DNA from: Chloroflexota bacterium
GTDB lineage: Bacteria > Chloroflexota > UBA11872
DNA: 64,000 nt
Assembly (NCBI GenBank): GCA_026707585.1
Contig: JAPOWQ010000051.1
Coordinates: 1-64,000, forward strand
Direction of reading: 5' to 3'
The position numbers were made by a program, and so were the translations under genes. This document shows, one piece after another, positions 1 to 64,000 of this stretch (positions within the stretch are counted from its first letter, which is position 1; every line of letters begins with the position of its first letter). The notes under the pieces are model-generated. The model was not told the origin of the DNA. It worked only from the letters and a program-made list of their open reading frames with translations, and did not search any database.

Positions 1-292
1 TGCGGTCGTGGTCTCGTGCAAAGGTGTCGACGCGGTGATCCGTCTGGGCGCCGACTCTGTTCCAACCGTGATTCCGCAGGTCGTAGACAAGCAAGTCGAA
101 GTCGCGGCCCAGGAGTGACCAGAACGGATAGTAGAGGTCAATGGCAAGGCCGTTACCGTGGCTCAGCACCAGCCTGGGGCCCTCCGGGTTTCCGTGGCGT
201 CGCAGCATGATTACGGTGTCGTCGTCCGCGTGGACCGGGTGAACCGACAATGGCCTTGGGATCTCCCAGATGGCTGCGAGAGTTCCTTTCAC
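1..292 (-). CDS. alpha/beta hydrolase, N-terminal part (cut by window start)
   Basis: Only the first 97 codons are visible; the gene runs out of the window at base 1. The reading frame gives an alpha/beta-hydrolase opening: a beta strand followed by LVLSHGNGLAIDLYYPFW, which carries the HGNG oxyanion-loop motif, then FDLLVYDLRNHGWN, the usual strand and D-x-R-x-H-G turn of this fold. The catalytic Ser, Asp and His lie outside the window. I chose the GTG start at 292 because AGGAGG stands nine bases upstream of it; an in-frame ATG lies about 30 codons further in but would remove the first strand. The substrate is unknown. It is transcribed divergently from the propeller gene at 586, with 293 bases between them. 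Confidence 0.72.
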   Translation of the reverse strand, partial: MKGTLAAIWEIPRPLSVHPVHADDDTVIMLRRHGNPEGPRLVLSHGNGLAIDLYYPFWSLLGRDFDLLVYDLRNHGWNRVGAQTDHRVDTFARDHDR

Positions 293-471
293 GGTACGCA
301 CCCTCCTGGTATAGCGATCAGCGGGCCGCAAGCAGGCCCGCCGAGGCAACCGCAGAGAATAGTCGCCGCTCGGCGGGTCAAGCCACGGCGACCGAGGGTC
401 CGTCCACGCTCTCTGTGGGGCTGGGGAACTGGATCCGCTGTCGGATCGAAGCGGAAGTTCGCAGCATTCAC

Positions 472-500
472 TTCTTCGGCGTTGGTTGGGCGCATAGAAT
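472..500 (+). promoter_or_regulatory. putative promoter of the gene at 586
   Basis: TAGAAT at 495-500 is a good -10 hexamer. TTCTTC at 472-477, 17 bases upstream, is a weak -35. It lies in the 293-base gap between divergent genes, about 85 bases before the start codon at 586. Nothing else was recognised in this gap. Confidence 0.3.
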
Positions 501-585
501 TGAGCAGCCTTGAGTACGGTTAGCGTCCGGCGATTGCTCCTGGCTTCGTTGGGGGCAGCGGACGTCTTGACCACTGGCGGAGCAC

Positions 586-2190
586 ATGGCCGAACAGACC
601 GCCTACGTAGGGACACGACCGCAGCTTTTTGTCGACGGCTACCTGGTATCGAAACACCAGGGGCTGGCCGAGCAGACACATCAGATGGCGAAGCACCCAG
701 GCCCGGTGCTGAAGGCGGAGGCGGCCTGGGAACGGCCAGAGGTCGCCGGACTGGCCGGCGCCGTGAATGCGATCTACGACGAGGACGAAGGCTTGTTCAA
801 GCTGTGGTACTACGCCCGGGGGACGTTTACGGCGGGAACGCTGCCTGGCGTGCCCAGCCTGTCGTGCTACGCGACGTCACGCGACGGAATCAACTTCGAG
901 CGGCCGGACTTGGGCCTGACGGAGTTTGACGGCTCCACGGCCAACAACATCCTGAACGACGACATCGGGCCGGGCCACGGCATGTTGGACTGCGAGGAGA
1001 TGGCCGGGATCGAGCCCGACGACATGCGCTTCAAGAGCACCCGATGGCTGGGCTTTGACGACAACGGCTACGGGGGGCATGGCGTGACCTTCTCGCCCGA
1101 CGGTCTGCGCTGGCGAACGTACGAGGGCAATCCCGTGATTCGCGGGCTCGAGCATGGGGACTCAATCACCTCGGCCAAACTGCGCGACTCGTTTTATCGC
1201 CTGGACGACCCGCCGGGCTTTCCCAGCGACAAATACGCGCTGTTTCCGAAGGTGCATGTGACGCTGGGTCCCTGGCGACGGCGCTGCATCGGCATGTGCA
1301 CGTCGGAGGCCGTGAATAACCGCACGCCGTTCGTCGAGTGGAGCACACCGCTGCTGGCCCTGGCGCCTGATCAGCGCGACGACGAGATGACCAAGGAGCG
1401 GCTGGCCACCACGCCCAGTCCGGAACTCCTGATCTATAACCACCCGGACGATCACCGCTGCGAGTTTTACGGCATGGTCGCGTTTCGCCACGGGGACGTG
1501 ATGCTGGGGATGCTGTGGATCTTCGATGCGGCGTTCGAGTGCACGCGGCTGGGCGGGCGCAACCAGCAGGCCCTGGTCGACGTGCAACTGACGTCAAGCC
1601 GCGACCTGGTGCATTGGCACCGGGCGGGCAACCGCCAGCCGGTGATCACGCGCGGCGATCCCGAGGGCTTTGACAGCGCCATGATCTTCTACCACTCGTT
1701 TCCTCTCACGGTGGGCGACGAGTGGTGGGTGTACTACTGCGGTCATGCCACCGCCCATTCGTCCATCAGTTACGCGGACCCGGTCGTTCGCGACCGATTC
1801 CTGGAGGACGTGCGAGCGGGCCGCCGGCAGTTTCCAGCGATCGGACTTGCGAAGATTCGATCGGAAGGGTTCATCTCGCTGGACGCCGGACCCGAAGGCG
1901 GATGGCTGACCACACGGCCGTTGCGGCCGGGCAGTGGCCAGCTTGCCGTCAACACGAATGTCGCCGCGGGCGGGGAGTTGCGGGTCGAGGTGCAAGCGGC
2001 GAGCGGCGAGCCGCTGCCAGGCTATGGGCTGGCCGACTGCACGCCGATCACGGGCGACGGCGTGCGGCAGGGGGTACGTTGGGGCGATCGCGGTGGCGAC
2101 CCGAGTTGGAACGGACGCGAGGTGCGGCTCAAGTTCGAGCATCGGGACGCGGAACTATACGCCTTTCAGTTCACCGAACCAGCCGGCTGA
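586..2190 (+). CDS. beta-propeller glycosidase-like protein (GH32/GH43-type fold), substrate unknown
   Basis: This 534-residue protein has no signal peptide and looks cytoplasmic. Short strand motifs recur through it (for example LFKLWYYARG, SCYATSRDGINFERPDLGL, RWRTYEGNPVI, DVQLTSSRDLVHWHRAG), the pattern of five-bladed propeller glycosidases such as GH32 and GH43 and of related uncharacterised families. A C-terminal beta-sandwich of about 100 residues ends in ELYAFQF. The protein at 4232-5704 shares the same layout and the same ending, so the two are paralogs. The catalytic acids cannot be assigned by eye. A GGAG stands just before the ATG. It converges on the FAH-family gene, with 34 bases between the stops. 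The neighbours suggest sugar or sugar-acid catabolism; that is inference. Confidence 0.62.
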   Translation: MAEQTAYVGTRPQLFVDGYLVSKHQGLAEQTHQMAKHPGPVLKAEAAWERPEVAGLAGAVNAIYDEDEGLFKLWYYARGTFTAGTLPGVPSLSCYATSRDGINFERPDLGLTEFDGSTANNILNDDIGPGHGMLDCEEMAGIEPDDMRFKSTRWLGFDDNGYGGHGVTFSPDGLRWRTYEGNPVIRGLEHGDSITSAKLRDSFYRLDDPPGFPSDKYALFPKVHVTLGPWRRRCIGMCTSEAVNNRTPFVEWSTPLLALAPDQRDDEMTKERLATTPSPELLIYNHPDDHRCEFYGMVAFRHGDVMLGMLWIFDAAFECTRLGGRNQQALVDVQLTSSRDLVHWHRAGNRQPVITRGDPEGFDSAMIFYHSFPLTVGDEWWVYYCGHATAHSSISYADPVVRDRFLEDVRAGRRQFPAIGLAKIRSEGFISLDAGPEGGWLTTRPLRPGSGQLAVNTNVAAGGELRVEVQAASGEPLPGYGLADCTPITGDGVRQGVRWGDRGGDPSWNGREVRLKFEHRDAELYAFQFTEPAG

Positions 2191-2224
2191 TCAGGAACCG
2201 GCGGGATACAGGACTGGGTCCGGC

Positions 2225-4144
2225 CTAGGCCTGGCGCACTCGGACGCGGATGGGCGCCAGTCCCTCAACTCCGGCCTCTACCGACACCCCGCGAACCAGC
2301 GCTTCGGATGGGAGTTCCACGGCCGGTCCGAGCGGCCCCAGGCCGATGACGTCGCCTGGTAATAAGGTGATGGCCCGGCTCAGGTAGGCGATGGTTGCCG
2401 CGACGTCGTGGACGTAGTCGGCTGTCGACGCCTGATGGATCGCGCCGTTGACCTGTAGATGCGCCGCCCGGACGGCGGCGATGTCAGCTTCAGACCCAAC
2501 CGACGTGGCGAGACCGAGCGTGTGCCGGACATCCCCGCAATAGCCGAGGAACCTTGAAAAGCGGCGCTCATAATCCGTGACCGGCGGCACAAGCCGCTCG
2601 GTTGGACCGGCGTCGTGGATGGCAAGCAATGCCGCGAGTCCCGCCACGCGGTCCACCGCGGTCGCAGGCGCCTCGCCATACGCGTGCTCGGGCCCGAGGA
2701 CGACCGCTAGATGGCAGGCGACTCGAATGGAGCCGGCATCGGCAGGAACTTCAACCAAGCGCTCCTCGCCGGTATCGTCGCCGCCGGCAACGCTCAAGCT
2801 CGCAATGGGATAGGCCACCGGCGCGGGCACCGCTGGCGACGCACGGCCCTCGATCTCGAGCGAGGCCGCGTCGCGCTGATTGCCCAGGAGCATCCATAGG
2901 CCGTGGGGTGGTGGCAGACCGGGCAATGCGGGAGGTCCGGCATCTTCCGCCGCCGCCCGATCCGCCAGAAGGCGATCCATCGGCGACGAGCCGTCCACCG
3001 TACCCACGAAGTAGTAGGGACTCCTGCCGGTGCGCTCCGCTTGCTGCGGCGCATCCGGGTAGTAGACCGGGGTGCGCAAGGCGCCCACGCGCTCGGCCTC
3101 GACTTCAAGGACCGTGCGACCGGAGGCAGGGTCGCTGGGCAAGTCCTCGATGCCGTCCCAGCCCGCGGCGGCCAGACTCACAATCGTGCCGGGCTGCAAC
3201 GTGAAGATGTGGGAGAGGCGCTCGACCGCATCCTCCACGCCCAGGAGGTGCGCGGAGGTGTGCGAGCGGTTGCGCACGCGTCCATCCTGGCGCGTCCACA
3301 ACAGCAGGTCGTGAGGGTCGCCCACTTCGTCGTGCGTGACGATCCAGGGACCAGCCGGCCCGCAGCCGTCGGTTGCCTTGTCGGCAACCTGGGTGGTGTT
3401 GTGCACGTCGCCGGGTCTTGCGGGCCCGGGCGGGGTGTAGACCTTGCTGTAGCCGTCGTTGGTACACAGATACCCGGCCACGTGGCGATACGCCTGGTCG
3501 GCCGAGACCCGGTGGGCCGGCGCGCCAATCACGAATCCCAGCTCCGCGCCGAAGCTGAGCTGCGCATCCGGCGGCAAATAGAGCGGTTCGTCCTGGCCCA
3601 AGAGTGAATTGACCGGCCGCACTCGCTTGGCCGGGACGCGCGTCATGATGTGCTGCGTCGGGTCCATTCCCTCCTGCTTACGCCACACGGTCGGACTATT
3701 GCCGTGCAAGACCATCCACAGCGGCGAATCCGGCACCGGGGTTCGCAGTCGTGCACGCGACGCCGGCACCAAGGCTGGTTGCAGCAGGGCGTGGTCGTCA
3801 CCGCTCAGCGCCAACCGGCGCACGGTCTCGGCAAGATCCCGCAGCGCCGCCAGCGCCGCCGGCCCTCCGGCCAGAACCCGGCGGGTTGTGACGTGTCCTT
3901 CGAAGGGAAGCGCAAACATGGCGGCCGGCCAGCGGACGCGGGCGCCGGCCGATGCAATGACACGCTGCGCGGCCGCCACATCCAGGAAGTAGCGCGTAAA
4001 CCCCGGGGTGGGCGCGTTTGGATCCGGGGGTGAGTCGGTCGGCGCCGACTCTGCGTGGTCAACCGATCCGTCCCAGCCTTCGGGAAGATCGAGCACGACC
4101 GCCGCCCGGTCTTGGCCCGCGCGCACGATGGTGGTCAGCTTCAT
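2225..4144 (-). CDS. FAH-family protein with two tandem FAH-like domains
   Basis: The protein has 639 residues, about twice the length of a normal fumarylacetoacetate hydrolase-family enzyme. The first half (about 100-360) has the family landmarks: ELGFVIG with E201, TNDGYSK with D230, a DKATDG-PAGPWIVT block (256-270), TLQPGTIVSLA, and a final VLEVEAERVGALRTPV. The second half (about 410-639) repeats the scheme (HLAVVLG, IHDAG, ITLLPGDVIGLG). Its metal-ligand positions are altered, with Ala and His where the family has Glu-x-Glu. In the first half the first Glu is Gly. Family enzymes hydrolyse, decarboxylate or dehydrate 2-oxo acids using a divalent metal. It starts 87 bases after the stop of the propeller gene at 4232-5704 on the same strand, probably one operon, so a role in sugar-acid breakdown is plausible. 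Confidence 0.72.
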   Translation of the reverse strand: MKLTTIVRAGQDRAAVVLDLPEGWDGSVDHAESAPTDSPPDPNAPTPGFTRYFLDVAAAQRVIASAGARVRWPAAMFALPFEGHVTTRRVLAGGPAALAALRDLAETVRRLALSGDDHALLQPALVPASRARLRTPVPDSPLWMVLHGNSPTVWRKQEGMDPTQHIMTRVPAKRVRPVNSLLGQDEPLYLPPDAQLSFGAELGFVIGAPAHRVSADQAYRHVAGYLCTNDGYSKVYTPPGPARPGDVHNTTQVADKATDGCGPAGPWIVTHDEVGDPHDLLLWTRQDGRVRNRSHTSAHLLGVEDAVERLSHIFTLQPGTIVSLAAAGWDGIEDLPSDPASGRTVLEVEAERVGALRTPVYYPDAPQQAERTGRSPYYFVGTVDGSSPMDRLLADRAAAEDAGPPALPGLPPPHGLWMLLGNQRDAASLEIEGRASPAVPAPVAYPIASLSVAGGDDTGEERLVEVPADAGSIRVACHLAVVLGPEHAYGEAPATAVDRVAGLAALLAIHDAGPTERLVPPVTDYERRFSRFLGYCGDVRHTLGLATSVGSEADIAAVRAAHLQVNGAIHQASTADYVHDVAATIAYLSRAITLLPGDVIGLGPLGPAVELPSEALVRGVSVEAGVEGLAPIRVRVRQA

Positions 4145-4231
4145 GTCACGGAAGGTCCATCACGCCGGGCGATCGATTCTGCCCGGCAGAGCCCGACTCT
4201 GACACGCGATAGACGCCGGGGCCTGGGCACG

Positions 4232-5704
4232 CTACTCATCGACGAATTGAAAGGCGTAGAGCCGCGCGCCGCGCATCGAGAAGCGCAGGCGCAGGGGCTG
4301 GCCGGCCTCGACGGGCAGCGCCGAGTCGCCGTGCCAAGTGACGACGTGCCGGATGTGGTTGCCGAGCACCCGATCGCAGGCGTCCAGCGTGTATCCCGCA
4401 ATGGGCCTCCCCTCGAAATCCTGTAGCTCAACCCGAGCATCCCCGCTGGCGGATGCATCGATGTTGAGCTCAAGGCGACGGCCCGCGACATTCATTGGCT
4501 TCGTGATCAGCTCGCCGCCGCCGTAGGCCGCCTCCGCGCCGACAAATCCGTCCAGCCGCTGCTCGGTCCAAATGATCTGGCCGCCCGGGTTGTTCGAGCG
4601 TTTGAGCCCATGCGACTGGTCGTACGCGGTGCCGTACTGGTAGATCGTGTGGTTCCGGATGACCATCCCGAGGGCCGAATAAATCATCTGCGAGCGGGGT
4701 CCGGCGGGATCGAGGCGTACGTATGGCCGACGGTCCGGGCGATCCCAGGTGATCCCGTCGCGGCTGACGGCCAGCTGAATCTCCATCAGACCGTCGTTGT
4801 TCGGCGGGTTGGCGTCGCGGATTTCGAGCTCGGTGAAATGCCTGTAGGTCGAGAAGGTCGAGATGTACACGTCATCGGCGCCCGGATACTTCACGACCGA
4901 GGGCGTGTAAATGTCCATGTCCGGTGGATCCAGATCGTCCAACGCGAGCACCGTCGGAAGTTCGGTAGTGAGCAGGGCGCTTTCTCCCGGCTGGACCGGC
5001 GACTCGGTCAGTTGCCAGCCGTCGCGCGATGTGAGGTCATTGGTTTCCCAGCGCGCAACCGCGCGCCGCCACGGCCCAACGGCGCTCAGCCACTTCTCGT
5101 CACGACCGGTCGGGACCCACTTGCGGAGGTAGGCCACATAGCGTCCGATACGCGCATCCCAGAAAACCTGGTTCTGCGTATCCCCGATCAGCTGGACGCC
5201 GTTTCCGCCGATCCACGTGAACCGAAGGCCGTCGGCCGATGCGAAGTAGCCGAGTCCGAGCGAACCGACGTCCGGGTCGCGGTTGAGCCAATAGCCCTTG
5301 TAACGCTCTTCCGAGGGGGCCGTGGGGTCTTTGAAGACGCTCCCCGGCGTCCCCGGCAGAAGGTTGTTCGCCCAGTCACGGTCAAGCTCGACCAGGCCGA
5401 GGTTCGGCTTGTTCCAGTGGATCCCATCGAGCGACTCGGCATACCCCCAGCGAAAGGAGTTGAGATTGCCCGCACCCATGTGGCTGGATGCGTACCACAT
5501 CCGCGCGAGACCGTCGTCGTCGATCACGGTATTCGGAAAGTGCAGGTGGTGCTCCCAGGCGCGATCCCGATGAATCGCCACCCCGCCAACGCGCGGCGGG
5601 TTCATTCGGAGCGTGACGTTTTTGACCTGATCGATGAGCGAAGAATCGATGAAGAGGTGTTTCCTGGAACCGAGATCAATGGGCTCGCTTGCGTTGTGTG
5701 TCAC
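4232..5704 (-). CDS. beta-propeller glycosidase-like protein, paralog of the gene at 586
   Basis: This 490-residue protein starts at a GTG preceded by GAGGCGGGG. Propeller-type strand motifs repeat: LARMWYASSH, WGYAESLDGIHWNKPNLGL, GYFASADGLRFTW, EIQLAVSRDGITWDRP. The C-terminal sandwich ends in RLYAFQFVDE, matching ELYAFQFTE in the protein at 586-2190. The N-terminal LFIDSSLID matches LFVDGYLVS in that paralog. No signal peptide is seen. It is probably the first gene of a two-gene operon with the FAH-family gene. A glycosidase or glycan-binding role is suggested only by fold and context; the substrate cannot be named. Confidence 0.62.
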   Translation of the reverse strand: MTHNASEPIDLGSRKHLFIDSSLIDQVKNVTLRMNPPRVGGVAIHRDRAWEHHLHFPNTVIDDDGLARMWYASSHMGAGNLNSFRWGYAESLDGIHWNKPNLGLVELDRDWANNLLPGTPGSVFKDPTAPSEERYKGYWLNRDPDVGSLGLGYFASADGLRFTWIGGNGVQLIGDTQNQVFWDARIGRYVAYLRKWVPTGRDEKWLSAVGPWRRAVARWETNDLTSRDGWQLTESPVQPGESALLTTELPTVLALDDLDPPDMDIYTPSVVKYPGADDVYISTFSTYRHFTELEIRDANPPNNDGLMEIQLAVSRDGITWDRPDRRPYVRLDPAGPRSQMIYSALGMVIRNHTIYQYGTAYDQSHGLKRSNNPGGQIIWTEQRLDGFVGAEAAYGGGELITKPMNVAGRRLELNIDASASGDARVELQDFEGRPIAGYTLDACDRVLGNHIRHVVTWHGDSALPVEAGQPLRLRFSMRGARLYAFQFVDE

Positions 5705-5969
5705 CCCGCCGCCTCGATCTCTACCGCCGACCGAGGGAGAGCCGACGCTTCCTGGTCGGAGGCGCCTTCAGCGTTGGCCGGCTGACGATGCCCAGGCAGC
5801 GTGGTTGCGACCGGGAACCGCGGGGGCTGGCGGATGGCTACCCACCGATCAACATTGAGAACGCGCCAGCCGGTGTTAAGTCTCACGTTGCTCGGGAACC
5901 TTCAATTGCCGGTCAGGCTGGCGCCAGCCGCTTTCGCTGGCAACTCGACGGCCGGCCTCAGCGTGGCGA

Positions 5970-6221
5970 CTATCCGCCCTGGGCCGACTTGGCCGCTTCG
6001 AGCTTCTTCGCATAGCCCTCTTGAATCTTGCGATGCTCTTCTTCAGATGCCGCCGGCCCATATAGGCCGGAACGACTCATGTGTTTTCCGCTTCCACGGA
6101 AGTCGAAGTCATCGCTGGCTTCGCAGCCGGTCGCGGCCACGAACGCCGCTATACAGATCACCACGGCCACGCCGGTAACGGCCAGATTGCGACGTATCCG
6201 CGCGATCCGGATAGCTGTCAC
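5970..6221 (-). CDS. small predicted lipoprotein, function unknown
   Basis: This is an 83-residue protein. A basic N-terminus (residues 1-11) is followed by a hydrophobic stretch (13-31) that ends in the lipobox VAATGC with Cys33, then about 50 polar residues. The GTG start has AGGGG seven bases upstream. The signal peptide and lipobox are the reasons to accept so short a frame. I do not recognise the mature part. It is transcribed divergently from the PhyH gene. The 265 bases between it and the propeller gene at 5704 hold nothing I recognise. Confidence 0.55.
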   Translation of the reverse strand: MTAIRIARIRRNLAVTGVAVVICIAAFVAATGCEASDDFDFRGSGKHMSRSGLYGPAASEEEHRKIQEGYAKKLEAAKSAQGG

Positions 6222-6523
6222 GTGCCAGCCCCTGCATCACAGCCGCCATCACCGAGGAACACGCTGCCGCGTGTCGTGTGGAAGGAATGGATGCCTCGAC
6301 TCCCGAGCGGCCTACGGGGTGGCTGACGCAGGCAGACGTGAGCGTTACTCACGCAGGAGATCTCATCATCGGTCGGATCCGCACTGCACGTCCTTTAGCT
6401 TTCGCAACCACCCTGGGTCCGTCGCCGATTGAGCAGGCACCGGCAGGCAGGCCACCCCACCGACTCATTCGAGGTCAAAAAGCCAAAGGTAGAATAGCCG
6501 CACCCCACGCGAGGCCGCAACCG
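6222..6523. other. 302-base divergent intergenic region
   Basis: No gene is seen here. TAGAAT at 6490-6495 is a plausible -10 element for the PhyH gene, about 28 bases before its ATG at 6524, but no convincing -35 lies upstream. A long frame beginning at 6278 runs through into PhyH, but its first 82 codons lack family similarity and are taken to be non-coding. Confidence 0.3.
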
Positions 6524-7750
6524 ATGAAGATCGATCCCGAGCAGTTTCTCAACGATGGCTTCGTGATCCTGAAGAACGTCATCCCGCCCGACCGCCTGGA
6601 TGAGTTGCGCGCCAGCTTTGAGGTGCTGGTCGACCGGCAGCAGGCCATCTGGGCGGACGATCCCGAGGATCCGCGCAGCCACGCCTATAAGGTCAAACAG
6701 CCGCGCCTGGCGTTCCAGACGGTGGTGGATGCGGCAACGGCCAATACAGTGGAATTCTGTCTGCACGACCACACGCTGGGCGTCAGCCGTCAGGCCTTGC
6801 GCGGCGCCGAGGCGGCGCCCATCGCGATGTTTCTCATGTGCAATCCAGCAACCGACTATGGGCCGGATCTGTGGCATCGCGATATTCAACCGAAGAACCA
6901 AGCCCCGCTGGCAGGCTTGCAGGCGGACCTGGTGGCGAATGGGCCGGGCTACGTGCAGTGGAATATCCCGCTGTACGACGACGACGTGCTGTGGGTGGTC
7001 CCCGGCAGTCATCGCCGCCTGAATACCGCGCAGGAAAACCGCGAGCTGCTGAATGACCGGCGCGCGCCGCTGTCGAGCGGGATGCCGGTCAAGCTCGAGG
7101 CGGGCGACGGCGTGATGTACATCAACACGATCCTGCACTGGCCCAGCAACTACAGCACCAAGCTGCGGCGGGTCATCCACCTGGGGTACCGCTCGTTCGG
7201 GGGCGGGCTGTATCCCTACATCCGGGGCTTCTATTGGGAGCCGAGCTTCGTGAAACATCTGTCGGCCGAGGCGCGGGCGACCTTCAAGCGCTTCACGAAA
7301 CTAGCCGCACGCGAGATCGATCAGATCGAGGCGTACATGCGCGCGATGCTCGACCAGGACCAGGACGGATTCCGCGAGGCGCTGGCCAGGTTGCACCCCG
7401 GTGAGACCGGGCGCATGGTTTGCGTAGTTCTGCTGTCGAAGGTGGCGGCCAGGATCGGCACGCTCAAGCGCCCGGAGGTCGCCGGCCTGCCGGGCCCAGA
7501 GCGGGCGCAAGCCGTCGGCGAGGTGTCGTGGGGATCGTTCAGAATCTTCGAAGATCTGGCCGGACGCTTCACGTCAGCCGAGGCCGAATTGCTCGGGCAG
7601 CGCATCGCGCCGTTGAACGCCAAGCTGCACGCGCAGACCGAGCAATTCGTGCCCGGGTTTCAGAGCGGACCGACGCCGCACGCGTTTGAGGACATGCCGG
7701 CCGGTTTCGGCGTGGACGAGTTCATCGCAAGCTGGGGCGAGGCCGGCTAA
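6524..7750 (+). CDS. phytanoyl-CoA dioxygenase (PhyH) family protein
   Basis: This is a predicted non-haem Fe(II)/2-oxoglutarate dioxygenase of 408 residues. I start it at the ATG giving MKIDPEQFLNDGFVILKNV, the typical family opening. WHRDIQPKN supplies the first His and the Asp of the 2-His-1-carboxylate facial triad, and a distal His probably lies in the LHWPSN segment. Residues 1 to about 250 form the double-stranded beta-helix. The last roughly 140 residues (from about EIDQIEAYMRAML to the end) are an extra C-terminal region, and a detached copy of it occurs at 14700-15127. The substrate is unknown; the family hydroxylates diverse lipids and small molecules. It converges on the substrate-binding protein gene, with a hairpin between. 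Confidence 0.82.
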   Translation: MKIDPEQFLNDGFVILKNVIPPDRLDELRASFEVLVDRQQAIWADDPEDPRSHAYKVKQPRLAFQTVVDAATANTVEFCLHDHTLGVSRQALRGAEAAPIAMFLMCNPATDYGPDLWHRDIQPKNQAPLAGLQADLVANGPGYVQWNIPLYDDDVLWVVPGSHRRLNTAQENRELLNDRRAPLSSGMPVKLEAGDGVMYINTILHWPSNYSTKLRRVIHLGYRSFGGGLYPYIRGFYWEPSFVKHLSAEARATFKRFTKLAAREIDQIEAYMRAMLDQDQDGFREALARLHPGETGRMVCVVLLSKVAARIGTLKRPEVAGLPGPERAQAVGEVSWGSFRIFEDLAGRFTSAEAELLGQRIAPLNAKLHAQTEQFVPGFQSGPTPHAFEDMPAGFGVDEFIASWGEAG

Positions 7751-7837
7751 CCGGATCTGGCTCCGATACGCCTCCGCCAGGCACGACCTGGCCATTGGCC
7801 TGGGTAAAACCTCGCCGCGCGGCCTGAGAAACAATGC

Positions 7838-7865
7838 GGGAGGGCACGCTGGTGCGTGCCCTCCC
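7838..7865 (-). terminator. perfect 12-bp hairpin, likely terminator
   Basis: GGGAGGGCACGC and its exact complement are separated by a four-base loop. It lies between the convergent PhyH and substrate-binding genes, 24 bases past the stop of the latter. On the - strand the stem is followed by a modestly T-rich stretch (GCATTGTTTCTC), so I assign it to the substrate-binding gene. It may work in both directions. Confidence 0.6.
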
Positions 7866-7888
7866 GGCTGTCGTCAGGGCTCTGACGC

Positions 7889-9469
7889 CTAGCGCTCCAC
7901 GTCGCCGCGGTCGAGTCGCTCCTGCCACCGCTTCATGATTGCGCTGGTGGCATTTGTCGCTTCCTCGATGGCCTCCGTCGCCGTGGCTTCGCCTGTGAGT
8001 GCCTTGCCAAGTAGCGGCCCCTCAACCTGGAGGAGCTCCAGCATCGTGGGACCACCGGGCACGTACCACTGGGAGTGGCGCAAATACGGCGAGTCATAGC
8101 CCGCGTAGAGGTAGTGCATGCCCTCCGGAGGCGGCGCGACGGCATCCGGCTGGTTCTTCACGTCGTGATGCACCGGCTGATGACCGCGGTCGATGCCGAC
8201 GCGGCCCTGAACTTCGGGGCCCGCCAAATAGACTCCGAAGTCGACGGTCTGCACCTCCACGCCGGTCACGGCCGCCGACGCGGCGAAGATATTTGGCTGA
8301 TCGCCGTATTCCACATTCGGGTGATCCGTCACGTTGCCCCACACCAGCGGCGCCAGCGACCAGCGGAAGCGATCCGCGATTCGCGGGATAGCAAAACCGA
8401 CGGTGCGGAAGCGGCCGCCCCACCAGAAAACCTGCTTGCCGGCGGCAAACGGGCTGCCAATCTCGCCCGATATCTCGGCCCGTTGCTCCGGCCTGTACGC
8501 GACCTGATGCTCGAACATCAGATCCGTCACCCACTGCAGCCCTCGCCAACCTTCACCGATAAAGTACCCGTCGACCTGGTGGCCTTCCGGTCCCATCACC
8601 CGGCGCTGGCTGTCGTTGTAGCCCAAGGCGCAGTTGAACGCGGTGCTTAGGCTCGCATCCGATCCCCAGATTCCCTGCTCGTGGTCGGTGACCTTCTTCA
8701 TCTCCTCGAGCAGGTCGTCATAGCGCATCCCGTCCCAGGGCTCATTAGCGCCGGCGGCGGCAACGGCGTCGATGTTGTAGAGCAGCCCGTTGAGGCCGCC
8801 CTGGTACATCATGCCGTGGTTGGGACCGTTCATCACCTTGTTCCACTTGCCGTAGTTGTTTTGGTCCCGGTTGTCGGAGTGCTCATCGGGCGAGAACAGG
8901 TAGTCCTCCGGCACGAAGCCATCCTTCTTGGCCAGGATGTCGTTTGCTTCCAGCCAGGCACCAGCGGATAGGAACTGTCCGTAGGAGTGTCCGCTGAGCA
9001 AGTTGATCTCCGACAGCGTGTCGGCGGCCACTTCAACGGCGATCTTTTCGTAAAAGATGTGGTCCTGCGGGATGAACTTGATCTTGACGTCAGGTCGCAG
9101 CTGCTCCCAGCGCTCGATGGCCCACTGCATGGCCTTGCCGCGCGGCCCCGACGTATGGTCCGTCGCGTACTCGAGCTTCACGGTTCGCTGTTCGGGCTGC
9201 GCTTCCACCATTACTTGAACTTCGCGGGTGATGACTTTCTCGACAACGGTCTCGACTGCCACCTCCTCCTTAACGACCTTCTCCACGACGCGCTCGACCG
9301 GGACTTCCTTCTCGACGACCCGCTCGACCGGCACTTCCTTCTCAACGATCTTCTCGACCGTCACAACCTGCGTTTCACCACAGGCGGCCAGAGCAGCCAG
9401 GCCGGCTGCACCCGTCAAACCCACGACGGCGTTGCGCAGCATGCGCCTTCGCGAAATTGCTGGATTCAT
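7889..9469 (-). CDS. Tat-exported ABC substrate-binding lipoprotein (family 1 type), copy 1
   Basis: The protein has 526 residues from the ATG at 9469; a second ATG at 9472 is equally possible. The twin-arginine signal SRRRMLRN (6-13), the hydrophobic stretch and the lipobox LAAC give lipid attachment at Cys30. Then comes a tether of ten-residue repeats (VEKEVPVERV-like, about residues 35-90), visible in the DNA as 30-base repeats at 9290-9350. The rest is a sugar-type binding protein (EINLLSGHSYGQFL, GLLYNIDAVAAAG, GKQVFWWGG). It would capture a solute outside the membrane for an ABC importer, but no permease or ATPase gene lies in the window. The protein at 11276-12856 is a paralog of identical length. 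Confidence 0.85.
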   Translation of the reverse strand: MNPAISRRRMLRNAVVGLTGAAGLAALAACGETQVVTVEKIVEKEVPVERVVEKEVPVERVVEKVVKEEVAVETVVEKVITREVQVMVEAQPEQRTVKLEYATDHTSGPRGKAMQWAIERWEQLRPDVKIKFIPQDHIFYEKIAVEVAADTLSEINLLSGHSYGQFLSAGAWLEANDILAKKDGFVPEDYLFSPDEHSDNRDQNNYGKWNKVMNGPNHGMMYQGGLNGLLYNIDAVAAAGANEPWDGMRYDDLLEEMKKVTDHEQGIWGSDASLSTAFNCALGYNDSQRRVMGPEGHQVDGYFIGEGWRGLQWVTDLMFEHQVAYRPEQRAEISGEIGSPFAAGKQVFWWGGRFRTVGFAIPRIADRFRWSLAPLVWGNVTDHPNVEYGDQPNIFAASAAVTGVEVQTVDFGVYLAGPEVQGRVGIDRGHQPVHHDVKNQPDAVAPPPEGMHYLYAGYDSPYLRHSQWYVPGGPTMLELLQVEGPLLGKALTGEATATEAIEEATNATSAIMKRWQERLDRGDVER

Positions 9470-9591
9470 CATCAGCCACCCCATCCTCCTCCGTAAAGGC
9501 CTGGCGACGTCCGGCCCCACCTCTCGCGCCTCACCAGAGGCCGCTCGAGAGGCTCGAGGTGGGCGTCGCGCCGCCTCTCAAATGCCGAATT

Positions 9592-9600
9592 ACCCTATCA
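9592..9600 (-). promoter_or_regulatory. extended -10 element of substrate-binding gene copy 1
   Basis: TGATAGGGT on the - strand fits the extended -10 pattern TGnTAnnnT. TTGGTG 16 bases upstream could serve as -35. The roughly 50 bases around the element are nearly identical in the upstream region of copy 2, where it reads TGATAGGTT (12979-12987). It would give a leader of about 115 bases. Confidence 0.4.
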
Positions 9601-9744
9601 CAGACTATTTGGTCACCAATATTCAGAAGGCGAGCCGCAGCGTCTGGAGTGTCAGCAGCCGGCCGAACCGCATATGTAGCGGTTATGGAGCGACTACGCT
9701 CACCATCACGCACGCTCGGTTGAGTTCGGGGATTCGACGGCGCT

Positions 9745-9930
9745 GTGGCTCGAGTGCGCGACGTGAATACGACCGACATTTGTGACGCCATCCGGCTGGG
9801 CTGCCGGACCATGGCCAGCGTATTCAACGCGGACGACCACGACCTGCCCTACTTCGGCTTGCAGGTCCGGCCGGATCCGCGCCTCAGCGGCGGCGGTCTC
9901 TCAGATGTGCACGTACCGGGGCGGCAATTA
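9745..9930 (+). pseudogene. truncated N-terminus of the glycosidase-like gene at 13128
   Basis: From its GTG start this frame matches the first roughly 62 codons of the gene at 13128 almost base for base (DVNTTDI-DAI-LGCRTMASVFNADDHDLPYFG, read with gaps), up to HVPGRQL. There the similarity stops abruptly. The frame stays open to 10083 but gives low-complexity sequence and runs into the 3' end of the oppositely oriented oxidoreductase gene. The 95 bases after the break contain a short unrelated peptide-like stretch (RDGSIQLIKVDDG) that may be the remnant of another gene. The divergent arrangement with a substrate-binding gene is the same in both copies. Confidence 0.7.
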
Positions 9931-10026
9931 AGCGCGACGGCTCAATCCAGCTCATCAAGGTCGACGACGGGTGAGTTCGTTCTGCCACGTCGACGCGCTG
10001 CGGACGCTGGATCTGACTCTTGTCCG

Positions 10027-11205
10027 CTAGTGATCCGCGCCGATTCGATCCAGTTCCTGCGGAAGCCACTCCGGATAGCGTAGTTCCAGCGGCGCCGGAT
10101 CCGGCTCACCCAAGCCGGCCTGCGTCCGCGCCTGCAGCAATGGATGTGCGCCCCGACCCATCGGAAATCGCACTCGGCGCTCGGTGAAATGCGATTCCCA
10201 CGCCCCGAGCAGCATCTCCATCACGGCCAGGCCTTCTTCGCCGCTGTTCTCGTGCGGTCGATCTTGATCGAGCGCATGGACCGTCTCATCGGCCATCCAC
10301 AGATCGCCGCCCGGCTCATCCAGGTAGTCCACCCCGTGCAGGATTCGGTCGGCGGGCGTCAGTTCCAGCAGTTCCCAGTTGACGTCCTCAACCCGCCAGT
10401 CGCGCCCGCGGCGCACCTGCATGTTCATTTGGTTGTAGAGGCAGATAGCGCCGTCTTCGCCGTAGATCTTGATGTGGCCCCAGCCGCGGTTGGACTCGCT
10501 GCGCCGGTGAAACTCGGCAAATACGGTCCCGCCGCCTTCGAAGTCATACACCGCCGAAATGTTCTCGCCCGCAATCCACCCAAAGCCGTACGGTCCGGCG
10601 ATCACGCCTCCGGGACCGGTGAGTTCGCCAGCGGTGGTACAGATGGCCGAGACGCTGCGCGCCCGGCCAAGGAAAGCGCGCGTGCCATTCAGGCGGTGGG
10701 TTCCGATGTTCATGAGGTCATAACCGCCGTAGTAGCCCTTGCCGCGGAGCTTGATCGTCGTGATCGGTCCGATCTCACCGGCCTCGATCATGCGCGCGGC
10801 TACTCGAAACGGTGGCGTACAGCGGAATTGATGGTGAACGGCGAGCAGCGTGCCGGTTCGAGCCGCCTCAGCCACCATGCGATCGGCATCGTCGAGACTG
10901 GTGGCCATCGGCTTTTCCACATCGATCGCGCGCGGCGGTCGGTGCGCCAAAACCGCCATCGTCAACGGCGCATGCAGATCGGTGCGTGTGGGAATGCTGA
11001 CGATGTCGGGGTCCTCCCGGTCGAGCATCTCCCGGTAGTCTCCATACGTCCGCTCCACTCCGAGTTCCTGTGAGGCGTGCGCCAGCCGTGCGGCGTCCAC
11101 GTCACAAAGCGCCACGAGGTCGATACGTGGATGCTGACGATAGGCGCGGCCGTGCTTGAGGCCACGAGGACCAACACCGAGGATTGCCGCACGATAGGTC
11201 GCCAT
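10027..11205 (-). CDS. Gfo/Idh/MocA family NAD(P)-dependent oxidoreductase
   Basis: The 392-residue product starts at the ATG with GGAGG seven bases upstream. The N-terminal Rossmann fold is shown by ILGVGPRGLKHGRAY (a GxGxxG variant) and VALCDVD. The characteristic VEKPMA follows near residue 100; its Lys is the conserved catalytic residue of the family. The C-terminal half is the alpha/beta substrate domain (GKGYYGGYDLMNIGTHRLN). Members oxidise or reduce sugars, inositols and sugar acids. It begins 70 bases after the stop of substrate-binding copy 2 on the same strand, so they are probably co-transcribed and may act on the same imported sugar. Confidence 0.85.
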   Translation of the reverse strand: MATYRAAILGVGPRGLKHGRAYRQHPRIDLVALCDVDAARLAHASQELGVERTYGDYREMLDREDPDIVSIPTRTDLHAPLTMAVLAHRPPRAIDVEKPMATSLDDADRMVAEAARTGTLLAVHHQFRCTPPFRVAARMIEAGEIGPITTIKLRGKGYYGGYDLMNIGTHRLNGTRAFLGRARSVSAICTTAGELTGPGGVIAGPYGFGWIAGENISAVYDFEGGGTVFAEFHRRSESNRGWGHIKIYGEDGAICLYNQMNMQVRRGRDWRVEDVNWELLELTPADRILHGVDYLDEPGGDLWMADETVHALDQDRPHENSGEEGLAVMEMLLGAWESHFTERRVRFPMGRGAHPLLQARTQAGLGEPDPAPLELRYPEWLPQELDRIGADH

Positions 11206-11275
11206 TACCAAACCTCCAGGTCACAACTTGGACCTACGAGCGGATCAGGTCGAGCCCGTCGCGGACCGCTGCCGA

Positions 11276-12856
11276 CTAGCGCGACACGTCGCCCTTGTCG
11301 AGCTGCTCTTGCCAGCGGGCCAGCATACGGTTGACCTTTTCCGCTGCATCGAGCATGGACTGAACCGCATCGGCTTCACCGACAAGCGCTTTGTCCAGAA
11401 CCGGCCGCCACTCGGCGCGCAGCTCCAGGAAATTGCCGCCCGGTACGTACCACTGGTCGTGCCGTACGTAGGGCGACGCGGGGTAGGTGAACAGATGGTG
11501 CATTCCTTCGGGCGGTGGCGCCGTGGCCGCCGCGTCGTTCGCCACGGCCTTGAAGCACGGCATGTGGCCACGGTCGATCCCCACACGGCCTTGCACTTCC
11601 GGCCCGGCGAGGAAATGGGCCCAGGCCACGGCCTGCTCTTCCACACCGGTCGTAGTGGCGGACCGCGCCACCAGATGCGCCTGGTCGTTCAGCACGAAGT
11701 TGGCGTGATCGGTCACATTGCCCCAAACCATTGGACCCAGTGACCACCGGAACCGGTCGCGGATCCGCGGAATCGCAAACCCGGTGCTGTAGACGCGCCC
11801 GCCGATCCAGAAGACCTGATTGCCGGCCGCGAACGGACTGCCGAACTCGCCCGCCACGTCGGGCCTTTGTTCGGGAGTGAAGGAGACCCCATGCTCGTAG
11901 ATCAGATCGACAATCCACTTCCACCCCTGCGGACCGTCGCCGAGCGCCGGTCCCCACACCTGTGCGCCATCGTCGCCCCGGGGGCGCTCGGCTTGGTCGT
12001 TGTAGCCAAACGCGGCCGGAAATACGTAGAACTGCTCGCCACGATCCGAGTTGATTCCGTAGATCCCGGTGTCAGGGTCGGTCACGCGCTTCGCCGCTTC
12101 CAAGAGGTCGTCGTAGCGCCAGCCCTCCACCGGCTCATCCACGCCCGCCGCCGCCAGCGCGTCGATGTTGTAGAGCATCCCGCCGATTACTGTCTGGAAC
12201 GGCATCCCATGCTGCGGCCCGTGCATCGTGCGGTTGTACGGGTATGACTCGTCCTTGTTATCGGAGTACGAGTCCGGGATGAACCAATAATTGTCCGGAT
12301 CGTGGTCGTCGAGTTTGTCCAGCAGATCGTTGATAAGGAGCCACGATTCACCTTCGATGTGCCGCTGATACGTGCCGCCGTTGAGCAGGTTCACCTCAGA
12401 CAGCGTCCCGGCGGCGGCCTCGATCGCAATCTTCTCGTAAAAGATGTGGTTCTGTGGGATGAACTTGATCTTGATGTCGGGCCGCAGTCCCTCAAACCGT
12501 TCGATCCCCCAACTCATCGCCTTCCCACGGGGACCGGACGTGTGATCAGTGGCGAATTCGATCTTCACGGTTCGCTGTTCGGGTTGGGCCTCCACCATTA
12601 CTTGAACTTCGCGGGTGACGACCTTCTCGACAACGGTCTCGACCGCCACTTGTTCTTTAACAATCTTCTCCACGACTCGCTCGACCGGGACTTCCTTCTC
12701 GACGACCCGCTCGACCGGCACTTCCTTCTCAACGATCTTCTCGACCGTCACAACCTGCGTTTCACCGCAGGCAGCGAGTGCGGCGAGCCCGGCGACGCCG
12801 CTGACGCCCACGACGGCATTGCGCAGCATGCGCCTTCGCGAAACTACTGGATTCAT
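11276..12856 (-). CDS. Tat-exported ABC substrate-binding lipoprotein (family 1 type), copy 2
   Basis: The protein has 526 residues, the same length as copy 1. It starts at MNPVVSRRRML with GGGAGG six bases upstream, which decides this ATG over longer frames. It carries the same Tat signal, lipobox (LAAC, Cys30) and VEK-type tether as copy 1. The mature part differs more, for example NLLNGGTYQRHIEGESWLLI where copy 1 has LLSGHSYGQFLSAGAWLEA, so the ligands may differ. It is first in a probable two-gene unit with the Gfo/Idh/MocA oxidoreductase and divergent from the glycosidase-like gene at 13128. No ABC permease is nearby. Confidence 0.85.
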   Translation of the reverse strand: MNPVVSRRRMLRNAVVGVSGVAGLAALAACGETQVVTVEKIVEKEVPVERVVEKEVPVERVVEKIVKEQVAVETVVEKVVTREVQVMVEAQPEQRTVKIEFATDHTSGPRGKAMSWGIERFEGLRPDIKIKFIPQNHIFYEKIAIEAAAGTLSEVNLLNGGTYQRHIEGESWLLINDLLDKLDDHDPDNYWFIPDSYSDNKDESYPYNRTMHGPQHGMPFQTVIGGMLYNIDALAAAGVDEPVEGWRYDDLLEAAKRVTDPDTGIYGINSDRGEQFYVFPAAFGYNDQAERPRGDDGAQVWGPALGDGPQGWKWIVDLIYEHGVSFTPEQRPDVAGEFGSPFAAGNQVFWIGGRVYSTGFAIPRIRDRFRWSLGPMVWGNVTDHANFVLNDQAHLVARSATTTGVEEQAVAWAHFLAGPEVQGRVGIDRGHMPCFKAVANDAAATAPPPEGMHHLFTYPASPYVRHDQWYVPGGNFLELRAEWRPVLDKALVGEADAVQSMLDAAEKVNRMLARWQEQLDKGDVSR

Positions 12857-12978
12857 CGTTGGCCTCCCCATCCGCCTCCGTAAAGGCTTGGCGATGCCCG
12901 GTCCCAGCTCTCGCGCCTCGCCAGAGGCCACTCGAGAGGATCGAGGTGGGCGTCGCGCCGCCTCTCAAATGCCGAACT

Positions 12979-12987
12979 AACCTATCA
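12979..12987 (-). promoter_or_regulatory. extended -10 element of substrate-binding gene copy 2
   Basis: TGATAGGTT on the - strand sits in a block of about 50 bases shared with the copy 1 upstream region (ATAGTCTGTGATAGG, then TTCGGCATTTGAGAGG). Conservation of this block, while the bases further upstream diverge, is the reason to call it regulatory. The -35 region is not conserved. Confidence 0.4.
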
Positions 12988-13127
12988 CAGACTATTCGGG
13001 AGCTACCTTTCGGAACTCGAACCGCCGCGTCTGGCATATCAGCGGCCAGACGCACCGCCGAGGCGGCGGTTAGGTAGCCAATACACTCGCCATCACGCTC
13101 GGTTGAGACCCGGGATCGGACGGCGTT

Positions 13128-14698
13128 GTGGCGCAAGTAGGCGACGTGAATACGACCGACATTCGCGATGCCATTCAGCTGGGCTGCCGGACCATGGCCA
13201 GCGTGTTCAACGCGGACGACCACGACCTTCCCTACTTCGGCTCGCAGGTCCGGCCGGATCCGCGCCTCAGTGGCGGCGGCCTCTCAGATGCGCACGTGCC
13301 GGGCCGGCACCTGAACGCGTTGCTCAACGCTGAAGATGCGGCGGGCGTCGACCTTGATGCCGCGGCTGTGGCGAAGCACGCGCGGGCCGCGTTTTTCTCG
13401 TACAGCGGCCCCCTCGCGCTGCCACTGGGCCGCAGCGCGAGCGGCGCCCGCCTGGGCGCGTTCGATCCGCACAACGTGCGCGAGGGCTTCCATGCCCTGT
13501 GCGCCCTGGCCCAGTTTCGCGACTCGGCACGCGCCCAGGAGGTGGCGGCGGCGAGTATCGCGGCCATCTTCACGACCTGGGATCCCGACACCGGGTGGGA
13601 CCGAGATCGACTCGAAACCGCGCATGGGCTCGAGTTTAGGCCGACCGAAACCTTCATCGTCGGCCTCGCGCGCGCCATCGGTCCGCTGGTGAAGTACTTC
13701 CGCGCGACCGGCTACGGGCCGGCGCTGGAGCTGGCGATCGTATTGAAGGAGAAGGCGACGTCGGAGTTCTTTCTGGCTGACGGTTCGTACGAGGCGCGGC
13801 GGTTCGGCGCGCACACCCACTCCACGACCTGCGTGATGTCGTCACTCGCGCAACTGGCGGACCTTACCTCGGATGTAGTGCTACTGGAACGGGTCAGGGC
13901 CTTCTACGACCGCGGGCTGTGGCGCATCCGCGATGCCCTGGGCTGGGTGATGGAAAACAGCGGGGACAAGAACCAGCACGCGATGGACCGGGGCGAGGTC
14001 AACAACACAGGCGACATCCTGGAGACGGCCTGATCCTGGGCCGGTGGGGCTATGCCGCGGCGTACCACGACGCCGAGCGCATCTTGCGCGGCCACTTGCT
14101 GCCCTCGCAGCTGCGCGACACCTCGTTCATCGTCGATCCCCCGAATCCGAACAACCACGACGGCCTGCGCGACCTAGCGGCCCGGCATCGGGGCGCGTTC
14201 GGCTTCCCCGCACCCTATGGCCACGAGCCGCTGGGCATTCAACGCGTGTCGTTCAACATGGACATCGTGGGCGGCGCGGTGGGATCGCTGTGCGAGGCCT
14301 ACCGCGAGGCCACGCGCGTCGACCAGGCGGGCCACTGGGTCAACCTGCTATTCGACCACGAGACCGCGGCGATCAAGGTCGAGTCGATCTACACCCACCG
14401 GGCGATGTCGATCACGCTCAAACAGCCCGGACCGCTCTTTGTCCGGCTGCCGCCCTGGGTTCCGGCCGGAAGCGTCACGGTCGGCGGTACGGCGCAGGCG
14501 TACCGCGTCACCCGCGGCTACCTCTTCTTGCCGCAGCCGCCGCTGCGGCAGGCGATCAGCATCTCATTCGCACTCCCGGACCAAGAGTTGATTCTGGTAC
14601 CGCATGATCCGAAGATCCGCGTCCGGCTGCGCGGGGACGCCGTGACCGCAATGGACAATTTCGGCGCCGACTTGACGTTCTTCGAGTCGATCGGCTGA
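13128..14698 (+). pseudogene. (alpha/alpha)-barrel glycosidase-like gene with a one-base frameshift
   Basis: The GTG start and first roughly 60 codons are shared with the remnant at 9745. The first frame gives 301 residues and ends at TGA 14031-14033, just after GEVNNTGDILETA. Restoring one C in that GCCTG run gives ALILGRWGYAAAYHDAERIL and continues to a natural stop at 14698, about 523 residues in all. Both halves read as one protein: an alpha-helical part with HTHSTTCVMSSLAQLADL, then a beta-rich C-terminus (VRLPPWVPAGSVTVGG). This layout recalls GH127-type and similar six-hairpin glycosidases, but I cannot assign a family. It is either a recent pseudogene or a sequence error. Confidence 0.65.
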
Positions 14699-14699
14699 G

Positions 14700-15127
14700 C
14701 GCGAGGACGAATTGATCAAGGCCGTGTTTCGCGCAATGTTCGAACAGAATCCGGACAGATTCCGCGAGGCCCTGATACTGCTTCATCCAGGCGAGACTGG
14801 ACGCATAGTCTGCGTGGTCCTGCTGTCGAAACTGGCAGCCAGGATTGGCACGCTGAAGCGCCCTGAGGTCGCGGCCTTGCCGCAACGTGAGCGTGCCGCG
14901 ACCGTAGGCGAGCAAACGTCCAGCATCAAGAGTTTCGACGTGCTGGCCGACCGCTTCACCAGCGCCGAGACTGAGCTACTCGCGCAGCGTCTCGCCGCGC
15001 TCGACGCGAAGCTTCACACGGAGACCGAGCAGTTCGTCCCCGGGTTTCAGAGCGGTCCCTCCCGGCACCGGTTCGAGCACATGCCGCCGCACTTCGAGGT
15101 GGACGACTTCATCGCGAGCTGGAGCGG
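14700..15127 (+). pseudogene. detached C-terminal region of a PhyH-family gene
   Basis: The frame matches the last roughly 140 residues of the PhyH protein at 6524-7750: FREAL-LHPGETGR, CVVLLSK-AARIGTLKRPEVA, DRFTSAE-ELL-QR, TEQFVPGFQSGP and DDFIASW (hyphens mark differences). The dioxygenase core is absent. Similarity begins right at the stop of the preceding glycosidase-like gene and ends near 15127; the frame stays open to 15317 with unrelated sequence. A TTG at 14712 could start translation, so expression as a small protein cannot be excluded. The simplest view is the leftover 3' end of a second PhyH gene removed by a rearrangement. Confidence 0.65.
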
Positions 15128-15325
15128 ACCGCGTAGCCGACGCCGAGCCGTCCCTACAGCCCCTAGAGTTCCGCATGTTGCCAGCTACCCAGGCGGCGCG
15201 AAGCGTACACGTCAAGCTTCGCCGGACAGTAGCTGCCAAGTGAGTGGTGTGTTCAAGCGCTGTGGCAGGCCTCCATGTGACCAAACTGCCAGCAGACCCA
15301 GGCTCCTAAACCTGTAAACCGTGCG

Positions 15326-15401
15326 TGGAGCCCACATCCGGACTTGAACCGGAGACCTCGTTCTTACCAAGAACGCGCTCTACCGACTGAGCTATGTGGG
15401 C
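15326..15401 (-). tRNA. tRNA-Thr (anticodon GGT)
   Basis: A seven-base acceptor stem GCCCACA/TGTGGGC, a D-arm (AGCTCAGTCGGTAGAGC), an anticodon stem CGTTC/GAACG around the loop TTGGTAA (anticodon GGT), and a T-arm with GGTTCAAGTCC can all be read. The discriminator is T, and CCA is encoded at the 3' end. Confidence 0.95.
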
Positions 15402-15503
15402 CGGTACGAGCCGGCTCGCCAACCGGCCCCTGTCAACCAGCGGCTGATCGTACCCTGTTCGCCGCTCGGCGGCGCGTCGCGACGCGAGGCCCTGGCCACG
15501 ACG

Positions 15504-15974
15504 CTAGGCCTTCGCGTCCAGCAGGGCCACAATCTCGTCCACGTGAACGTTGGGGTCCACGGCCGGCCACACGTGTTCCACCTCACCATCCCTGCCGATG
15601 AGGTAGGACACTCGATCGGCGCACATGACGCTGCGGCCGCGAATCTGCTTTTGCACCCAGGCCCCGTAGGCCTCGATTACGCCATGATCGGTGTCCGCCA
15701 GGAGCGGGAAGTTTAGGTCGTACTTCGCGGTGAAGCGCCTGTGCGAGTCCACATCGTCGTCGTTGATGCCGTAGACCTTCACGCCGCGAGCGGCCAATTG
15801 GTCCCGCTTGTCGCGGAAGCCGCACGCCTCAATCGTGCAGCCAGGGGTGTCGTCGCGCGGGTAGAAATAGAGCAGGACCCGCCGGCCGCGCAGACCTGAA
15901 AGCGCGACCTGCGACCCGTCGGTTGCGGTGAGCGTGAAATCCGGGGCCTTGTCTCCGGGAGCAAGCAGGGACAT
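15504..15974 (-). CDS. bcp: thiol peroxidase Bcp/PrxQ-type peroxiredoxin
   Basis: This 156-residue cytoplasmic protein reduces hydrogen peroxide and organic peroxides with electrons from thioredoxin. The fold signature GDKAPDFTL is near the N-terminus. The active site YPRDDTPGCTIEACGFRD carries the peroxidatic Cys in TPGC and a second Cys five residues later in EACG, the resolving Cys of the classic Bcp type. Length and start are normal for the family. It is divergent from the SDR gene and follows tRNA-Thr(GGT) by about 100 bases. Confidence 0.92.
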   Translation of the reverse strand: MSLLAPGDKAPDFTLTATDGSQVALSGLRGRRVLLYFYPRDDTPGCTIEACGFRDKRDQLAARGVKVYGINDDDVDSHRRFTAKYDLNFPLLADTDHGVIEAYGAWVQKQIRGRSVMCADRVSYLIGRDGEVEHVWPAVDPNVHVDEIVALLDAKA

Positions 15975-16065
15975 GCGAACAACTCACAAGCTGGGCACTG
16001 GCGACAGCGACTCATTGTGCGCAACGCTCAGGCGCGGTGCGAGGCGCGCACGTCGATATGGCAGG

Positions 16066-16093
16066 TTTGGTTCGCACGCTTCCCTGATATGGT
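16066..16093 (+). promoter_or_regulatory. putative promoter of the SDR gene
   Basis: The extended -10 TGATATGGT (16085-16093) lies 16 bases after TTTGGT. Transcription would begin near 16100, which favours the start codon at 16125 over the in-frame ATG at 16089 that lies inside this element. Confidence 0.4.
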
Positions 16094-16124
16094 CAGCGCG
16101 AAGCCCGTGGGAGAGGCCCCCCAA

Positions 16125-16901
16125 ATGCCGGATGCATCAACCGAGAGCCCTTTTGACCTGACCGGCCGCGTGGCCCTGGTAACCGGCGCTGGGCGCGGCA
16201 TCGGACGTGCGATAGCGGTGGGGCTGGCGGCGGCCGGCGCGGACGTGGCCGTTTCCGCGCGATCCGCCGATCAACTGGACGAGGTGTGCGACGAGGTGCA
16301 GGCGTTTGGGCGCCGGGCGCTGGCGCTGCCGGCGGACCTGACCGACCTGGACGCCCTGGCCGGCGTCTTCGCCTCGGTGGATGCCGAGTTCAGCCAGCTG
16401 GACATTCTGTTCAACAATGCCGGAACCGGCTTTCGCAAGCCGCTGCTGGAGATCACGCCAGCCGACTGGGACCAGGTGGCCGACTTGAACCTGCGCAGTC
16501 TCTTTTTTGCCTGCCAGCATGGCATCCGGCTGATGGAGCCGCGCGGCTACGGACGGATCGTCAACACAGCCTCGCTCACCTCGTTTCTGGGTTTTGCGCA
16601 GGTTTCGGTGTACGGCGCCACGAAGGGCGGCGTGGCGCAACTCACCAAGGCGCTGGCCGTGGAGTTCGCGCAGAGCGGGATCACCATCAACGCCATCGCC
16701 CCGGGCTACGTGTTTACCGAACTTACCCGGCCGCGCTTTGAGGATCCGGTCACGCGCGACTGGCTCATGAGCCGGATCCCGCAAGGGCGGCACGGCGACC
16801 CAGTCGACATGGCCGGCACGGCCGTGTTTCTGGCCTCGGAGGCTGCGGCCTACCTGACAGGGGTGGTCGTCCCGGTGGACGGCGGATGGCTGGCGGCGTG
16901 A
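16125..16901 (+). CDS. short-chain dehydrogenase/reductase (SDR) family oxidoreductase
   Basis: This is a 258-residue classical SDR. It has the cofactor motif TGAGRGIG (about 20-27), NNAG after the fourth strand, a catalytic Ser in NTASLTSF, and the YGATK pair (YxxxK). PGYVFTELT and the final LTGVVVPVDGGW are usual for the family. Such enzymes use NAD(P)H to interconvert alcohols and ketones on sugars, acids or acyl carriers; the substrate cannot be read from the sequence. I chose the ATG at 16125 on alignment with the family and on the promoter position. It ends 68 bases before the first array gene and could be co-transcribed with it. Confidence 0.85.
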   Translation: MPDASTESPFDLTGRVALVTGAGRGIGRAIAVGLAAAGADVAVSARSADQLDEVCDEVQAFGRRALALPADLTDLDALAGVFASVDAEFSQLDILFNNAGTGFRKPLLEITPADWDQVADLNLRSLFFACQHGIRLMEPRGYGRIVNTASLTSFLGFAQVSVYGATKGGVAQLTKALAVEFAQSGITINAIAPGYVFTELTRPRFEDPVTRDWLMSRIPQGRHGDPVDMAGTAVFLASEAAAYLTGVVVPVDGGWLAA

Positions 16902-16969
16902 CGCCCACGCGCCGCGCCGACCGATAGCATTACCTCTCCCAGCGCGATGCTGGCGCGGGGCCTGACGCC

Positions 16970-19840
16970 ATGACGGTCGATCCGACGGTGCTTCCGGGCC
17001 TGCTGTTGTTGGGCGTCGAGCTGCTGGCGCTGGCCGCGATTGGCTACGTGGTCGCGCGAGTGGCGCTGCGGCAGACCGACGACCGCCTCGCCCTGGCGCA
17101 AGGCATGGTGATCGGTCCTGCGCTCTGGGCCCTGGTGGTCACCTTCGTGCTGCATCTCCTGCCGGGGATGACGGGGGCGATCGCGGGCTGGGCCGTCGTC
17201 CTGGCGCTGGGCGCGGGGCTGGCCTGGCGCGACCCGCCGCGGCTGCGGCTCTCGCCACGGACGCTTGCCGGGTTTGCCGTTGCCGCGCTCGCACTCGCCT
17301 GGCTAGGCCTCGCCAGCCGCCAGATGCTCGGGATTCCGGACGCCAACACTCATCTGGGGCTGACGGCCGGGCTGCGGGCCGGCGCCTATCCGCCGCCGTT
17401 TTCGTGGATTCCCAACGTGCCGGTGCCTTACCACTACGGCGTAGCCGCCCTCGTGGCCTTGCTGACCCCGCCATTCGGCCCCGACCTGGCCTTCGTGACG
17501 GAGTTGCTCAGCGTATACGTCTGGACCGGGTTCATCCTGACCGTGGCGACGGTCTTGCTTCGCTGCGGCGGATGGGTCAGCACCCTGGTGTTGGCGCCGC
17601 TGCTGCTGACGCCCGGCGCCTGGACGCTGGTGTGGCTCGCGGATGCGCCAGCCCTCCTGCAAGTACCCGTGCCGGCCGGCGTTCCGGGGGCCGGGCTGCG
17701 GGCCTCGCTGGCCGAGATCTATTGGCCGGCGGTCGCGCCCTGGACGGTGGAGACGGACGCAACGCCGCCCAATATCTGGAAGCCGCTGTTCGTCTTTGCC
17801 TATGCGCTGGCCCTGATAGGGCTGGAGCGCGTCGCCGCCGTCCGTAGCCGGGCCTGGCCGACCACGCTGATGCTCGGGGCAGTGATCGGGATCCTGGGCC
17901 TGGTGGACGAGCCCGTGGCGCTGATGACGCTGGGGCTGTGGGTATTGCTGGAGGCTTGGCATCTCCTGCGCGCCAGCCGCGAGGGCGGCTTTGGCGGGGC
18001 CGCGATCGGACGCGCAGCTGCGGGACCACTGCTGAGCGGGCTGCTAATGGCCACCAGCGGCGGCGGCATCACCGATCTTCTCGTCGGCTCGCAGACCTCG
18101 GGCTTCTCGCTGGGATGGATAAGCGATCCCGGCAGCCGCCGGCCATTCGGGATGTTGCAGGCGCGGACGGGCGGGGTTGGCCTCTTGGGGTTTGGGCCCG
18201 CATTGATTGCCGTCGCCGCCGTGCTGCTGGCGCGGCGCCAGCCCCTGGTGCTGGCCTTCGCGACGGGAAGCGGGCTGTTTCTGGCGGCCGCCTTCGTGCT
18301 CCAGTACGAGCCCGCGCCGCATGACGTCACGCGGTTTGACGGTTACGCCCGCAACTTCGCGCTGCTGGCGTTCCTGATCGCGCTTGCCAGCCGCCTGGCG
18401 GTCCTTCGCCCACGCTGGCGCTCGGCGGCAGCGACCGGCGTCCTGGCGCTTGTGACATGGCCCACCGTGATCGCGCCCATGCACGAGCTAGGCCGGGCCC
18501 TGGGGGATGGAGTCCACCTGACGAATGCCCGGCCCGAGCAAAGTCAGCCGTCCCGAGCCGTTCTGATTGGGGTGGTCGGGCGGCATGCGCTAACGCCCTG
18601 GGCCTCAGAGCGAATTGCCGCCTTCGTGCGCACATACACGGCAGTCGATGCGCGCGTGTTGTCCCCCAGCCCATACGCCATGACGGCTGCCACGGGACGG
18701 CCAAACGCCTCCGGGTTTGCGGACATCGCGCACTTGAGGCCGGTCTTCGGCCCCGACTACGATGACGCCATCGGCTACCTTGAACCAGCCGCGCTCGACC
18801 GCCTGGGCATCACCTACGTGCACGCCCCGGACACCTGGGTGGTCAGCCTGCCCGCCCGCGCTCAGCGCTGGCTCCAGGACCCGGCTAACTTCGAACTGCT
18901 CCTCCGCGACGGCGCCCACGCCCTCTATCGCGTGCGCCCCGCCTTCCGGCGCCTGACCGCCACTCCGGCACCGCAGTCCTTTCAAGCGCTGCGCCAGGCA
19001 ATCCCCGAGGCCGCCACCGTGTCCTTGACGGATACGCTCGCACCCCTCCCCAAGCTCCGCCTGGCGTCCGTGCTGCCACATGCCCGCCGGCTGGGATCCC
19101 TCGACTCGCCGGGCGTCCATCTGCTCTCCGAGCTCCCACTCGAGCTCCCCGGCTCCTCGCCCGCCGACGTGGTTCTCGTCGCCCGCGACTTGCCCTTTGA
19201 CGTGAGCACCCACCAACTGCCGCCCATCTGGTGGGACGACACCGCCATCGCCTACAGCACCGGGCCGCACTTGGCCACGCCGATCGCGCCCCCGCCACCG
19301 CCCATCGCTGGCTTTGCCGTCCGCCTCTCCGATGTCACGGCCTCCGCCGCCAAGATCCAGTTCACCGCCACCTTCACCGACGGCGCCTCCAACCAATGGA
19401 CGGGACAAGACTGGCTCGTCGTTCAAGTGGAGGACTCGCCCTGGGCCTGGCCCCTCCACTACGAGGCCGACGGATTCACCCTGGCCGGCACGCGCTGGTT
19501 TGCCGGCCAGATCGTCCCCGGCGGGGCCTCCAGCACCCACACCTACACCTTCGACGCTCTGGCAGGCACATTGGCCGTTCGAACCTCGGCCGGCCAGCTG
19601 ACCCCCAGCGCGACCTCCGGCGACCGCCTGACGCCGGGCGAGTGGGTGCTGGCCGTGCGGCTGCGGCACCAGCATCTGCAAGCGGCCGTGATCCCGGTGC
19701 TGCAAGTCACGATCGCCGAGGTCGGGTCGGCAACCTATAAGGTCTATCCGGGCGACCGCCGAGCAGCCGTCAACCCCTGCCCCAGCCGCATGCAGCACAC
19801 CGACTCGTGCCGGGATCTCGAACTGAAGGGGCGAGGCTAA
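16970..19840 (+). CDS. array membrane protein 1 (GT-C-like, unassigned)
   Basis: This protein has 956 residues. About 12-14 hydrophobic segments fill residues 8-505. The first large loop carries IPDANTH (D124, H128) and VPYHYG (to G157); a second loop has PPNIWKPLF. The roughly 440-residue C-terminal part is not hydrophobic and should face outside: TGRPNASGF, then YLEPAALDRLGITYVHAPDTW, then a beta-rich end with W810-TGQDW. It finishes with a tail NPCPSRMQHTDSC holding two Cys ten residues apart, as in copies 5 and 6. The N-terminal half is of the type seen in 2, 3, 4 and 8, the C-terminal half of the type in 5 and 6. The layout resembles DUF2298/YfhO-type GT-C proteins; function unknown. TAGCAT at 16925-16930 could be a -10. 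Confidence 0.75.
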   Translation: MTVDPTVLPGLLLLGVELLALAAIGYVVARVALRQTDDRLALAQGMVIGPALWALVVTFVLHLLPGMTGAIAGWAVVLALGAGLAWRDPPRLRLSPRTLAGFAVAALALAWLGLASRQMLGIPDANTHLGLTAGLRAGAYPPPFSWIPNVPVPYHYGVAALVALLTPPFGPDLAFVTELLSVYVWTGFILTVATVLLRCGGWVSTLVLAPLLLTPGAWTLVWLADAPALLQVPVPAGVPGAGLRASLAEIYWPAVAPWTVETDATPPNIWKPLFVFAYALALIGLERVAAVRSRAWPTTLMLGAVIGILGLVDEPVALMTLGLWVLLEAWHLLRASREGGFGGAAIGRAAAGPLLSGLLMATSGGGITDLLVGSQTSGFSLGWISDPGSRRPFGMLQARTGGVGLLGFGPALIAVAAVLLARRQPLVLAFATGSGLFLAAAFVLQYEPAPHDVTRFDGYARNFALLAFLIALASRLAVLRPRWRSAAATGVLALVTWPTVIAPMHELGRALGDGVHLTNARPEQSQPSRAVLIGVVGRHALTPWASERIAAFVRTYTAVDARVLSPSPYAMTAATGRPNASGFADIAHLRPVFGPDYDDAIGYLEPAALDRLGITYVHAPDTWVVSLPARAQRWLQDPANFELLLRDGAHALYRVRPAFRRLTATPAPQSFQALRQAIPEAATVSLTDTLAPLPKLRLASVLPHARRLGSLDSPGVHLLSELPLELPGSSPADVVLVARDLPFDVSTHQLPPIWWDDTAIAYSTGPHLATPIAPPPPPIAGFAVRLSDVTASAAKIQFTATFTDGASNQWTGQDWLVVQVEDSPWAWPLHYEADGFTLAGTRWFAGQIVPGGASSTHTYTFDALAGTLAVRTSAGQLTPSATSGDRLTPGEWVLAVRLRHQHLQAAVIPVLQVTIAEVGSATYKVYPGDRRAAVNPCPSRMQHTDSCRDLELKGRG

Positions 19841-20070
19841 GTCCGCCTATATCGAGGCTTCGGGGAGGGACACGAACGGCCGTGCTCCCGTGGTGGCAGC
19901 ACGGGGCATGGATTGAGCACCCCGGCACACCTGACGCACCATCTGTACCCACAGGCGTACGCCGCATGGTTGACCCGCAGCTTGAAGAACGGTTCCCGCA
20001 GGGCGGCGAATTGCACCCTGCCTCTGTTCCGCCATCCTTCCGCGCCCCAATCACCGCGGGCGGTCCTTGA

Positions 20071-22848
20071 ATGACGGTCGACCCGAGCGTGATTCCCGGC
20101 CTACTGCTCGTGGCGGCCGAGTTCCTGGCACTGGCCGCAGTCGGTTACGTGGTGGCGCGGGTGGCGCTGCAGCAGCGGGACGATTGGATGGCGCTGGCGC
20201 AGGGCCTGGTGATCGGTCCCGCGCTGTGGGGATTGGCCGTCAGCTTCGTGCTGCCCCTGCTGCCCGGCTTGGCGGGCGCCGTTGGGGGCTGGATTCTGGT
20301 GCTGGCCCTGGGGATCGGTCTGGCCTTGTCCTCGCGCGCCGATCTGCGGCTGGCGCCACGTACCGGTGCCGGGTTCGCGGCGGTCGCCCTGGCGCTCTTC
20401 TGGGTAGCGCTGGCCAGCCGCCAGCTGCTGGCCATCCCTGACCCGCATGTGCATCTCGAATTGGCGGCCATGGTCAGGGCCGGCGCATACCCTCCGACTT
20501 TTCCCTGGCTGACGGAAGCGTCAGTCGCCTACCACTATGGAGCGGACCTGTTCGTTGCGCTGCTGACGCCGCCATTCGGGCCCGATCTGGCGTTCGTGAC
20601 CGAGCTGCTTGGCGCGTACGTGTGGACCAGCCTGGTTCTGGTGGTGGCCACGACGCTCCGGCAGCGGGCGTCCGCGCTGGTTGCGCTGTCACTGACGCCC
20701 TTGCTGCTGACCGCCGGCGCCTGGACGCTTGTCGCGATTCCCGAGCCGCCGAGCATCCTGCAAATCCCGGCGCCGACGGGGGTGCCGGCGGCCGGGATTC
20801 GCGACTCGCTGGCAGGAATCTACTGGCCAACGGTTCAGCCCCTGACGCTGGCCATGGATGCGTCGCCGCCAAACATCTGGAAACCGCTTTTCGCGCTGGC
20901 CTATGCGCTGACAGTGGTTGTCCTGGAACGTGCGGCCGCCCGCGAAAGCCCGGCCTGGCCGTCGGTCCTGGCGCTGGCGGCCCTGGTTGGGTTTCTGGGC
21001 CTCGTGGACGAAACGGTCGTCCCCATTGTGCTGGCGCTCTGGACACTTCTTGCGCTGCTGGCTCTGGTAGACGCCTGGCGCCGGGTGCGGGTCAGCCGGG
21101 ACCTCGTCCTGCGCTCGGCCGCCGGCCCGGCCCTGAGCGCGCTCTTGCTCGCAACCAGCGGCAGCGTGTTTACCGATATTCTCTTCGGATCATCGGAATC
21201 CGGCTTGTCGTTTGGCTGGATCAACGACGTCGGTAGCCGGCGCCCGATTGGGGCCGTCCACTTGCTGCCGGGCGGAATCGCTCTGCTGGGCATTGGGCCA
21301 GTCTTGGCCGCGGTACTTGCCATGCTTCTGGCAGGACGCGAGCGCCTGGTTGTCGCGCTCTCCCTGGGCGCCGGAGCGTTTCTGCTGGCCGCCTTCACGC
21401 TCCAATACGCGATCGCTCCGCACGACATCGTTCGGTTCGATGGGCATGCCCGCAACTTCGCGCTCCTGGCACTGATGATTGCGCTGGCCGGCCGCCTGTC
21501 GGTCTGGCAGCCACGCCGGCGCTACGCCGCCAGCGCGCTCATCGTGGTCATGGTTGCCTGGCCAACCATCGCGGAGCCGGCCCGCGAGGTGGCGACAGCA
21601 TTCAGCGAAGGCATAGAAGTGGCCAACGCCCAGCCCGACACGTCACCGTGGGGCCGGCACGCGCTCGCGACGCTGGAGTCCGAGCCTGTTGCCGCCTATA
21701 TCCGTAATCACACGACCGTTGACGCCCGGGTCCTCTCGCCCCACCCCGACGCGATGTCCCTCAGCACCGGCCGGCCCAACGCGTCGGGCTTTGCTGGCTA
21801 TCTGCACTTTCGATCAACATCCGGCCCTCGGTACACGGACGCGATCCGCTATCTGGAGCCCGCCGCCGTGCGGCAGCTTGGTTACACGTACGTGCACGCC
21901 ACCGAGGTGTGGAGGGCCAGCCTCCCCGATCGAGCCAGGCACTGGCTGAACGATCCGCGGCTGTTCGAACTGCTCATCCGTGACGGCGACGACTCGCTCT
22001 ATCGCATCCGGCCAGGATTTCTGAATCTTGAACCGGAGCCCACGCCTAGCTCGTTTGAGGCACTGCGCCAGGCCGTGCCGGCATCTGCCCTGGTGTACCT
22101 GGCGCCAGCCATCAAGCCGCTGGACTCCATTCGGGCAGCGTCCGTTTTGTCGCACGCGCGGATCCTAGGCACGGTGCATCCGCCGGTCCTGCACGTATCG
22201 ACCGTCATTCCGACGGAGCCTCTGGATGGTCGGCGGCCGGACGTGGTTGTGGCGTCGCTGCAGCTCGCGCCGTCCAGCTTCGAACCGCAGGCGCGCCAGC
22301 CCATCTGGTGGACTTCGACGATGGCCGTTTACGCGCCGGGAGGCGGGATAGCTCCGCTTATGCCTGCCCCGCCACGTCCCTTTGAGGTGCGGCTGTCAGA
22401 CGCGCGCTCGCTCAACGGACGCGTTCGCTTTACCACGACGTTCGTCGATCGAATGCCCGGGGGATGGACTGGCCAGGACTGGCTGCTCACGGCCACCGAC
22501 ACTTCACCATGGGCGATCCCACGGGACCTGCACGCCGACCTGGTCACCCACAAGGGCGTGGCCTGGTTTGCCGGCCAGGCGGTCCCCGGGCCGGCAACGC
22601 TGACGCGTACCTACGAGTTTGACGCGCGCGCAGGCAGGCTGGCAGTGCAGGGCGCCGACCGACAATTCACCAGCGTTCAGTCGTCCGCCGGCCAGCTGCA
22701 TCCCGGGGTCTGGACGCTAGCCGTCCGCCTGCGCCACGAGGATAGGGAAGTCGCCTTGATCCCAGTCATGAAGATTGTGACTCCTGAAACCGGCGACTCG
22801 ACGTACCAGGTCTACGAAGGCGCCCTGGGCGCCGGACCACACACGTGA
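20071..22848 (+). CDS. array membrane protein 2 (GT-C-like, unassigned)
   Basis: At 925 residues this is the shortest copy. Hydrophobic segments run to about residue 505; I count 12-14. The loop motifs are IPDPHVH (D124, H128), AYHYG (153-157) and SPPNIWKPLF (from 266). The exported part contains TGRPNASGF, YLEPAAVRQLGYTYVHATEVW, DDSLYRIRPGF, SFEALRQAVPASALVYL and W799-TGQDW. It ends at VYEGALGAGPHT without the Cys tail. The 230 bases before it hold a seven-base stem (19880-19904, 11-base loop, no T-run) and nothing else I recognise. The gene starts in the context CTTGAATGACGG and is followed after 30 bases by copy 3, so 2 and 3 are probably one transcript. Confidence 0.75.
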   Translation: MTVDPSVIPGLLLVAAEFLALAAVGYVVARVALQQRDDWMALAQGLVIGPALWGLAVSFVLPLLPGLAGAVGGWILVLALGIGLALSSRADLRLAPRTGAGFAAVALALFWVALASRQLLAIPDPHVHLELAAMVRAGAYPPTFPWLTEASVAYHYGADLFVALLTPPFGPDLAFVTELLGAYVWTSLVLVVATTLRQRASALVALSLTPLLLTAGAWTLVAIPEPPSILQIPAPTGVPAAGIRDSLAGIYWPTVQPLTLAMDASPPNIWKPLFALAYALTVVVLERAAARESPAWPSVLALAALVGFLGLVDETVVPIVLALWTLLALLALVDAWRRVRVSRDLVLRSAAGPALSALLLATSGSVFTDILFGSSESGLSFGWINDVGSRRPIGAVHLLPGGIALLGIGPVLAAVLAMLLAGRERLVVALSLGAGAFLLAAFTLQYAIAPHDIVRFDGHARNFALLALMIALAGRLSVWQPRRRYAASALIVVMVAWPTIAEPAREVATAFSEGIEVANAQPDTSPWGRHALATLESEPVAAYIRNHTTVDARVLSPHPDAMSLSTGRPNASGFAGYLHFRSTSGPRYTDAIRYLEPAAVRQLGYTYVHATEVWRASLPDRARHWLNDPRLFELLIRDGDDSLYRIRPGFLNLEPEPTPSSFEALRQAVPASALVYLAPAIKPLDSIRAASVLSHARILGTVHPPVLHVSTVIPTEPLDGRRPDVVVASLQLAPSSFEPQARQPIWWTSTMAVYAPGGGIAPLMPAPPRPFEVRLSDARSLNGRVRFTTTFVDRMPGGWTGQDWLLTATDTSPWAIPRDLHADLVTHKGVAWFAGQAVPGPATLTRTYEFDARAGRLAVQGADRQFTSVQSSAGQLHPGVWTLAVRLRHEDREVALIPVMKIVTPETGDSTYQVYEGALGAGPHT

Positions 22849-22878
22849 CCGCCGATCGAGGCACCAGGCCTGGCCACC

Positions 22879-25713
22879 ATGATGGTTGAGCCCAGCGTCG
22901 TGCCGGGCCTTGTCCTGCTTGCTGCCGAGGGCCTGGCCCTGGCAGTGGTTGGGTTCATTGTCGTGCGCGTGGCGTTGGGGCAGCGCGACCACGGACTGGC
23001 GCTGGCGCAGGGCCTGGTGGTCGGCCTGGCGCTCTGGGGTCTGATTGTCAACTTCGTCCTGCACGTTCTGCCAGGACTATCCGGCGCGCTGGCGGGCTGG
23101 CTGATCGTGCTGGGGCTAGGCGCCGGTCTGGGGTGGCGAGCCAGGCGGAAGCTATGGGTGCCAAGACGCACGCTGGCGAGGTTTGGGCTAGCCGCGGTGT
23201 CGATCTTTTGGGTCGCGTTGGCCAGCCGGCAGTTGCTCATCATCCCCGACGAAGCAATCCACACCACCCTATCGGCCACGATCCGGGCCGGCGGTTGGCC
23301 GCCGAGGCTGTCCTGGAATCCAGATTTGGACCTAGCGTATCACCATGGCATCGACCTGCTGATCGGGCTACTGACGCCACCGATGGGACCGGACCTGGCG
23401 TTTACGACCGAGCTGCTGGGCGCCTTTGCCTGGACCAGCCTGATCCTGCAGGCAGGGGCGCTCCTGCTGCGGCACGGTTCATGGGCCAGCGCGCTGGCGC
23501 TGACCCCGCTGCTGCTTGCGGCCGGCGCGTGGACGCTGGTGTTCGGCGAACAACCGACGCTGGTACAGGTGCCGGTGCCCACGGGCATGCCATCCGCCGG
23601 ACTGCGCGCAGCGCTGGCCGAAACGTATTGGCCCGCGGTGGAATTGCCGTGGTCATCGGAACAGCAGGCGGTGCCGCCAAACATCTGGAAGCCTCAGTTC
23701 TCGTATGCCTACCCACTGGCCTTGGCAACCCTGGAGCGGATGGGCGCCACGAGCGGACCAGGTTGGCCACGCAGCCTGGCGCTGGCCGGGCTGGTTGGGT
23801 TCCTGGGCCTGGTGGATGAAACGGTTGCCCCAGTGGTGCTGGCCCTCTGGAGCCTGGGCGAAGCCTGGCGGCTTTGGCAGGCGCGGCCGGCGCCCGCAGC
23901 CTTGCGCGGAGCTGTCACGCACGCAGCGGCGGGACCGGCGTTGGCGGCGTTGCTGCTGGCCGGCGGCGGGGGCGTGCTGACCGGCGTCCTGACCGAGAGC
24001 GCCGGGGCTGGCGAGCTTTCCGTTGCCTGGCCGCGGGATCCGCGGGATCGGGCAGCCGTGACCGCCCTGACCAGTGCGGCCGGCGGTCTGGGCTTGGTTG
24101 GCTTCGGCTCCCTGGTTGCCGCGATCGCGGCGGCCATCCTGGCTGGTCGCAATCGGCTGGTCCTGATGCTGACGGCCGGCTGCGGCGTCTTCCTGTTTGC
24201 CGCGCTTACGCTTCGCTACGAGGCGGCGCCCCACGATCTGGGCCGGTTCGACGGACATGCCCGCAATTTCGCGCTACTGGCGCTGATGCTGGCGTTGAGC
24301 ATCCGCCTGGGCGTCCTGCGACCACGCTGGCGCTACGCCGCCGCCTTGGGCGTTGCGGCGCTGGTGACCTGGCCCACCATCGCTAGCCCGGCGCGAAAAC
24401 TCGGCCTGGCGAGCGGCCACGGCGTGCAGATAGCCAACGCCCAGGCCGGTCCGAGCGAATTCGGCGAGTGGTACTGGTGGATGGGGCGCTACCCATTGGA
24501 GCGCTTTGCGTCCGACGGGATTGCCAACTGGGTTCGCGGCCACACCGCCGTCGACGCTCGCGTCCTGTCTCCAACCCCCCACGCCATGACCGTGGCCACG
24601 GGCCGGTTGAACGCCTCGGGCTTCACGCAGTTCCTGCATCCCCGACCGACGACCGGGCCCGAGTACCTGGACGCCGTCCGCCACCTGGAACCCGCCGCGC
24701 TGAAGCGACTGGGCGTGGCCTACGTGCATGCGCCGGACCGTTGGGCCAGCCGATTGCCTGCGCGGGCCACGCGCTGGCTGGCCAATCCAGACTTCTTCGA
24801 ACTGCTGATCCGCGACGGCGACCACGCGCTGTATCGGGTGCGCCCGGCGTTCTTGCAACTCGACGTCGCGCCCGCGCCCGGGTCCTTCGAAGCCCTGCGG
24901 CGAGCCGTCGCGGCGGGGTCCTCGGTGTACTTGTCACCAGCCACCGACCCGCTGAACACGTTCCGGGCCGTGGCCGTGCTCCCGCATACGCAGCTGCTCG
25001 GTTCCCCCGACCAGTCCGCGCTGCACTTGCCCAACCTTCACCTTCAGGCGGACATACGACCCGCGGCACTCGGGAGCCAAACGGCGGACCTGGTGGTTAC
25101 CTCGGCGCGGCTGGCTCCATCCATGTTCGAGCCCAGCGCACGGCGCCCGATCCTGTGGAACGACGAGATTGCGGTCTACGCCCCCGATGCGGCCGTGGCG
25201 CCAACCATGGCCGCACCGCCGCGGCCGTTCAGCGTTCGACTGTCGGACACGCAGGTGACCGGGGAACGCCTGTCTTTTACCGCCACGCTAACCGAACTGA
25301 CTGGCGAAGGCTGGACGGGTCAGGACTGGCTGGTGGTGCCGGCCGATGGCTCGCCGTGGACCTTTCCGCTCATTCGACCAACCGACACCCCCGCCCAGTG
25401 GTTTGCAGGCCAGGCGGTTCCACGGGCTGAGACCTTTGTTCATCGGTATGAATACAATCCGCACACGGCCACGCTTGCCCTGCGCGGCGATGGCAACCAC
25501 CGGAGCGCGCTCTCGGCTTCAGGCGACGGGCTGGCGCCGGGCGCCTGGGTATTGGGGGTGCGCCTGCGCAGCGACTACCAGCTGGTTGCCTTCATACCGG
25601 TCGCTACGGTCGTTGTCTTGGACAGTGGCACGGTGCTGTACCACACCTACCAGGGAGACCTTGGGGTGCGTCCGTTGCCAGGGCCGGCAGGTTCGTCCGC
25701 AGGTCGGTTTTGA
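22879..25713 (+). CDS. array membrane protein 3 (GT-C-like, unassigned)
   Basis: The protein has 944 residues and opens MMVEPSVVPG where the others have MTVDP; the first ATG keeps the alignment. The loop motifs are IPDEAIH (D124, H128) and AYHHG, the only copy with His in place of the second Tyr. PPNIWKPQF follows. The exported half has TGRLNASGF, HLEPAALKRLGVAYVHAPDRW, DHALYRVRPAF, and WTGQDWLVV followed by a C-terminus like that of copy 2 (WFAGQAVP). There is no Cys tail. It converges on the epimerase gene at 26839-25814, with 100 bases between them. Confidence 0.75.
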   Translation: MMVEPSVVPGLVLLAAEGLALAVVGFIVVRVALGQRDHGLALAQGLVVGLALWGLIVNFVLHVLPGLSGALAGWLIVLGLGAGLGWRARRKLWVPRRTLARFGLAAVSIFWVALASRQLLIIPDEAIHTTLSATIRAGGWPPRLSWNPDLDLAYHHGIDLLIGLLTPPMGPDLAFTTELLGAFAWTSLILQAGALLLRHGSWASALALTPLLLAAGAWTLVFGEQPTLVQVPVPTGMPSAGLRAALAETYWPAVELPWSSEQQAVPPNIWKPQFSYAYPLALATLERMGATSGPGWPRSLALAGLVGFLGLVDETVAPVVLALWSLGEAWRLWQARPAPAALRGAVTHAAAGPALAALLLAGGGGVLTGVLTESAGAGELSVAWPRDPRDRAAVTALTSAAGGLGLVGFGSLVAAIAAAILAGRNRLVLMLTAGCGVFLFAALTLRYEAAPHDLGRFDGHARNFALLALMLALSIRLGVLRPRWRYAAALGVAALVTWPTIASPARKLGLASGHGVQIANAQAGPSEFGEWYWWMGRYPLERFASDGIANWVRGHTAVDARVLSPTPHAMTVATGRLNASGFTQFLHPRPTTGPEYLDAVRHLEPAALKRLGVAYVHAPDRWASRLPARATRWLANPDFFELLIRDGDHALYRVRPAFLQLDVAPAPGSFEALRRAVAAGSSVYLSPATDPLNTFRAVAVLPHTQLLGSPDQSALHLPNLHLQADIRPAALGSQTADLVVTSARLAPSMFEPSARRPILWNDEIAVYAPDAAVAPTMAAPPRPFSVRLSDTQVTGERLSFTATLTELTGEGWTGQDWLVVPADGSPWTFPLIRPTDTPAQWFAGQAVPRAETFVHRYEYNPHTATLALRGDGNHRSALSASGDGLAPGAWVLGVRLRSDYQLVAFIPVATVVVLDSGTVLYHTYQGDLGVRPLPGPAGSSAGRF

Positions 25714-25813
25714 CCGTGCTCACGCGGCGGGCCGCTGGTCTGGAAGTATGACGCTCTTCGGGTTGTCCATCCTTGCGCCAGCGCGGACCAGGCCAGCGCG
25801 TGACCACCGCCGC

Positions 25814-26839
25814 TCAGATCAACTGATCACGCCACGTGGCCGGGGCGCGTTCGCTTCCGATCTCGAGACTATTCGGCAGGTAGACGGGCTCACGGGATCC
25901 CACCGTGCGCGCCCAGCGCACCATGGCCTCCACGCCCGCGCGCAGCGATGTGACGTTGCGAAAGCCAAGGACTTGCTCAGCCGCGTCGTGCGTACAGTAG
26001 GCGTTCTTGACCTCCAGCGGACGCGGCGGGAGGTAGATGGGCTCCTGTCCCTCCGGCCAGGCCCCGCCGTCGAAGAACACGTCGCGAACGACATCGGCAA
26101 GCTGATTGATCGAGACATCCTCGGACGAACCAATGTTGAAGACCCGGCCATTGGACCGCTGACTCAATCCCCCATCAACTATGGCGGGGTTGACGTCGCC
26201 GATGTATGAGTAGGCTCGGCGTTGTTCGCCGTCTCCGTAGATGTGAATTGCGCGGTCGCGCAGCAGGGCGTTGATGAAGATCGCCACCACGTTGCGATAC
26301 GGGTCGGCCAGATTCTGGCGCTCGCCGTAGACGTTGTGTGGCCGAAAGACCGCATAGTCAAAGCCGTGTACAGCTGACAGATGCTCAGTCGCCGCTTCCA
26401 TTGAGGCCTTCATTGCGGCGTACACGTCCTCGGGTAGACGCGGCATCGTCTCGTCGAACGGTGCCTGCTGCGCGCCGTAGACGCTCATCGAACTCACCAG
26501 CACGACTTTCGACAGCCCCTGGGCGATAGCCGGGACCAGCGTATTCAGGTACCCCACGACGTTGTTGTCCATGGAGCTGAGCGGGGTGAACTGGCTGCGC
26601 CCTTCGGTGGCGTCGGCGGCGTAGTGAAAGATCACGTCGGGGGCGGCGGACTCAACCAACCCCCTGGCCGCCGCCCGATCGGCCAGATCGCACTCCACGA
26701 ATTCCGCAGCCGGGTCCATGTTGTCCACATACCCGCCGATAAGGCTGTCGGCGGCAGTGACCTCATGGCCGAGCTCAAGCAGACGGTCCACGGCATGGCT
26801 TCCCATAAAGCCGGCCGCACCGGTTACCAGCACGCGCAT
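25814..26839 (-). CDS. NAD-dependent nucleotide-sugar epimerase/dehydratase
   Basis: This 341-residue extended-SDR protein of the UDP-glucose 4-epimerase type opens [15 protein letters not shown], the NAD-binding GxxGxxG motif. [21 protein letters not shown] with the catalytic Ser, and YAAMK (YxxxK) follow. [12 protein letters not shown] and [10 protein letters not shown] are typical of sugar epimerases. The enzyme would convert one nucleotide-linked sugar into another in the cytoplasm; which one is not readable. It is the only enzyme gene inside the + arm of the array and lies on the opposite strand, downstream of tRNA-Thr(TGT). If the array proteins transfer sugars, it could help supply a donor; that link rests on position alone. 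Confidence 0.85.
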
Positions 26840-27050
26840 GGGCAGCGTTCGCGCACTCCAATCACGCTAGGAACGTCGGGCGATTTGGCGCTGGACGGCC
26901 GCCGCGCCGCGCCGATTCTAGCCCAGGGGCTGCCCGTCAGACTTCCGGCCGGATACTGATCCAGCGCTCCTGACGGCGTGTGCCATGCTTGCGCGGCGCC
27001 GGAGCCGTAGCACAGGTGGACGCGAATAGCCTGCCTATCGCGTGCCAGGG

Positions 27051-27123
27051 AGCCCAGGGCGGGAGTCGAACCCACAACCTGCGGTTTACAAAACCGCTGC
27101 TCTGCCGATTGAGCCACCTGGGC
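27051..27123 (-). tRNA. tRNA-Thr (anticodon TGT)
   Basis: The acceptor stem is GCCCAGG/CCTGGGC. The D-arm GGCTCAATCGGCAGAGC, the anticodon stem GCGGT/ACCGC around TTTGTAA (anticodon TGT), and the T-arm with GGTTCGACTCC are all in place. The discriminator is T, and CCC rather than CCA follows, so CCA must be added after transcription, unlike the tRNA at 15326. It lies between the epimerase and array gene 4; the 188 bases before copy 4 hold nothing else I recognise. Confidence 0.95.
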
Positions 27124-27311
27124 GCGTGCTAAGCGTACTCGTCCGATCGCCGCGGGCTTCACGATGCACCACCACACGGCAATCGCGGCCATCAACATCA
27201 CGTGCCTCTCGAGACCCACAGTGCGGCTCTGGTGCAACGCCGGCCTCCACCAGGTATCCCACTGCAGGGGTGGCAGCAGCCGGATCGGGACAGACTCGGA
27301 GGCCTCGCTGA

Positions 27312-30122
27312 ATGACGGTTGATCCGACCGTTCTGCCTGGTCTCATGCTCCTGGCCGCGGAGTTGGGAGCGTTAACCGCCGTTGGCTTTGTGGTCGCGCG
27401 GGTTGCGCTGGGGCAGGCGGACGATCGGGTCGCGCTGGCACAGGGGCTGGTGGTCGGCCCCGCGGTCTGGGGACTGGCGGTCAGCCTGATCCTGCGTCTG
27501 CTGCCCGGGATGGCCGGCGCCATCGCGGGCTGGACTATCGTTCTGGCCATCGGCGCGGGGTTGGCCTGGCGGGCGCCGCATCGCGTGCGGCCGTCACCGC
27601 GCACGGTGGCCGGATTCACCGCCGCGGCGTTCCTGATCTTCTGGGTCGGCCTGGCTAGCCGCCAACTTCTAGTGATCCTGGACTGGCCCAACCACCTGGG
27701 GCTGGCCGCCTCGCTGCGGGCCGGCGGCTTTCCACCCACGCTGTCCTGGCATCCCGGATGGCCTGTGCCGTACCACTATGGCTTCGACCTGCTGGTCGGA
27801 CTGCTGACTCCGCCGTTCGGGCCCGACTTTGCCTTTGTTACGGAGTTGCTGAGCACCTACGTCTGGATGAGCCTGACTCTGGCGATCATCGCGACGCTGC
27901 TCGGTCGCGGCGGGTGGGTGAGCGCCCTGGCACTTGCCGGGCTGGTGCTGAGCCACGGGGCCTGGACGCGGATTGGCTTTGTCGAAGCCCCGGCTCTTAT
28001 CCAGGTTCCTGTCCTCACCGGGCTGCCGGCCGCGGGCCTTCGAGCCTCGTTAGCGAGCATCTACTGGCCCTCGACCGGGTTGCCGTGGGCCACGGTGCAC
28101 GACACCGTGCCGCCCAACATCTGGAGCCCGTCCTTCGCGCTGGCCTACGCCCTGGCGTTCGTGGCGTTGGAACGAGCCGCAGCCGGCGCCGAGCGCGAGT
28201 GGTTGGGGCGCGGGGCACTGGCCGCCCTGATTGGATTCCTTGGACTCGTCGCCGCCGAAGTAGCCGTGGTGGTGCTTGCCTTATGGGGCGCGCTGGGGGC
28301 TGTGCATCTGGTCCAGACCCGGTCGTCGGGTTCGGGGTTCTATCGGCGAGCCCTGCGCCTGGCGGCGGGGCCGGCGCTGGCCGCGCTGCTGCTGGCGGTG
28401 GGCGGCGGGGCACTCACTGGCATGCTGACCGGATCGTCCGGCGGCAGCTTGTCGCTTGGATGGACGGACGATCCGGGAAGCCTCCGACCGCTCGGGTCGC
28501 TGGATGTGCTGCCCGGGGGCGTGGGCGTGCTCGGGCTGGGGGTCATTCCGGTTGGCATCGCCACCGCACTGCTAGGCTGGCGTGACCGTCTGACGTGGGC
28601 GCTGCTCGGCGGCGCCGCAGTGCTGGTTCTCGCCGCCCTGACGCTGCATTACAAGCCCGCGCCATACGATCTCGCTCGGCTTGAAGGGCACGCCCGCAAC
28701 TTTGCGCTGCTGGCGCTCCTGCTGGCCCTGAGCGCTCGCCTGCCCCACCTCGCCGCCCAGCATCGCTACGCAGCCGGCGCGCTCGTAATTGCGCTGATTG
28801 CCTGGCCGACGGCCGTCGCGCCCGCCCGAGGCCTCAGCCTGGCGCTGGGGCACGGGGTGCAGCTGGCCAACGCGCAGCCGGGGCCACGGGAATTCGACGC
28901 CCACTATTGGTACATGGGCCGGCAGGCGATTCACAGCTTCCGTTCCGAGTCCGTCGCCGCGCACATCCGCACACATTCGGAAATTAACGACGCCGTGCTC
29001 TCGCCGAACCCACGTGAGATGTCAATCGCGACCGGCCGCCCAAACGCCTCGGGCTTTGTGGGGTTCACGCACCTGATTTGGGTTCCCGGTCCGGACTACG
29101 AAGACGCCATCCGCTACCTGGAGCCCGCGGCCATCCGCCGGATAGGCGTGACCTACGTGCATGCCACCGACGACTGGGTCGCCGGCCTTCCCGTGCGGGC
29201 CAGGCGCTGGTTGACGGACCCCCGGTACTTCGCGCCATTGGTGCGCCACGGGTCGGATGCCCTCTATCGTGTGCGCCCAGCGTTTCTGGAGCTTGACGCG
29301 CCGCCCACGCCTATGTCCTTCACGGCACTCCGGCAGGCGATCCGGCAAGCGGTCCCGGCATCCGCCACGGTGTACCTGTCACCCGGCATCCACTGGCCGG
29401 CCGCGCTGCGGCTGACGTCGGCGCTTTCGCACGCCCAACTGCTCGGTGTCGTGGGTTTGGGACATCCGCACGTGCTGCCGCCGATTCCTACCAGGCCGCT
29501 CGGTGCGCGTGCGCCCGACTTCGTGGCCGTACCGGCGCGGCTGGCGCCCTCCGCCTTCAGCCCGGGTGCGCGCGAGCCGATTCTGTGGACCGAGGAGATT
29601 GCCCTCTTCGCGGCAGACGGCAGCGCCGTCGGCGCCATGGATCCACCGCCACGGCCCTTTGGCGTTCAGCTATCGGACGTGCGTGTGGAAAGCCGTCGCA
29701 TTTCTTTCATCGCCACCTTTGCCGACGGCGCGCCGGACCGCTGGAACGGCCAGGACTGGCTGGTGGTCGCGGCGGACGCCTCACCATGGGCGTTTCCTCG
29801 AGAACTCGAGTCCGACGGTCGACACGCGGGCGCGCAGTGGTACGCCGGACAGATTGTCCCCGGTCAGGGAACGACGCGACATGCCTACGAGTTTGACCCA
29901 CAAGCGCCCAGGCTAGCCGTACTCGGCGATAACGGAGGGCATACCGCAACGGATTCGTCCGGGTCGGCGTTGCCCCCGGGCACATGGACGCTGGTCGTGC
30001 GCCTGCGCGCTGACTGGTGGGAAGCCGCCGTCATTCCCGTAATGAAAATCGTCATCAGCGCGCACGGCGAGGCGCGGTACGAGGTTTACGACGGCGCCTT
30101 GAACGCCACGCTTTTTCCATAA
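27312..30122 (+). CDS. array membrane protein 4 (GT-C-like, unassigned)
   Basis: The protein has 936 residues and GGAGG nine bases before its ATG, a strong ribosome-binding site for this array. The loops read ILDWPNH (D124, H128), VPYHYG and PPNIWSPSF. The acidic helix that reads LVDE or LEEA in the others is LVAAEVAV here. The exported half has TGRPNASGF, YLEPAAIRRIGVTYVHATDDW, and WNGQDWLVV followed by AQWYAGQIVPGQGTT, the C-terminal type shared with copies 7 and 8. No Cys tail. It lies 100 bases before copy 5 on the same strand, the same spacing as between copies 8 and 7. Confidence 0.75.
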   Translation: MTVDPTVLPGLMLLAAELGALTAVGFVVARVALGQADDRVALAQGLVVGPAVWGLAVSLILRLLPGMAGAIAGWTIVLAIGAGLAWRAPHRVRPSPRTVAGFTAAAFLIFWVGLASRQLLVILDWPNHLGLAASLRAGGFPPTLSWHPGWPVPYHYGFDLLVGLLTPPFGPDFAFVTELLSTYVWMSLTLAIIATLLGRGGWVSALALAGLVLSHGAWTRIGFVEAPALIQVPVLTGLPAAGLRASLASIYWPSTGLPWATVHDTVPPNIWSPSFALAYALAFVALERAAAGAEREWLGRGALAALIGFLGLVAAEVAVVVLALWGALGAVHLVQTRSSGSGFYRRALRLAAGPALAALLLAVGGGALTGMLTGSSGGSLSLGWTDDPGSLRPLGSLDVLPGGVGVLGLGVIPVGIATALLGWRDRLTWALLGGAAVLVLAALTLHYKPAPYDLARLEGHARNFALLALLLALSARLPHLAAQHRYAAGALVIALIAWPTAVAPARGLSLALGHGVQLANAQPGPREFDAHYWYMGRQAIHSFRSESVAAHIRTHSEINDAVLSPNPREMSIATGRPNASGFVGFTHLIWVPGPDYEDAIRYLEPAAIRRIGVTYVHATDDWVAGLPVRARRWLTDPRYFAPLVRHGSDALYRVRPAFLELDAPPTPMSFTALRQAIRQAVPASATVYLSPGIHWPAALRLTSALSHAQLLGVVGLGHPHVLPPIPTRPLGARAPDFVAVPARLAPSAFSPGAREPILWTEEIALFAADGSAVGAMDPPPRPFGVQLSDVRVESRRISFIATFADGAPDRWNGQDWLVVAADASPWAFPRELESDGRHAGAQWYAGQIVPGQGTTRHAYEFDPQAPRLAVLGDNGGHTATDSSGSALPPGTWTLVVRLRADWWEAAVIPVMKIVISAHGEARYEVYDGALNATLFP

Positions 30123-30222
30123 TCAAAACCACATGGCGCCTGTGCAAAGTCGCGTGATTGCCACGATGTGCCAGACCGCGAGTGATCGACACACCCTCAA
30201 GCCGACAACTGAGGCGGGCTGA

Positions 30223-33177
30223 ATGACCGTTGACCCGACAGTCATCCCGGGTCTGCTCTTGCTCGCTGCGGAGTTGCTGGCCCTTGGCGGGGTTGGCTTC
30301 GTGGTTGCGCGCGTGGTGTTGCGACAGACCGACGACCGGCTGGCGCTGGCACAGGGGCTGGTGATTGGACCGGCGGCGTGGGGGCTTTTGGCCAACGCTC
30401 TCCTGCACCCGTTCCCCGGCCGCGCCGGCGCGCTGGCGGCCTGGCTCATCATCCTCACCCTCGCCGCCGCCCTGGTCTGGCGCGCGCGCCCGGCGCCGTC
30501 GGTCACCCGGCGCACATTTGTCGGGTTCGTCTTGATCTTCCTGGCGGTTTTCTTGATCGCGCTGGCCGCCCGGCAGTCGCTCATCACCAGCGACGCCTAC
30601 CTTCGCTTTGGCCTGGGCGCCTCCATCCAGGCCGGAGTCTGGCCCCCCGCGCTGCCCTGGAATCCCTGGCAGCCCATTCCATATCACTACGGCGCCAGCT
30701 TGCTGGCCGCGCTGCTGGCTCCGCCGGAGGGACCGAACCTGGCCTTCTTGACCGAAGTGCTGGATGCGTACGCGTGGTCCAGCCTGATGCTGCTGGTTGG
30801 CGCGCTGCTCCTGCAGCGTGGCGGCTGGCTCGGCGGCCTGATTTTTGCCCCGCTTCTGCTCTCCGCCGGCGCCTGGACACAACTCAACGTGGCCTCCCCG
30901 GCGCTGATTCAGTTCCCGGCACCGACAGGCCCGCCGGAACCCGGGGTCCGCGCCGCCCTGGCTGGCCTGTACTGGCCAACCCCGGAATGGCCCTGGCCGT
31001 ATCCCGAACCCCACGCCGTTCCAGCCAACATCTGGTTCCTGCGCTTCACCCTCGCCTACGGGCTGGCCCTGACCGTCCTGGAACGCCTGACGGCGGGCCC
31101 CCGTCCGCCGGCTTGGCCCGCGGCCCTGACAGTCGCCGCCCTCATCGGTTTCGTGGGTCTTATCGAGGAAGCCGTCGCCCTGACGGTGCTGGGGCTGTGG
31201 GGTCTGCTGGAGGCCATCCGTATCCTGCGCGCTCGGCCAGACTGGGCGGAAGCCTTCACGGCCATACGGCGCGCCGCCGCCGGACCCTTGGTGGCCACGC
31301 TCCTCGTGGTGTCGGGCGGCGGCGTCATCACGGGCATGCTGACGACGGGGGAAACGAGCAGCGACCTGGTATTCGGCTGGATCGACAACCCCGGCCGTCG
31401 TCCACCGGGCTTCCTCGAGCAGCGGCCGGGCGGCCTGGCGCTGCTCGGTCTTGGCCCGGCCCTCGTGGCGCCCTTCGCCGTGCTGCTGGCCTGGCGCCAG
31501 CGCCTGGTCCTGGCGCTGGTGGGTGGCAGCGGCGTGTTTCTGGCGGTGGCTCTGCTGCTGAGGTACGAGATTGTCCCGCATAACATCGCTCGGCTCGATG
31601 GGCACGCCGGAGTCTTCGCCCTGCTGGCGCTGGTCACCGCGGCGGCGCCGCGCCTGCCCGCGTTGCCCTACCGCTGGCGCTATTTCGCCGGCGCCCTGAT
31701 CGTCCTCCTGGTCGTCTGGCCCACAATCGCAATGCCCATCCGCACCCTGGCCGTCCAGCTCGGCCGTGGGCTCGCCCTGGCCAATGCTCAGCCGCATCCC
31801 GCGGACCGCGATCCCGCGCTGTACGCAGGCGGTGTGGGCCGTCACGTCATGGAGTCGCTGACTCCAGACCGAGCGGCTCACTATCTCCCCGTTCCTTTGC
31901 CGCCACTGCATGTCCAGCCAACCGGCGCTCTGGCTCCAGACCGAGTCATCCGCTATATCCGCCACCAGACTCCCCCGGACGCCCGTATCTTCTCCCCGCA
32001 CCCACGGGAGCTGACCCTGGCCACCGGGCGCCCCAACGCCGCGGGGCTGGCCGGTCACCTGCACTACGTGTGGCATACCGGAGCCGAATACCGGGACGCG
32101 CTCAGCTACCTTGAGCCCGCCGCCCTTCGTCGGCTGGGCTTTGCCTTTGTGCATGCCACCGACGCCTGGGTCGCGAGCCTCCCCGACCGCGCCCGGCGCT
32201 GGCTCAACGACCCTGATCTGTTCGACCTGGTGGTGCGCGAGGGCGCCCATGCCCTCTACCGCGTCCAGCCAGCCTTCCAGCGCCTGGCTCCCCAACCCCA
32301 TCCGCAATCCTTCGAGGCCCTGCGGCAGGCGGTTCCCGCGTCCGCCTTGGTGTATCTGGGGGAGATCCCCCATCTCCTGGACAGAATCCCCATCGCGTCT
32401 GTGCTGGCGCATGCCCGGCTGGCCGGAAACGTGGATCAATCCATGATTCACCTGACGTCAGACCTTCCAACGGAGCCGCTTGGCGACCGCACGCCGGACG
32501 TGGTGATCATGCCGCGGGAACGCCCCATGGATGTCATCAGCAACCAGCCGGTTTCGACCATATGGGGGAATCACGTCCTTGTGGCCTACGCCATCTCGCC
32601 CACCATTGCCCCGCCCGCCGCTGCCCCGCCGCCACCAGTCATCAACTTCACCGTTCGGCTCTCGCACGTCCGCCTCGCCCATGACCGCATTCGCTTCGCC
32701 GCCACGTTCAGCAACCGCGCGCCCGAGCGGTGGACGGGTCAGGACTGGCTGGTGATCCAGATGACGGACGGCCCCTGGATACTGCCCACGCGGTACGAAG
32801 CCGATGGGTACACGAACATCGGCGCACGGTGGTTTGTTGGCCAGAGTACGCCGGGCAGCAACGGCGCCACGCACACGTATGAGTTCGACCCACTGATGGG
32901 GACGCTCGCGACTCAAGGTGCTGACGGGCATTTCGTCAGCTTGCCGTCCGCCGGCGACCGCCTGGCGCCCGGCGTCTACGTTCTGGCGGCCCGGCTGCGA
33001 CAACACTACCTCCAGGCGGCCGTCATCCCAGTGTTGAAGTTCGTGATCGCTCAGTCCGGCGACGTGGTCTACACCACCTATGCCGGCGAGCGCGGCGCAG
33101 ACGTGAATGCCTGTCCGGAAAGCCTGCAGCACACCGATGCCTGCCGCGAATTGACGGCCGTTGGTGCGGTCCCTTGA
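30223..33177 (+). CDS. array membrane protein 5 (GT-C-like, unassigned)
   Basis: At 984 residues this is the longest copy. The first loop reads TSDAYLR: D124 is kept but position 128 is Arg, not His. PWQPIPYHYG and a long second loop with WPWPYPEP before PANIW group its N-terminus with copies 6 and 7. About 30 extra residues precede the exported TGRPNA motif, including GALAPDRVIRYIRHQTPPDA; only copy 7 has a similar insertion. The C-terminus has WTGQDWLVIQ and a tail NACPESLQHTDAC with the Cys pair of copies 1 and 6. Long frames on the opposite strand are composition shadows. Confidence 0.75.
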   Translation: MTVDPTVIPGLLLLAAELLALGGVGFVVARVVLRQTDDRLALAQGLVIGPAAWGLLANALLHPFPGRAGALAAWLIILTLAAALVWRARPAPSVTRRTFVGFVLIFLAVFLIALAARQSLITSDAYLRFGLGASIQAGVWPPALPWNPWQPIPYHYGASLLAALLAPPEGPNLAFLTEVLDAYAWSSLMLLVGALLLQRGGWLGGLIFAPLLLSAGAWTQLNVASPALIQFPAPTGPPEPGVRAALAGLYWPTPEWPWPYPEPHAVPANIWFLRFTLAYGLALTVLERLTAGPRPPAWPAALTVAALIGFVGLIEEAVALTVLGLWGLLEAIRILRARPDWAEAFTAIRRAAAGPLVATLLVVSGGGVITGMLTTGETSSDLVFGWIDNPGRRPPGFLEQRPGGLALLGLGPALVAPFAVLLAWRQRLVLALVGGSGVFLAVALLLRYEIVPHNIARLDGHAGVFALLALVTAAAPRLPALPYRWRYFAGALIVLLVVWPTIAMPIRTLAVQLGRGLALANAQPHPADRDPALYAGGVGRHVMESLTPDRAAHYLPVPLPPLHVQPTGALAPDRVIRYIRHQTPPDARIFSPHPRELTLATGRPNAAGLAGHLHYVWHTGAEYRDALSYLEPAALRRLGFAFVHATDAWVASLPDRARRWLNDPDLFDLVVREGAHALYRVQPAFQRLAPQPHPQSFEALRQAVPASALVYLGEIPHLLDRIPIASVLAHARLAGNVDQSMIHLTSDLPTEPLGDRTPDVVIMPRERPMDVISNQPVSTIWGNHVLVAYAISPTIAPPAAAPPPPVINFTVRLSHVRLAHDRIRFAATFSNRAPERWTGQDWLVIQMTDGPWILPTRYEADGYTNIGARWFVGQSTPGSNGATHTYEFDPLMGTLATQGADGHFVSLPSAGDRLAPGVYVLAARLRQHYLQAAVIPVLKFVIAQSGDVVYTTYAGERGADVNACPESLQHTDACRELTAVGAVP

Positions 33178-33480
33178 TCCCCGTAACGGTGGTGATGGCT
33201 GCGCGGAGGCAGGCAACGGCCGACGCGGCTTGTGTGGCTTGTCTAGGCCTCGGCCTGGCAGGTGGATCTACCGAGCCAACGGCGCCGTCTAAGCGCCGGC
33301 CGCCGATCCCCACGCTCCGCCCATACGCCGTCTTGAACCGCATCGTGTGAAATCTTGATCCGCACGTCGCTAGCCTGACCAAACACACGGCACGGAACGC
33401 CCAGGCATGCCACCAGCCCACGCTGTCCGCATTCAAGTTGCTCCGCCCGCCAGGACAGTCCTGGCGCGGAGGCTGGCGGC
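33178..33480. other. 303-base gap between array genes 5 and 6
   Basis: I see no gene, hairpin or clear promoter here. GGAGG at the far end is the ribosome-binding site of copy 6. Confidence 0.3.
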
Positions 33481-36372
33481 ATGACGGTTGATCCAGCGGT
33501 CATGCCGGGACTGCTGCTGCTCACCGCGGAGGTCTTGGCGCTAGCCGGGCTTGGCTACATCGTGACTCGGGTTGTCCTGCGCCAGACCGACGATCGGATG
33601 GCGTTGGCCCAGGGACTGCTGGTCGGTCCGACGCTGTGGGGCCTGCTCGTCAGTTTCCTGCTGAGCCCGCTGCCCCGGCTGGCAGGCACGCTCGCAGGCT
33701 GGGCTGTCATGCTGATGATCGGGGCGATCCTGGCCCGCCGTGCCGCGCCGACGCTGCGGTTGCGGCCACGCACGCTCGCCGGATTCAGCGCCGTGGCGCT
33801 GGCCCTTTTCTGCCTGGCGCTGGCGGCGCGGCAATTGCTGATCATTCCCGACGCCATCGTGCGCGTGGGCCTCGCGGCCTCGATCCAGGCAGGAGCCTGG
33901 CCGCCCGTGCTGCCCTGGATCCCCTGGCAGCCAATCCCCTATCACTACGGCGCCTCCTTGCTGGTCGGCTTGCTCGACCCGCCGGTTGGCCCTGATCTGG
34001 CTTTCACGACCGAACTCCTGGGCGCCTTTGCCTGGACCAGCCTGGCCCTCGTGGTCGGCACCGCGCTTCTCAGGCGCGGCGGGTGGCTCAGTTCTCTCAC
34101 CCTGACGCCGCTGCTGCTGACAGCCGGCGCATGGACGCTCGTGTTTCATGAAGCGCCGGCAGCGCTCCAGCTCCCTGTCCCAGGCGGTCTTCCCACAGCC
34201 GGGCTGCGCGCTTCCCTGGCCGACATCTACTGGCCAGCCGTTGAGTGGCCGTGGAGCTATCCGGAACCCGAGGCGTCGCCCCCCAACATCTGGAAGCCCT
34301 CGTTCACGCTGGCCTACGGGCTGGCGTTCGTGATCCTGGAGCGATTGACGGCCGGCCCAGTGCGGCCTGACTGGGCCGCAGCGCTGACGCTGGCGGGGCT
34401 GGTCGGGTTCCTGGGCCTCCTGGAGGAAGCCGTGGCGCTGACCGTGCTTGGGGTCTGGAGCGTAGTCACCGCGGGGCGCGTCCTGCACGCTCACCGAGCA
34501 CGCGGCAACGCCCGCAGGCTGGTGCCGCACGCGGCCCTGGGACCGGCCGCCGCGGCCTTGTTGCTGGCCTTGGGCGGCGGGATCCTCGCCGATGTCCTGA
34601 CCAGATCGGCCGGCGGCGATCTTTCGATCCAGTGGCCCAACGACCCAAACACTCGCCACCTGCTTGGATCCCTCACCACGCGGCCGGGCGGCGTGGGCAT
34701 GCTGGGCCTCGGCCCCCTGGCCGTCACCGCCGCGGCGCTGGTCGTGGGCTGGCGGCTTCGCCTGGTCCTGGCGCTGGCGGTTGGCAGCGGCGCGTTCATC
34801 CTCGCCGCGCTGACGCTGGAGTACCAGAACTCGCCGGACCTGGTTCGTCTGGACGGGCACGCCCGCAGCTTCGCCCTGCTGACGCTGCTCGTCGCTGTTG
34901 CCGCCCGCCTGGCCGCCCTCCGTCCGCGCTGGCGCTACGCCGCCGCCGCACTCATCATTGCCCTCGTCGCCTGGCCCACCATTGCGCTCCCGCTACGCAA
35001 GCTTGGCCGAGGGTTGGAGCGCGGCATTCACCTCGCCAACGCCCAATCGGGACAGCCGGACTTCGGTGAGGCGTTCGTATCCATGGGCCGCTACACACTC
35101 CCGCCCTTTGCTTCAGAGCATCTAACCGCCTATGTCCGCGACCATACGCCCGTCAATGCGCGCGTCCTCTCGCCCCGCCCAGATGTAATGTCCCTCGCTA
35201 CAGGTCGTCCAAATGCCTCGGGATTCGAAGGCCTTGCCCACTACGTGTGGAGAACCGGCCCCGGATACAGGGATGCCATTCGCTTCCTCGAGCCTCCCGC
35301 GCTGCAGCGCCTCGGCATCACCCATGTGCATGCCACGGACGCCTGGGTCGCCAGCCTGCCCGACCGGTCCAGGCGCTGGCTGGACGATCCGGGACTCTTC
35401 GACTTGCTTGTTCGCGACGGCGCCGACGCGTTCTATCGCGTCCGGCCGGCCTTCCTGCGCCTGGATCCGCGGCCCGTCCCACAATCCTTCGAGGCGCTGC
35501 GGCAGGCCCTCCCGGCGTCCACCAACGTATACCTCACGGAATCGCTCGAGCCCCTGCAGAAGATCCGCCTGGCGTCGTTGCTGCCGCACACCACGCTATT
35601 GGCGACACTCGGCCCCTCCAGGCTCCACCTGCTCACGGACATCCCAAGCGAGCCGCCGGGCACGCGACGTCCCGACGTGGTGGTGGTGGCGCGCGATCTG
35701 CCCTTTGATGTCGGCACGCACAGGCTCCCCGCCATCTGGTGGAATCAGAACGCGATCGCCTACGCCGTTCGTCCGTCGATCGCGCCGACAGTCGATCCAC
35801 CGCCCCTGCCGGAGCCCGACTTTAGCGTCCGCCTGTCCAATGTCGACTCGGCCGCCGACAAGATTCGCTTCACGGCAACATTCACCGACCACGCCTCCGA
35901 CCAATGGACGGGACAGGACTGGCTCGTCGTTGAAATCGAGGACAGCCCCTGGGCCTGGCCGATTCACTACGAGGACGGCGGGTACACGCTGGCGGGCGCC
36001 TGGTGGTTCGCCGGCCAGGCAGTCCCCAGTAGTCGACCAATCAACCAGAGATACGAATTCGACGCGCTGGCCGGCGCCCTGGCCGCCCAAACCGCCGGCG
36101 GCGACTTTGCCCCTGTTCAGGCAGCCGGCGACCGCCTGACGCCGGGCGTGTGGGTGCTGGCGGTCCGGATCCGGCAGCACAACCTGCAAGCGGCCGTCAT
36201 CCCGGTACTGAAGATCGTGATATCCAAGCCCGGGGACGTGACATACAGCGTCTATCCGGGCGAACGCCGAACGGCCGTCAACCCTTGCCCGGAACGCGTC
36301 CGGCACACGGTGTCGTGCCGCCAACTGGATGGAAAAACCACTTCTCCGGTTTCCCCCTATACGGCGGCATAG
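33481..36372 (+). CDS. array membrane protein 6 (GT-C-like, unassigned)
   Basis: The protein has 963 residues, with GGAGG eight bases before its ATG. The first loop reads IPDAIVR: D124 with Arg at 128, as in copy 5. PWQPIPYHYG, WPWSYPEP and PPNIWKPSF place the N-terminus with 5 and 7. The helix LLEEAVALTVLG is acidic at its centre. The exported half has TGRPNASGF, FLEPPALQRLGITHVHATDAW and WTGQDWLVV, then EDSPWAWPIHYE, almost the same as copy 1, and the tail NPCPERVRHTVSC with the Cys pair. It lacks the insertion of 5 and 7. The DUF3604-like gene follows on the same strand. Confidence 0.75.
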   Translation: MTVDPAVMPGLLLLTAEVLALAGLGYIVTRVVLRQTDDRMALAQGLLVGPTLWGLLVSFLLSPLPRLAGTLAGWAVMLMIGAILARRAAPTLRLRPRTLAGFSAVALALFCLALAARQLLIIPDAIVRVGLAASIQAGAWPPVLPWIPWQPIPYHYGASLLVGLLDPPVGPDLAFTTELLGAFAWTSLALVVGTALLRRGGWLSSLTLTPLLLTAGAWTLVFHEAPAALQLPVPGGLPTAGLRASLADIYWPAVEWPWSYPEPEASPPNIWKPSFTLAYGLAFVILERLTAGPVRPDWAAALTLAGLVGFLGLLEEAVALTVLGVWSVVTAGRVLHAHRARGNARRLVPHAALGPAAAALLLALGGGILADVLTRSAGGDLSIQWPNDPNTRHLLGSLTTRPGGVGMLGLGPLAVTAAALVVGWRLRLVLALAVGSGAFILAALTLEYQNSPDLVRLDGHARSFALLTLLVAVAARLAALRPRWRYAAAALIIALVAWPTIALPLRKLGRGLERGIHLANAQSGQPDFGEAFVSMGRYTLPPFASEHLTAYVRDHTPVNARVLSPRPDVMSLATGRPNASGFEGLAHYVWRTGPGYRDAIRFLEPPALQRLGITHVHATDAWVASLPDRSRRWLDDPGLFDLLVRDGADAFYRVRPAFLRLDPRPVPQSFEALRQALPASTNVYLTESLEPLQKIRLASLLPHTTLLATLGPSRLHLLTDIPSEPPGTRRPDVVVVARDLPFDVGTHRLPAIWWNQNAIAYAVRPSIAPTVDPPPLPEPDFSVRLSNVDSAADKIRFTATFTDHASDQWTGQDWLVVEIEDSPWAWPIHYEDGGYTLAGAWWFAGQAVPSSRPINQRYEFDALAGALAAQTAGGDFAPVQAAGDRLTPGVWVLAVRIRQHNLQAAVIPVLKIVISKPGDVTYSVYPGERRTAVNPCPERVRHTVSCRQLDGKTTSPVSPYTAA

Positions 36373-36507
36373 CGTCCGAGCCGCACCCGACCGGCCGGTT
36401 GCAGCGGTCTTACCGGCATTGTGTCCCGGCGACAGCCCGCGCGTTTATCCCCATCCGTCTCGGAAAGGCAGAATGCACAGCCTGTACCGAACGCTCTGCG
36501 GAATACC

Positions 36508-38688
36508 GTGACTAGACAAATCCTGGACGAAGTGCTCGGCTCGGCTCGCCTCGAAATCGATGGGCCGGCCAGAGCCGGCCAGCCGGTGACATTTCGCATC
36601 GTCTACACCGCTGGTTCGGTTGGCGTGGACGACCGCGGAGCTGTTCGAGTCTCCTGGCGGGCGCAGGCGGGCTTGGGGGATCCGCAAGTCGAGGATCCGG
36701 CGTCTCCGGGGTACCTGGCGGTGCGCGCGCTGTCGGAGGGCAGCGTACGACCGGTCGCGCGGTTCAATCAGCGCGCGCACCGGCGGCCGTTCGTGCCGGC
36801 GGTCACGGTTCACACCGACGACGGCGGGCTGTGGCCGGGCGACCGGCTGGAGATGACCTTCGGCGACACCTCCGGGGACAGTCCCGGCATCCGCGCGCCG
36901 GTGACGGTGGTGAAGGCCTTTGAGTTTCAGGTATCGGTTGACTGCAAGGGCGCGCAGGAATTCCTGGACCTGGACGGGTTCCTGACATTTCCGGTCGTGG
37001 CCGGGCCGGCGGTTCGGCTGGTGGGCATTGGCCCGAGTGACGTGAAGGCCGGTGAGCCGTTTGCGCTTCACGCCCGATTCGAGGACGCGTGGGGCAACCC
37101 TGCCACGCTGCCGGGCGCCTCGTTACGCGTCGCAATGTGCGGGCGCGATGAGGTGCTGGGCACGGCAGCCGGCGCGGGGCCGGTGGTTGCCGTTGAGAAT
37201 CTGACGCTGGAGGAAGCCGGTGTGGTCCGCCTTGACGTGACGGATCAGGCCAGCGGCCTCCGGGCCACCAGCAACCCAATCCGGGTTGGCGCGGAGTGGC
37301 CGGACCAACGGCTCTGGTGGGGGGATCTGCATGGACAAAGCGGCGAGACCGTGGGGACCAATTCCTCCGCCGATTACTTTCACTACGCGCGCCACACGGC
37401 CTGTGCGGATTTCACGTGCCACCAGGGCAATGATTTCCAAATCACGGACGAGTTCTGGGCGCGTTTGCGCCGCGAAGTGGAGGAGATCCACCAAGACGGC
37501 GAGTTTGTGTGCTTTCACGGCTATGAATGGTCGGGCAACACAGAGGTTGGCGGCGACCGGAATGTGATCTTCCGCGGGATTCCAGGGTCCAACGACATTT
37601 CGCGTTCCGGGCACTGGCTGATCGGCGACCGCCGACCGCTGGATCCCTCGAGCGACTCCGGCCACCTGGAGGACCTGTACGCACGGCTGCGTGGACGGGA
37701 CGACGTGATGCTGCTGCCGCACGTGGGCGGACGGCGCGCGGAGTTGCGCTGGCTCGATCCCAGGCTGGAGCCGGTGGTCGAAGTGCACTCGGCGCATGGT
37801 ACCTCGGAGTGGTTTCTCCGGCAGGCCCTGGCGACCGGGGCGCCAGTCGGTTTCCTGGCCGGCAGCGACGATCACATGGGGCGGCCGGCAGCCACGCTGG
37901 CCAATGCCAATGAGATGCCTGTGCACGGTGGGCTCGCCTGCATTCGAGCAGCCGAGCTAACGCGCGCTGGCCTCTGGGACGGTCTGCACGCCCGCCATTG
38001 TCACGGAAGCACGGGTGCGCGAATCCTGGTCGAGACCGAGATCGCTGGAGCACGCATGGGTGCCCAGGCGGTCGCCCGCGGCAGCGTCCCGGTTGAGACC
38101 CAGGTGAACGGCACGGCGCCGATCATCGAGATTGCGGTGTATCGCCACGGCGAGCCCGTCTATCGTTGGACGCCTGAGGGTGACCCGGCGCACGTCCTGG
38201 TCGCCTGGACCGGGAATCTGCGCATCGCGCGGGGGCGCAAGCAGACATGGGACGGCGAACTGACCGTCCGCGGGGCTCGAATCGGCAGCGTCGCGCCGTT
38301 TGCCTTCGACCATCCGGAAGAGGGTCTGGTTCGCAGCGACGGGCAGCGCGTGCGTTGGACAAGCGAGACCGCTGGCGACTACGACGGGCTGCGGCTGAAG
38401 CTGGCCGCCGCGAACGATCCTGAGATTGAGTTCCGCGCCGGGCCGCTGACGGTGACTCGTGATCTGCAAGGGATCGCGGACGGTCCGATCTTCGTCAAGG
38501 CCGACGGGCTGGGAGCGCATCTGCGCATCCAGGCGCTGCCGCGCGACGGCGGCCCGCTGGACACGCGGGTCACGTGGACCGACCACACGCCGCCGGCCGG
38601 CCTTCATGCGTACCATGTGCGGATCCTGCAACTCGATGGTCACATGGCGTGGAGCAGCCCCACGTACGTTCAAGTCGGCGGCGGCTAG
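36508..38688 (+). CDS. DUF3604-like protein with PHP-type metal-binding motifs
   Basis: The product has about 726 residues from the GTG at 36508; an in-frame GTG at 36421 would add 29 residues of low-complexity sequence, so I prefer the later start. The N-terminal roughly 270 residues look like beta-sandwich domains. Then LWWGDLHGQSGE opens a DUF3604 core, followed by FHGYEWSGN, LLPHVGG, VEVHSAHGTSEW and GSDDHMGRP. These spaced His and Asp residues fit a PHP/amidohydrolase-like metal site. The C-terminal region is again beta-rich. No signal peptide is evident. Substrates of this family are poorly known. It follows array gene 6 on the same strand and may share its transcript. Confidence 0.75.
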   Translation: MTRQILDEVLGSARLEIDGPARAGQPVTFRIVYTAGSVGVDDRGAVRVSWRAQAGLGDPQVEDPASPGYLAVRALSEGSVRPVARFNQRAHRRPFVPAVTVHTDDGGLWPGDRLEMTFGDTSGDSPGIRAPVTVVKAFEFQVSVDCKGAQEFLDLDGFLTFPVVAGPAVRLVGIGPSDVKAGEPFALHARFEDAWGNPATLPGASLRVAMCGRDEVLGTAAGAGPVVAVENLTLEEAGVVRLDVTDQASGLRATSNPIRVGAEWPDQRLWWGDLHGQSGETVGTNSSADYFHYARHTACADFTCHQGNDFQITDEFWARLRREVEEIHQDGEFVCFHGYEWSGNTEVGGDRNVIFRGIPGSNDISRSGHWLIGDRRPLDPSSDSGHLEDLYARLRGRDDVMLLPHVGGRRAELRWLDPRLEPVVEVHSAHGTSEWFLRQALATGAPVGFLAGSDDHMGRPAATLANANEMPVHGGLACIRAAELTRAGLWDGLHARHCHGSTGARILVETEIAGARMGAQAVARGSVPVETQVNGTAPIIEIAVYRHGEPVYRWTPEGDPAHVLVAWTGNLRIARGRKQTWDGELTVRGARIGSVAPFAFDHPEEGLVRSDGQRVRWTSETAGDYDGLRLKLAAANDPEIEFRAGPLTVTRDLQGIADGPIFVKADGLGAHLRIQALPRDGGPLDTRVTWTDHTPPAGLHAYHVRILQLDGHMAWSSPTYVQVGGG

Positions 38689-38759
38689 GAGAGTTCCGCC
38701 TGGTGCCGCTCTGCAGCGGCGGGGCCGGCGCGTCAGGCCTGGCCAAGTCGTCGCGGGGG

Positions 38760-38788
38760 TTGACGGGTTCGAGGCCGGTGCCTAGCCT
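38760..38788 (+). promoter_or_regulatory. putative promoter of acs
   Basis: TTGACG (-35, five of six consensus bases) is separated by 17 bases from TAGCCT (-10). Transcription would begin near 38795, leaving a leader of about 37 bases before the acs start. Confidence 0.45.
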
Positions 38789-38831
38789 CAGTTCCGCTCG
38801 GGCCCACCCAGTAGACCGGCGAGGGTGATAC

Positions 38832-40829
<1,998 letters not shown>

Positions 40830-40883
40830 CCGGCACTGACCCTGAATCGGGTCGCGCTGCGATGGCTAGCGTCGATCGGACTT

Positions 40884-40899
40884 TGTGAATACAATCACA
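40884..40899 (+). promoter_or_regulatory. CRP/FNR-type palindrome over the cytochrome gene promoter
   Basis: TGTGA-ATACAA-TCACA matches the classic CRP operator TGTGA-N6-TCACA exactly. Inside it, TACAAT (40890-40895) matches five of six bases of a -10 hexamer, so bound protein would cover the promoter. A six-bp hairpin GGGCGC-GTGT-GCGCCC (40903-40918) follows, with the GGGGAGA ribosome-binding site directly after it. The regulator itself is not in the window. Confidence 0.55.
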
Positions 40900-40935
40900 A
40901 AAGGGCGCGTGTGCGCCCGGGGAGACGCTGACCGC

Positions 40936-41490
40936 ATGACCGGCCACAGCCCGAGCCGCCGCCTGCTGGCTGCCTTGGCGTTCTCTCTCATGTTGGCCGG
41001 CATGTTGACCTCCTGCGGCGAAGGCCGAACCGTGACCACGGCCAGCGCGGTTGTGGTCGCGCCTGTGCCGGTGCCGCAAATCACGATGCCGCCGGATCGG
41101 ACGCCGGCGCCGGCGGTGGAATCGCCCACGCCACGGGTGGCCGAGGCGATAATGGCCGTCACCCCGGTCACGGTCACTCCAACGCCGTCAGTGACACCCA
41201 CGCCAACTGGAGGTCCTGGCCCGACCGAAACGGCGGCTGCGATCGCCTCGCTTAGCGGCGCCGCTGAAGCGGGCCGCCAGCAGTTCACGGCCCTGGGCTG
41301 CATCGCATGTCACGGCGCCGATCTGAGCGGCGGGATTGGCCCGCAGCTGGCTGGCCGAACGCCCGACGATTTGCCCGAGGACCGCATTCGTTCGCAGGCC
41401 ATGCAAGGCGGCAGCGGGATGCCGGCCTTCCCGAACCTTTCCGAGCAGGAGCTGCAGAACTTCATCGCGTTCATCCGCAGTCAGCAGTAG
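40936..41490 (+). CDS. lipid-anchored class I-type cytochrome c
   Basis: The protein has 184 residues. A signal peptide ends in the lipobox LTSC with Cys27, so the protein should be lipid-anchored on the outer face of the membrane. A Thr/Pro/Val-rich linker (about 30-105) follows, then a single-haem domain: ALGCIACHGADLSGGIGPQL with the CxxCH haem site, and GGSGMPAFPNLS with the likely axial Met. ELQNFIAFIRSQQ is the usual last helix. It should shuttle electrons in respiration. The ATG at 40936 is chosen because the GGGGAGA site precedes it and it starts the signal peptide; an upstream GTG at 40885 falls in the operator. Its position after acs suggests carbon or oxygen control, which is inference. 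Confidence 0.85.
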   Translation: MTGHSPSRRLLAALAFSLMLAGMLTSCGEGRTVTTASAVVVAPVPVPQITMPPDRTPAPAVESPTPRVAEAIMAVTPVTVTPTPSVTPTPTGGPGPTETAAAIASLSGAAEAGRQQFTALGCIACHGADLSGGIGPQLAGRTPDDLPEDRIRSQAMQGGSGMPAFPNLSEQELQNFIAFIRSQQ

Positions 41491-41839
41491 CGGCCGGTCC
41501 CGAGCCCGTCCGCCCATATGGTTGGTCGCGACCAGCCATGAGAACCGACCAATCGGCTGTCGAGTGCGATACGGAGAGAGCGCGAACCGCGACGGCAGCG
41601 GGCTCGGGCTAGCGCGTTGGGCCAGTTCTTCGAAATCCAGGACCCGCGCAATCCCTGGAGCAAGCGCCGGGCCGCCAGCGACCATGCTAGTTCCGGGTTG
41701 GTTGGCTAACGCACGCTGATTCCAGCGCAATCGTGCATTCCCACCTGGAGCGATCGGCACTCCACCTCCATGCCGACTCGCCAGGTCTTAGCGAGTTACG
41801 GGTCGTCCCGGCAGCAACCAATCGCGCCCCCATTCGACC
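41491..41839. other. 349-base gap between convergent genes
   Basis: No gene is seen. A 20-base near-perfect palindrome (41519-41538, one mismatched pair, centred on GGTCGCGACC) lies 29 bases after the cytochrome stop. It may be an operator or a terminator stem, but no T-run follows. Confidence 0.35.
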
Positions 41840-44737
41840 TCATGAAACCGGCGCGGCGCGGGGTGCCGCCTCAAATGCCTCGTACGCAATCCCGCCATCC
41901 TCGGAAACCACGATCCTCAACACGGGAATCAAGGCGAGTTCCCACCAGTCGCCACGCAAACGCACGGCAAGCGCCCAGACGCCCGACTCCAATCCGGCCC
42001 CAGACGACTGCACATTGGCAAAGACGCCGTCATCGCCCCGCACGGCCAGTCTCGGCACTCGTGCGTCGAAATTGTAGGCGAATGTTGTCGTGCCCTTACC
42101 CGGAACGACCTGGCCGGCATACCACTGGGTTCCCCTTGCGAGCGTATCCCCCTCAGATTCGATCGTGGCGGGCAACGCCCACGGCGTTGCGTCCACTGGG
42201 ATGACCAGCCAATCCTGGCCCTTCCAGGCGTTCGTCGATGCCTGGTCGGCGAATGTTGCGGTGAAGGCGACTCCGCCAGCACCTGTCTGGACCTCTGAGA
42301 CCCGAATGCCCAACATTGGCTGAGGTTGCGTCCACGAGCCCATCACGGGCGTGATGACATCGTCGTCAGCGTAGACAGCGATCGCATCGTTCCACCAGAC
42401 CGGCGAATCTCCCGATGCCCTGTGCACCCAGGACGAGAACCGCCGCGGGACACCCACGACGTTGGGCATCCGCTCGCCTACGGGCTCCGTCGGGATGTCC
42501 GTAAGCACGTGAATCCCGGACGACCGGTCCAGCCGACCCAGCAAGCGCGTATGTCCGAGCACGGAGGCTGCCCGAATCGCGTGAGCAGGTTCGAGTCCCT
42601 TCAGCCGAACAAGGGCCGCGGAGGGCGCCGCCTGCCTGAGCGCCTCGAACGACGCCGGTGTGGGCGCTACCTCCAGGCTCAGGAATTCGGGCTCGATGCC
42701 ATACAGCGCGTGGGCGCCGTCGCGTGCCAGAAGTTCGAACAGCCGCGGATCGTCCAGCCAGGCTTGCGCGCGCTTTGGCAGGCCGGCGACCCAGGCGTCA
42801 GTGGCATGGACATACGTAACGCCAAGCCGCTGGACGGCCTGCGGTTCGAGGAAACTGATGGCGTCGGCGTACTCGGGTCCGAATCTCCATTCGACGTGCA
42901 ACAGTCCCGCGAATCCCGATGCATTTGGACGGCCAGTCGCGAGCGTCATTTCGCTGGGATGGCGCGACAGGATCAGCGCATTGGCCGGCGTATGTTCACG
43001 GACATAACTGGTCACCAGGTCGGGAGCAAGAGCCCCGTGGGGACGCGTATGCAGCAGCGTCTCCGGATTGCTGATGTAGTGCGGAAGCTGGTCGGGTGCG
43101 AGCTGTTCGATCGGCCGACGGCCAATGCCGACCGAGGATAAGTCGGGTTGCGTCAAGGCGCTGCCGGGTTGAGCATTTGCCAGGGCTACGCCGCGGCTCA
43201 ATTCGAGGCCAAGGGTGCGGATTGGAAGTACCACCGTTGGCCACACAATCAGCGCAATGGCCGAGGCGCTCACCGAAAGACGCCACCGCGGACGCAGTTC
43301 CCGCAGGCGTCCGGCGCCCGCCACCAGCAATGCCAGCAAGGCGAAGTTGCCGGCGTGTCCGTCCAAACGGGCATCCTGCGGCACCGAGAGTTCGGACTTC
43401 AGCGCCATGCTGAAGAGCAAGCACACGGCACTGCCCATTGCCAGCCCCAGCACGAGGCGATCACGCCACATCAGCAGCACGGCCGCGGATGCCACGAAGG
43501 CTGGTCCCAACCCGAGCAGGGCAAGGCCACCGGGGCGGGATTCCACCGATACCAGCGGCCGAAGGTTTGGCGCTCCGGCCATCCAGCCAAGTGCCAGGTC
43601 TCCGCCGGCTGACCCCACCAGGATGCCGGTGATCACACCCCCGCCGACGCCCAACAACAGGGCCGCCGCCACCAACCCTGGAAGCGAACGCCGCGCCACA
43701 TGCAGAGCCTTGGCCCGCGCGCGGCCGGCCTGCAGAACCCGCCCCGCCTCCGCCACACCCCACAGGCCCAGGGTCACAAGCGCGATCGCTTCTTCAAGCA
43801 GGCCCAGGAATCCGACGAGCACGGCCAGGAGCAGGTTCGCGGACCAGCCGGACATCCGCGGACGGCTGATCACGCGTTCCATCACGACGAATGCCAGCCC
43901 GTAGGCAAGCGTGAAGCGCGAGAACCAGATGTTGGGAGGAGACGCGTATGGCTCCGGCCAGGGCCAGGGCCAGGATGGCGCCGGTCCATAGATTCCGCCC
44001 AACGACGAACGAATCCCGGCGCTCGGAAGTCCCGCCGGGATCGGAATCTCGAGGAGAGCCGGGGGCGGAGCGAGCAGCGGCGTCCAGGCCCCCGCCGTCA
44101 GCACGAGTGGTGCGAGGGTAAACAGGCCAGCCCGCCCACCACGCTGGAAGAGCATGGCGCCAGCGAGCAGGGCCAGACCGGACCACGCATACGCATCCAG
44201 CATCTCGGTTGTGAAGGCCAGGTCCGGTCCAACCGGGGGACCCAAGAGCGCGACCAGCAGCATGGACCCGTAGTGGTACGGGGCCGGCTGCCAGGGGCTC
44301 CAGGGCAAGACAGGCGGCCATACCCCGGCCTGCATTGGAGCGGCCAGCCCCAGGTGCAGGTGAGCATCGCCGATAATCAGCGTTTGGCGAGCTGTGAGGG
44401 CGATTCCGAAGACGACCAACGCCGCCATCCCGAATCCCGCGAGCGTGCGTGCGGCAATCCGCCGCGCCGATGGACTCCGCCAGACCAGCCCGGCGGCCAA
44501 CGCGAGGATGACGACCCAGCCGACGAGTGCTCCGGCGCGCCCTGGCAGCAGGTGGAGGACGAAGTTGACCAGCAGGCCCCAGAACGCCGGGCCTACCACC
44601 AATCCTTGCGCCAGCGCCAGCCAGTCATCTGTCTGTCGCAGCACCACTCGCGCCAGGACAAAACCCACCGCGGCCAGCGCCACAAGCTCCGCCGCCAGGA
44701 GCGACAGCCCCGGGACGACCGCCGGATCAACGGTCAT
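41840..44737 (-). CDS. array membrane protein 7 (GT-C-like, unassigned)
   Basis: The protein has 965 residues. The loops read IGDAHLH (D124, H128), PWQPAPYHYG, WPWPWPEP and PPNIWFSRF, so its N-terminal half belongs with copies 5 and 6. Like copy 5 it has about 30 extra residues before the exported TGRPNASGF, ending GALAPDLVTSYVREHTPANA. The C-terminal half differs from 5 and 6: WKGQDWLVI, TQWYAGQVVPGKGTT and no Cys tail, the type of copies 4 and 8. The copy is thus a clear mosaic. It begins GGCTGAATGACCGTTGA, the same start context as copy 5. It is second in a two-gene unit, 100 bases after copy 8. Confidence 0.75.
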   Translation of the reverse strand: MTVDPAVVPGLSLLAAELVALAAVGFVLARVVLRQTDDWLALAQGLVVGPAFWGLLVNFVLHLLPGRAGALVGWVVILALAAGLVWRSPSARRIAARTLAGFGMAALVVFGIALTARQTLIIGDAHLHLGLAAPMQAGVWPPVLPWSPWQPAPYHYGSMLLVALLGPPVGPDLAFTTEMLDAYAWSGLALLAGAMLFQRGGRAGLFTLAPLVLTAGAWTPLLAPPPALLEIPIPAGLPSAGIRSSLGGIYGPAPSWPWPWPEPYASPPNIWFSRFTLAYGLAFVVMERVISRPRMSGWSANLLLAVLVGFLGLLEEAIALVTLGLWGVAEAGRVLQAGRARAKALHVARRSLPGLVAAALLLGVGGGVITGILVGSAGGDLALGWMAGAPNLRPLVSVESRPGGLALLGLGPAFVASAAVLLMWRDRLVLGLAMGSAVCLLFSMALKSELSVPQDARLDGHAGNFALLALLVAGAGRLRELRPRWRLSVSASAIALIVWPTVVLPIRTLGLELSRGVALANAQPGSALTQPDLSSVGIGRRPIEQLAPDQLPHYISNPETLLHTRPHGALAPDLVTSYVREHTPANALILSRHPSEMTLATGRPNASGFAGLLHVEWRFGPEYADAISFLEPQAVQRLGVTYVHATDAWVAGLPKRAQAWLDDPRLFELLARDGAHALYGIEPEFLSLEVAPTPASFEALRQAAPSAALVRLKGLEPAHAIRAASVLGHTRLLGRLDRSSGIHVLTDIPTEPVGERMPNVVGVPRRFSSWVHRASGDSPVWWNDAIAVYADDDVITPVMGSWTQPQPMLGIRVSEVQTGAGGVAFTATFADQASTNAWKGQDWLVIPVDATPWALPATIESEGDTLARGTQWYAGQVVPGKGTTTFAYNFDARVPRLAVRGDDGVFANVQSSGAGLESGVWALAVRLRGDWWELALIPVLRIVVSEDGGIAYEAFEAAPRAAPVS

Positions 44738-44837
44738 TCAGCCAATCCCGGGCCCGTGTTTCCGGGTTCCTTGGGCGTCTGTGGGCGGCACGCCAGTCCA
44801 GCAGTCGCTGCAGAGCCGTCGCGAAACCTGCAGGAGC

Positions 44838-47672
44838 TCACGGCATCAATGCCGCGCCTAGTGTTCCCTCATAGACCTGGTACGAGATGTCGCCAGTCTG
44901 AGAGACCGATACCTTGATCAGCGGAATAAAGGCGACTTCCCACCACTCGCCGCGTAGGCGTACGGCCAGCACCCACACGCCGGGTTCCAGGCCGCCGCCG
45001 GACGCCATTGTCTGGGCAACGCTGCCATCCTCATTCTGCACGGAAAGACTGACGTCGCGTGGGTCAAACTGCACCCGCAACATTGTGGTTCCCCTGCCGG
45101 GCACGACCTGCCCGCCGTACCACTGAACGCCGGCATGCCGGCGTTCGTCCGCTTCGAACTCACTCGGAATGGCCCAGGGCGAAGCGTCCACGGCCACCGT
45201 GAGCCAGTCCTGACCACGCCACAAGCCCGGGGCGCGGTCATTGAACGTGGCGGTGAAGCTGATCTGCCCCTGCGCTGCCTCCACGTCAGAAACCGCGACG
45301 CTGAAATCCCGCGCCGGTGGGGTCACAATGCGGTCAATGGCGCCCGACGGCGCATACACCGCAATCTCCTCATTCCACCAGATCGGCTCGCGCTGGTTCA
45401 CCGGAAACGCGGATGGTGCAAGCAGCGCTGACGTGACGACCAGATCGGGCGTCTGATCACCCAGCGGTTCAGACGCAAAGTCCGGCCGGCTGTGCCAGGT
45501 TGGCGTAGGACGCGCCCGGCCCAGGAGCCGCGTGTGCGAGAGCACGACGGCCGCGCGAATCGAGTTCACAGGTTCGAGCGCCGGTGACAGATAGACCGTG
45601 GTGGACGCCGGGACCGCCTGTCGCAGCGCCTCGAACGACCTCGGCGGAGGCGTCGTATCGAGTTCCAGGAACGCCGGTTGGATACCGTAGAGGGTGTCCT
45701 CGCCGTCGCGGACAAGCGGGCGAAACTGCTCGGGACTATCCAGCCACCGTCTGGCCTGCTCGGGCAGACCGGCAACCCATGCGTCCGATGCATGCACGTA
45801 CGTCGCTCCCAGGCGGTGCACAGCCAGCGGTTCCAGGTGTTGGATTGCGTCCAGGTACTCCGGTCCGTACACGGGAACGAATTGCACGAACTCAGCGTAA
45901 GCGGAGGCGTTGGGGCGGCCCGTCACGATGGACATCTCCGTGGGAACCGGCGAGAGGATCCGGGCATCGACCGGCGTGTGCAGCCGGATGTACTCAGCCA
46001 CGACTGGCGACATTGGCTTCGGCATCGCGTACCGACCAATCAAGTCCGCGGGATAGCGCAATGGCGCCGGCTGGGCATTCGCCAATTGAGGTCCGCGTGT
46101 CAGAGCCAGGCCGACGTTATGTACCGGCGCCACGGCCGTTGGCCAGGTAACTAAGCCCACCAGCAGCGCGCTCGCGGCATAGCGCCCGCGCGGCGGCATG
46201 GCCGCCAGGCGGGCGGCCAGCGCCACCAGCAGGCCCAGCAGCGCGAAATTGCGCGCATGCCCGTCCAGGCGCACCAGGTCCAGCGAATACTCGTAGCGCA
46301 GGCTGAACGCGGCCAGCAGCAGCAGTCCGGCGGCCGCGGTCAGGGCCAGTACCAACCGCTGCCGCCACGCCAGCAGCAGCGCCGCCGCCCCCACCGGCAG
46401 CGTGCCGAGCTCCAGCAGGCCCACGCCGCCTGGCCAGCTGCTGAACTCGCCCACCGGACGCCGGCTGCCGGCATCCGCGATCCACCCCAGCGTCAAGCCG
46501 GACCGCGCTGAACTGGTCAGAGCGCCCGTGATGGCGCCGCCGGCGACCGCCAGCAGCAACGCGGCCAGCGCCGGCCCGGCCGCCGCTCGCAAAATCGGGG
46601 CCCAGGGCACGGCCCGCGCCGCGTCGCCTCCACCTCGGCTCGCGAGCAACGACCGAAGGTGCCCGCTCCGCGCGACCTCCAAGACCTCCAGCCCCGCCCA
46701 CAGCACGAGCACGATGGGAGCGATCGTTTCGTCGACCAGTCCCAGGAAGGCAAGCAATAGCGCCAGCGTCGTCTGTGCCAGCCACCCCCGCCCGCTTCCG
46801 GCCGTCACACGCTCAAGGGCAACGAACGCCAGGGCGTAGGCCAGCACGAAATGCGGCTTCCAGACGTTCGCCGGCGACATCTCAACCGCGGCCGTCCACG
46901 CGTCGTTCACGGCCGGCCAGTAAACCTCAGTCAGCGCGGCCCGCAAGCCGGCCGCCGGCAAGCCCGCCGGAACGGGCAATTGCAGAATGCCCGGCGGCGT
47001 GGTGTAGTGCAGTTGCGTCCACAGCCCGAACGAGAGCAGCAACGGGCAGATCGCCAGCGCCGTAAGCCGAGACCCGAACCGCAGCACCGTGGTCACCACG
47101 ATCAGGGCCAGGCCCGTCCAGGCGTAGGCGTCGATGACCTCGGTCGTAAACGCCGCGTCCGGTCCGACTGGCGGAGCCAGCAACGACGTCAGCAGGTCCG
47201 CGCCGTAGTGGTAGGGCGCCGGCACGCCGGGTTGCCAGGGAAAGGCCGGCGGGTACCCGCCCGCCCGGATGGAGGCGGCCAGGCCGAGGTGGAGATAGGC
47301 ATCTACGATCGACATCAACTGCCGACTGGCCAGCACCACCCAGAAGAGCGCCAGCACCGCCGCGGCAAAGCCGACGACCATTCGCGGCGGCGCCCGCAGC
47401 GCGGCGGGCCGCTGCCAGGCCAGTCCCGCGGCCAGCGCCAGCGTGATGGCCCAGGCCGCGGCCGCTCCCGCCATGCCGGGCAGCGCGTGCAGGACGAAGT
47501 TGACGATCAGCCCCCACAGCGCCGGTCCGATCACCAGCCCCTGGGCCAGCGCCAGGCCGTCGTGGGACTGTCGCAGTGCAACGCGCGCGACCACATAGCC
47601 GACCGCCGCCAGCCCCAGCAACGCCGCCGCCAGCAGCAGCAAGCCGGGAATCACGGACGGGTCAAGCGTCAT
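44838..47672 (-). CDS. array membrane protein 8 (GT-C-like, unassigned)
   Basis: The protein has 944 residues and GGAG nine bases before its ATG (start CCTGAATGACGC). The loops read IVDAYLH (D124, H128), APYHYG and SPANVWKPHF; a helix reads LVDETIAPIVL as in copies 2 and 3. There is a longer polar stretch around residues 335-350. The exported half has TGRPNASAY, HLEPLAVHRLGATYVHASDAW and WRGQDWLTV, then VQWYGGQVVPGRGTT, the C-terminal type of 4 and 7, with no Cys tail. It heads the - strand arm of the array and is followed by copy 7. Confidence 0.75.
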   Translation of the reverse strand: MTLDPSVIPGLLLLAAALLGLAAVGYVVARVALRQSHDGLALAQGLVIGPALWGLIVNFVLHALPGMAGAAAAWAITLALAAGLAWQRPAALRAPPRMVVGFAAAVLALFWVVLASRQLMSIVDAYLHLGLAASIRAGGYPPAFPWQPGVPAPYHYGADLLTSLLAPPVGPDAAFTTEVIDAYAWTGLALIVVTTVLRFGSRLTALAICPLLLSFGLWTQLHYTTPPGILQLPVPAGLPAAGLRAALTEVYWPAVNDAWTAAVEMSPANVWKPHFVLAYALAFVALERVTAGSGRGWLAQTTLALLLAFLGLVDETIAPIVLVLWAGLEVLEVARSGHLRSLLASRGGGDAARAVPWAPILRAAAGPALAALLLAVAGGAITGALTSSARSGLTLGWIADAGSRRPVGEFSSWPGGVGLLELGTLPVGAAALLLAWRQRLVLALTAAAGLLLLAAFSLRYEYSLDLVRLDGHARNFALLGLLVALAARLAAMPPRGRYAASALLVGLVTWPTAVAPVHNVGLALTRGPQLANAQPAPLRYPADLIGRYAMPKPMSPVVAEYIRLHTPVDARILSPVPTEMSIVTGRPNASAYAEFVQFVPVYGPEYLDAIQHLEPLAVHRLGATYVHASDAWVAGLPEQARRWLDSPEQFRPLVRDGEDTLYGIQPAFLELDTTPPPRSFEALRQAVPASTTVYLSPALEPVNSIRAAVVLSHTRLLGRARPTPTWHSRPDFASEPLGDQTPDLVVTSALLAPSAFPVNQREPIWWNEEIAVYAPSGAIDRIVTPPARDFSVAVSDVEAAQGQISFTATFNDRAPGLWRGQDWLTVAVDASPWAIPSEFEADERRHAGVQWYGGQVVPGRGTTMLRVQFDPRDVSLSVQNEDGSVAQTMASGGGLEPGVWVLAVRLRGEWWEVAFIPLIKVSVSQTGDISYQVYEGTLGAALMP

Positions 47673-47764
47673 TCAGGCGATCTCCGTCACCCATGCCGGC
47701 GGCCGATCGCGTGAACGCATGCGACCGGCAGTGGCCGGACGTCGACATCTGCGGACACATGCGC

Positions 47765-48247
47765 TCAGCCGAGGAACAGGCGGTACTCCCCGCCGCGCGG
47801 GTTTTCAACCTCGGCCGGATAGAGGAGATTGCGTGAAACGCCAAGGGCGCGCGCGGCAATCGCGCGGTTAATCTCCGGCACCTGATCCAGCTCATCGATC
47901 TCCGACATAGTCAGATACTCGGCGCGGTCCACTTCGTCGCCGGGTGCCGGGTCGCCGTGCTCCGGTCGCATCAGGAACACCACGTAGGTGCTGTTGGTGT
48001 CGTCCCAGCGCGTGCGCACGGCCAGCACCCCTTGCACGCTGGCCTCCACGCCGGCCTCCTCGCGCACCTCGCGCACGACGGCCGCGTCCAGCGTTTCGCC
48101 CCGATCCACGAACCCGCCGGGAATCTGCCAGTTCCCGCGCCCATAGTTTGACGAGCGGCGCACAAAGAGGATTGAACGGCCACGCACGACCGCGCCGCCC
48201 ACGCCGACGTTGTAGCCCTGGTTGTACTGTTGAAAGTCTGTGGCCAC
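47765..48247 (-). CDS. Nudix hydrolase
   Basis: This cytoplasmic protein of about 160 residues has the Nudix box GFVDRGETLDAAVVREVREE plus AGV, a full GX5EX7REUXEEXGU match. GGAVVRGRSILFVRRSSN before it is the usual first strand pair. Nudix enzymes split nucleoside diphosphates linked to another group; the substrate is not readable. I chose the GTG at 48247 because AGGAGG precedes it closely; a TTG at 48265 would add six residues and overlap that site. It is divergent from the PHP gene. Confidence 0.88.
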   Translation of the reverse strand: MATDFQQYNQGYNVGVGGAVVRGRSILFVRRSSNYGRGNWQIPGGFVDRGETLDAAVVREVREEAGVEASVQGVLAVRTRWDDTNSTYVVFLMRPEHGDPAPGDEVDRAEYLTMSEIDELDQVPEINRAIAARALGVSRNLLYPAEVENPRGGEYRLFLG

Positions 48248-48466
48248 GTCGCCTCCTGGGGCCAAATCGACGCTCGCGCTGGCCGCCGATTATGGACCAT
48301 GCTCGGCGGCCGTTCCGGCCGCAACTCCTCGCCGGCCCATGAGTTCTGCCGTCCGCATGCAAGCGGGCAGGTGCAGGCGGAGCCGCGCCGCGTTGTAGCC
48401 ACGCGCCCACGCTCCCTAGAATCGAGCAGGCGCACGACGCCTCCCAATCCACTGGCCACCGAAACT

Positions 48467-49150
48467 ATGCTCTTTGACTTTCAGACTCATACATTCCTCA
48501 GCGATGGCGAACTCTCGCCCATTGAGTTGTTGCGCCGCTGCCACGTCTCCGGCTACACGGCCATCGCCATTACCGACCACGCCAGCCCGGCCAACGTGCA
48601 AGGCCTCGTCGACGCGTTGGCCCGCGACTGCCGCCAGGCGGAGTCCGCCTGGGGAATCGTGGCCTTGGCCGGCGTCGAAATCACGCATGTCCCTCCCGCG
48701 GCAATTGACCGGGTGGCTCGCATGGCTGCGGAAGCCGGCGCGGAATTCATCGCGGTTCACGGCGAAACCATCGTGGAGCCCGTGGAGCCTGGCACCAACC
48801 GTGCGGCCCTGGAGTCCGAATATGTGCATGCGCTGGTCCATCCAGGCTTGCTCAGCCCCGAACTGAGCCATGTCGCCCGTGCCAACGGCAAGTTTGTGGA
48901 GCTCTCGGCCCGTCGCGGCCACTCGCTCACCAACGGCCACGTGGCCAACGTCTGTCGCCAGGCAGGCGCCAAGCTCATCGTGAACAGCGATGCACACGCG
49001 CCGGGCGACCTGCTCACCGAGGCCCTCGCACGCCGCGTGGCGCGCGGTGCGGGCCTGGACGCGGACGAGACCGAGACGGTGCTGGTGGACAATCCGCTCG
49101 ACCTGCTGACGCGGCTCGGCCGATCCATCGCCGCGGGTGGCTCGTCCTGA
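48467..49150 (+). CDS. PHP-domain phosphoesterase-like protein
   Basis: The protein has 227 residues. MLFDFQTHTFLSDGELSP opens the PHP fold, followed by IAITDHAS, ALAGVEITH, EFIAVHGET, ALVHPGLL and NSDAHAPGDLL, the spaced His and Asp residues of the metal centre. The usual HxH at the first motif is QTH here: position 6 is Gln while H8 is kept, so one ligand may be missing. PHP proteins are mostly histidinol-phosphatase-like or nuclease-like phosphoesterases. The ATG at 48467 starts directly at the fold. Its stop overlaps the lon start (TGATG), so the two are translationally coupled. Confidence 0.8.
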   Translation: MLFDFQTHTFLSDGELSPIELLRRCHVSGYTAIAITDHASPANVQGLVDALARDCRQAESAWGIVALAGVEITHVPPAAIDRVARMAAEAGAEFIAVHGETIVEPVEPGTNRAALESEYVHALVHPGLLSPELSHVARANGKFVELSARRGHSLTNGHVANVCRQAGAKLIVNSDAHAPGDLLTEALARRVARGAGLDADETETVLVDNPLDLLTRLGRSIAAGGSS

Positions 49151-51564
49151 TGGCGGACACCGGCGTTATGCGATCCACCTCCCAGGCGACGGCCGACCGA
49201 GGCGCGGCGGACGCAGGTCCCCGGCCCGCCCAGCCCAGCGACGGCCCGATCGAGGTCGAGCTGCCCGTGCTCCCCTTGCGTGGGGAAACCTTGTTTCCAA
49301 TCGCCGACACGGTCAATTCCTTCGTGGTGGGCCGCGAGCAGTCCCTGGCCGCGATCGAAGAGGCCCTGAGCCTTGACCGGCGGGTACTCGTGATCAGTCA
49401 GCAGGATCCCGACGCGGAATCCGTCACCTTCGCCGACCTGCACGAAGTCGGCACCGAGGCCAAGATCGCACGGGTGCTCAAGCTGCCGGATGGATCCACC
49501 AGCGTCCTCGCGGAGGGCATCCGGCGGGTCCGAGCCATCGCGCCGGTTTCGGAACATCCGTTCATCCGGGCGATCGGCTGGGTGGTCGAAGAGTTGGACG
49601 AAGCGCCAAACCAAGCCCGCGAGTTGATGCCGCTGACGCTGGAACTCTTTCATCACGTCGTCGAACTGAACGAAGCGACCCCCGACGAGGCCTACATCAG
49701 GGCCATGAACGCCGACGCCCCGGGCGCGTTGGCCGACATCATCGCCGCATCCTTGAACCTGGTGCCCGGCACCCAGCAGGAACTACTGGAAATTCGCGAA
49801 GTCTCCGAGCGCCTGCGGCTGGTCTACACGGTGCTGGAAGAGGAGATTCGAGTACTCGAACTCGAGCGCGAAGTCCGCGAGGAAGTCCGCGAGGAAGTCG
49901 ACAAGGACCAGCGCGAATTCATCCTGCGCGAGCAACTGCGAACAATCACGAAGGAACTCGGCGAGACCAGCGCACAAAACACCGAGATCGGCGAGTTTCG
50001 CGAAAAGCTCGAAGCCGGACGCTATCCCGCGGCGGTGATTGAGCGCGGGCTCAAGGAAATCGACCGTCTCAACGCCATGCCGCCGGGGTCACCCGAGGCC
50101 AGCATGGTCCGCAATTACCTGGAATGGCTGACGGAACTCCCCTGGAAAAAGCGCACCCGCGACAACACGGACATCCGGCGCGCGGCGCGCATTCTTGACG
50201 CCCACCATCACGGCTTGGACCGGGTGAAGGAGCGGTTGCTCGAGTACATTGCCGTGCGCCGGCTGGCGCGACAGTCGCGCAGCCCGATTCTCTGCTTCGT
50301 TGGCCCGCCGGGCGTCGGCAAGACCAGCCTGGGCCAGTCCATCGCTCAGGCGCTCTCCCGCAAGTTCGTGCGAGTCTCGTTGGGTGGAGTACGTGACGAG
50401 GCGGAGATTCGCGGTCACCGCATGACCTACATCGGCTCCATGCCGGGGCGAGTCCTTCAGATGATGCGCCAGGCGGGAACCGTCAACCCCGTGTTCATGA
50501 TCGACGAACTCGACAAGCTCGGCGTCGACTTCCGCGGAGATCCGTCGGCGGCGCTGCTCGAAGTGCTGGACCCCGAACAGAACGCGGCGTTCAGCGACCA
50601 CTATCTCGAAATCCCCTACGACCTCAGCCGGGTCATCTTCATAGCAACGGCCAACACGCTGGATGGTTTGCCTCCGGCCTTGATCGATCGGATGGAAGTC
50701 GTCGAGCTCCCCGGCTACGTCGAGGACGAGAAACTGGCCATCGCCGAACGCTTCCTGGTCCCGCGCGAGCTGGAAGAGCATGGGCTTGAAACCGATGCCG
50801 TTCGCTTCAAGCCCGGCGCGCTGACCCGGATCATTCGCGAATACACCCGCGAGGCCGGTGTGCGCGGACTCACCCGATCCATCGCCGCCGTGGCGCGCAA
50901 GCGGGCGCTGGCGCGCGCCGAGGGTACCGACAGCAACTGGAAGATCCGCTCCCGCGATGTGCCCAAGGTCCTGGGACCGCCGCGCTTTCGCTTCGGCTCG
51001 ACGGAAAGCGAAGCGAGCATCGGCACCGCTATGGCTGTATTCAACACGCCGGCCGGCGGCGATCTCTCCCCGGTGGAAGTCTCGCTGGCGCCAGGTACCG
51101 GCCAGATTCTGCTGACCGGCCTTCTCGGCGACGTGATGAAAGAATCCGCGCACGCCGCGCTCACCTACGCGCGGGCGCGGGCGGGCCGGCTCATGCTGCC
51201 CCAGCGCGACTTCGCCGACCTGGACGTGCACGTGCATGTGCCCTCCGGTGCGCTGCCCAAGGATGGACCGTCCGCCGGCCTGGCCGTGGTGGTCGCGCTA
51301 ATCTCGGCGCTCGCGCGGAAAAGAGTCCGACATGACCTCACGCTCACCGGCGAAATCACGCTCCAGGGCCGCGTCTTGCCGGTAGGGTCCATCAAGCCCA
51401 AGGTCCTGGGCGCGCATCGGGCCGGCGTGCGCCTCTTCGTGCTGCCCAAGGGCAACCGACAGGACGCTGCCGAACTACCCGCCCACGTTCGGCGAGACAT
51501 TCAGTTCATCGAGGTTGCCAGCGTCGAAGCGGCACTGCGCCACGCGCTCGTTGACCCCGAGTAG
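49150..51564 (+). CDS. lon: ATP-dependent Lon protease
   Basis: The 804-residue cytoplasmic protease degrades damaged and regulatory proteins. The N-terminal substrate domain begins at LPVLPLRGETLFP (about 37-50). A coiled region (about 230-270) follows, then the AAA+ domain with Walker A GPPGVGKT (385-392) and Walker B VFMIDELDK. The proteolytic domain has the nucleophile Ser708 in PKDGPSAG and the partner Lys in IKPKVLGAHRAG (749-751). Length and order are normal for LonA. It is coupled to the PHP gene by a one-base overlap and ends 96 bases before mreB. Confidence 0.96.
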   Translation: MADTGVMRSTSQATADRGAADAGPRPAQPSDGPIEVELPVLPLRGETLFPIADTVNSFVVGREQSLAAIEEALSLDRRVLVISQQDPDAESVTFADLHEVGTEAKIARVLKLPDGSTSVLAEGIRRVRAIAPVSEHPFIRAIGWVVEELDEAPNQARELMPLTLELFHHVVELNEATPDEAYIRAMNADAPGALADIIAASLNLVPGTQQELLEIREVSERLRLVYTVLEEEIRVLELEREVREEVREEVDKDQREFILREQLRTITKELGETSAQNTEIGEFREKLEAGRYPAAVIERGLKEIDRLNAMPPGSPEASMVRNYLEWLTELPWKKRTRDNTDIRRAARILDAHHHGLDRVKERLLEYIAVRRLARQSRSPILCFVGPPGVGKTSLGQSIAQALSRKFVRVSLGGVRDEAEIRGHRMTYIGSMPGRVLQMMRQAGTVNPVFMIDELDKLGVDFRGDPSAALLEVLDPEQNAAFSDHYLEIPYDLSRVIFIATANTLDGLPPALIDRMEVVELPGYVEDEKLAIAERFLVPRELEEHGLETDAVRFKPGALTRIIREYTREAGVRGLTRSIAAVARKRALARAEGTDSNWKIRSRDVPKVLGPPRFRFGSTESEASIGTAMAVFNTPAGGDLSPVEVSLAPGTGQILLTGLLGDVMKESAHAALTYARARAGRLMLPQRDFADLDVHVHVPSGALPKDGPSAGLAVVVALISALARKRVRHDLTLTGEITLQGRVLPVGSIKPKVLGAHRAGVRLFVLPKGNRQDAAELPAHVRRDIQFIEVASVEAALRHALVDPE

Positions 51565-51660
51565 CACGCCAACCACCATCGGCAAGCCGCCCGTGTCGTC
51601 ACCCTACCGCTATGCTGACGCACAGGCGGCCCTCGCCGCGCCCCGCCATTCCCGGATTCG

Positions 51661-52719
51661 TTGATGTTCGGACCGTTCAACGCGCTCCTGGGTCTCTTTT
51701 CACGCGACCTCGGAATTGATCTGGGTACCGCCAACACCCTGGTTTATGTCAAGGACCGCGGCATCATGCTGGCGGAGCCATCGGTCGTCGCGACCGACAC
51801 GCACACCTCCCGCGTCCTGGCCGTTGGCGCCGAGGCCAAGAAAATGGTCGGGCGCACGCCCACGAACATTGTGGCCAGCCGTCCCCTGCGCGACGGGGTG
51901 ATCGCCGACTTCGACACCGTGCATGCCATGCTGTCCTACTTCATTGGGCAAGTTCACGAGGAACTGCCCATCGCAGCCCGACCGCGGGTGATTGTGGGTG
52001 TGCCTTCAGGCGTGACGGAAGTGGAAAAACGCGCGGTCCACGAGGCCAGTCTGCAGGCCGGGGCTCGCGAGGTGTACCTGATTGAAGAACCCATGGCGGC
52101 CGCCATCGGCGCCGGGCAACCGATCCAGGAAGCCAGCGGCAGCATGATCGTCGACATCGGCGGTGGCACGACGGAAGTCGCCGTCATCTCCCTCGGCGGC
52201 GTGGTGGTCAGCCACAGCATTCGCATTGCGGGCGACGAAATCGACGAGCAGATCGTCGATTACTGTCGCAACACCCATAATCTGCTGATCGGCGAGCGCA
52301 CCGCCGAAGCCTGCAAAATTGCCATCGGATCGGCAGCCCCGGGCATCCAGGAGGAAACTACCCTCGTGCGCGGACGCGACCTGCAAACCGGTCTGCCGCG
52401 GCAGGTTGAACTGACCGAAGGCCAGATTCGCGACGCCATCAGCGGCCCGGTCACCGAAATCGTTGAGAACATCAAGCTCGCCCTCGAAGCCACACCGCCC
52501 GAGTTGCTGGCCGACGTAATGGAACACGGCATCGCCGTCGCCGGCGGCGGCGCGCTGCTGCGGGGGCTGGATAAGCGCATCGAGCAGGAAACCGATATTC
52601 CCGTCCACATCGCCAATAACCCGCTGGAGGCGGTCGTGCGCGGCACCGGCGCCTGTCTGCATAACCTCGAAGCCTTTCGCGAAGTGTTCGTCGCCGAGAA
52701 CGCCGCACCGTACGCGTAG
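51661..52719 (+). CDS. mreB: rod shape-determining protein MreB
   Basis: The 352-residue bacterial actin polymerises under the membrane and guides cylindrical wall growth. The family phosphate-binding loops are present: DLGIDLGTANTLVYV (phosphate 1), IVDIGGGTTEVAVIS (phosphate 2) and GIAVAGGGALLRGLD (adenosine). The FxxxFF-like amphipathic N-terminus (MFGPFNALLGLF) suits membrane contact. It is the first gene of a five-gene cell-shape operon. TATGCT at 51611-51616 could be a -10, without a clear -35. Confidence 0.96.
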   Translation: MMFGPFNALLGLFSRDLGIDLGTANTLVYVKDRGIMLAEPSVVATDTHTSRVLAVGAEAKKMVGRTPTNIVASRPLRDGVIADFDTVHAMLSYFIGQVHEELPIAARPRVIVGVPSGVTEVEKRAVHEASLQAGAREVYLIEEPMAAAIGAGQPIQEASGSMIVDIGGGTTEVAVISLGGVVVSHSIRIAGDEIDEQIVDYCRNTHNLLIGERTAEACKIAIGSAAPGIQEETTLVRGRDLQTGLPRQVELTEGQIRDAISGPVTEIVENIKLALEATPPELLADVMEHGIAVAGGGALLRGLDKRIEQETDIPVHIANNPLEAVVRGTGACLHNLEAFREVFVAENAAPYA

Positions 52720-52730
52720 ACGCCACCGGG

Positions 52731-53555
52731 ATGCGCGGCGGACAACGGTCGGTGCTCCTGCTCCTGGTTCTGATCGTCGTCGCCATCGCGCTGGCCTTGC
52801 TGCGCAACACCGGCGCCGGGTCGGCCGTTGAAGGCGCGGTCCTGGCGGCCCTCGCTCCCGTCCGCTCTGCCTTGACCAGTGCCGCGTCGGGCGCCACGGC
52901 TGCGCTGGCCGACGCGCAGCGATTCAACGAACTTCGGACGGAGAACGAGGCGCTTCGCGCGGAGGTTGCCCACCTGCGGTCGGCCGCGGCCGGCGTCCAG
53001 GCCACGCGCCGGGAAAACGAGGCTCTGCGAGCCGCACTCGACTACGAACGCGAGAGCAGGGAGTTCACGCTCCTCACCGCGCAAGTCGCCGGCCGCGACA
53101 GCGTGGACATGCTCGACACCCTCATCATCGACCGCGGCGCGGCGGACGGCGTGCAGGTCGGGATGGCCGTGCTGGCCGGTGGCAGCCTGGCCGGCCGGGT
53201 TCAGAGCGTGACGCCGACATCGGCCAACATCCTTCCGCTACTGAGCGGACCCAGTGCGGTGAACGCCGTGGCCCAGGGTGACGACGGCGAGGCGGACGGC
53301 ATCGTGGAGAGTGACGAGAACCGTGGGCTCCGCTTGACCCGAATCGAACCTGACGCGCCGCTGGCAATCGGCAACCTCGTTGTGACATCGGGCCTCGGCG
53401 GCGGATTCCCTCGCGGTCTCGCCATCGGCCGGGTCATCGCCGTGTTCACCTCGCCGGAGAGTGTGTTCCGGGAAGCCGCCATTGAACCCTTCGTGCGCGT
53501 GGAACGCCTGAGCGTCGTCCAGGTGGTGATTGGGCGCGCGCCGGGTCCGTCGTGA
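52731..53555 (+). CDS. mreC: rod shape-determining protein MreC
   Basis: The protein has 274 residues. A single membrane anchor (about 5-22) is followed by a coiled coil (about 55-105, FNELRTENEALRAEVAHLR) and the periplasmic beta domain typical of MreC (ARDSVDMLDTLIIDRGAADG, SANILPLLS, GLRLTRI). MreC links the MreB filaments to the wall enzymes PBP2 and RodA. The gene starts 11 bases after mreB, and its stop overlaps the mreD start. Confidence 0.93.
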   Translation: MRGGQRSVLLLLVLIVVAIALALLRNTGAGSAVEGAVLAALAPVRSALTSAASGATAALADAQRFNELRTENEALRAEVAHLRSAAAGVQATRRENEALRAALDYERESREFTLLTAQVAGRDSVDMLDTLIIDRGAADGVQVGMAVLAGGSLAGRVQSVTPTSANILPLLSGPSAVNAVAQGDDGEADGIVESDENRGLRLTRIEPDAPLAIGNLVVTSGLGGGFPRGLAIGRVIAVFTSPESVFREAAIEPFVRVERLSVVQVVIGRAPGPS

Positions 53556-54133
53556 TAGCCGCCAGGATGCCTCAGCCCGGCCGAAGCTGGGGCGCGCGGG
53601 CCGGCGCCGTCGGCGCCCTGCTGCTCGTCCTTGTGTTGGGCCTGCTGCAGACCTCGGTCTTGCCCTCCCTCCCGATTGCCGGAATCCGTCCCGCGCTTGT
53701 CCTGATGGCTGTAATCACGTTGGCTACGGTGAGCGACGACGCGCGGGCGGCGTACTGGGGCTTTCTGGGCGGACTGCTTATTGATCTGCTTTCGGCAGCG
53801 CCCGTCGGCGTCAACGCCCTGATCTTTACGCTGCTCGTCTACATCGTCGGCGGGCAGAGACGCCAATTCGACCGCGTCAACCCCGTGTTTCCCGTCCTGG
53901 CCGGCGCCGCCGCAACGTTGCTGTATTACCCCGCCGTGGTTCTGACGCTGCAGTTGCTGGGATTCGACTTAGACTGGGGAAGGCAGGTCTGGGAACGCCT
54001 GCCGCGCGCCGTGGCGGTCAATGCTGGAGCGACCGTGCTGCTGTACCCGGCGGTACGCCTGATGGACCGGTGGACGCGCCCACAGAGCGCCGCACGGTAT
54101 TTGGGGCGTGCGCGCGGCGGCTATTTCAGCTAG
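53552..54133 (+). CDS. mreD: rod shape-determining protein MreD
   Basis: The product has 193 residues if the GTG overlapping the mreC stop (GTGA) is used, or 188 from the ATG at 53567. Five or six membrane segments are visible, with the family pattern GIRPALVLMAVITLATVSDDARAA, read in two parts, and GFLGGLLIDLLSAAPVG. It is the membrane partner of MreC in the elongasome. Position between mreC and mrdA confirms the call. Confidence 0.92.
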   Translation: MIAARMPQPGRSWGARAGAVGALLLVLVLGLLQTSVLPSLPIAGIRPALVLMAVITLATVSDDARAAYWGFLGGLLIDLLSAAPVGVNALIFTLLVYIVGGQRRQFDRVNPVFPVLAGAAATLLYYPAVVLTLQLLGFDLDWGRQVWERLPRAVAVNAGATVLLYPAVRLMDRWTRPQSAARYLGRARGGYFS

Positions 54134-54148
54134 CGACGGAGGACACGC

Positions 54149-56071
54149 TTGGAGGCGCATCCACGCCCGGCAGCCAGGACTGGCGCCGGCCAGCCGCGCA
54201 TGAGCGGCACCCGTCGTGCCCTGCTCCTCGGGGGGGCGGCGCTCGCTGCCAACACCGCGCTGGCCGCCCGCCTCTGGCAACTCCAGGTCGTCGAATCCGA
54301 CACCTACCGCGCGCAGGCAGCACAGAACCGCGCCCGCACCAGGCCCATCCAGCCCCTGCGCGGCCTCATCTACGACCGCAACCGCACGCCGCTGGTCGCA
54401 AACGCGCCGGTCTTCAGCGTGTGGCTGACGCCGGCCGATCTGCCGCTTGAGCGCGAAGGTCCGGTATTGGCCAACCTTGCCGTCCTGACCGGTGAGCGGC
54501 TGGTCGACCTTCGATTCAAGCTGAACCAGGCGCGGTTGGCTCCGGATGTGCCCGCGCGACTGGCGCGCGCCGTGCCACGCGAATCGGCCCTGACGATCGA
54601 AGAGCGCCGCCAGGATCTGCCGGGAATCGCCGTTCGCACCGGCACCCGGCGCGAATACGCCCACGGCGACGTGTTCGGGCACATTCTCGGCTTCACCGGA
54701 CCAATCCCGGCGGAGGACGTTCAGACCTATCGAGGCCAGGGCGTCCGCTTTGACGAGGACATCGGACTCGCTGGTATCGAGCGTAGTCTCCAGACGCAGC
54801 TTCGCGGCCGGGACGGCGAGCAGCGGCTTGAAACGGACGCCTTTGGCCGTGCCCTCCACGAGCTCTCGTTCACGCCGCCGCAGGTTGGCCGGCACGCGGT
54901 CCTCACCATTGCCGTCAACGAACAGAAGGCCATACGCGAAATCCTGGCCCGCCATCTCGCCCTGCGTGAGCGCGGAGCTGGCGCGGTGGTTGTGCTCCGC
55001 CCCGACACTGGCGACGTGGTTGCGATGGTGAGCCTGCCCGACTACGACAGCAACATCTTTACCCGTGGCGCTTCGTCTGAGAGCTTCGCGCTCTTGGTCA
55101 GCGATCCCCGCCGGCCACTAATCAACCACGCGATATCCGGGCTTTACCCTCCGGGTTCAACCTACAAGGTCATCGCGGCCAGCGGCGCGCTGGAAGCGGG
55201 TGTGGTCTTGCCGCAGAGCAAGATTCACTGCGACGGCCGCCTGATCTTGCCCGACGGCTGGGCCTTCGACGACTGGCTGCCCCAGGGCCATGGGCTCGTG
55301 GACCTCGAACGTGCCATCGCCGAGTCCTGCAACATCTACTTCTATAACGTCTCCGGCGGTAATCCGTATACGCGCCTCCAGGGCCTCGGCAACCGGCGCC
55401 TCGCCGAATTCGAGCGGTCCTTCGGCTTCGGCCAGCGAACCGGCATCGACCTCCCAGGCGAAGCGTCGGGACTGGTCCCAACCTCGGAATGGAAAAACAA
55501 GAATCTGCAACAACCATGGGTTACGGGCGACACGTACCACGCCGCCATCGGCCAGGGCCTGGTTCAGGTCACGCCCCTGCAGATCGCCAGCATGTACGCC
55601 GCCATCGGCAACGGTGGTCGCGTCATGCGTCCGCGCCTCGTTGACCGCATGCTCGACCACCACGGCAACGTGGCCGACCGGACTCCGCCGCAGGTTCGCG
55701 GCGTTCTGCCAATCAGCGACACCAACCTGCAGCTGCTACAGGCCGGCCTCTACCGCGCCGTCAATGAGCCGCAGGGCACCGGCCCTCGGGCCCGCTCCGC
55801 GCATACGGTTGTCGCCGGCAAGACTGGGACGGCCGAGTACAGCGGAGCCCGCGATGCCGAAGGCCGCCTGCCCAGCCATGCCTGGTTCGCCGGCTACGCC
55901 CCGGCCGAGCAGCCCGAATATGCTTTTGCTGTGCTGGTACGCGACGGTGGCGAAGGCTCCTTTGCCGCCGCCCCAATCGCCCGCGACATCGTGGACTACC
56001 TGGTAACCGGCGACATGCCGCCCTTGCCGCAGAATCGCCCCGACTTCATCTCACCGGACCATCGGCTCTGA
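54149..56071 (+). CDS. mrdA: penicillin-binding protein 2 (elongation transpeptidase)
   Basis: The 640-residue class B PBP cross-links peptidoglycan during side-wall growth. One membrane anchor (about 25-45) precedes the dimerisation domain (RGLIYDRNRTPLVANAP). The transpeptidase site has S337-TYK in PPGSTYK, S393-CN in ESCN and K558-TG in GKTGTAEY. FGFGQRTGIDLPGEASGLVP and AIGQG are family landmarks. The TTG at 54149 is chosen because GGAGG stands seven bases upstream; an ATG at 54200 lacks a site. Its stop overlaps the rodA start (TGATG). Confidence 0.95.
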   Translation: MEAHPRPAARTGAGQPRMSGTRRALLLGGAALAANTALAARLWQLQVVESDTYRAQAAQNRARTRPIQPLRGLIYDRNRTPLVANAPVFSVWLTPADLPLEREGPVLANLAVLTGERLVDLRFKLNQARLAPDVPARLARAVPRESALTIEERRQDLPGIAVRTGTRREYAHGDVFGHILGFTGPIPAEDVQTYRGQGVRFDEDIGLAGIERSLQTQLRGRDGEQRLETDAFGRALHELSFTPPQVGRHAVLTIAVNEQKAIREILARHLALRERGAGAVVVLRPDTGDVVAMVSLPDYDSNIFTRGASSESFALLVSDPRRPLINHAISGLYPPGSTYKVIAASGALEAGVVLPQSKIHCDGRLILPDGWAFDDWLPQGHGLVDLERAIAESCNIYFYNVSGGNPYTRLQGLGNRRLAEFERSFGFGQRTGIDLPGEASGLVPTSEWKNKNLQQPWVTGDTYHAAIGQGLVQVTPLQIASMYAAIGNGGRVMRPRLVDRMLDHHGNVADRTPPQVRGVLPISDTNLQLLQAGLYRAVNEPQGTGPRARSAHTVVAGKTGTAEYSGARDAEGRLPSHAWFAGYAPAEQPEYAFAVLVRDGGEGSFAAAPIARDIVDYLVTGDMPPLPQNRPDFISPDHRL

Positions 56072-57234
56072 TGCTTCGCTGGCTGGCGCGCATCGAGTGG
56101 GCGACGGTCATCTCAACTATCGCCCTGGTGGCCTTTGGCGTGCTCATGCTCAGCACCACGGCTGACCCGAACACCCAGGGGCTGGAAAACCAGGCTGTGC
56201 AGAAGGCCGTGCTCGGAGCTCTCGGCCTGGCCTTGGCCTTTGCCATGGCCCAGATCGACTACCGTGGCCTGCATGGATTGGCCGCGCCCGTCTACTTGGT
56301 CGGCGTCTCTGCGTTGGTCGTGGTCCTGCTGGTGGGCGACTTCGACCTCGGGGCCCGCCGCTGGTTCGAACTCGGCCCCATCGTCGTCCAGCCCTCCGAG
56401 TTCATGAAGCTCGCGGCCATCGTCGCCTTCGCAAAATACCTGTCGGACCGCAGCGACTCCGCCCGGTCCCTGCGCACGGTCATGGTCAGCCTGGGAATCA
56501 TGCTGATTCCGGCATGCTTGATCTTCTTTCAGCCGGATTTGGGCACCGCGCTCATCTTCGGCGCCATCTGGATGGCCATGGTCTTCGTTGCCGGCGCCCG
56601 CTGGTGGCACTTGCTCACGCCCGTCGTCATCGCTCTGGCCGCCTTCCCGTTTGCCTGGTTTTTCGCCCAGGACTACATGCGACAGCGCTTCGTGACCTTT
56701 CTGAATCCGAGCAGCGACCCTCTGGGCGCTGGCTACAACGTGCTGCAGGCCCGGATCTCCATTGGCTCCGGCGGCTGGTTTGGCCATGGTCTGGGACAGG
56801 GCTCGCAGTCTCAACTGGAGTTTCTGCGCGTGCGCGACACCGACTTCATCTTCGCCATGCTCGGCGAACAACTCGGCTTGGCGGGAACGATCGGCCTCCT
56901 GGCCTTCTTCACCCTTCTCATCGTCCAGGCCCTGGTCATCGGGCTGCGAGCCCGCGACATGTTCGGTCGCCTGCTCGCCATCGGCATTGCCGCCATGCTT
57001 TTCTCCCAGTCGTTCGTGAACATCGGAATGAATGTGGGCCTGATGCCCGTCACCGGGATCACCCTGCCGCTCGTAAGCCTCGGCAAGAACTCGCTGCTGG
57101 TAACGCTCCTGTCCGTCGGCATCCTCCTCAGCATTCATTCGCACCGCGGGGCGGCGCCCTTCCGGCAGCAGTCGATGCATGTGGTGCGCGGATCGCTTCC
57201 GGCGGCGGGCCCGCGCGGCGTGCTGGGCCGGTGA
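56071..57234 (+). CDS. mrdB: peptidoglycan glycosyltransferase RodA
   Basis: The SEDS-family membrane protein has 387 residues and about ten membrane segments. It polymerises lipid II into glycan strands as the partner of PBP2. Family motifs are present: GARRWFELGPIVVQPSEFMKL (cut here as GARRWF and QPSEFMKL), FQPDLGTALI, GSGGWFGHGLGQGSQSQL and the conserved NIGMNVGLMPVTGITLPL. The gene is last in the cell-shape operon; its TGA overlaps the GTG of thrB. Confidence 0.96.
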   Translation: MLRWLARIEWATVISTIALVAFGVLMLSTTADPNTQGLENQAVQKAVLGALGLALAFAMAQIDYRGLHGLAAPVYLVGVSALVVVLLVGDFDLGARRWFELGPIVVQPSEFMKLAAIVAFAKYLSDRSDSARSLRTVMVSLGIMLIPACLIFFQPDLGTALIFGAIWMAMVFVAGARWWHLLTPVVIALAAFPFAWFFAQDYMRQRFVTFLNPSSDPLGAGYNVLQARISIGSGGWFGHGLGQGSQSQLEFLRVRDTDFIFAMLGEQLGLAGTIGLLAFFTLLIVQALVIGLRARDMFGRLLAIGIAAMLFSQSFVNIGMNVGLMPVTGITLPLVSLGKNSLLVTLLSVGILLSIHSHRGAAPFRQQSMHVVRGSLPAAGPRGVLGR

Positions 57235-58145
57235 CCGGCCGCGCACGCGTTTCCGTCCCCGCGTCGTCAGGCAACCTGGGCGCGGGCTTCGACGTGTTCG
57301 GCCTTGCCATTGACGTGCGCGACGAGTACCAATTCGAGCCGGCCAGCCGCGACTCCATCGAGCCGGCCGGCAAGTTCCTCAAACACGTGCCCCGCGACAC
57401 CCGCCGCAATCTGGCCTTCCGCGCCTTCAGGTCGCTGGCCCCCGCTGCCGCCGGCCCGTACCGGCTGCGCGCGGTGCGCGAGATTCCACCGCAAGGAGGC
57501 CTCGGCGGCTCGGCCAGCGCCATCGTTGGTGGACTCGTCGCCGCCAACCACGCCTTCGGTGTTGGCCTGAACGACGACGACTTACTGCGCCGTGCCACTG
57601 AAATCGAAGGCCATCCCGACAACGTGGCCGCGGCGCTGCTGGGCGGCCTGGTGGTAACCGTCCAAACCGACGAAGCCCTCCACGCGGTGCGTGTCCCGTT
57701 TCCGAGCGACATCGGGATCGTCGTCGTCGTACCCGGCTACCACGTGCCAACCGCGCGTGCCCGGGCGGTCCTGCCGACCGGCGTGTCTCGCGCCCACGCG
57801 GTGGCCAATCTCGGCCGCGCCGCCTTGTTGGTCGCCGCCTTGCAAACGGGACGCTATGCGGAATTGCGCGTGGCGACGCAGGACTTTATCCACCAGCCCT
57901 ACCGGGCCGAGCTCAATCCCGCCCTCGAACCCGGCGTCCAGGCCGCCCTCGATGCCGGCGCGTACGGCGCCGCCCTCAGCGGATCCGGACCAACCCTCAT
58001 TGCCTTTGCGCCCAAGGACCGCACCATGCGCGTCGCCGGCGCCATGGCAGACGTTGCCATCGACGCGTCGTCGGGCTGCGAGACCTACGTGGCCAACGCC
58101 GCCGAGACTGGCGCCACCGCCATGGAGCCGCTGGCCTCAACATAA
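57231..58145 (+). CDS. thrB: homoserine kinase
   Basis: The 304-residue GHMP-family kinase phosphorylates homoserine, the step before threonine synthase. VSVPASSGNLGAGFDVFGLA near the N-terminus and the ATP loop PPQGGLGGSASAIVGG are typical, as is EGHPDNVAAALLGG. LSGSGPTLIAF is the third GHMP motif. I take the GTG at 57231, which overlaps the rodA stop (GTGA); the much longer open frame upstream lies inside rodA. Joining an amino-acid gene to the shape operon by overlap is unusual but clear here. Confidence 0.93.
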   Translation: MTGRARVSVPASSGNLGAGFDVFGLAIDVRDEYQFEPASRDSIEPAGKFLKHVPRDTRRNLAFRAFRSLAPAAAGPYRLRAVREIPPQGGLGGSASAIVGGLVAANHAFGVGLNDDDLLRRATEIEGHPDNVAAALLGGLVVTVQTDEALHAVRVPFPSDIGIVVVVPGYHVPTARARAVLPTGVSRAHAVANLGRAALLVAALQTGRYAELRVATQDFIHQPYRAELNPALEPGVQAALDAGAYGAALSGSGPTLIAFAPKDRTMRVAGAMADVAIDASSGCETYVANAAETGATAMEPLAST

Positions 58146-58165
58146 GTCGCTGCGCTTCGTATACT
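58137..58165 (+). promoter_or_regulatory. putative promoter of the guaA-pur run
   Basis: TCAACA (-35, four of six) and TATACT (-10, five of six) are spaced by exactly 17 bases. The -35 overlaps the last codons of thrB. The leader to guaA would be about 150 bases and contains the hairpin at 58185. Confidence 0.5.
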
Positions 58166-58184
58166 CAGGCGCGGCAAGGATGAG

Positions 58185-58205
58185 CCGCGTCCGCTGCGGA
58201 CGCGG
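58185..58205 (+). repeat. perfect 10-bp inverted repeat in the guaA leader
   Basis: CCGCGTCCGC-T-GCGGACGCGG lies about 13 bases downstream of the predicted transcription start. As RNA it would fold into a very stable short hairpin; as DNA it could be an operator. No T-run follows. Confidence 0.45.
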
Positions 58206-58321
58206 GAGCTGGGAGGCACCATCCGCGTGGACGGCGCGCAGATCTGCGCAGGTACCGTCTCGTCCCCCTACCTCAGGTCAAACGCCCCTCTGACCGGCCG
58301 GCGCCCGGCGCGGCGATCAAC

Positions 58322-59881
58322 ATGACCCTGCCCACGCCTGGCGCTGCCGCTGACCACGAGACCATCGTCGTTCTCGACTTCGGCGCGCAATACAGCCAGC
58401 TCATCGCCCGGCGCGTGCGCGAGTTGGGCGTTCGCACCGTGCTCGCCCCCTGCAACCAGCCCGACGCCCTGCAAGAACCCAACCTGCGCGGCGTCATCCT
58501 CTCCGGTGGTCCCACCAGCGTCTACGACGCAGGCGCCCCCCAACTCCCGTCGGCCGTCCTCCAGGCCGGCGTCCCGGTCCTCGGCATTTGCTACGGCATG
58601 CAACTCCTGGGCCACAGCCTCGGCGGCGCCGTCCAACCCGCCCACGACCGCGAGTACGGCCCCGCCCGCGCCCGCATCACCGATCGCTCCCACCCCATTT
58701 TCCGCGGCGTGCCCGACGAGATCGACGTTTGGATGAGCCATGGCGACGTCGTCGCAGAACCGCCGCCAGGACTTCGCCCTCTTGCCAGCACGCAATCCTC
58801 GATGGCCGCCATGGGCAACGACAACGGCGTGGTCGCCGTGCAATTCCACCCCGAAGTCCGCCACACCGCCCACGGCCAGCGTCTCCTGCGCAATTTCGCC
58901 CTCAACTTGTGCGGCTGCCGCGGCGACTGGGTTCCCGCCTCGATCATCCATGAACGAGTCGCCCAGATCCGCAGCCAGGTGGGCGACGGCCACGTGATCT
59001 GCGGCCTCAGCGGCGGCGTCGACAGCGCCGTCACCGCCGCCCTCGTCTCCCGCGCCGTCGGCGACCGGCTCACCGCCATCCTCATCGACACCGGTCTCCT
59101 GCGAGCCAACGAAGCCGCCGAAGTGGAAACGACCTTCGGCGAAGGCTTCGACCTGCAACTCGTCATCGTCGACGCTGCCGACGAATTCCTCGGCGCCCTC
59201 CGCGGCGTCACCGACCCTGAAGCCAAGCGCCAGGTCATCGGCGAACGCTTCGTCCGCGTCTTCGAACGCGAAGCCGCACGCATCGCCAACGCCGACTTTC
59301 TCGCCCAGGGCACGATCTACCCGGACGTCATTGAAAGTGGCGGCATCCACGGCTCCGCCGCCGTCATCAAGAGCCACCACAACGTTGGCGGCCTACCCGA
59401 CGACCTCGAGTTCGAGCTCGTCGAACCCCTGCGCGACCTGTTCAAGGACGAAGTCCGAGCGCTGGGAACGCAACTGCGCCTCCCGGCCGATCTCGTCTGG
59501 CGCCAGCCCTTTCCTGGTCCGGGTTTGGCGGTCCGGATTATCGGCGAAGTCACCGCCCCCAGGGTGGCCCTGCTCCAGCAGGCCGACGCCATCCTGCGGG
59601 TCGAGATTGCCGAGGCCGGCCTCGAGCGCCAGCTCTCCCAGTACTTTGCCGTCCTCCCCGGCGTCCAGACCGTCGGCGTCATGGGCGACGGCCGCTCCTA
59701 CGGCGAGTTGATCGCCCTGCGCGCCGTAACCACCGACGACTTCATGACCGCCGACTGGGCCCGCATCCCCGGCGACGTCCTGGCCCGCATTTCCGCCCGG
59801 ATCGTCAACGAAGTCCCCAACGCCACCCGAGTCGTCTACGACGTGACCTCCAAGCCCCCGGGAACGATCGAGTGGGAATGA
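58322..59881 (+). CDS. guaA: GMP synthase (glutamine-hydrolysing)
   Basis: The 519-residue cytoplasmic enzyme converts XMP to GMP. The class I glutamine amidotransferase domain (1 to about 205) has the catalytic Cys90 in GICYGMQLLG and its His/Glu in FHPEV. The ATP pyrophosphatase domain has the P-loop LSGGVDSAV near 230. The C-terminal dimerisation domain ends in TSKPPGTIEWE, the standard GuaA ending. Length is normal. It opens the purine run and overlaps purD by ATGA. Confidence 0.97.
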   Translation: MTLPTPGAAADHETIVVLDFGAQYSQLIARRVRELGVRTVLAPCNQPDALQEPNLRGVILSGGPTSVYDAGAPQLPSAVLQAGVPVLGICYGMQLLGHSLGGAVQPAHDREYGPARARITDRSHPIFRGVPDEIDVWMSHGDVVAEPPPGLRPLASTQSSMAAMGNDNGVVAVQFHPEVRHTAHGQRLLRNFALNLCGCRGDWVPASIIHERVAQIRSQVGDGHVICGLSGGVDSAVTAALVSRAVGDRLTAILIDTGLLRANEAAEVETTFGEGFDLQLVIVDAADEFLGALRGVTDPEAKRQVIGERFVRVFEREAARIANADFLAQGTIYPDVIESGGIHGSAAVIKSHHNVGGLPDDLEFELVEPLRDLFKDEVRALGTQLRLPADLVWRQPFPGPGLAVRIIGEVTAPRVALLQQADAILRVEIAEAGLERQLSQYFAVLPGVQTVGVMGDGRSYGELIALRAVTTDDFMTADWARIPGDVLARISARIVNEVPNATRVVYDVTSKPPGTIEWE

Positions 59882-61173
59882 AGATCCTCGTCGTCGGTAG
59901 CGGTGGCCGTGAGCACGCCCTCTGCTGGCGCATCCGCGCCGACCGCCCGGATGCCGACCTCTACTGCGCCCCGGGCAACTCCGCCATTGCCAACATCGCC
60001 ACGACAGTCCCCCTCGCCGCCGACGATATCGGCGGCCTCGTGGACTGGTCCGTGGCCAACCGCCCGGACCTCGTCATCGTCGGACCCGAAGACCCCTGTG
60101 CCCTCGGCCTGGTCGACCGTCTGTCCGGGGCCGGCATCCGCGCCTTCGGGCCCTCCGCCGCCGCCACTCGCCTCGAGTCCAGCAAAGCCTGGACCACTGA
60201 GCTCCTGGACCGGGCCGGCGTGCCCATCCCGGACTCCGCCATCTTCGACACGCCGTTGGACGCCCACGACTACGTCGACGACGCCGTCAATCCGCTCGTC
60301 GTCAAGGCCGACGGCCTCGCCCTCGGCAAGGGCGTCCTCGTCTGCGACACGCCCGATGAGGCCCACGCCGCCATTGACGCCATCATGGTCGAGCGCCGGT
60401 TCGGCGACGCCGGCTCCTCCGTCGTCATCCAGGAGCGCTGCTTCGGCCCTGAACTCTCCGTCTTCGCCATTTGCGCCGGAACCAGCTTCCGCATCATCGG
60501 CTCCGCCCGCGACTACAAGCGTGCCTATGACGGCGACCACGGACTCAACACCGGCGGCGTCGGCGCCTATTCACCGGTGGCAGACGCCGACGAGGCGCTC
60601 CTCCAGAACGTCGCCGACCGCATCATCGGCCCGACCTTGCAAGCCGCCGCCGATGCCGGCCATCCATTCACGGGAGTGCTCTATGCCGGCCTCATGCTCA
60701 CCGCAGACGGTCCCGTAGTCATCGAGTTCAACATCCGCTTCGGCGACCCGGAAGCCCAGGTCATCCTCCCCACCATGCGCGGCGACCTGGTCGAGGCCAT
60801 GCTCGCGGCGATCGACGGCGACGTCTCCACGATCGACCTTGTCCCAGACGGCAGCGCCGCGGTTTGCGTGGTCCTCGCCTCCGGCGGCTATCCGGGTTCC
60901 TACGAGACGGGACGGAAAATCGAAGGTTTGGATGCTCTTCCCCCCGGCGCGTTGGCCTTTCACGCGGGCACCGAGACCCGCGGCGACGGCCTTTACACCG
61001 CGGGCGGACGAGTTCTTGGAATCGTTGGTACAGGGCCGGACGTTCCGGCAGCGAGGGAAAATGCGTATGCGGCGGTTGACGAAGTGACGTTCCAGGAATG
61101 CCAGTGGCGAAGCGACATCGCCGCGGCCGAAAAAGCACCGGCCCGAAAGTCGCCATCGGTCGTGCCCGCTTGA
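59878..61173 (+). CDS. purD: phosphoribosylamine-glycine ligase
   Basis: The 431-residue ATP-grasp enzyme makes GAR from phosphoribosylamine and glycine, step 2 of purine synthesis. MKILVVGSGGREHALCW is the family start and fixes the ATG in the ATGA overlap with guaA. GPSAAATRLESSKAW, VVKADGLALGKGVLVC, RDYKRAYDGDHGLNTGGVGAYSP (in parts) and EFNIRFGDPEAQ, the Mg-binding end of the grasp, follow in order. Confidence 0.97.
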   Translation: MKILVVGSGGREHALCWRIRADRPDADLYCAPGNSAIANIATTVPLAADDIGGLVDWSVANRPDLVIVGPEDPCALGLVDRLSGAGIRAFGPSAAATRLESSKAWTTELLDRAGVPIPDSAIFDTPLDAHDYVDDAVNPLVVKADGLALGKGVLVCDTPDEAHAAIDAIMVERRFGDAGSSVVIQERCFGPELSVFAICAGTSFRIIGSARDYKRAYDGDHGLNTGGVGAYSPVADADEALLQNVADRIIGPTLQAAADAGHPFTGVLYAGLMLTADGPVVIEFNIRFGDPEAQVILPTMRGDLVEAMLAAIDGDVSTIDLVPDGSAAVCVVLASGGYPGSYETGRKIEGLDALPPGALAFHAGTETRGDGLYTAGGRVLGIVGTGPDVPAARENAYAAVDEVTFQECQWRSDIAAAEKAPARKSPSVVPA

Positions 61174-62507
61174 TCCCCCGCTATTCGCGGCCCGAGATGG
61201 CCGCCGTCTGGGACCGCCAGGTCTACTTCGAAAAGCAACGCGACGTTGAACTCGCGGCCGTCAACGCCTGGGCGCGCGCCGGCCGCATTCCGGCCGAAGA
61301 CGCCCGGATGCTGATGAAGGCCTCGTTCACGCTCGAACGCATCGACGAACTAGAAAAGGTCAACGACCACGAAACCAATGCCTTCGTGGACGCCCTGGCC
61401 GAATCAGTCGGCCCCGAGTCCCGCTGGCTGCACCTCGGCCTCACCTCCAGCGACGTGCTGGACACCGGCCTGGCCCTGCAACTCGTGGATGCCACGGACC
61501 TGCTGGAAGGTCGCCTGGCCATCCTCGAGCAGGTCCTCACCGACCAGGCGCTCGCGCACAAGCACACCCTCATGATCGGGCGCAGCCACGGCGTCCACGC
61601 CGAGCCCATCACCTTCGGCCTCAAGCTCCTCATCTGGCTTGGCGAAGTCCAACGCCACCGCGCGCGCCTGGCCGAGGCGCGTGAGCACATCGCCGTCGGC
61701 AAGATCTCCGGCTCCGTCGGCACGCATGCCAACGTCCCGCCGGACGTCGAGGACTGGACCTGCGAAGAGCTCGGCCTGGCCGTGGCGCCCGTCTCCAACC
61801 AGATCGTGCAGCGCGACCGGCACGCCCACTTCGTCTGCACCCTGGCCCTCATCGCCAGTTCGCTCGACAAGTTCGCCACCGAGCTTCGCTCCCTGCAGCG
61901 AACCGAGATTCGCGAAGCGGAAGAGCCGTTCGAAGCCGGCCGCCACGGCTCCTCGTCCATGCCCCACAAGCGCAATCCCTCGCGCCTTGAGCGTGTCTCC
62001 GGGCTGGCCCGGCTCCTGCGCTCCCACGCCCAGGTCGCGCTCGAGAACGTCACGCTCTGGCACGAGCGCGACATCAGCCACTCCTCGGCCGAGCGCATCA
62101 TCCTTCCCGACGCCTGCCTCGCCCTCGACTACATGCTCTATATCTTCATCCCGATCGCGCGCGACATGCGCGTCTACGCCGATCGCATGGCGGCCAACGT
62201 GGATCTCACAGGCGGCCTCATCTACTCCCAGGGTGTGATGCTGGCCATGATCCACGCCGGCATGTCCCGCCAGGACGCCTACGACGTCATGCAGGAACAC
62301 GCCACCGCGTCCTGGGAAGGCGGCGCCAGCTTCCAGGACGCCGTGCGCGCCGACCCACGCGTCGCCGCCCGGCTCAGCACCGAACAACTTGACGCCGCGT
62401 TCAGTCCCGCGCCCCATCTGCGCTGGCTCGACACGGCCTACGAACGAATGGGCTTGGAATCCACGCCGGAACCGACGCCGGCGGTAGCACAGGAGGTCAC
62501 CTCGTAG
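61170..62507 (+). CDS. purB: adenylosuccinate lyase
   Basis: The 445-residue fumarase-superfamily enzyme splits SAICAR and adenylosuccinate. I start it at the TTG that overlaps the purD stop (TTGA), giving MIPRYSRPEMAAVW, the normal family opening; a longer frame from 61098 would overlap purD by 76 bases. TSSDVLDTGLALQL, GRSHGVHAEPITFG with the catalytic His, and the signature SSSMPHKRNPSRLERV with the catalytic Ser loop are present. Confidence 0.95.
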   Translation: MIPRYSRPEMAAVWDRQVYFEKQRDVELAAVNAWARAGRIPAEDARMLMKASFTLERIDELEKVNDHETNAFVDALAESVGPESRWLHLGLTSSDVLDTGLALQLVDATDLLEGRLAILEQVLTDQALAHKHTLMIGRSHGVHAEPITFGLKLLIWLGEVQRHRARLAEAREHIAVGKISGSVGTHANVPPDVEDWTCEELGLAVAPVSNQIVQRDRHAHFVCTLALIASSLDKFATELRSLQRTEIREAEEPFEAGRHGSSSMPHKRNPSRLERVSGLARLLRSHAQVALENVTLWHERDISHSSAERIILPDACLALDYMLYIFIPIARDMRVYADRMAANVDLTGGLIYSQGVMLAMIHAGMSRQDAYDVMQEHATASWEGGASFQDAVRADPRVAARLSTEQLDAAFSPAPHLRWLDTAYERMGLESTPEPTPAVAQEVTS

Positions 62508-63382
62508 TGAGCGCAACCATCACCGAAACCACGCTGTCAGGGCTCACCCTGCTCAATCGCGGCAAAGTCCGCGACATTTACGACCTGGACGACCGGCTGT
62601 TGATCGTCACCACCGATCGCATCTCGGCCTTCGACCACGTCCTCCCGGATCCGATTCCGGGCAAGGGTGCCGTGCTCACCGGTATGTCCGAGCACTGGTT
62701 TGGGCTCACCTCCCACATCGTGCCGAACCATCTCATCACCACCGACGTCGATGAGATGGGGCCCGAGGTTGCCCCCCACCGCGACGCCCTGCGCGGCCGC
62801 ACCATGCTCGTCCACAAGGCCGACCGCATCGACGCCGAGTGCGTGGCCCGCGGTTACATCACCGGCTCCGGCTGGGTCGACTACCAGCGCGACGGCGAGA
62901 TCTGCGGCATCCCCATCCCCGCCGGCATGCAGGAGGCCGAACCCTTCGACGAAACCCTCTTCACCCCAGCCACGAAGGCCGAAAGCGGCCACGACGAGAA
63001 CATCGGCTTCGAGGACTTCCGCGCAATCGTCGGCGGCGTCGCCGACCAACTGCGCGACTTCACCATCGCCGTCTACGAGTTCGGCCGCGACTACGCGAAG
63101 GAGCGCGGGATCATCCTCGCCGACACCAAGTTCGAGTTCGGCTACGTCAACGGCGAAATCACCCTGATCGACGAGATCTTGACCCCCGACTCCTCGCGCT
63201 TCTGGGACATCCGCGAATACCAGGTAGGCATGTCGCCGCCCAGCTTTGACAAGCAGATCGTGCGCAACCACCTGATCGCCACCGGCTGGGACCGCGAACC
63301 GCCGATCCCCAGCCTCCCGGCTGAGATCATCGAGCGCACCGCCGCCCGCTACCGCGAAGCCCAGGCGTTGCTCGCTGGATGA
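62507..63382 (+). CDS. purC: SAICAR synthase
   Basis: The 291-residue enzyme joins aspartate to CAIR with ATP. GKVRDIYDL near the N-terminus, RISAFDHVLPDPIPGKG, RGYITGSGWVDYQ, TPATKAESGHDENIG and ADTKFEFG-x-NGEITLIDEILTPDSSRFW are family landmarks. The GTG start shares its G with the purB stop. Length fits the longer, yeast-like bacterial class. Confidence 0.96.
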   Translation: MSATITETTLSGLTLLNRGKVRDIYDLDDRLLIVTTDRISAFDHVLPDPIPGKGAVLTGMSEHWFGLTSHIVPNHLITTDVDEMGPEVAPHRDALRGRTMLVHKADRIDAECVARGYITGSGWVDYQRDGEICGIPIPAGMQEAEPFDETLFTPATKAESGHDENIGFEDFRAIVGGVADQLRDFTIAVYEFGRDYAKERGIILADTKFEFGYVNGEITLIDEILTPDSSRFWDIREYQVGMSPPSFDKQIVRNHLIATGWDREPPIPSLPAEIIERTAARYREAQALLAG

Positions 63383-63666
63383 CCGGCCAGCACTTCCGCG
63401 CGCGGGTGACGGTCCAGCTCAACGCCGGCGTCAATGACCCGCAGGGACTGACTGTCCGCGGCAGCCTCCACGACCTCGGGTTTGCCGAGGTGCGTGAAGT
63501 CCGCATCGGCAAGCTCATCAACATTGAGCTTTCGGCCGAAAGCCAATCGGCCGCCGCCGAGCGCGCCGAGGCCATGTGCCGCCAGCTCCTGGTCAACCCG
63601 GTCATCGAGTCGTTCGCGATCGAGGCCCTCGAGCCCGTAGCTGACGAAGTCGCTCAACCCGCGTGA
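63379..63666 (+). CDS. purS: FGAM synthase subunit PurS
   Basis: The 95-residue protein forms part of the three-subunit PurSQL complex that makes [23 protein letters not shown] and the later [18 protein letters not shown] fit PurS; the last helix contains [14 protein letters not shown]. It overlaps purC by ATGA and purQ by GTGA. Its presence implies a separate small PurL, probably beyond the window. Confidence 0.94.
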
Positions 63667-64000
63667 ACGCCGCCGTTGTCGTCTTCCCCGGCAGCAATTG
63701 CGACGCTGACACGCTGCACGTCCTGAGCAACGTGGCTGGCATGCATGCCCGCTACGCCTGGCACGCCGACACGGCTCTGGACGACGTCGATCTGGTCGTG
63801 CTCCCCGGCGGATTCAGTCACGGCGACTACCTGCGCACCGGCGCCATGGCCGCCCGCGCGCCGGTCATGACCGCCGTGCGCGACCACGCCGCCCGGGGCC
63901 GTCCCGTCCTCGGCATCTGCAACGGCTTCCAGATCCTGCTGGAAGCCGGGCTGCTCCCCGGCGCCATGCTGCTCAACGACAGCACCCAGTTCCGCTGCGA
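63663..64000 (+). CDS. purQ: FGAM synthase subunit PurQ (cut by window end)
   Basis: About 112 codons of this glutamine amidotransferase are visible. [15 protein letters not shown] opens the fold, [19 protein letters not shown] carries the oxyanion region, and Cys86 in [13 protein letters not shown] is the nucleophile. NDSTQFRC at the edge matches the family sequence LLxNxSxxFxC. It starts with GTG overlapping the purS stop. The catalytic His and Glu lie beyond base 64000. Confidence 0.95.

Follow-up and report, generated by a model that had tools for sequence, protein, structure and literature searches.

Operators of the CRP/FNR family, such as those of E. coli CRP and actinobacterial GlxR, are built on a 16-bp TGTGA-N6-TCACA core. 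In the available parts of two studies, the general consensus of Rex operators is given as TTGTGAANNNNTTCACAA, with an outer T and an outer A added to the same TGTGA-N6-TCACA and a preference for A at base 7 and T at base 12 (PMC5317091, PMC5355995). In other bacteria, according to the accessible portions of three papers, Rex binds such sites with NAD+, blocks RNA polymerase and leaves the DNA with NADH (PMC5355995, PMC8836258, PMC2883068). The sections at hand on S. avermitilis describe nuo and atp as direct Rex targets, with operators in or near the promoter and repression relieved by NADH (PMC5355995). In S. aureus, as far as the excerpted text goes, the motif was first written TGTGAn6TCACA and a gel shift proved the binding of Rex (TTGTGAAW4TTCACAA) (PMC2883068).

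The window, i.e. the whole 64-kb stretch of DNA analysed here, carries such a palindrome before a cytochrome c gene. The preliminary description had reported an exact TGTGA-N6-TCACA with a -10-like TACAAT inside it, upstream of a lipid-anchored cytochrome gene next to acs, and had ascribed it to a repressing regulator of the CRP/FNR family. The palindrome, the hexamer at 40890-40895, the lipoprotein-like cytochrome c gene (PF13442, PF00034) and its acs neighbour (TIGR02188) were all found as described. We propose that the palindrome at 40884-40899 is most likely an operator of Rex, the NAD+/NADH-sensing repressor (probability about 0.9, judged from sequence), and that the CRP reading is probably wrong. 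The genes before which companion sites occur decide between Rex and CRP. The features of the locus are the following.

38832-40829, + strand: acs, acetate--CoA ligase, upstream neighbour of the cytochrome gene (TIGR02188, 933 bits for a cut-off of 725)
40879-40882, + strand: GACT, invariant leftward extension of the operator, from conservation across the genomes of the genus
40883-40900, + strand: TTGTGAATACAATCACAA, putative Rex-type operator, holding the 16-mer 40884-40899
40884-40899, + strand: TGTGAATACAATCACA, the reported 16-mer, exact TGTGA-N6-TCACA
40890-40895, + strand: TACAAT, candidate -10 hexamer within the operator, from the hexamer and its conservation
40903-40918, + strand: inverted repeat GGGCGC-GTGT-GCGCCC, near the predicted transcript 5' end, conserved in the genus
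40936-41490, + strand: lipoprotein-like monoheme cytochrome c, 184 aa, putative regulated gene (PF13442, 1.4e-12; PF00034, 5.2e-9)

The 16-mer TGTGAATACAATCACA was the sole exact match within the window. With up to two mismatches, TGTGA-N6-TCACA gave 10 matches in the window compared to 15.2 expected from shuffles, so that only the exact site stands out there. The genome-wide scan for TGTGAN6TCACA proposed in the preliminary description returned 5 exact 16-mers, versus 2 for the backwards control and about 1 expected from base composition, so on its own the 16-mer is only mildly unusual. The extended 18-mer TTGTGA-N6-TCACAA was present in 3 exact copies genome-wide versus 0.027 expected; the site had been called striking, and this holds for the 18-mer and only mildly for the 16-mer. 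The extended site TTGTGAATACAATCACAA differs at one of 14 positions from the Rex operator TTGTGAA-N4-TTCACAA (TTGTGAANNNNTTCACAA): in the right half, base 12 is A instead of T. Both outer bases, T and A, are present, and the Rex base 7 is matched in one half. The cytochrome ATG (40936) is located 35 nt downstream of the extended site.

We investigated the conservation of the site upstream of cytochrome homologues in 41 genomes. The search returned 30 loci, with the cytochrome present in 25 of the 41 genomes, and the upstream DNA was compared for 24 of these loci (L008-L037 without L027-L032, whose matches are distant and partial). A 22-base block, 40879-40900, reads GACTTTGTGAATACAATCACAA without any variation in 11 of the genus's 13 genomes, the one containing the window among them. 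In the acs-cytochrome intergenic region of the same genomes (10 distinct sequences), all 18 columns of the 18-mer were invariant versus 34 of the 97 columns outside it (Fisher p = 9e-8), the mean pairwise identity outside the 18-mer being 73%. The inner six bases and the GACT on the left were likewise invariant. The two remaining genomes of the genus showed one arm mismatch (G003) and a degenerate site (G002). In the sister genus g2, no site was found upstream of the homologous cytochrome genes (10 loci in 6 genomes); the best candidates within 500 bp had 3-4 mismatches out of 10. Since g2 lacks the site and that of G002 is degenerate, the cytochrome operator is specific to the genus, which, like the deviating base 12, counts against the Rex reading. 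The conservation before orthologous cytochrome genes suggested as a check in the preliminary description was therefore found in 11 of the genus's 13 genomes and in none of the 6 of g2. The palindrome and its conservation are not due to chance.

In one genome of the genus, G008, a tandem duplicate of the cytochrome gene (L130, G008:C189) carries a separate operator in which both six-base arms are preserved and the core reads ATAAGA in place of ATACAA; the arms of this operator are symmetric out to GACTTTGTGA...TCACAAAGTC. GACT stands on both flanks in some sister sites, namely GACTTTGTGA...TCACAAAGTC and GAGTTTGTGAA...TTCACAAACTC.

The cytochrome residues C27, C122, C125 and H126 were invariant across 12 aligned homologues, and C27 is presumably the lipobox cysteine. 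Among named relatives, the closest cytochromes come from metagenome assemblies of Chloroflexota, in keeping with an uncultured member of this phylum. No Rex-type site was listed before acs by the genome-wide pattern scans of the window's genome. The inverted repeat at 40903-40918 sits between the operator, directly 3' of it, and the ribosome-binding region. As a candidate regulatory RNA, this hairpin has conserved pairs with no compensatory changes seen, and the predicted folds of three leaders differ from one another. Its minus-strand form scores terminator-like; in many relatives, however, additional C residues separate the arms from the T run, so this form is not conserved. On either side of acs and the cytochrome gene (16970-36369 and 41843-47672) are encoded eight paralogue-like proteins, 925-984 aa long, which all start with M-[TM]-[VL]-[DE]-P; the three of them that were scanned gave no Pfam match.

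The Rex pattern with up to two mismatches was found at 10 sites genome-wide, versus 1 for the reversed pattern. Seven of the ten precede operons or genes, and five of those seven are respiratory, as listed below.

Site 1 of 7: 40883-40900, + strand, before the cytochrome c gene
Site 2 of 7: between rex and nuoA-B-C-D (Complex I; PF00507, PF00346)
Site 3 of 7: before ctaC-ctaD, caa3-type oxidase (CoxB and CtaD_CoxA models over cut-off)
Site 4 of 7: before the atp operon (ATP synthase; PF00119)
Site 5 of 7: before the Alternative Complex III operon (ActD PF11821, molybdopterin and cytochrome subunits)
Site 6 of 7: before an MMPL transporter gene
Site 7 of 7: positions 4979-4996 at L118, perfect Rex operator between divergent marR-like and fabZ-like genes, with 11-base arms GAGTTTGTGAA...TTCACAAACTC

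The other three sites are intragenic (L219, L220) or have no called gene nearby (L221). Subunit II of the oxidase carries a cytochrome c domain. The atp operon of the sister genus is likewise preceded by a site, and copies identical to the atp and Alternative Complex III sites are also present in further genomes of the window's own genus. Among the 14 half-sites of the seven, base 7 was A in 11, base 1 was T in 12 and base 2 was T in 11, preferences which agree with the Rex consensus. Exact CRP-consensus sites devoid of the outer TT...AA occur twice in the genome, both inside called genes. A sixth TTGTGA-N6-TCACAA site with up to one mismatch (G000:C36, L121), flanked by a sulfatase-like and an ABC-type gene in divergent orientation, both named from reading their translations, does not match the Rex pattern even with two mismatches allowed.

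MMPL-family genes in two families of the order have Rex-type sites about 60 bp or less upstream (L120/L218, L128, L135, L136 and L194), an unexpected partner for respiratory genes.

The genome encodes one clear Rex (PF06971 over cut-off, PF02629), with a phmmer E-value of 7e-47 to Thermus T-Rex 3ikv and six NCBIfam Rex models above their cut-offs. The protein has the winged helix and Rossmann domains of the family, and its DNA-contact residues are mostly kept. Among the 12 DNA-contact residues taken from the available part of the T. maritima Rex study (PMC8836258), 9 are identical here, with K49 replaced by R, K43 by T and S52 by A. The NAD-contacting Tyr100 of T. maritima Rex corresponds to Y96. 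An 18-bp pattern, a Rex in the genome, respiratory sister sites and conservation before orthologues were thus all observed for the palindrome.

Across the 41 genomes the Rex pattern gave 319 sites versus 64 for the control, and was above the control in all 41. Three genomes, G020, G021 and G023, contain Rex and have no PF00027 match. Despite this, Alternative Complex III is preceded by an exact site in G020 and G023, as is an MMPL gene in G021. The remaining sites examined in these three genomes were mostly intragenic or not clearly placed, which weighs against the Rex reading; in G021, where 6 of the 13 site regions were inspected, one was clearly placed (MMPL), one plausible and four intragenic or unclear. 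The sole near-complete genome (96%) in which no Rex was found, G019, has two PF00027 matches in one open frame and a single site with up to one mismatch, intragenic and equal to the control. A further point against the Rex reading is that G039 (81% complete) and G040 (77% complete), in which no Rex was found, still have sites (5 versus 0 and 14 versus 0 for the control, respectively), although Rex may be missing from their assemblies only; G040 has ten PF00027 matches. Exact-arm sites of these two genomes (L206, L208-L211) are located near genes for plastocyanin-like lipoproteins, so named from reading the translation, and genes of unassigned function. In the sister genus, an intergenic exact-arm site on G013:C13, TTGTGAGCGCATTCACAA (L131, L226), has no evident respiratory gene nearby.

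Binding by a CRP/FNR-family regulator, which would repress by covering the -10, is very improbable, even though TGTGA-N6-TCACA is exact and the search for CRP/FNR homologues called for in the preliminary description did find two such proteins in the genome, each with cNMP_binding and HTH_Crp_2 domains. The outer bases are of Rex type and the content of the regulon is Rex-like, with sister sites at rex/nuo, Alternative Complex III, the oxidase and ATP synthase. A CRP/FNR protein is not present in every site-bearing genome: sites persist in G020, G021 and G023, which have no PF00027, and two of these carry the exact Alternative Complex III site together with Rex. The two exact CRP-type sites that lack the outer TT/AA are intragenic. 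The recognition motif of E. coli CRP is R-E-x-x-x-R, and the corresponding stretches here are SRETATQ in the first CRP-like protein and VRESVSL in the second. Both keep R-E, with Gln or Leu in place of the third Arg, so that neither retains the full motif; this argument is weak, because some actinobacterial CRP relatives also differ there.

The two kinds of regulator might also compete for one palindrome. Such dual use of the site by Rex and a CRP-like protein is conceivable because both consensus sequences have TGTGA and TCACA as their core, spaced six bases apart, and in the accessible part of the S. aureus work the Crp/Fnr-like ArcR and Rex are reported at overlapping targets (PMC2883068). 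No independent sign of a CRP-like regulon was seen here, and the conservation follows the Rex form; such competition is very improbable. That the block is conserved merely as a core promoter, the palindrome being incidental, would fit the -10-like TACAAT and the invariant inner bases and is the least probable of all, since both arms are invariant, similar arms enclose other inner bases at the six remaining operons or genes, and the G008 duplicate keeps the arms while its inner bases change.

Regarding the position of the Rex operator, we consider it somewhat likely that it overlaps the -10 TACAAT of the cytochrome promoter. A promoter scan of 40780-40960 found no sigma-70 promoter-like pair and no -35 partner, so that TACAAT is suggested as a -10 by the hexamer and its conservation. 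Upstream of nuoA, a TATCAT that looks like a -10 lies just before the operator, and the position of the operator may therefore differ between genes. A repressor over the -10, as first supposed, fits better than an activator, with Rex instead of CRP as the protein. Class I or class II activation by CRP was considered and rejected: the centre of the site is about 44 bp before the ATG, with no room for a downstream promoter and a normal leader, and the GC-rich DNA between the site and the ATG also disfavours it.

At a low NADH/NAD+ ratio, dimeric Rex with NAD+ would bind the cytochrome promoter, probably over TACAAT, and would block RNA polymerase there. When NADH rises, for instance as oxygen falls, Rex would release the DNA, and the cytochrome would then be made along with the rest of the respiratory chain. 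The shared operator and the domain type suggest that the cytochrome probably links Alternative Complex III to the oxidase as an electron carrier; an operator common to Complex I, Alternative Complex III, the oxidase and ATP synthase supports such a carrier role in the chain. It is likely that, in this class of uncultured Chloroflexota, a single NADH-sensing repressor controls almost the entire aerobic chain as one unit: Complex I, Alternative Complex III, the caa3-type oxidase and ATP synthase as well as the lipoprotein-like cytochrome c. If so, transcription of the chain would follow the NADH to be oxidised, and Rex would have Alternative Complex III and its cytochrome carrier among its targets. 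A misleading CRP label is replaced by a regulator with a known signal, and the cytochrome is consequently predicted to be made at high NADH.

The literature searched, mainly non-subscription and with the RegPrecise 3.0 Chloroflexi collection outside its scope, yielded no account of Rex regulation in Chloroflexota; in the same, mainly non-subscription literature none was found of Rex control of Alternative Complex III. The portion of PMC5317091 at hand ties Rex to a hydrogenase operon and not to Alternative Complex III. The class of Rex operators is already known, and what surrounds the cytochrome site is an unusually complete respiratory regulon. With CRP/FNR operators the site shares the 16-bp core; unlike them, it has the outer T/A and, in one half, the base 7 that fit Rex, and its companion genes are Rex-type targets. 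The Rex proteins of T. maritima and Thermus (PDB 7WB3, 3IKV, 3IL2) belong to the same family over the full length, with DNA contacts mostly kept; the T. maritima residues K43, K49 and S52 are replaced by T, R and A, and the targets differ. In S. aureus, the available text presents the same CRP/Rex ambiguity as at 40884-40899, with Rex targets that are largely anaerobic or fermentative, whereas they are respiratory here (PMC2883068). The Rex regulon of S. avermitilis, in the sections at hand, has the same motif TTGTGAANNNNTTCACAA and the same nuo and atp targets; there, cyd is also among the targets and rex shares a transcript with hem genes, whereas here rex adjoins nuo, and sites are found at Alternative Complex III, the caa3-type oxidase, a separate lipoprotein-like cytochrome c, MMPL and marR/fabZ, unlike in S. 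avermitilis as covered by those sections (PMC5355995).
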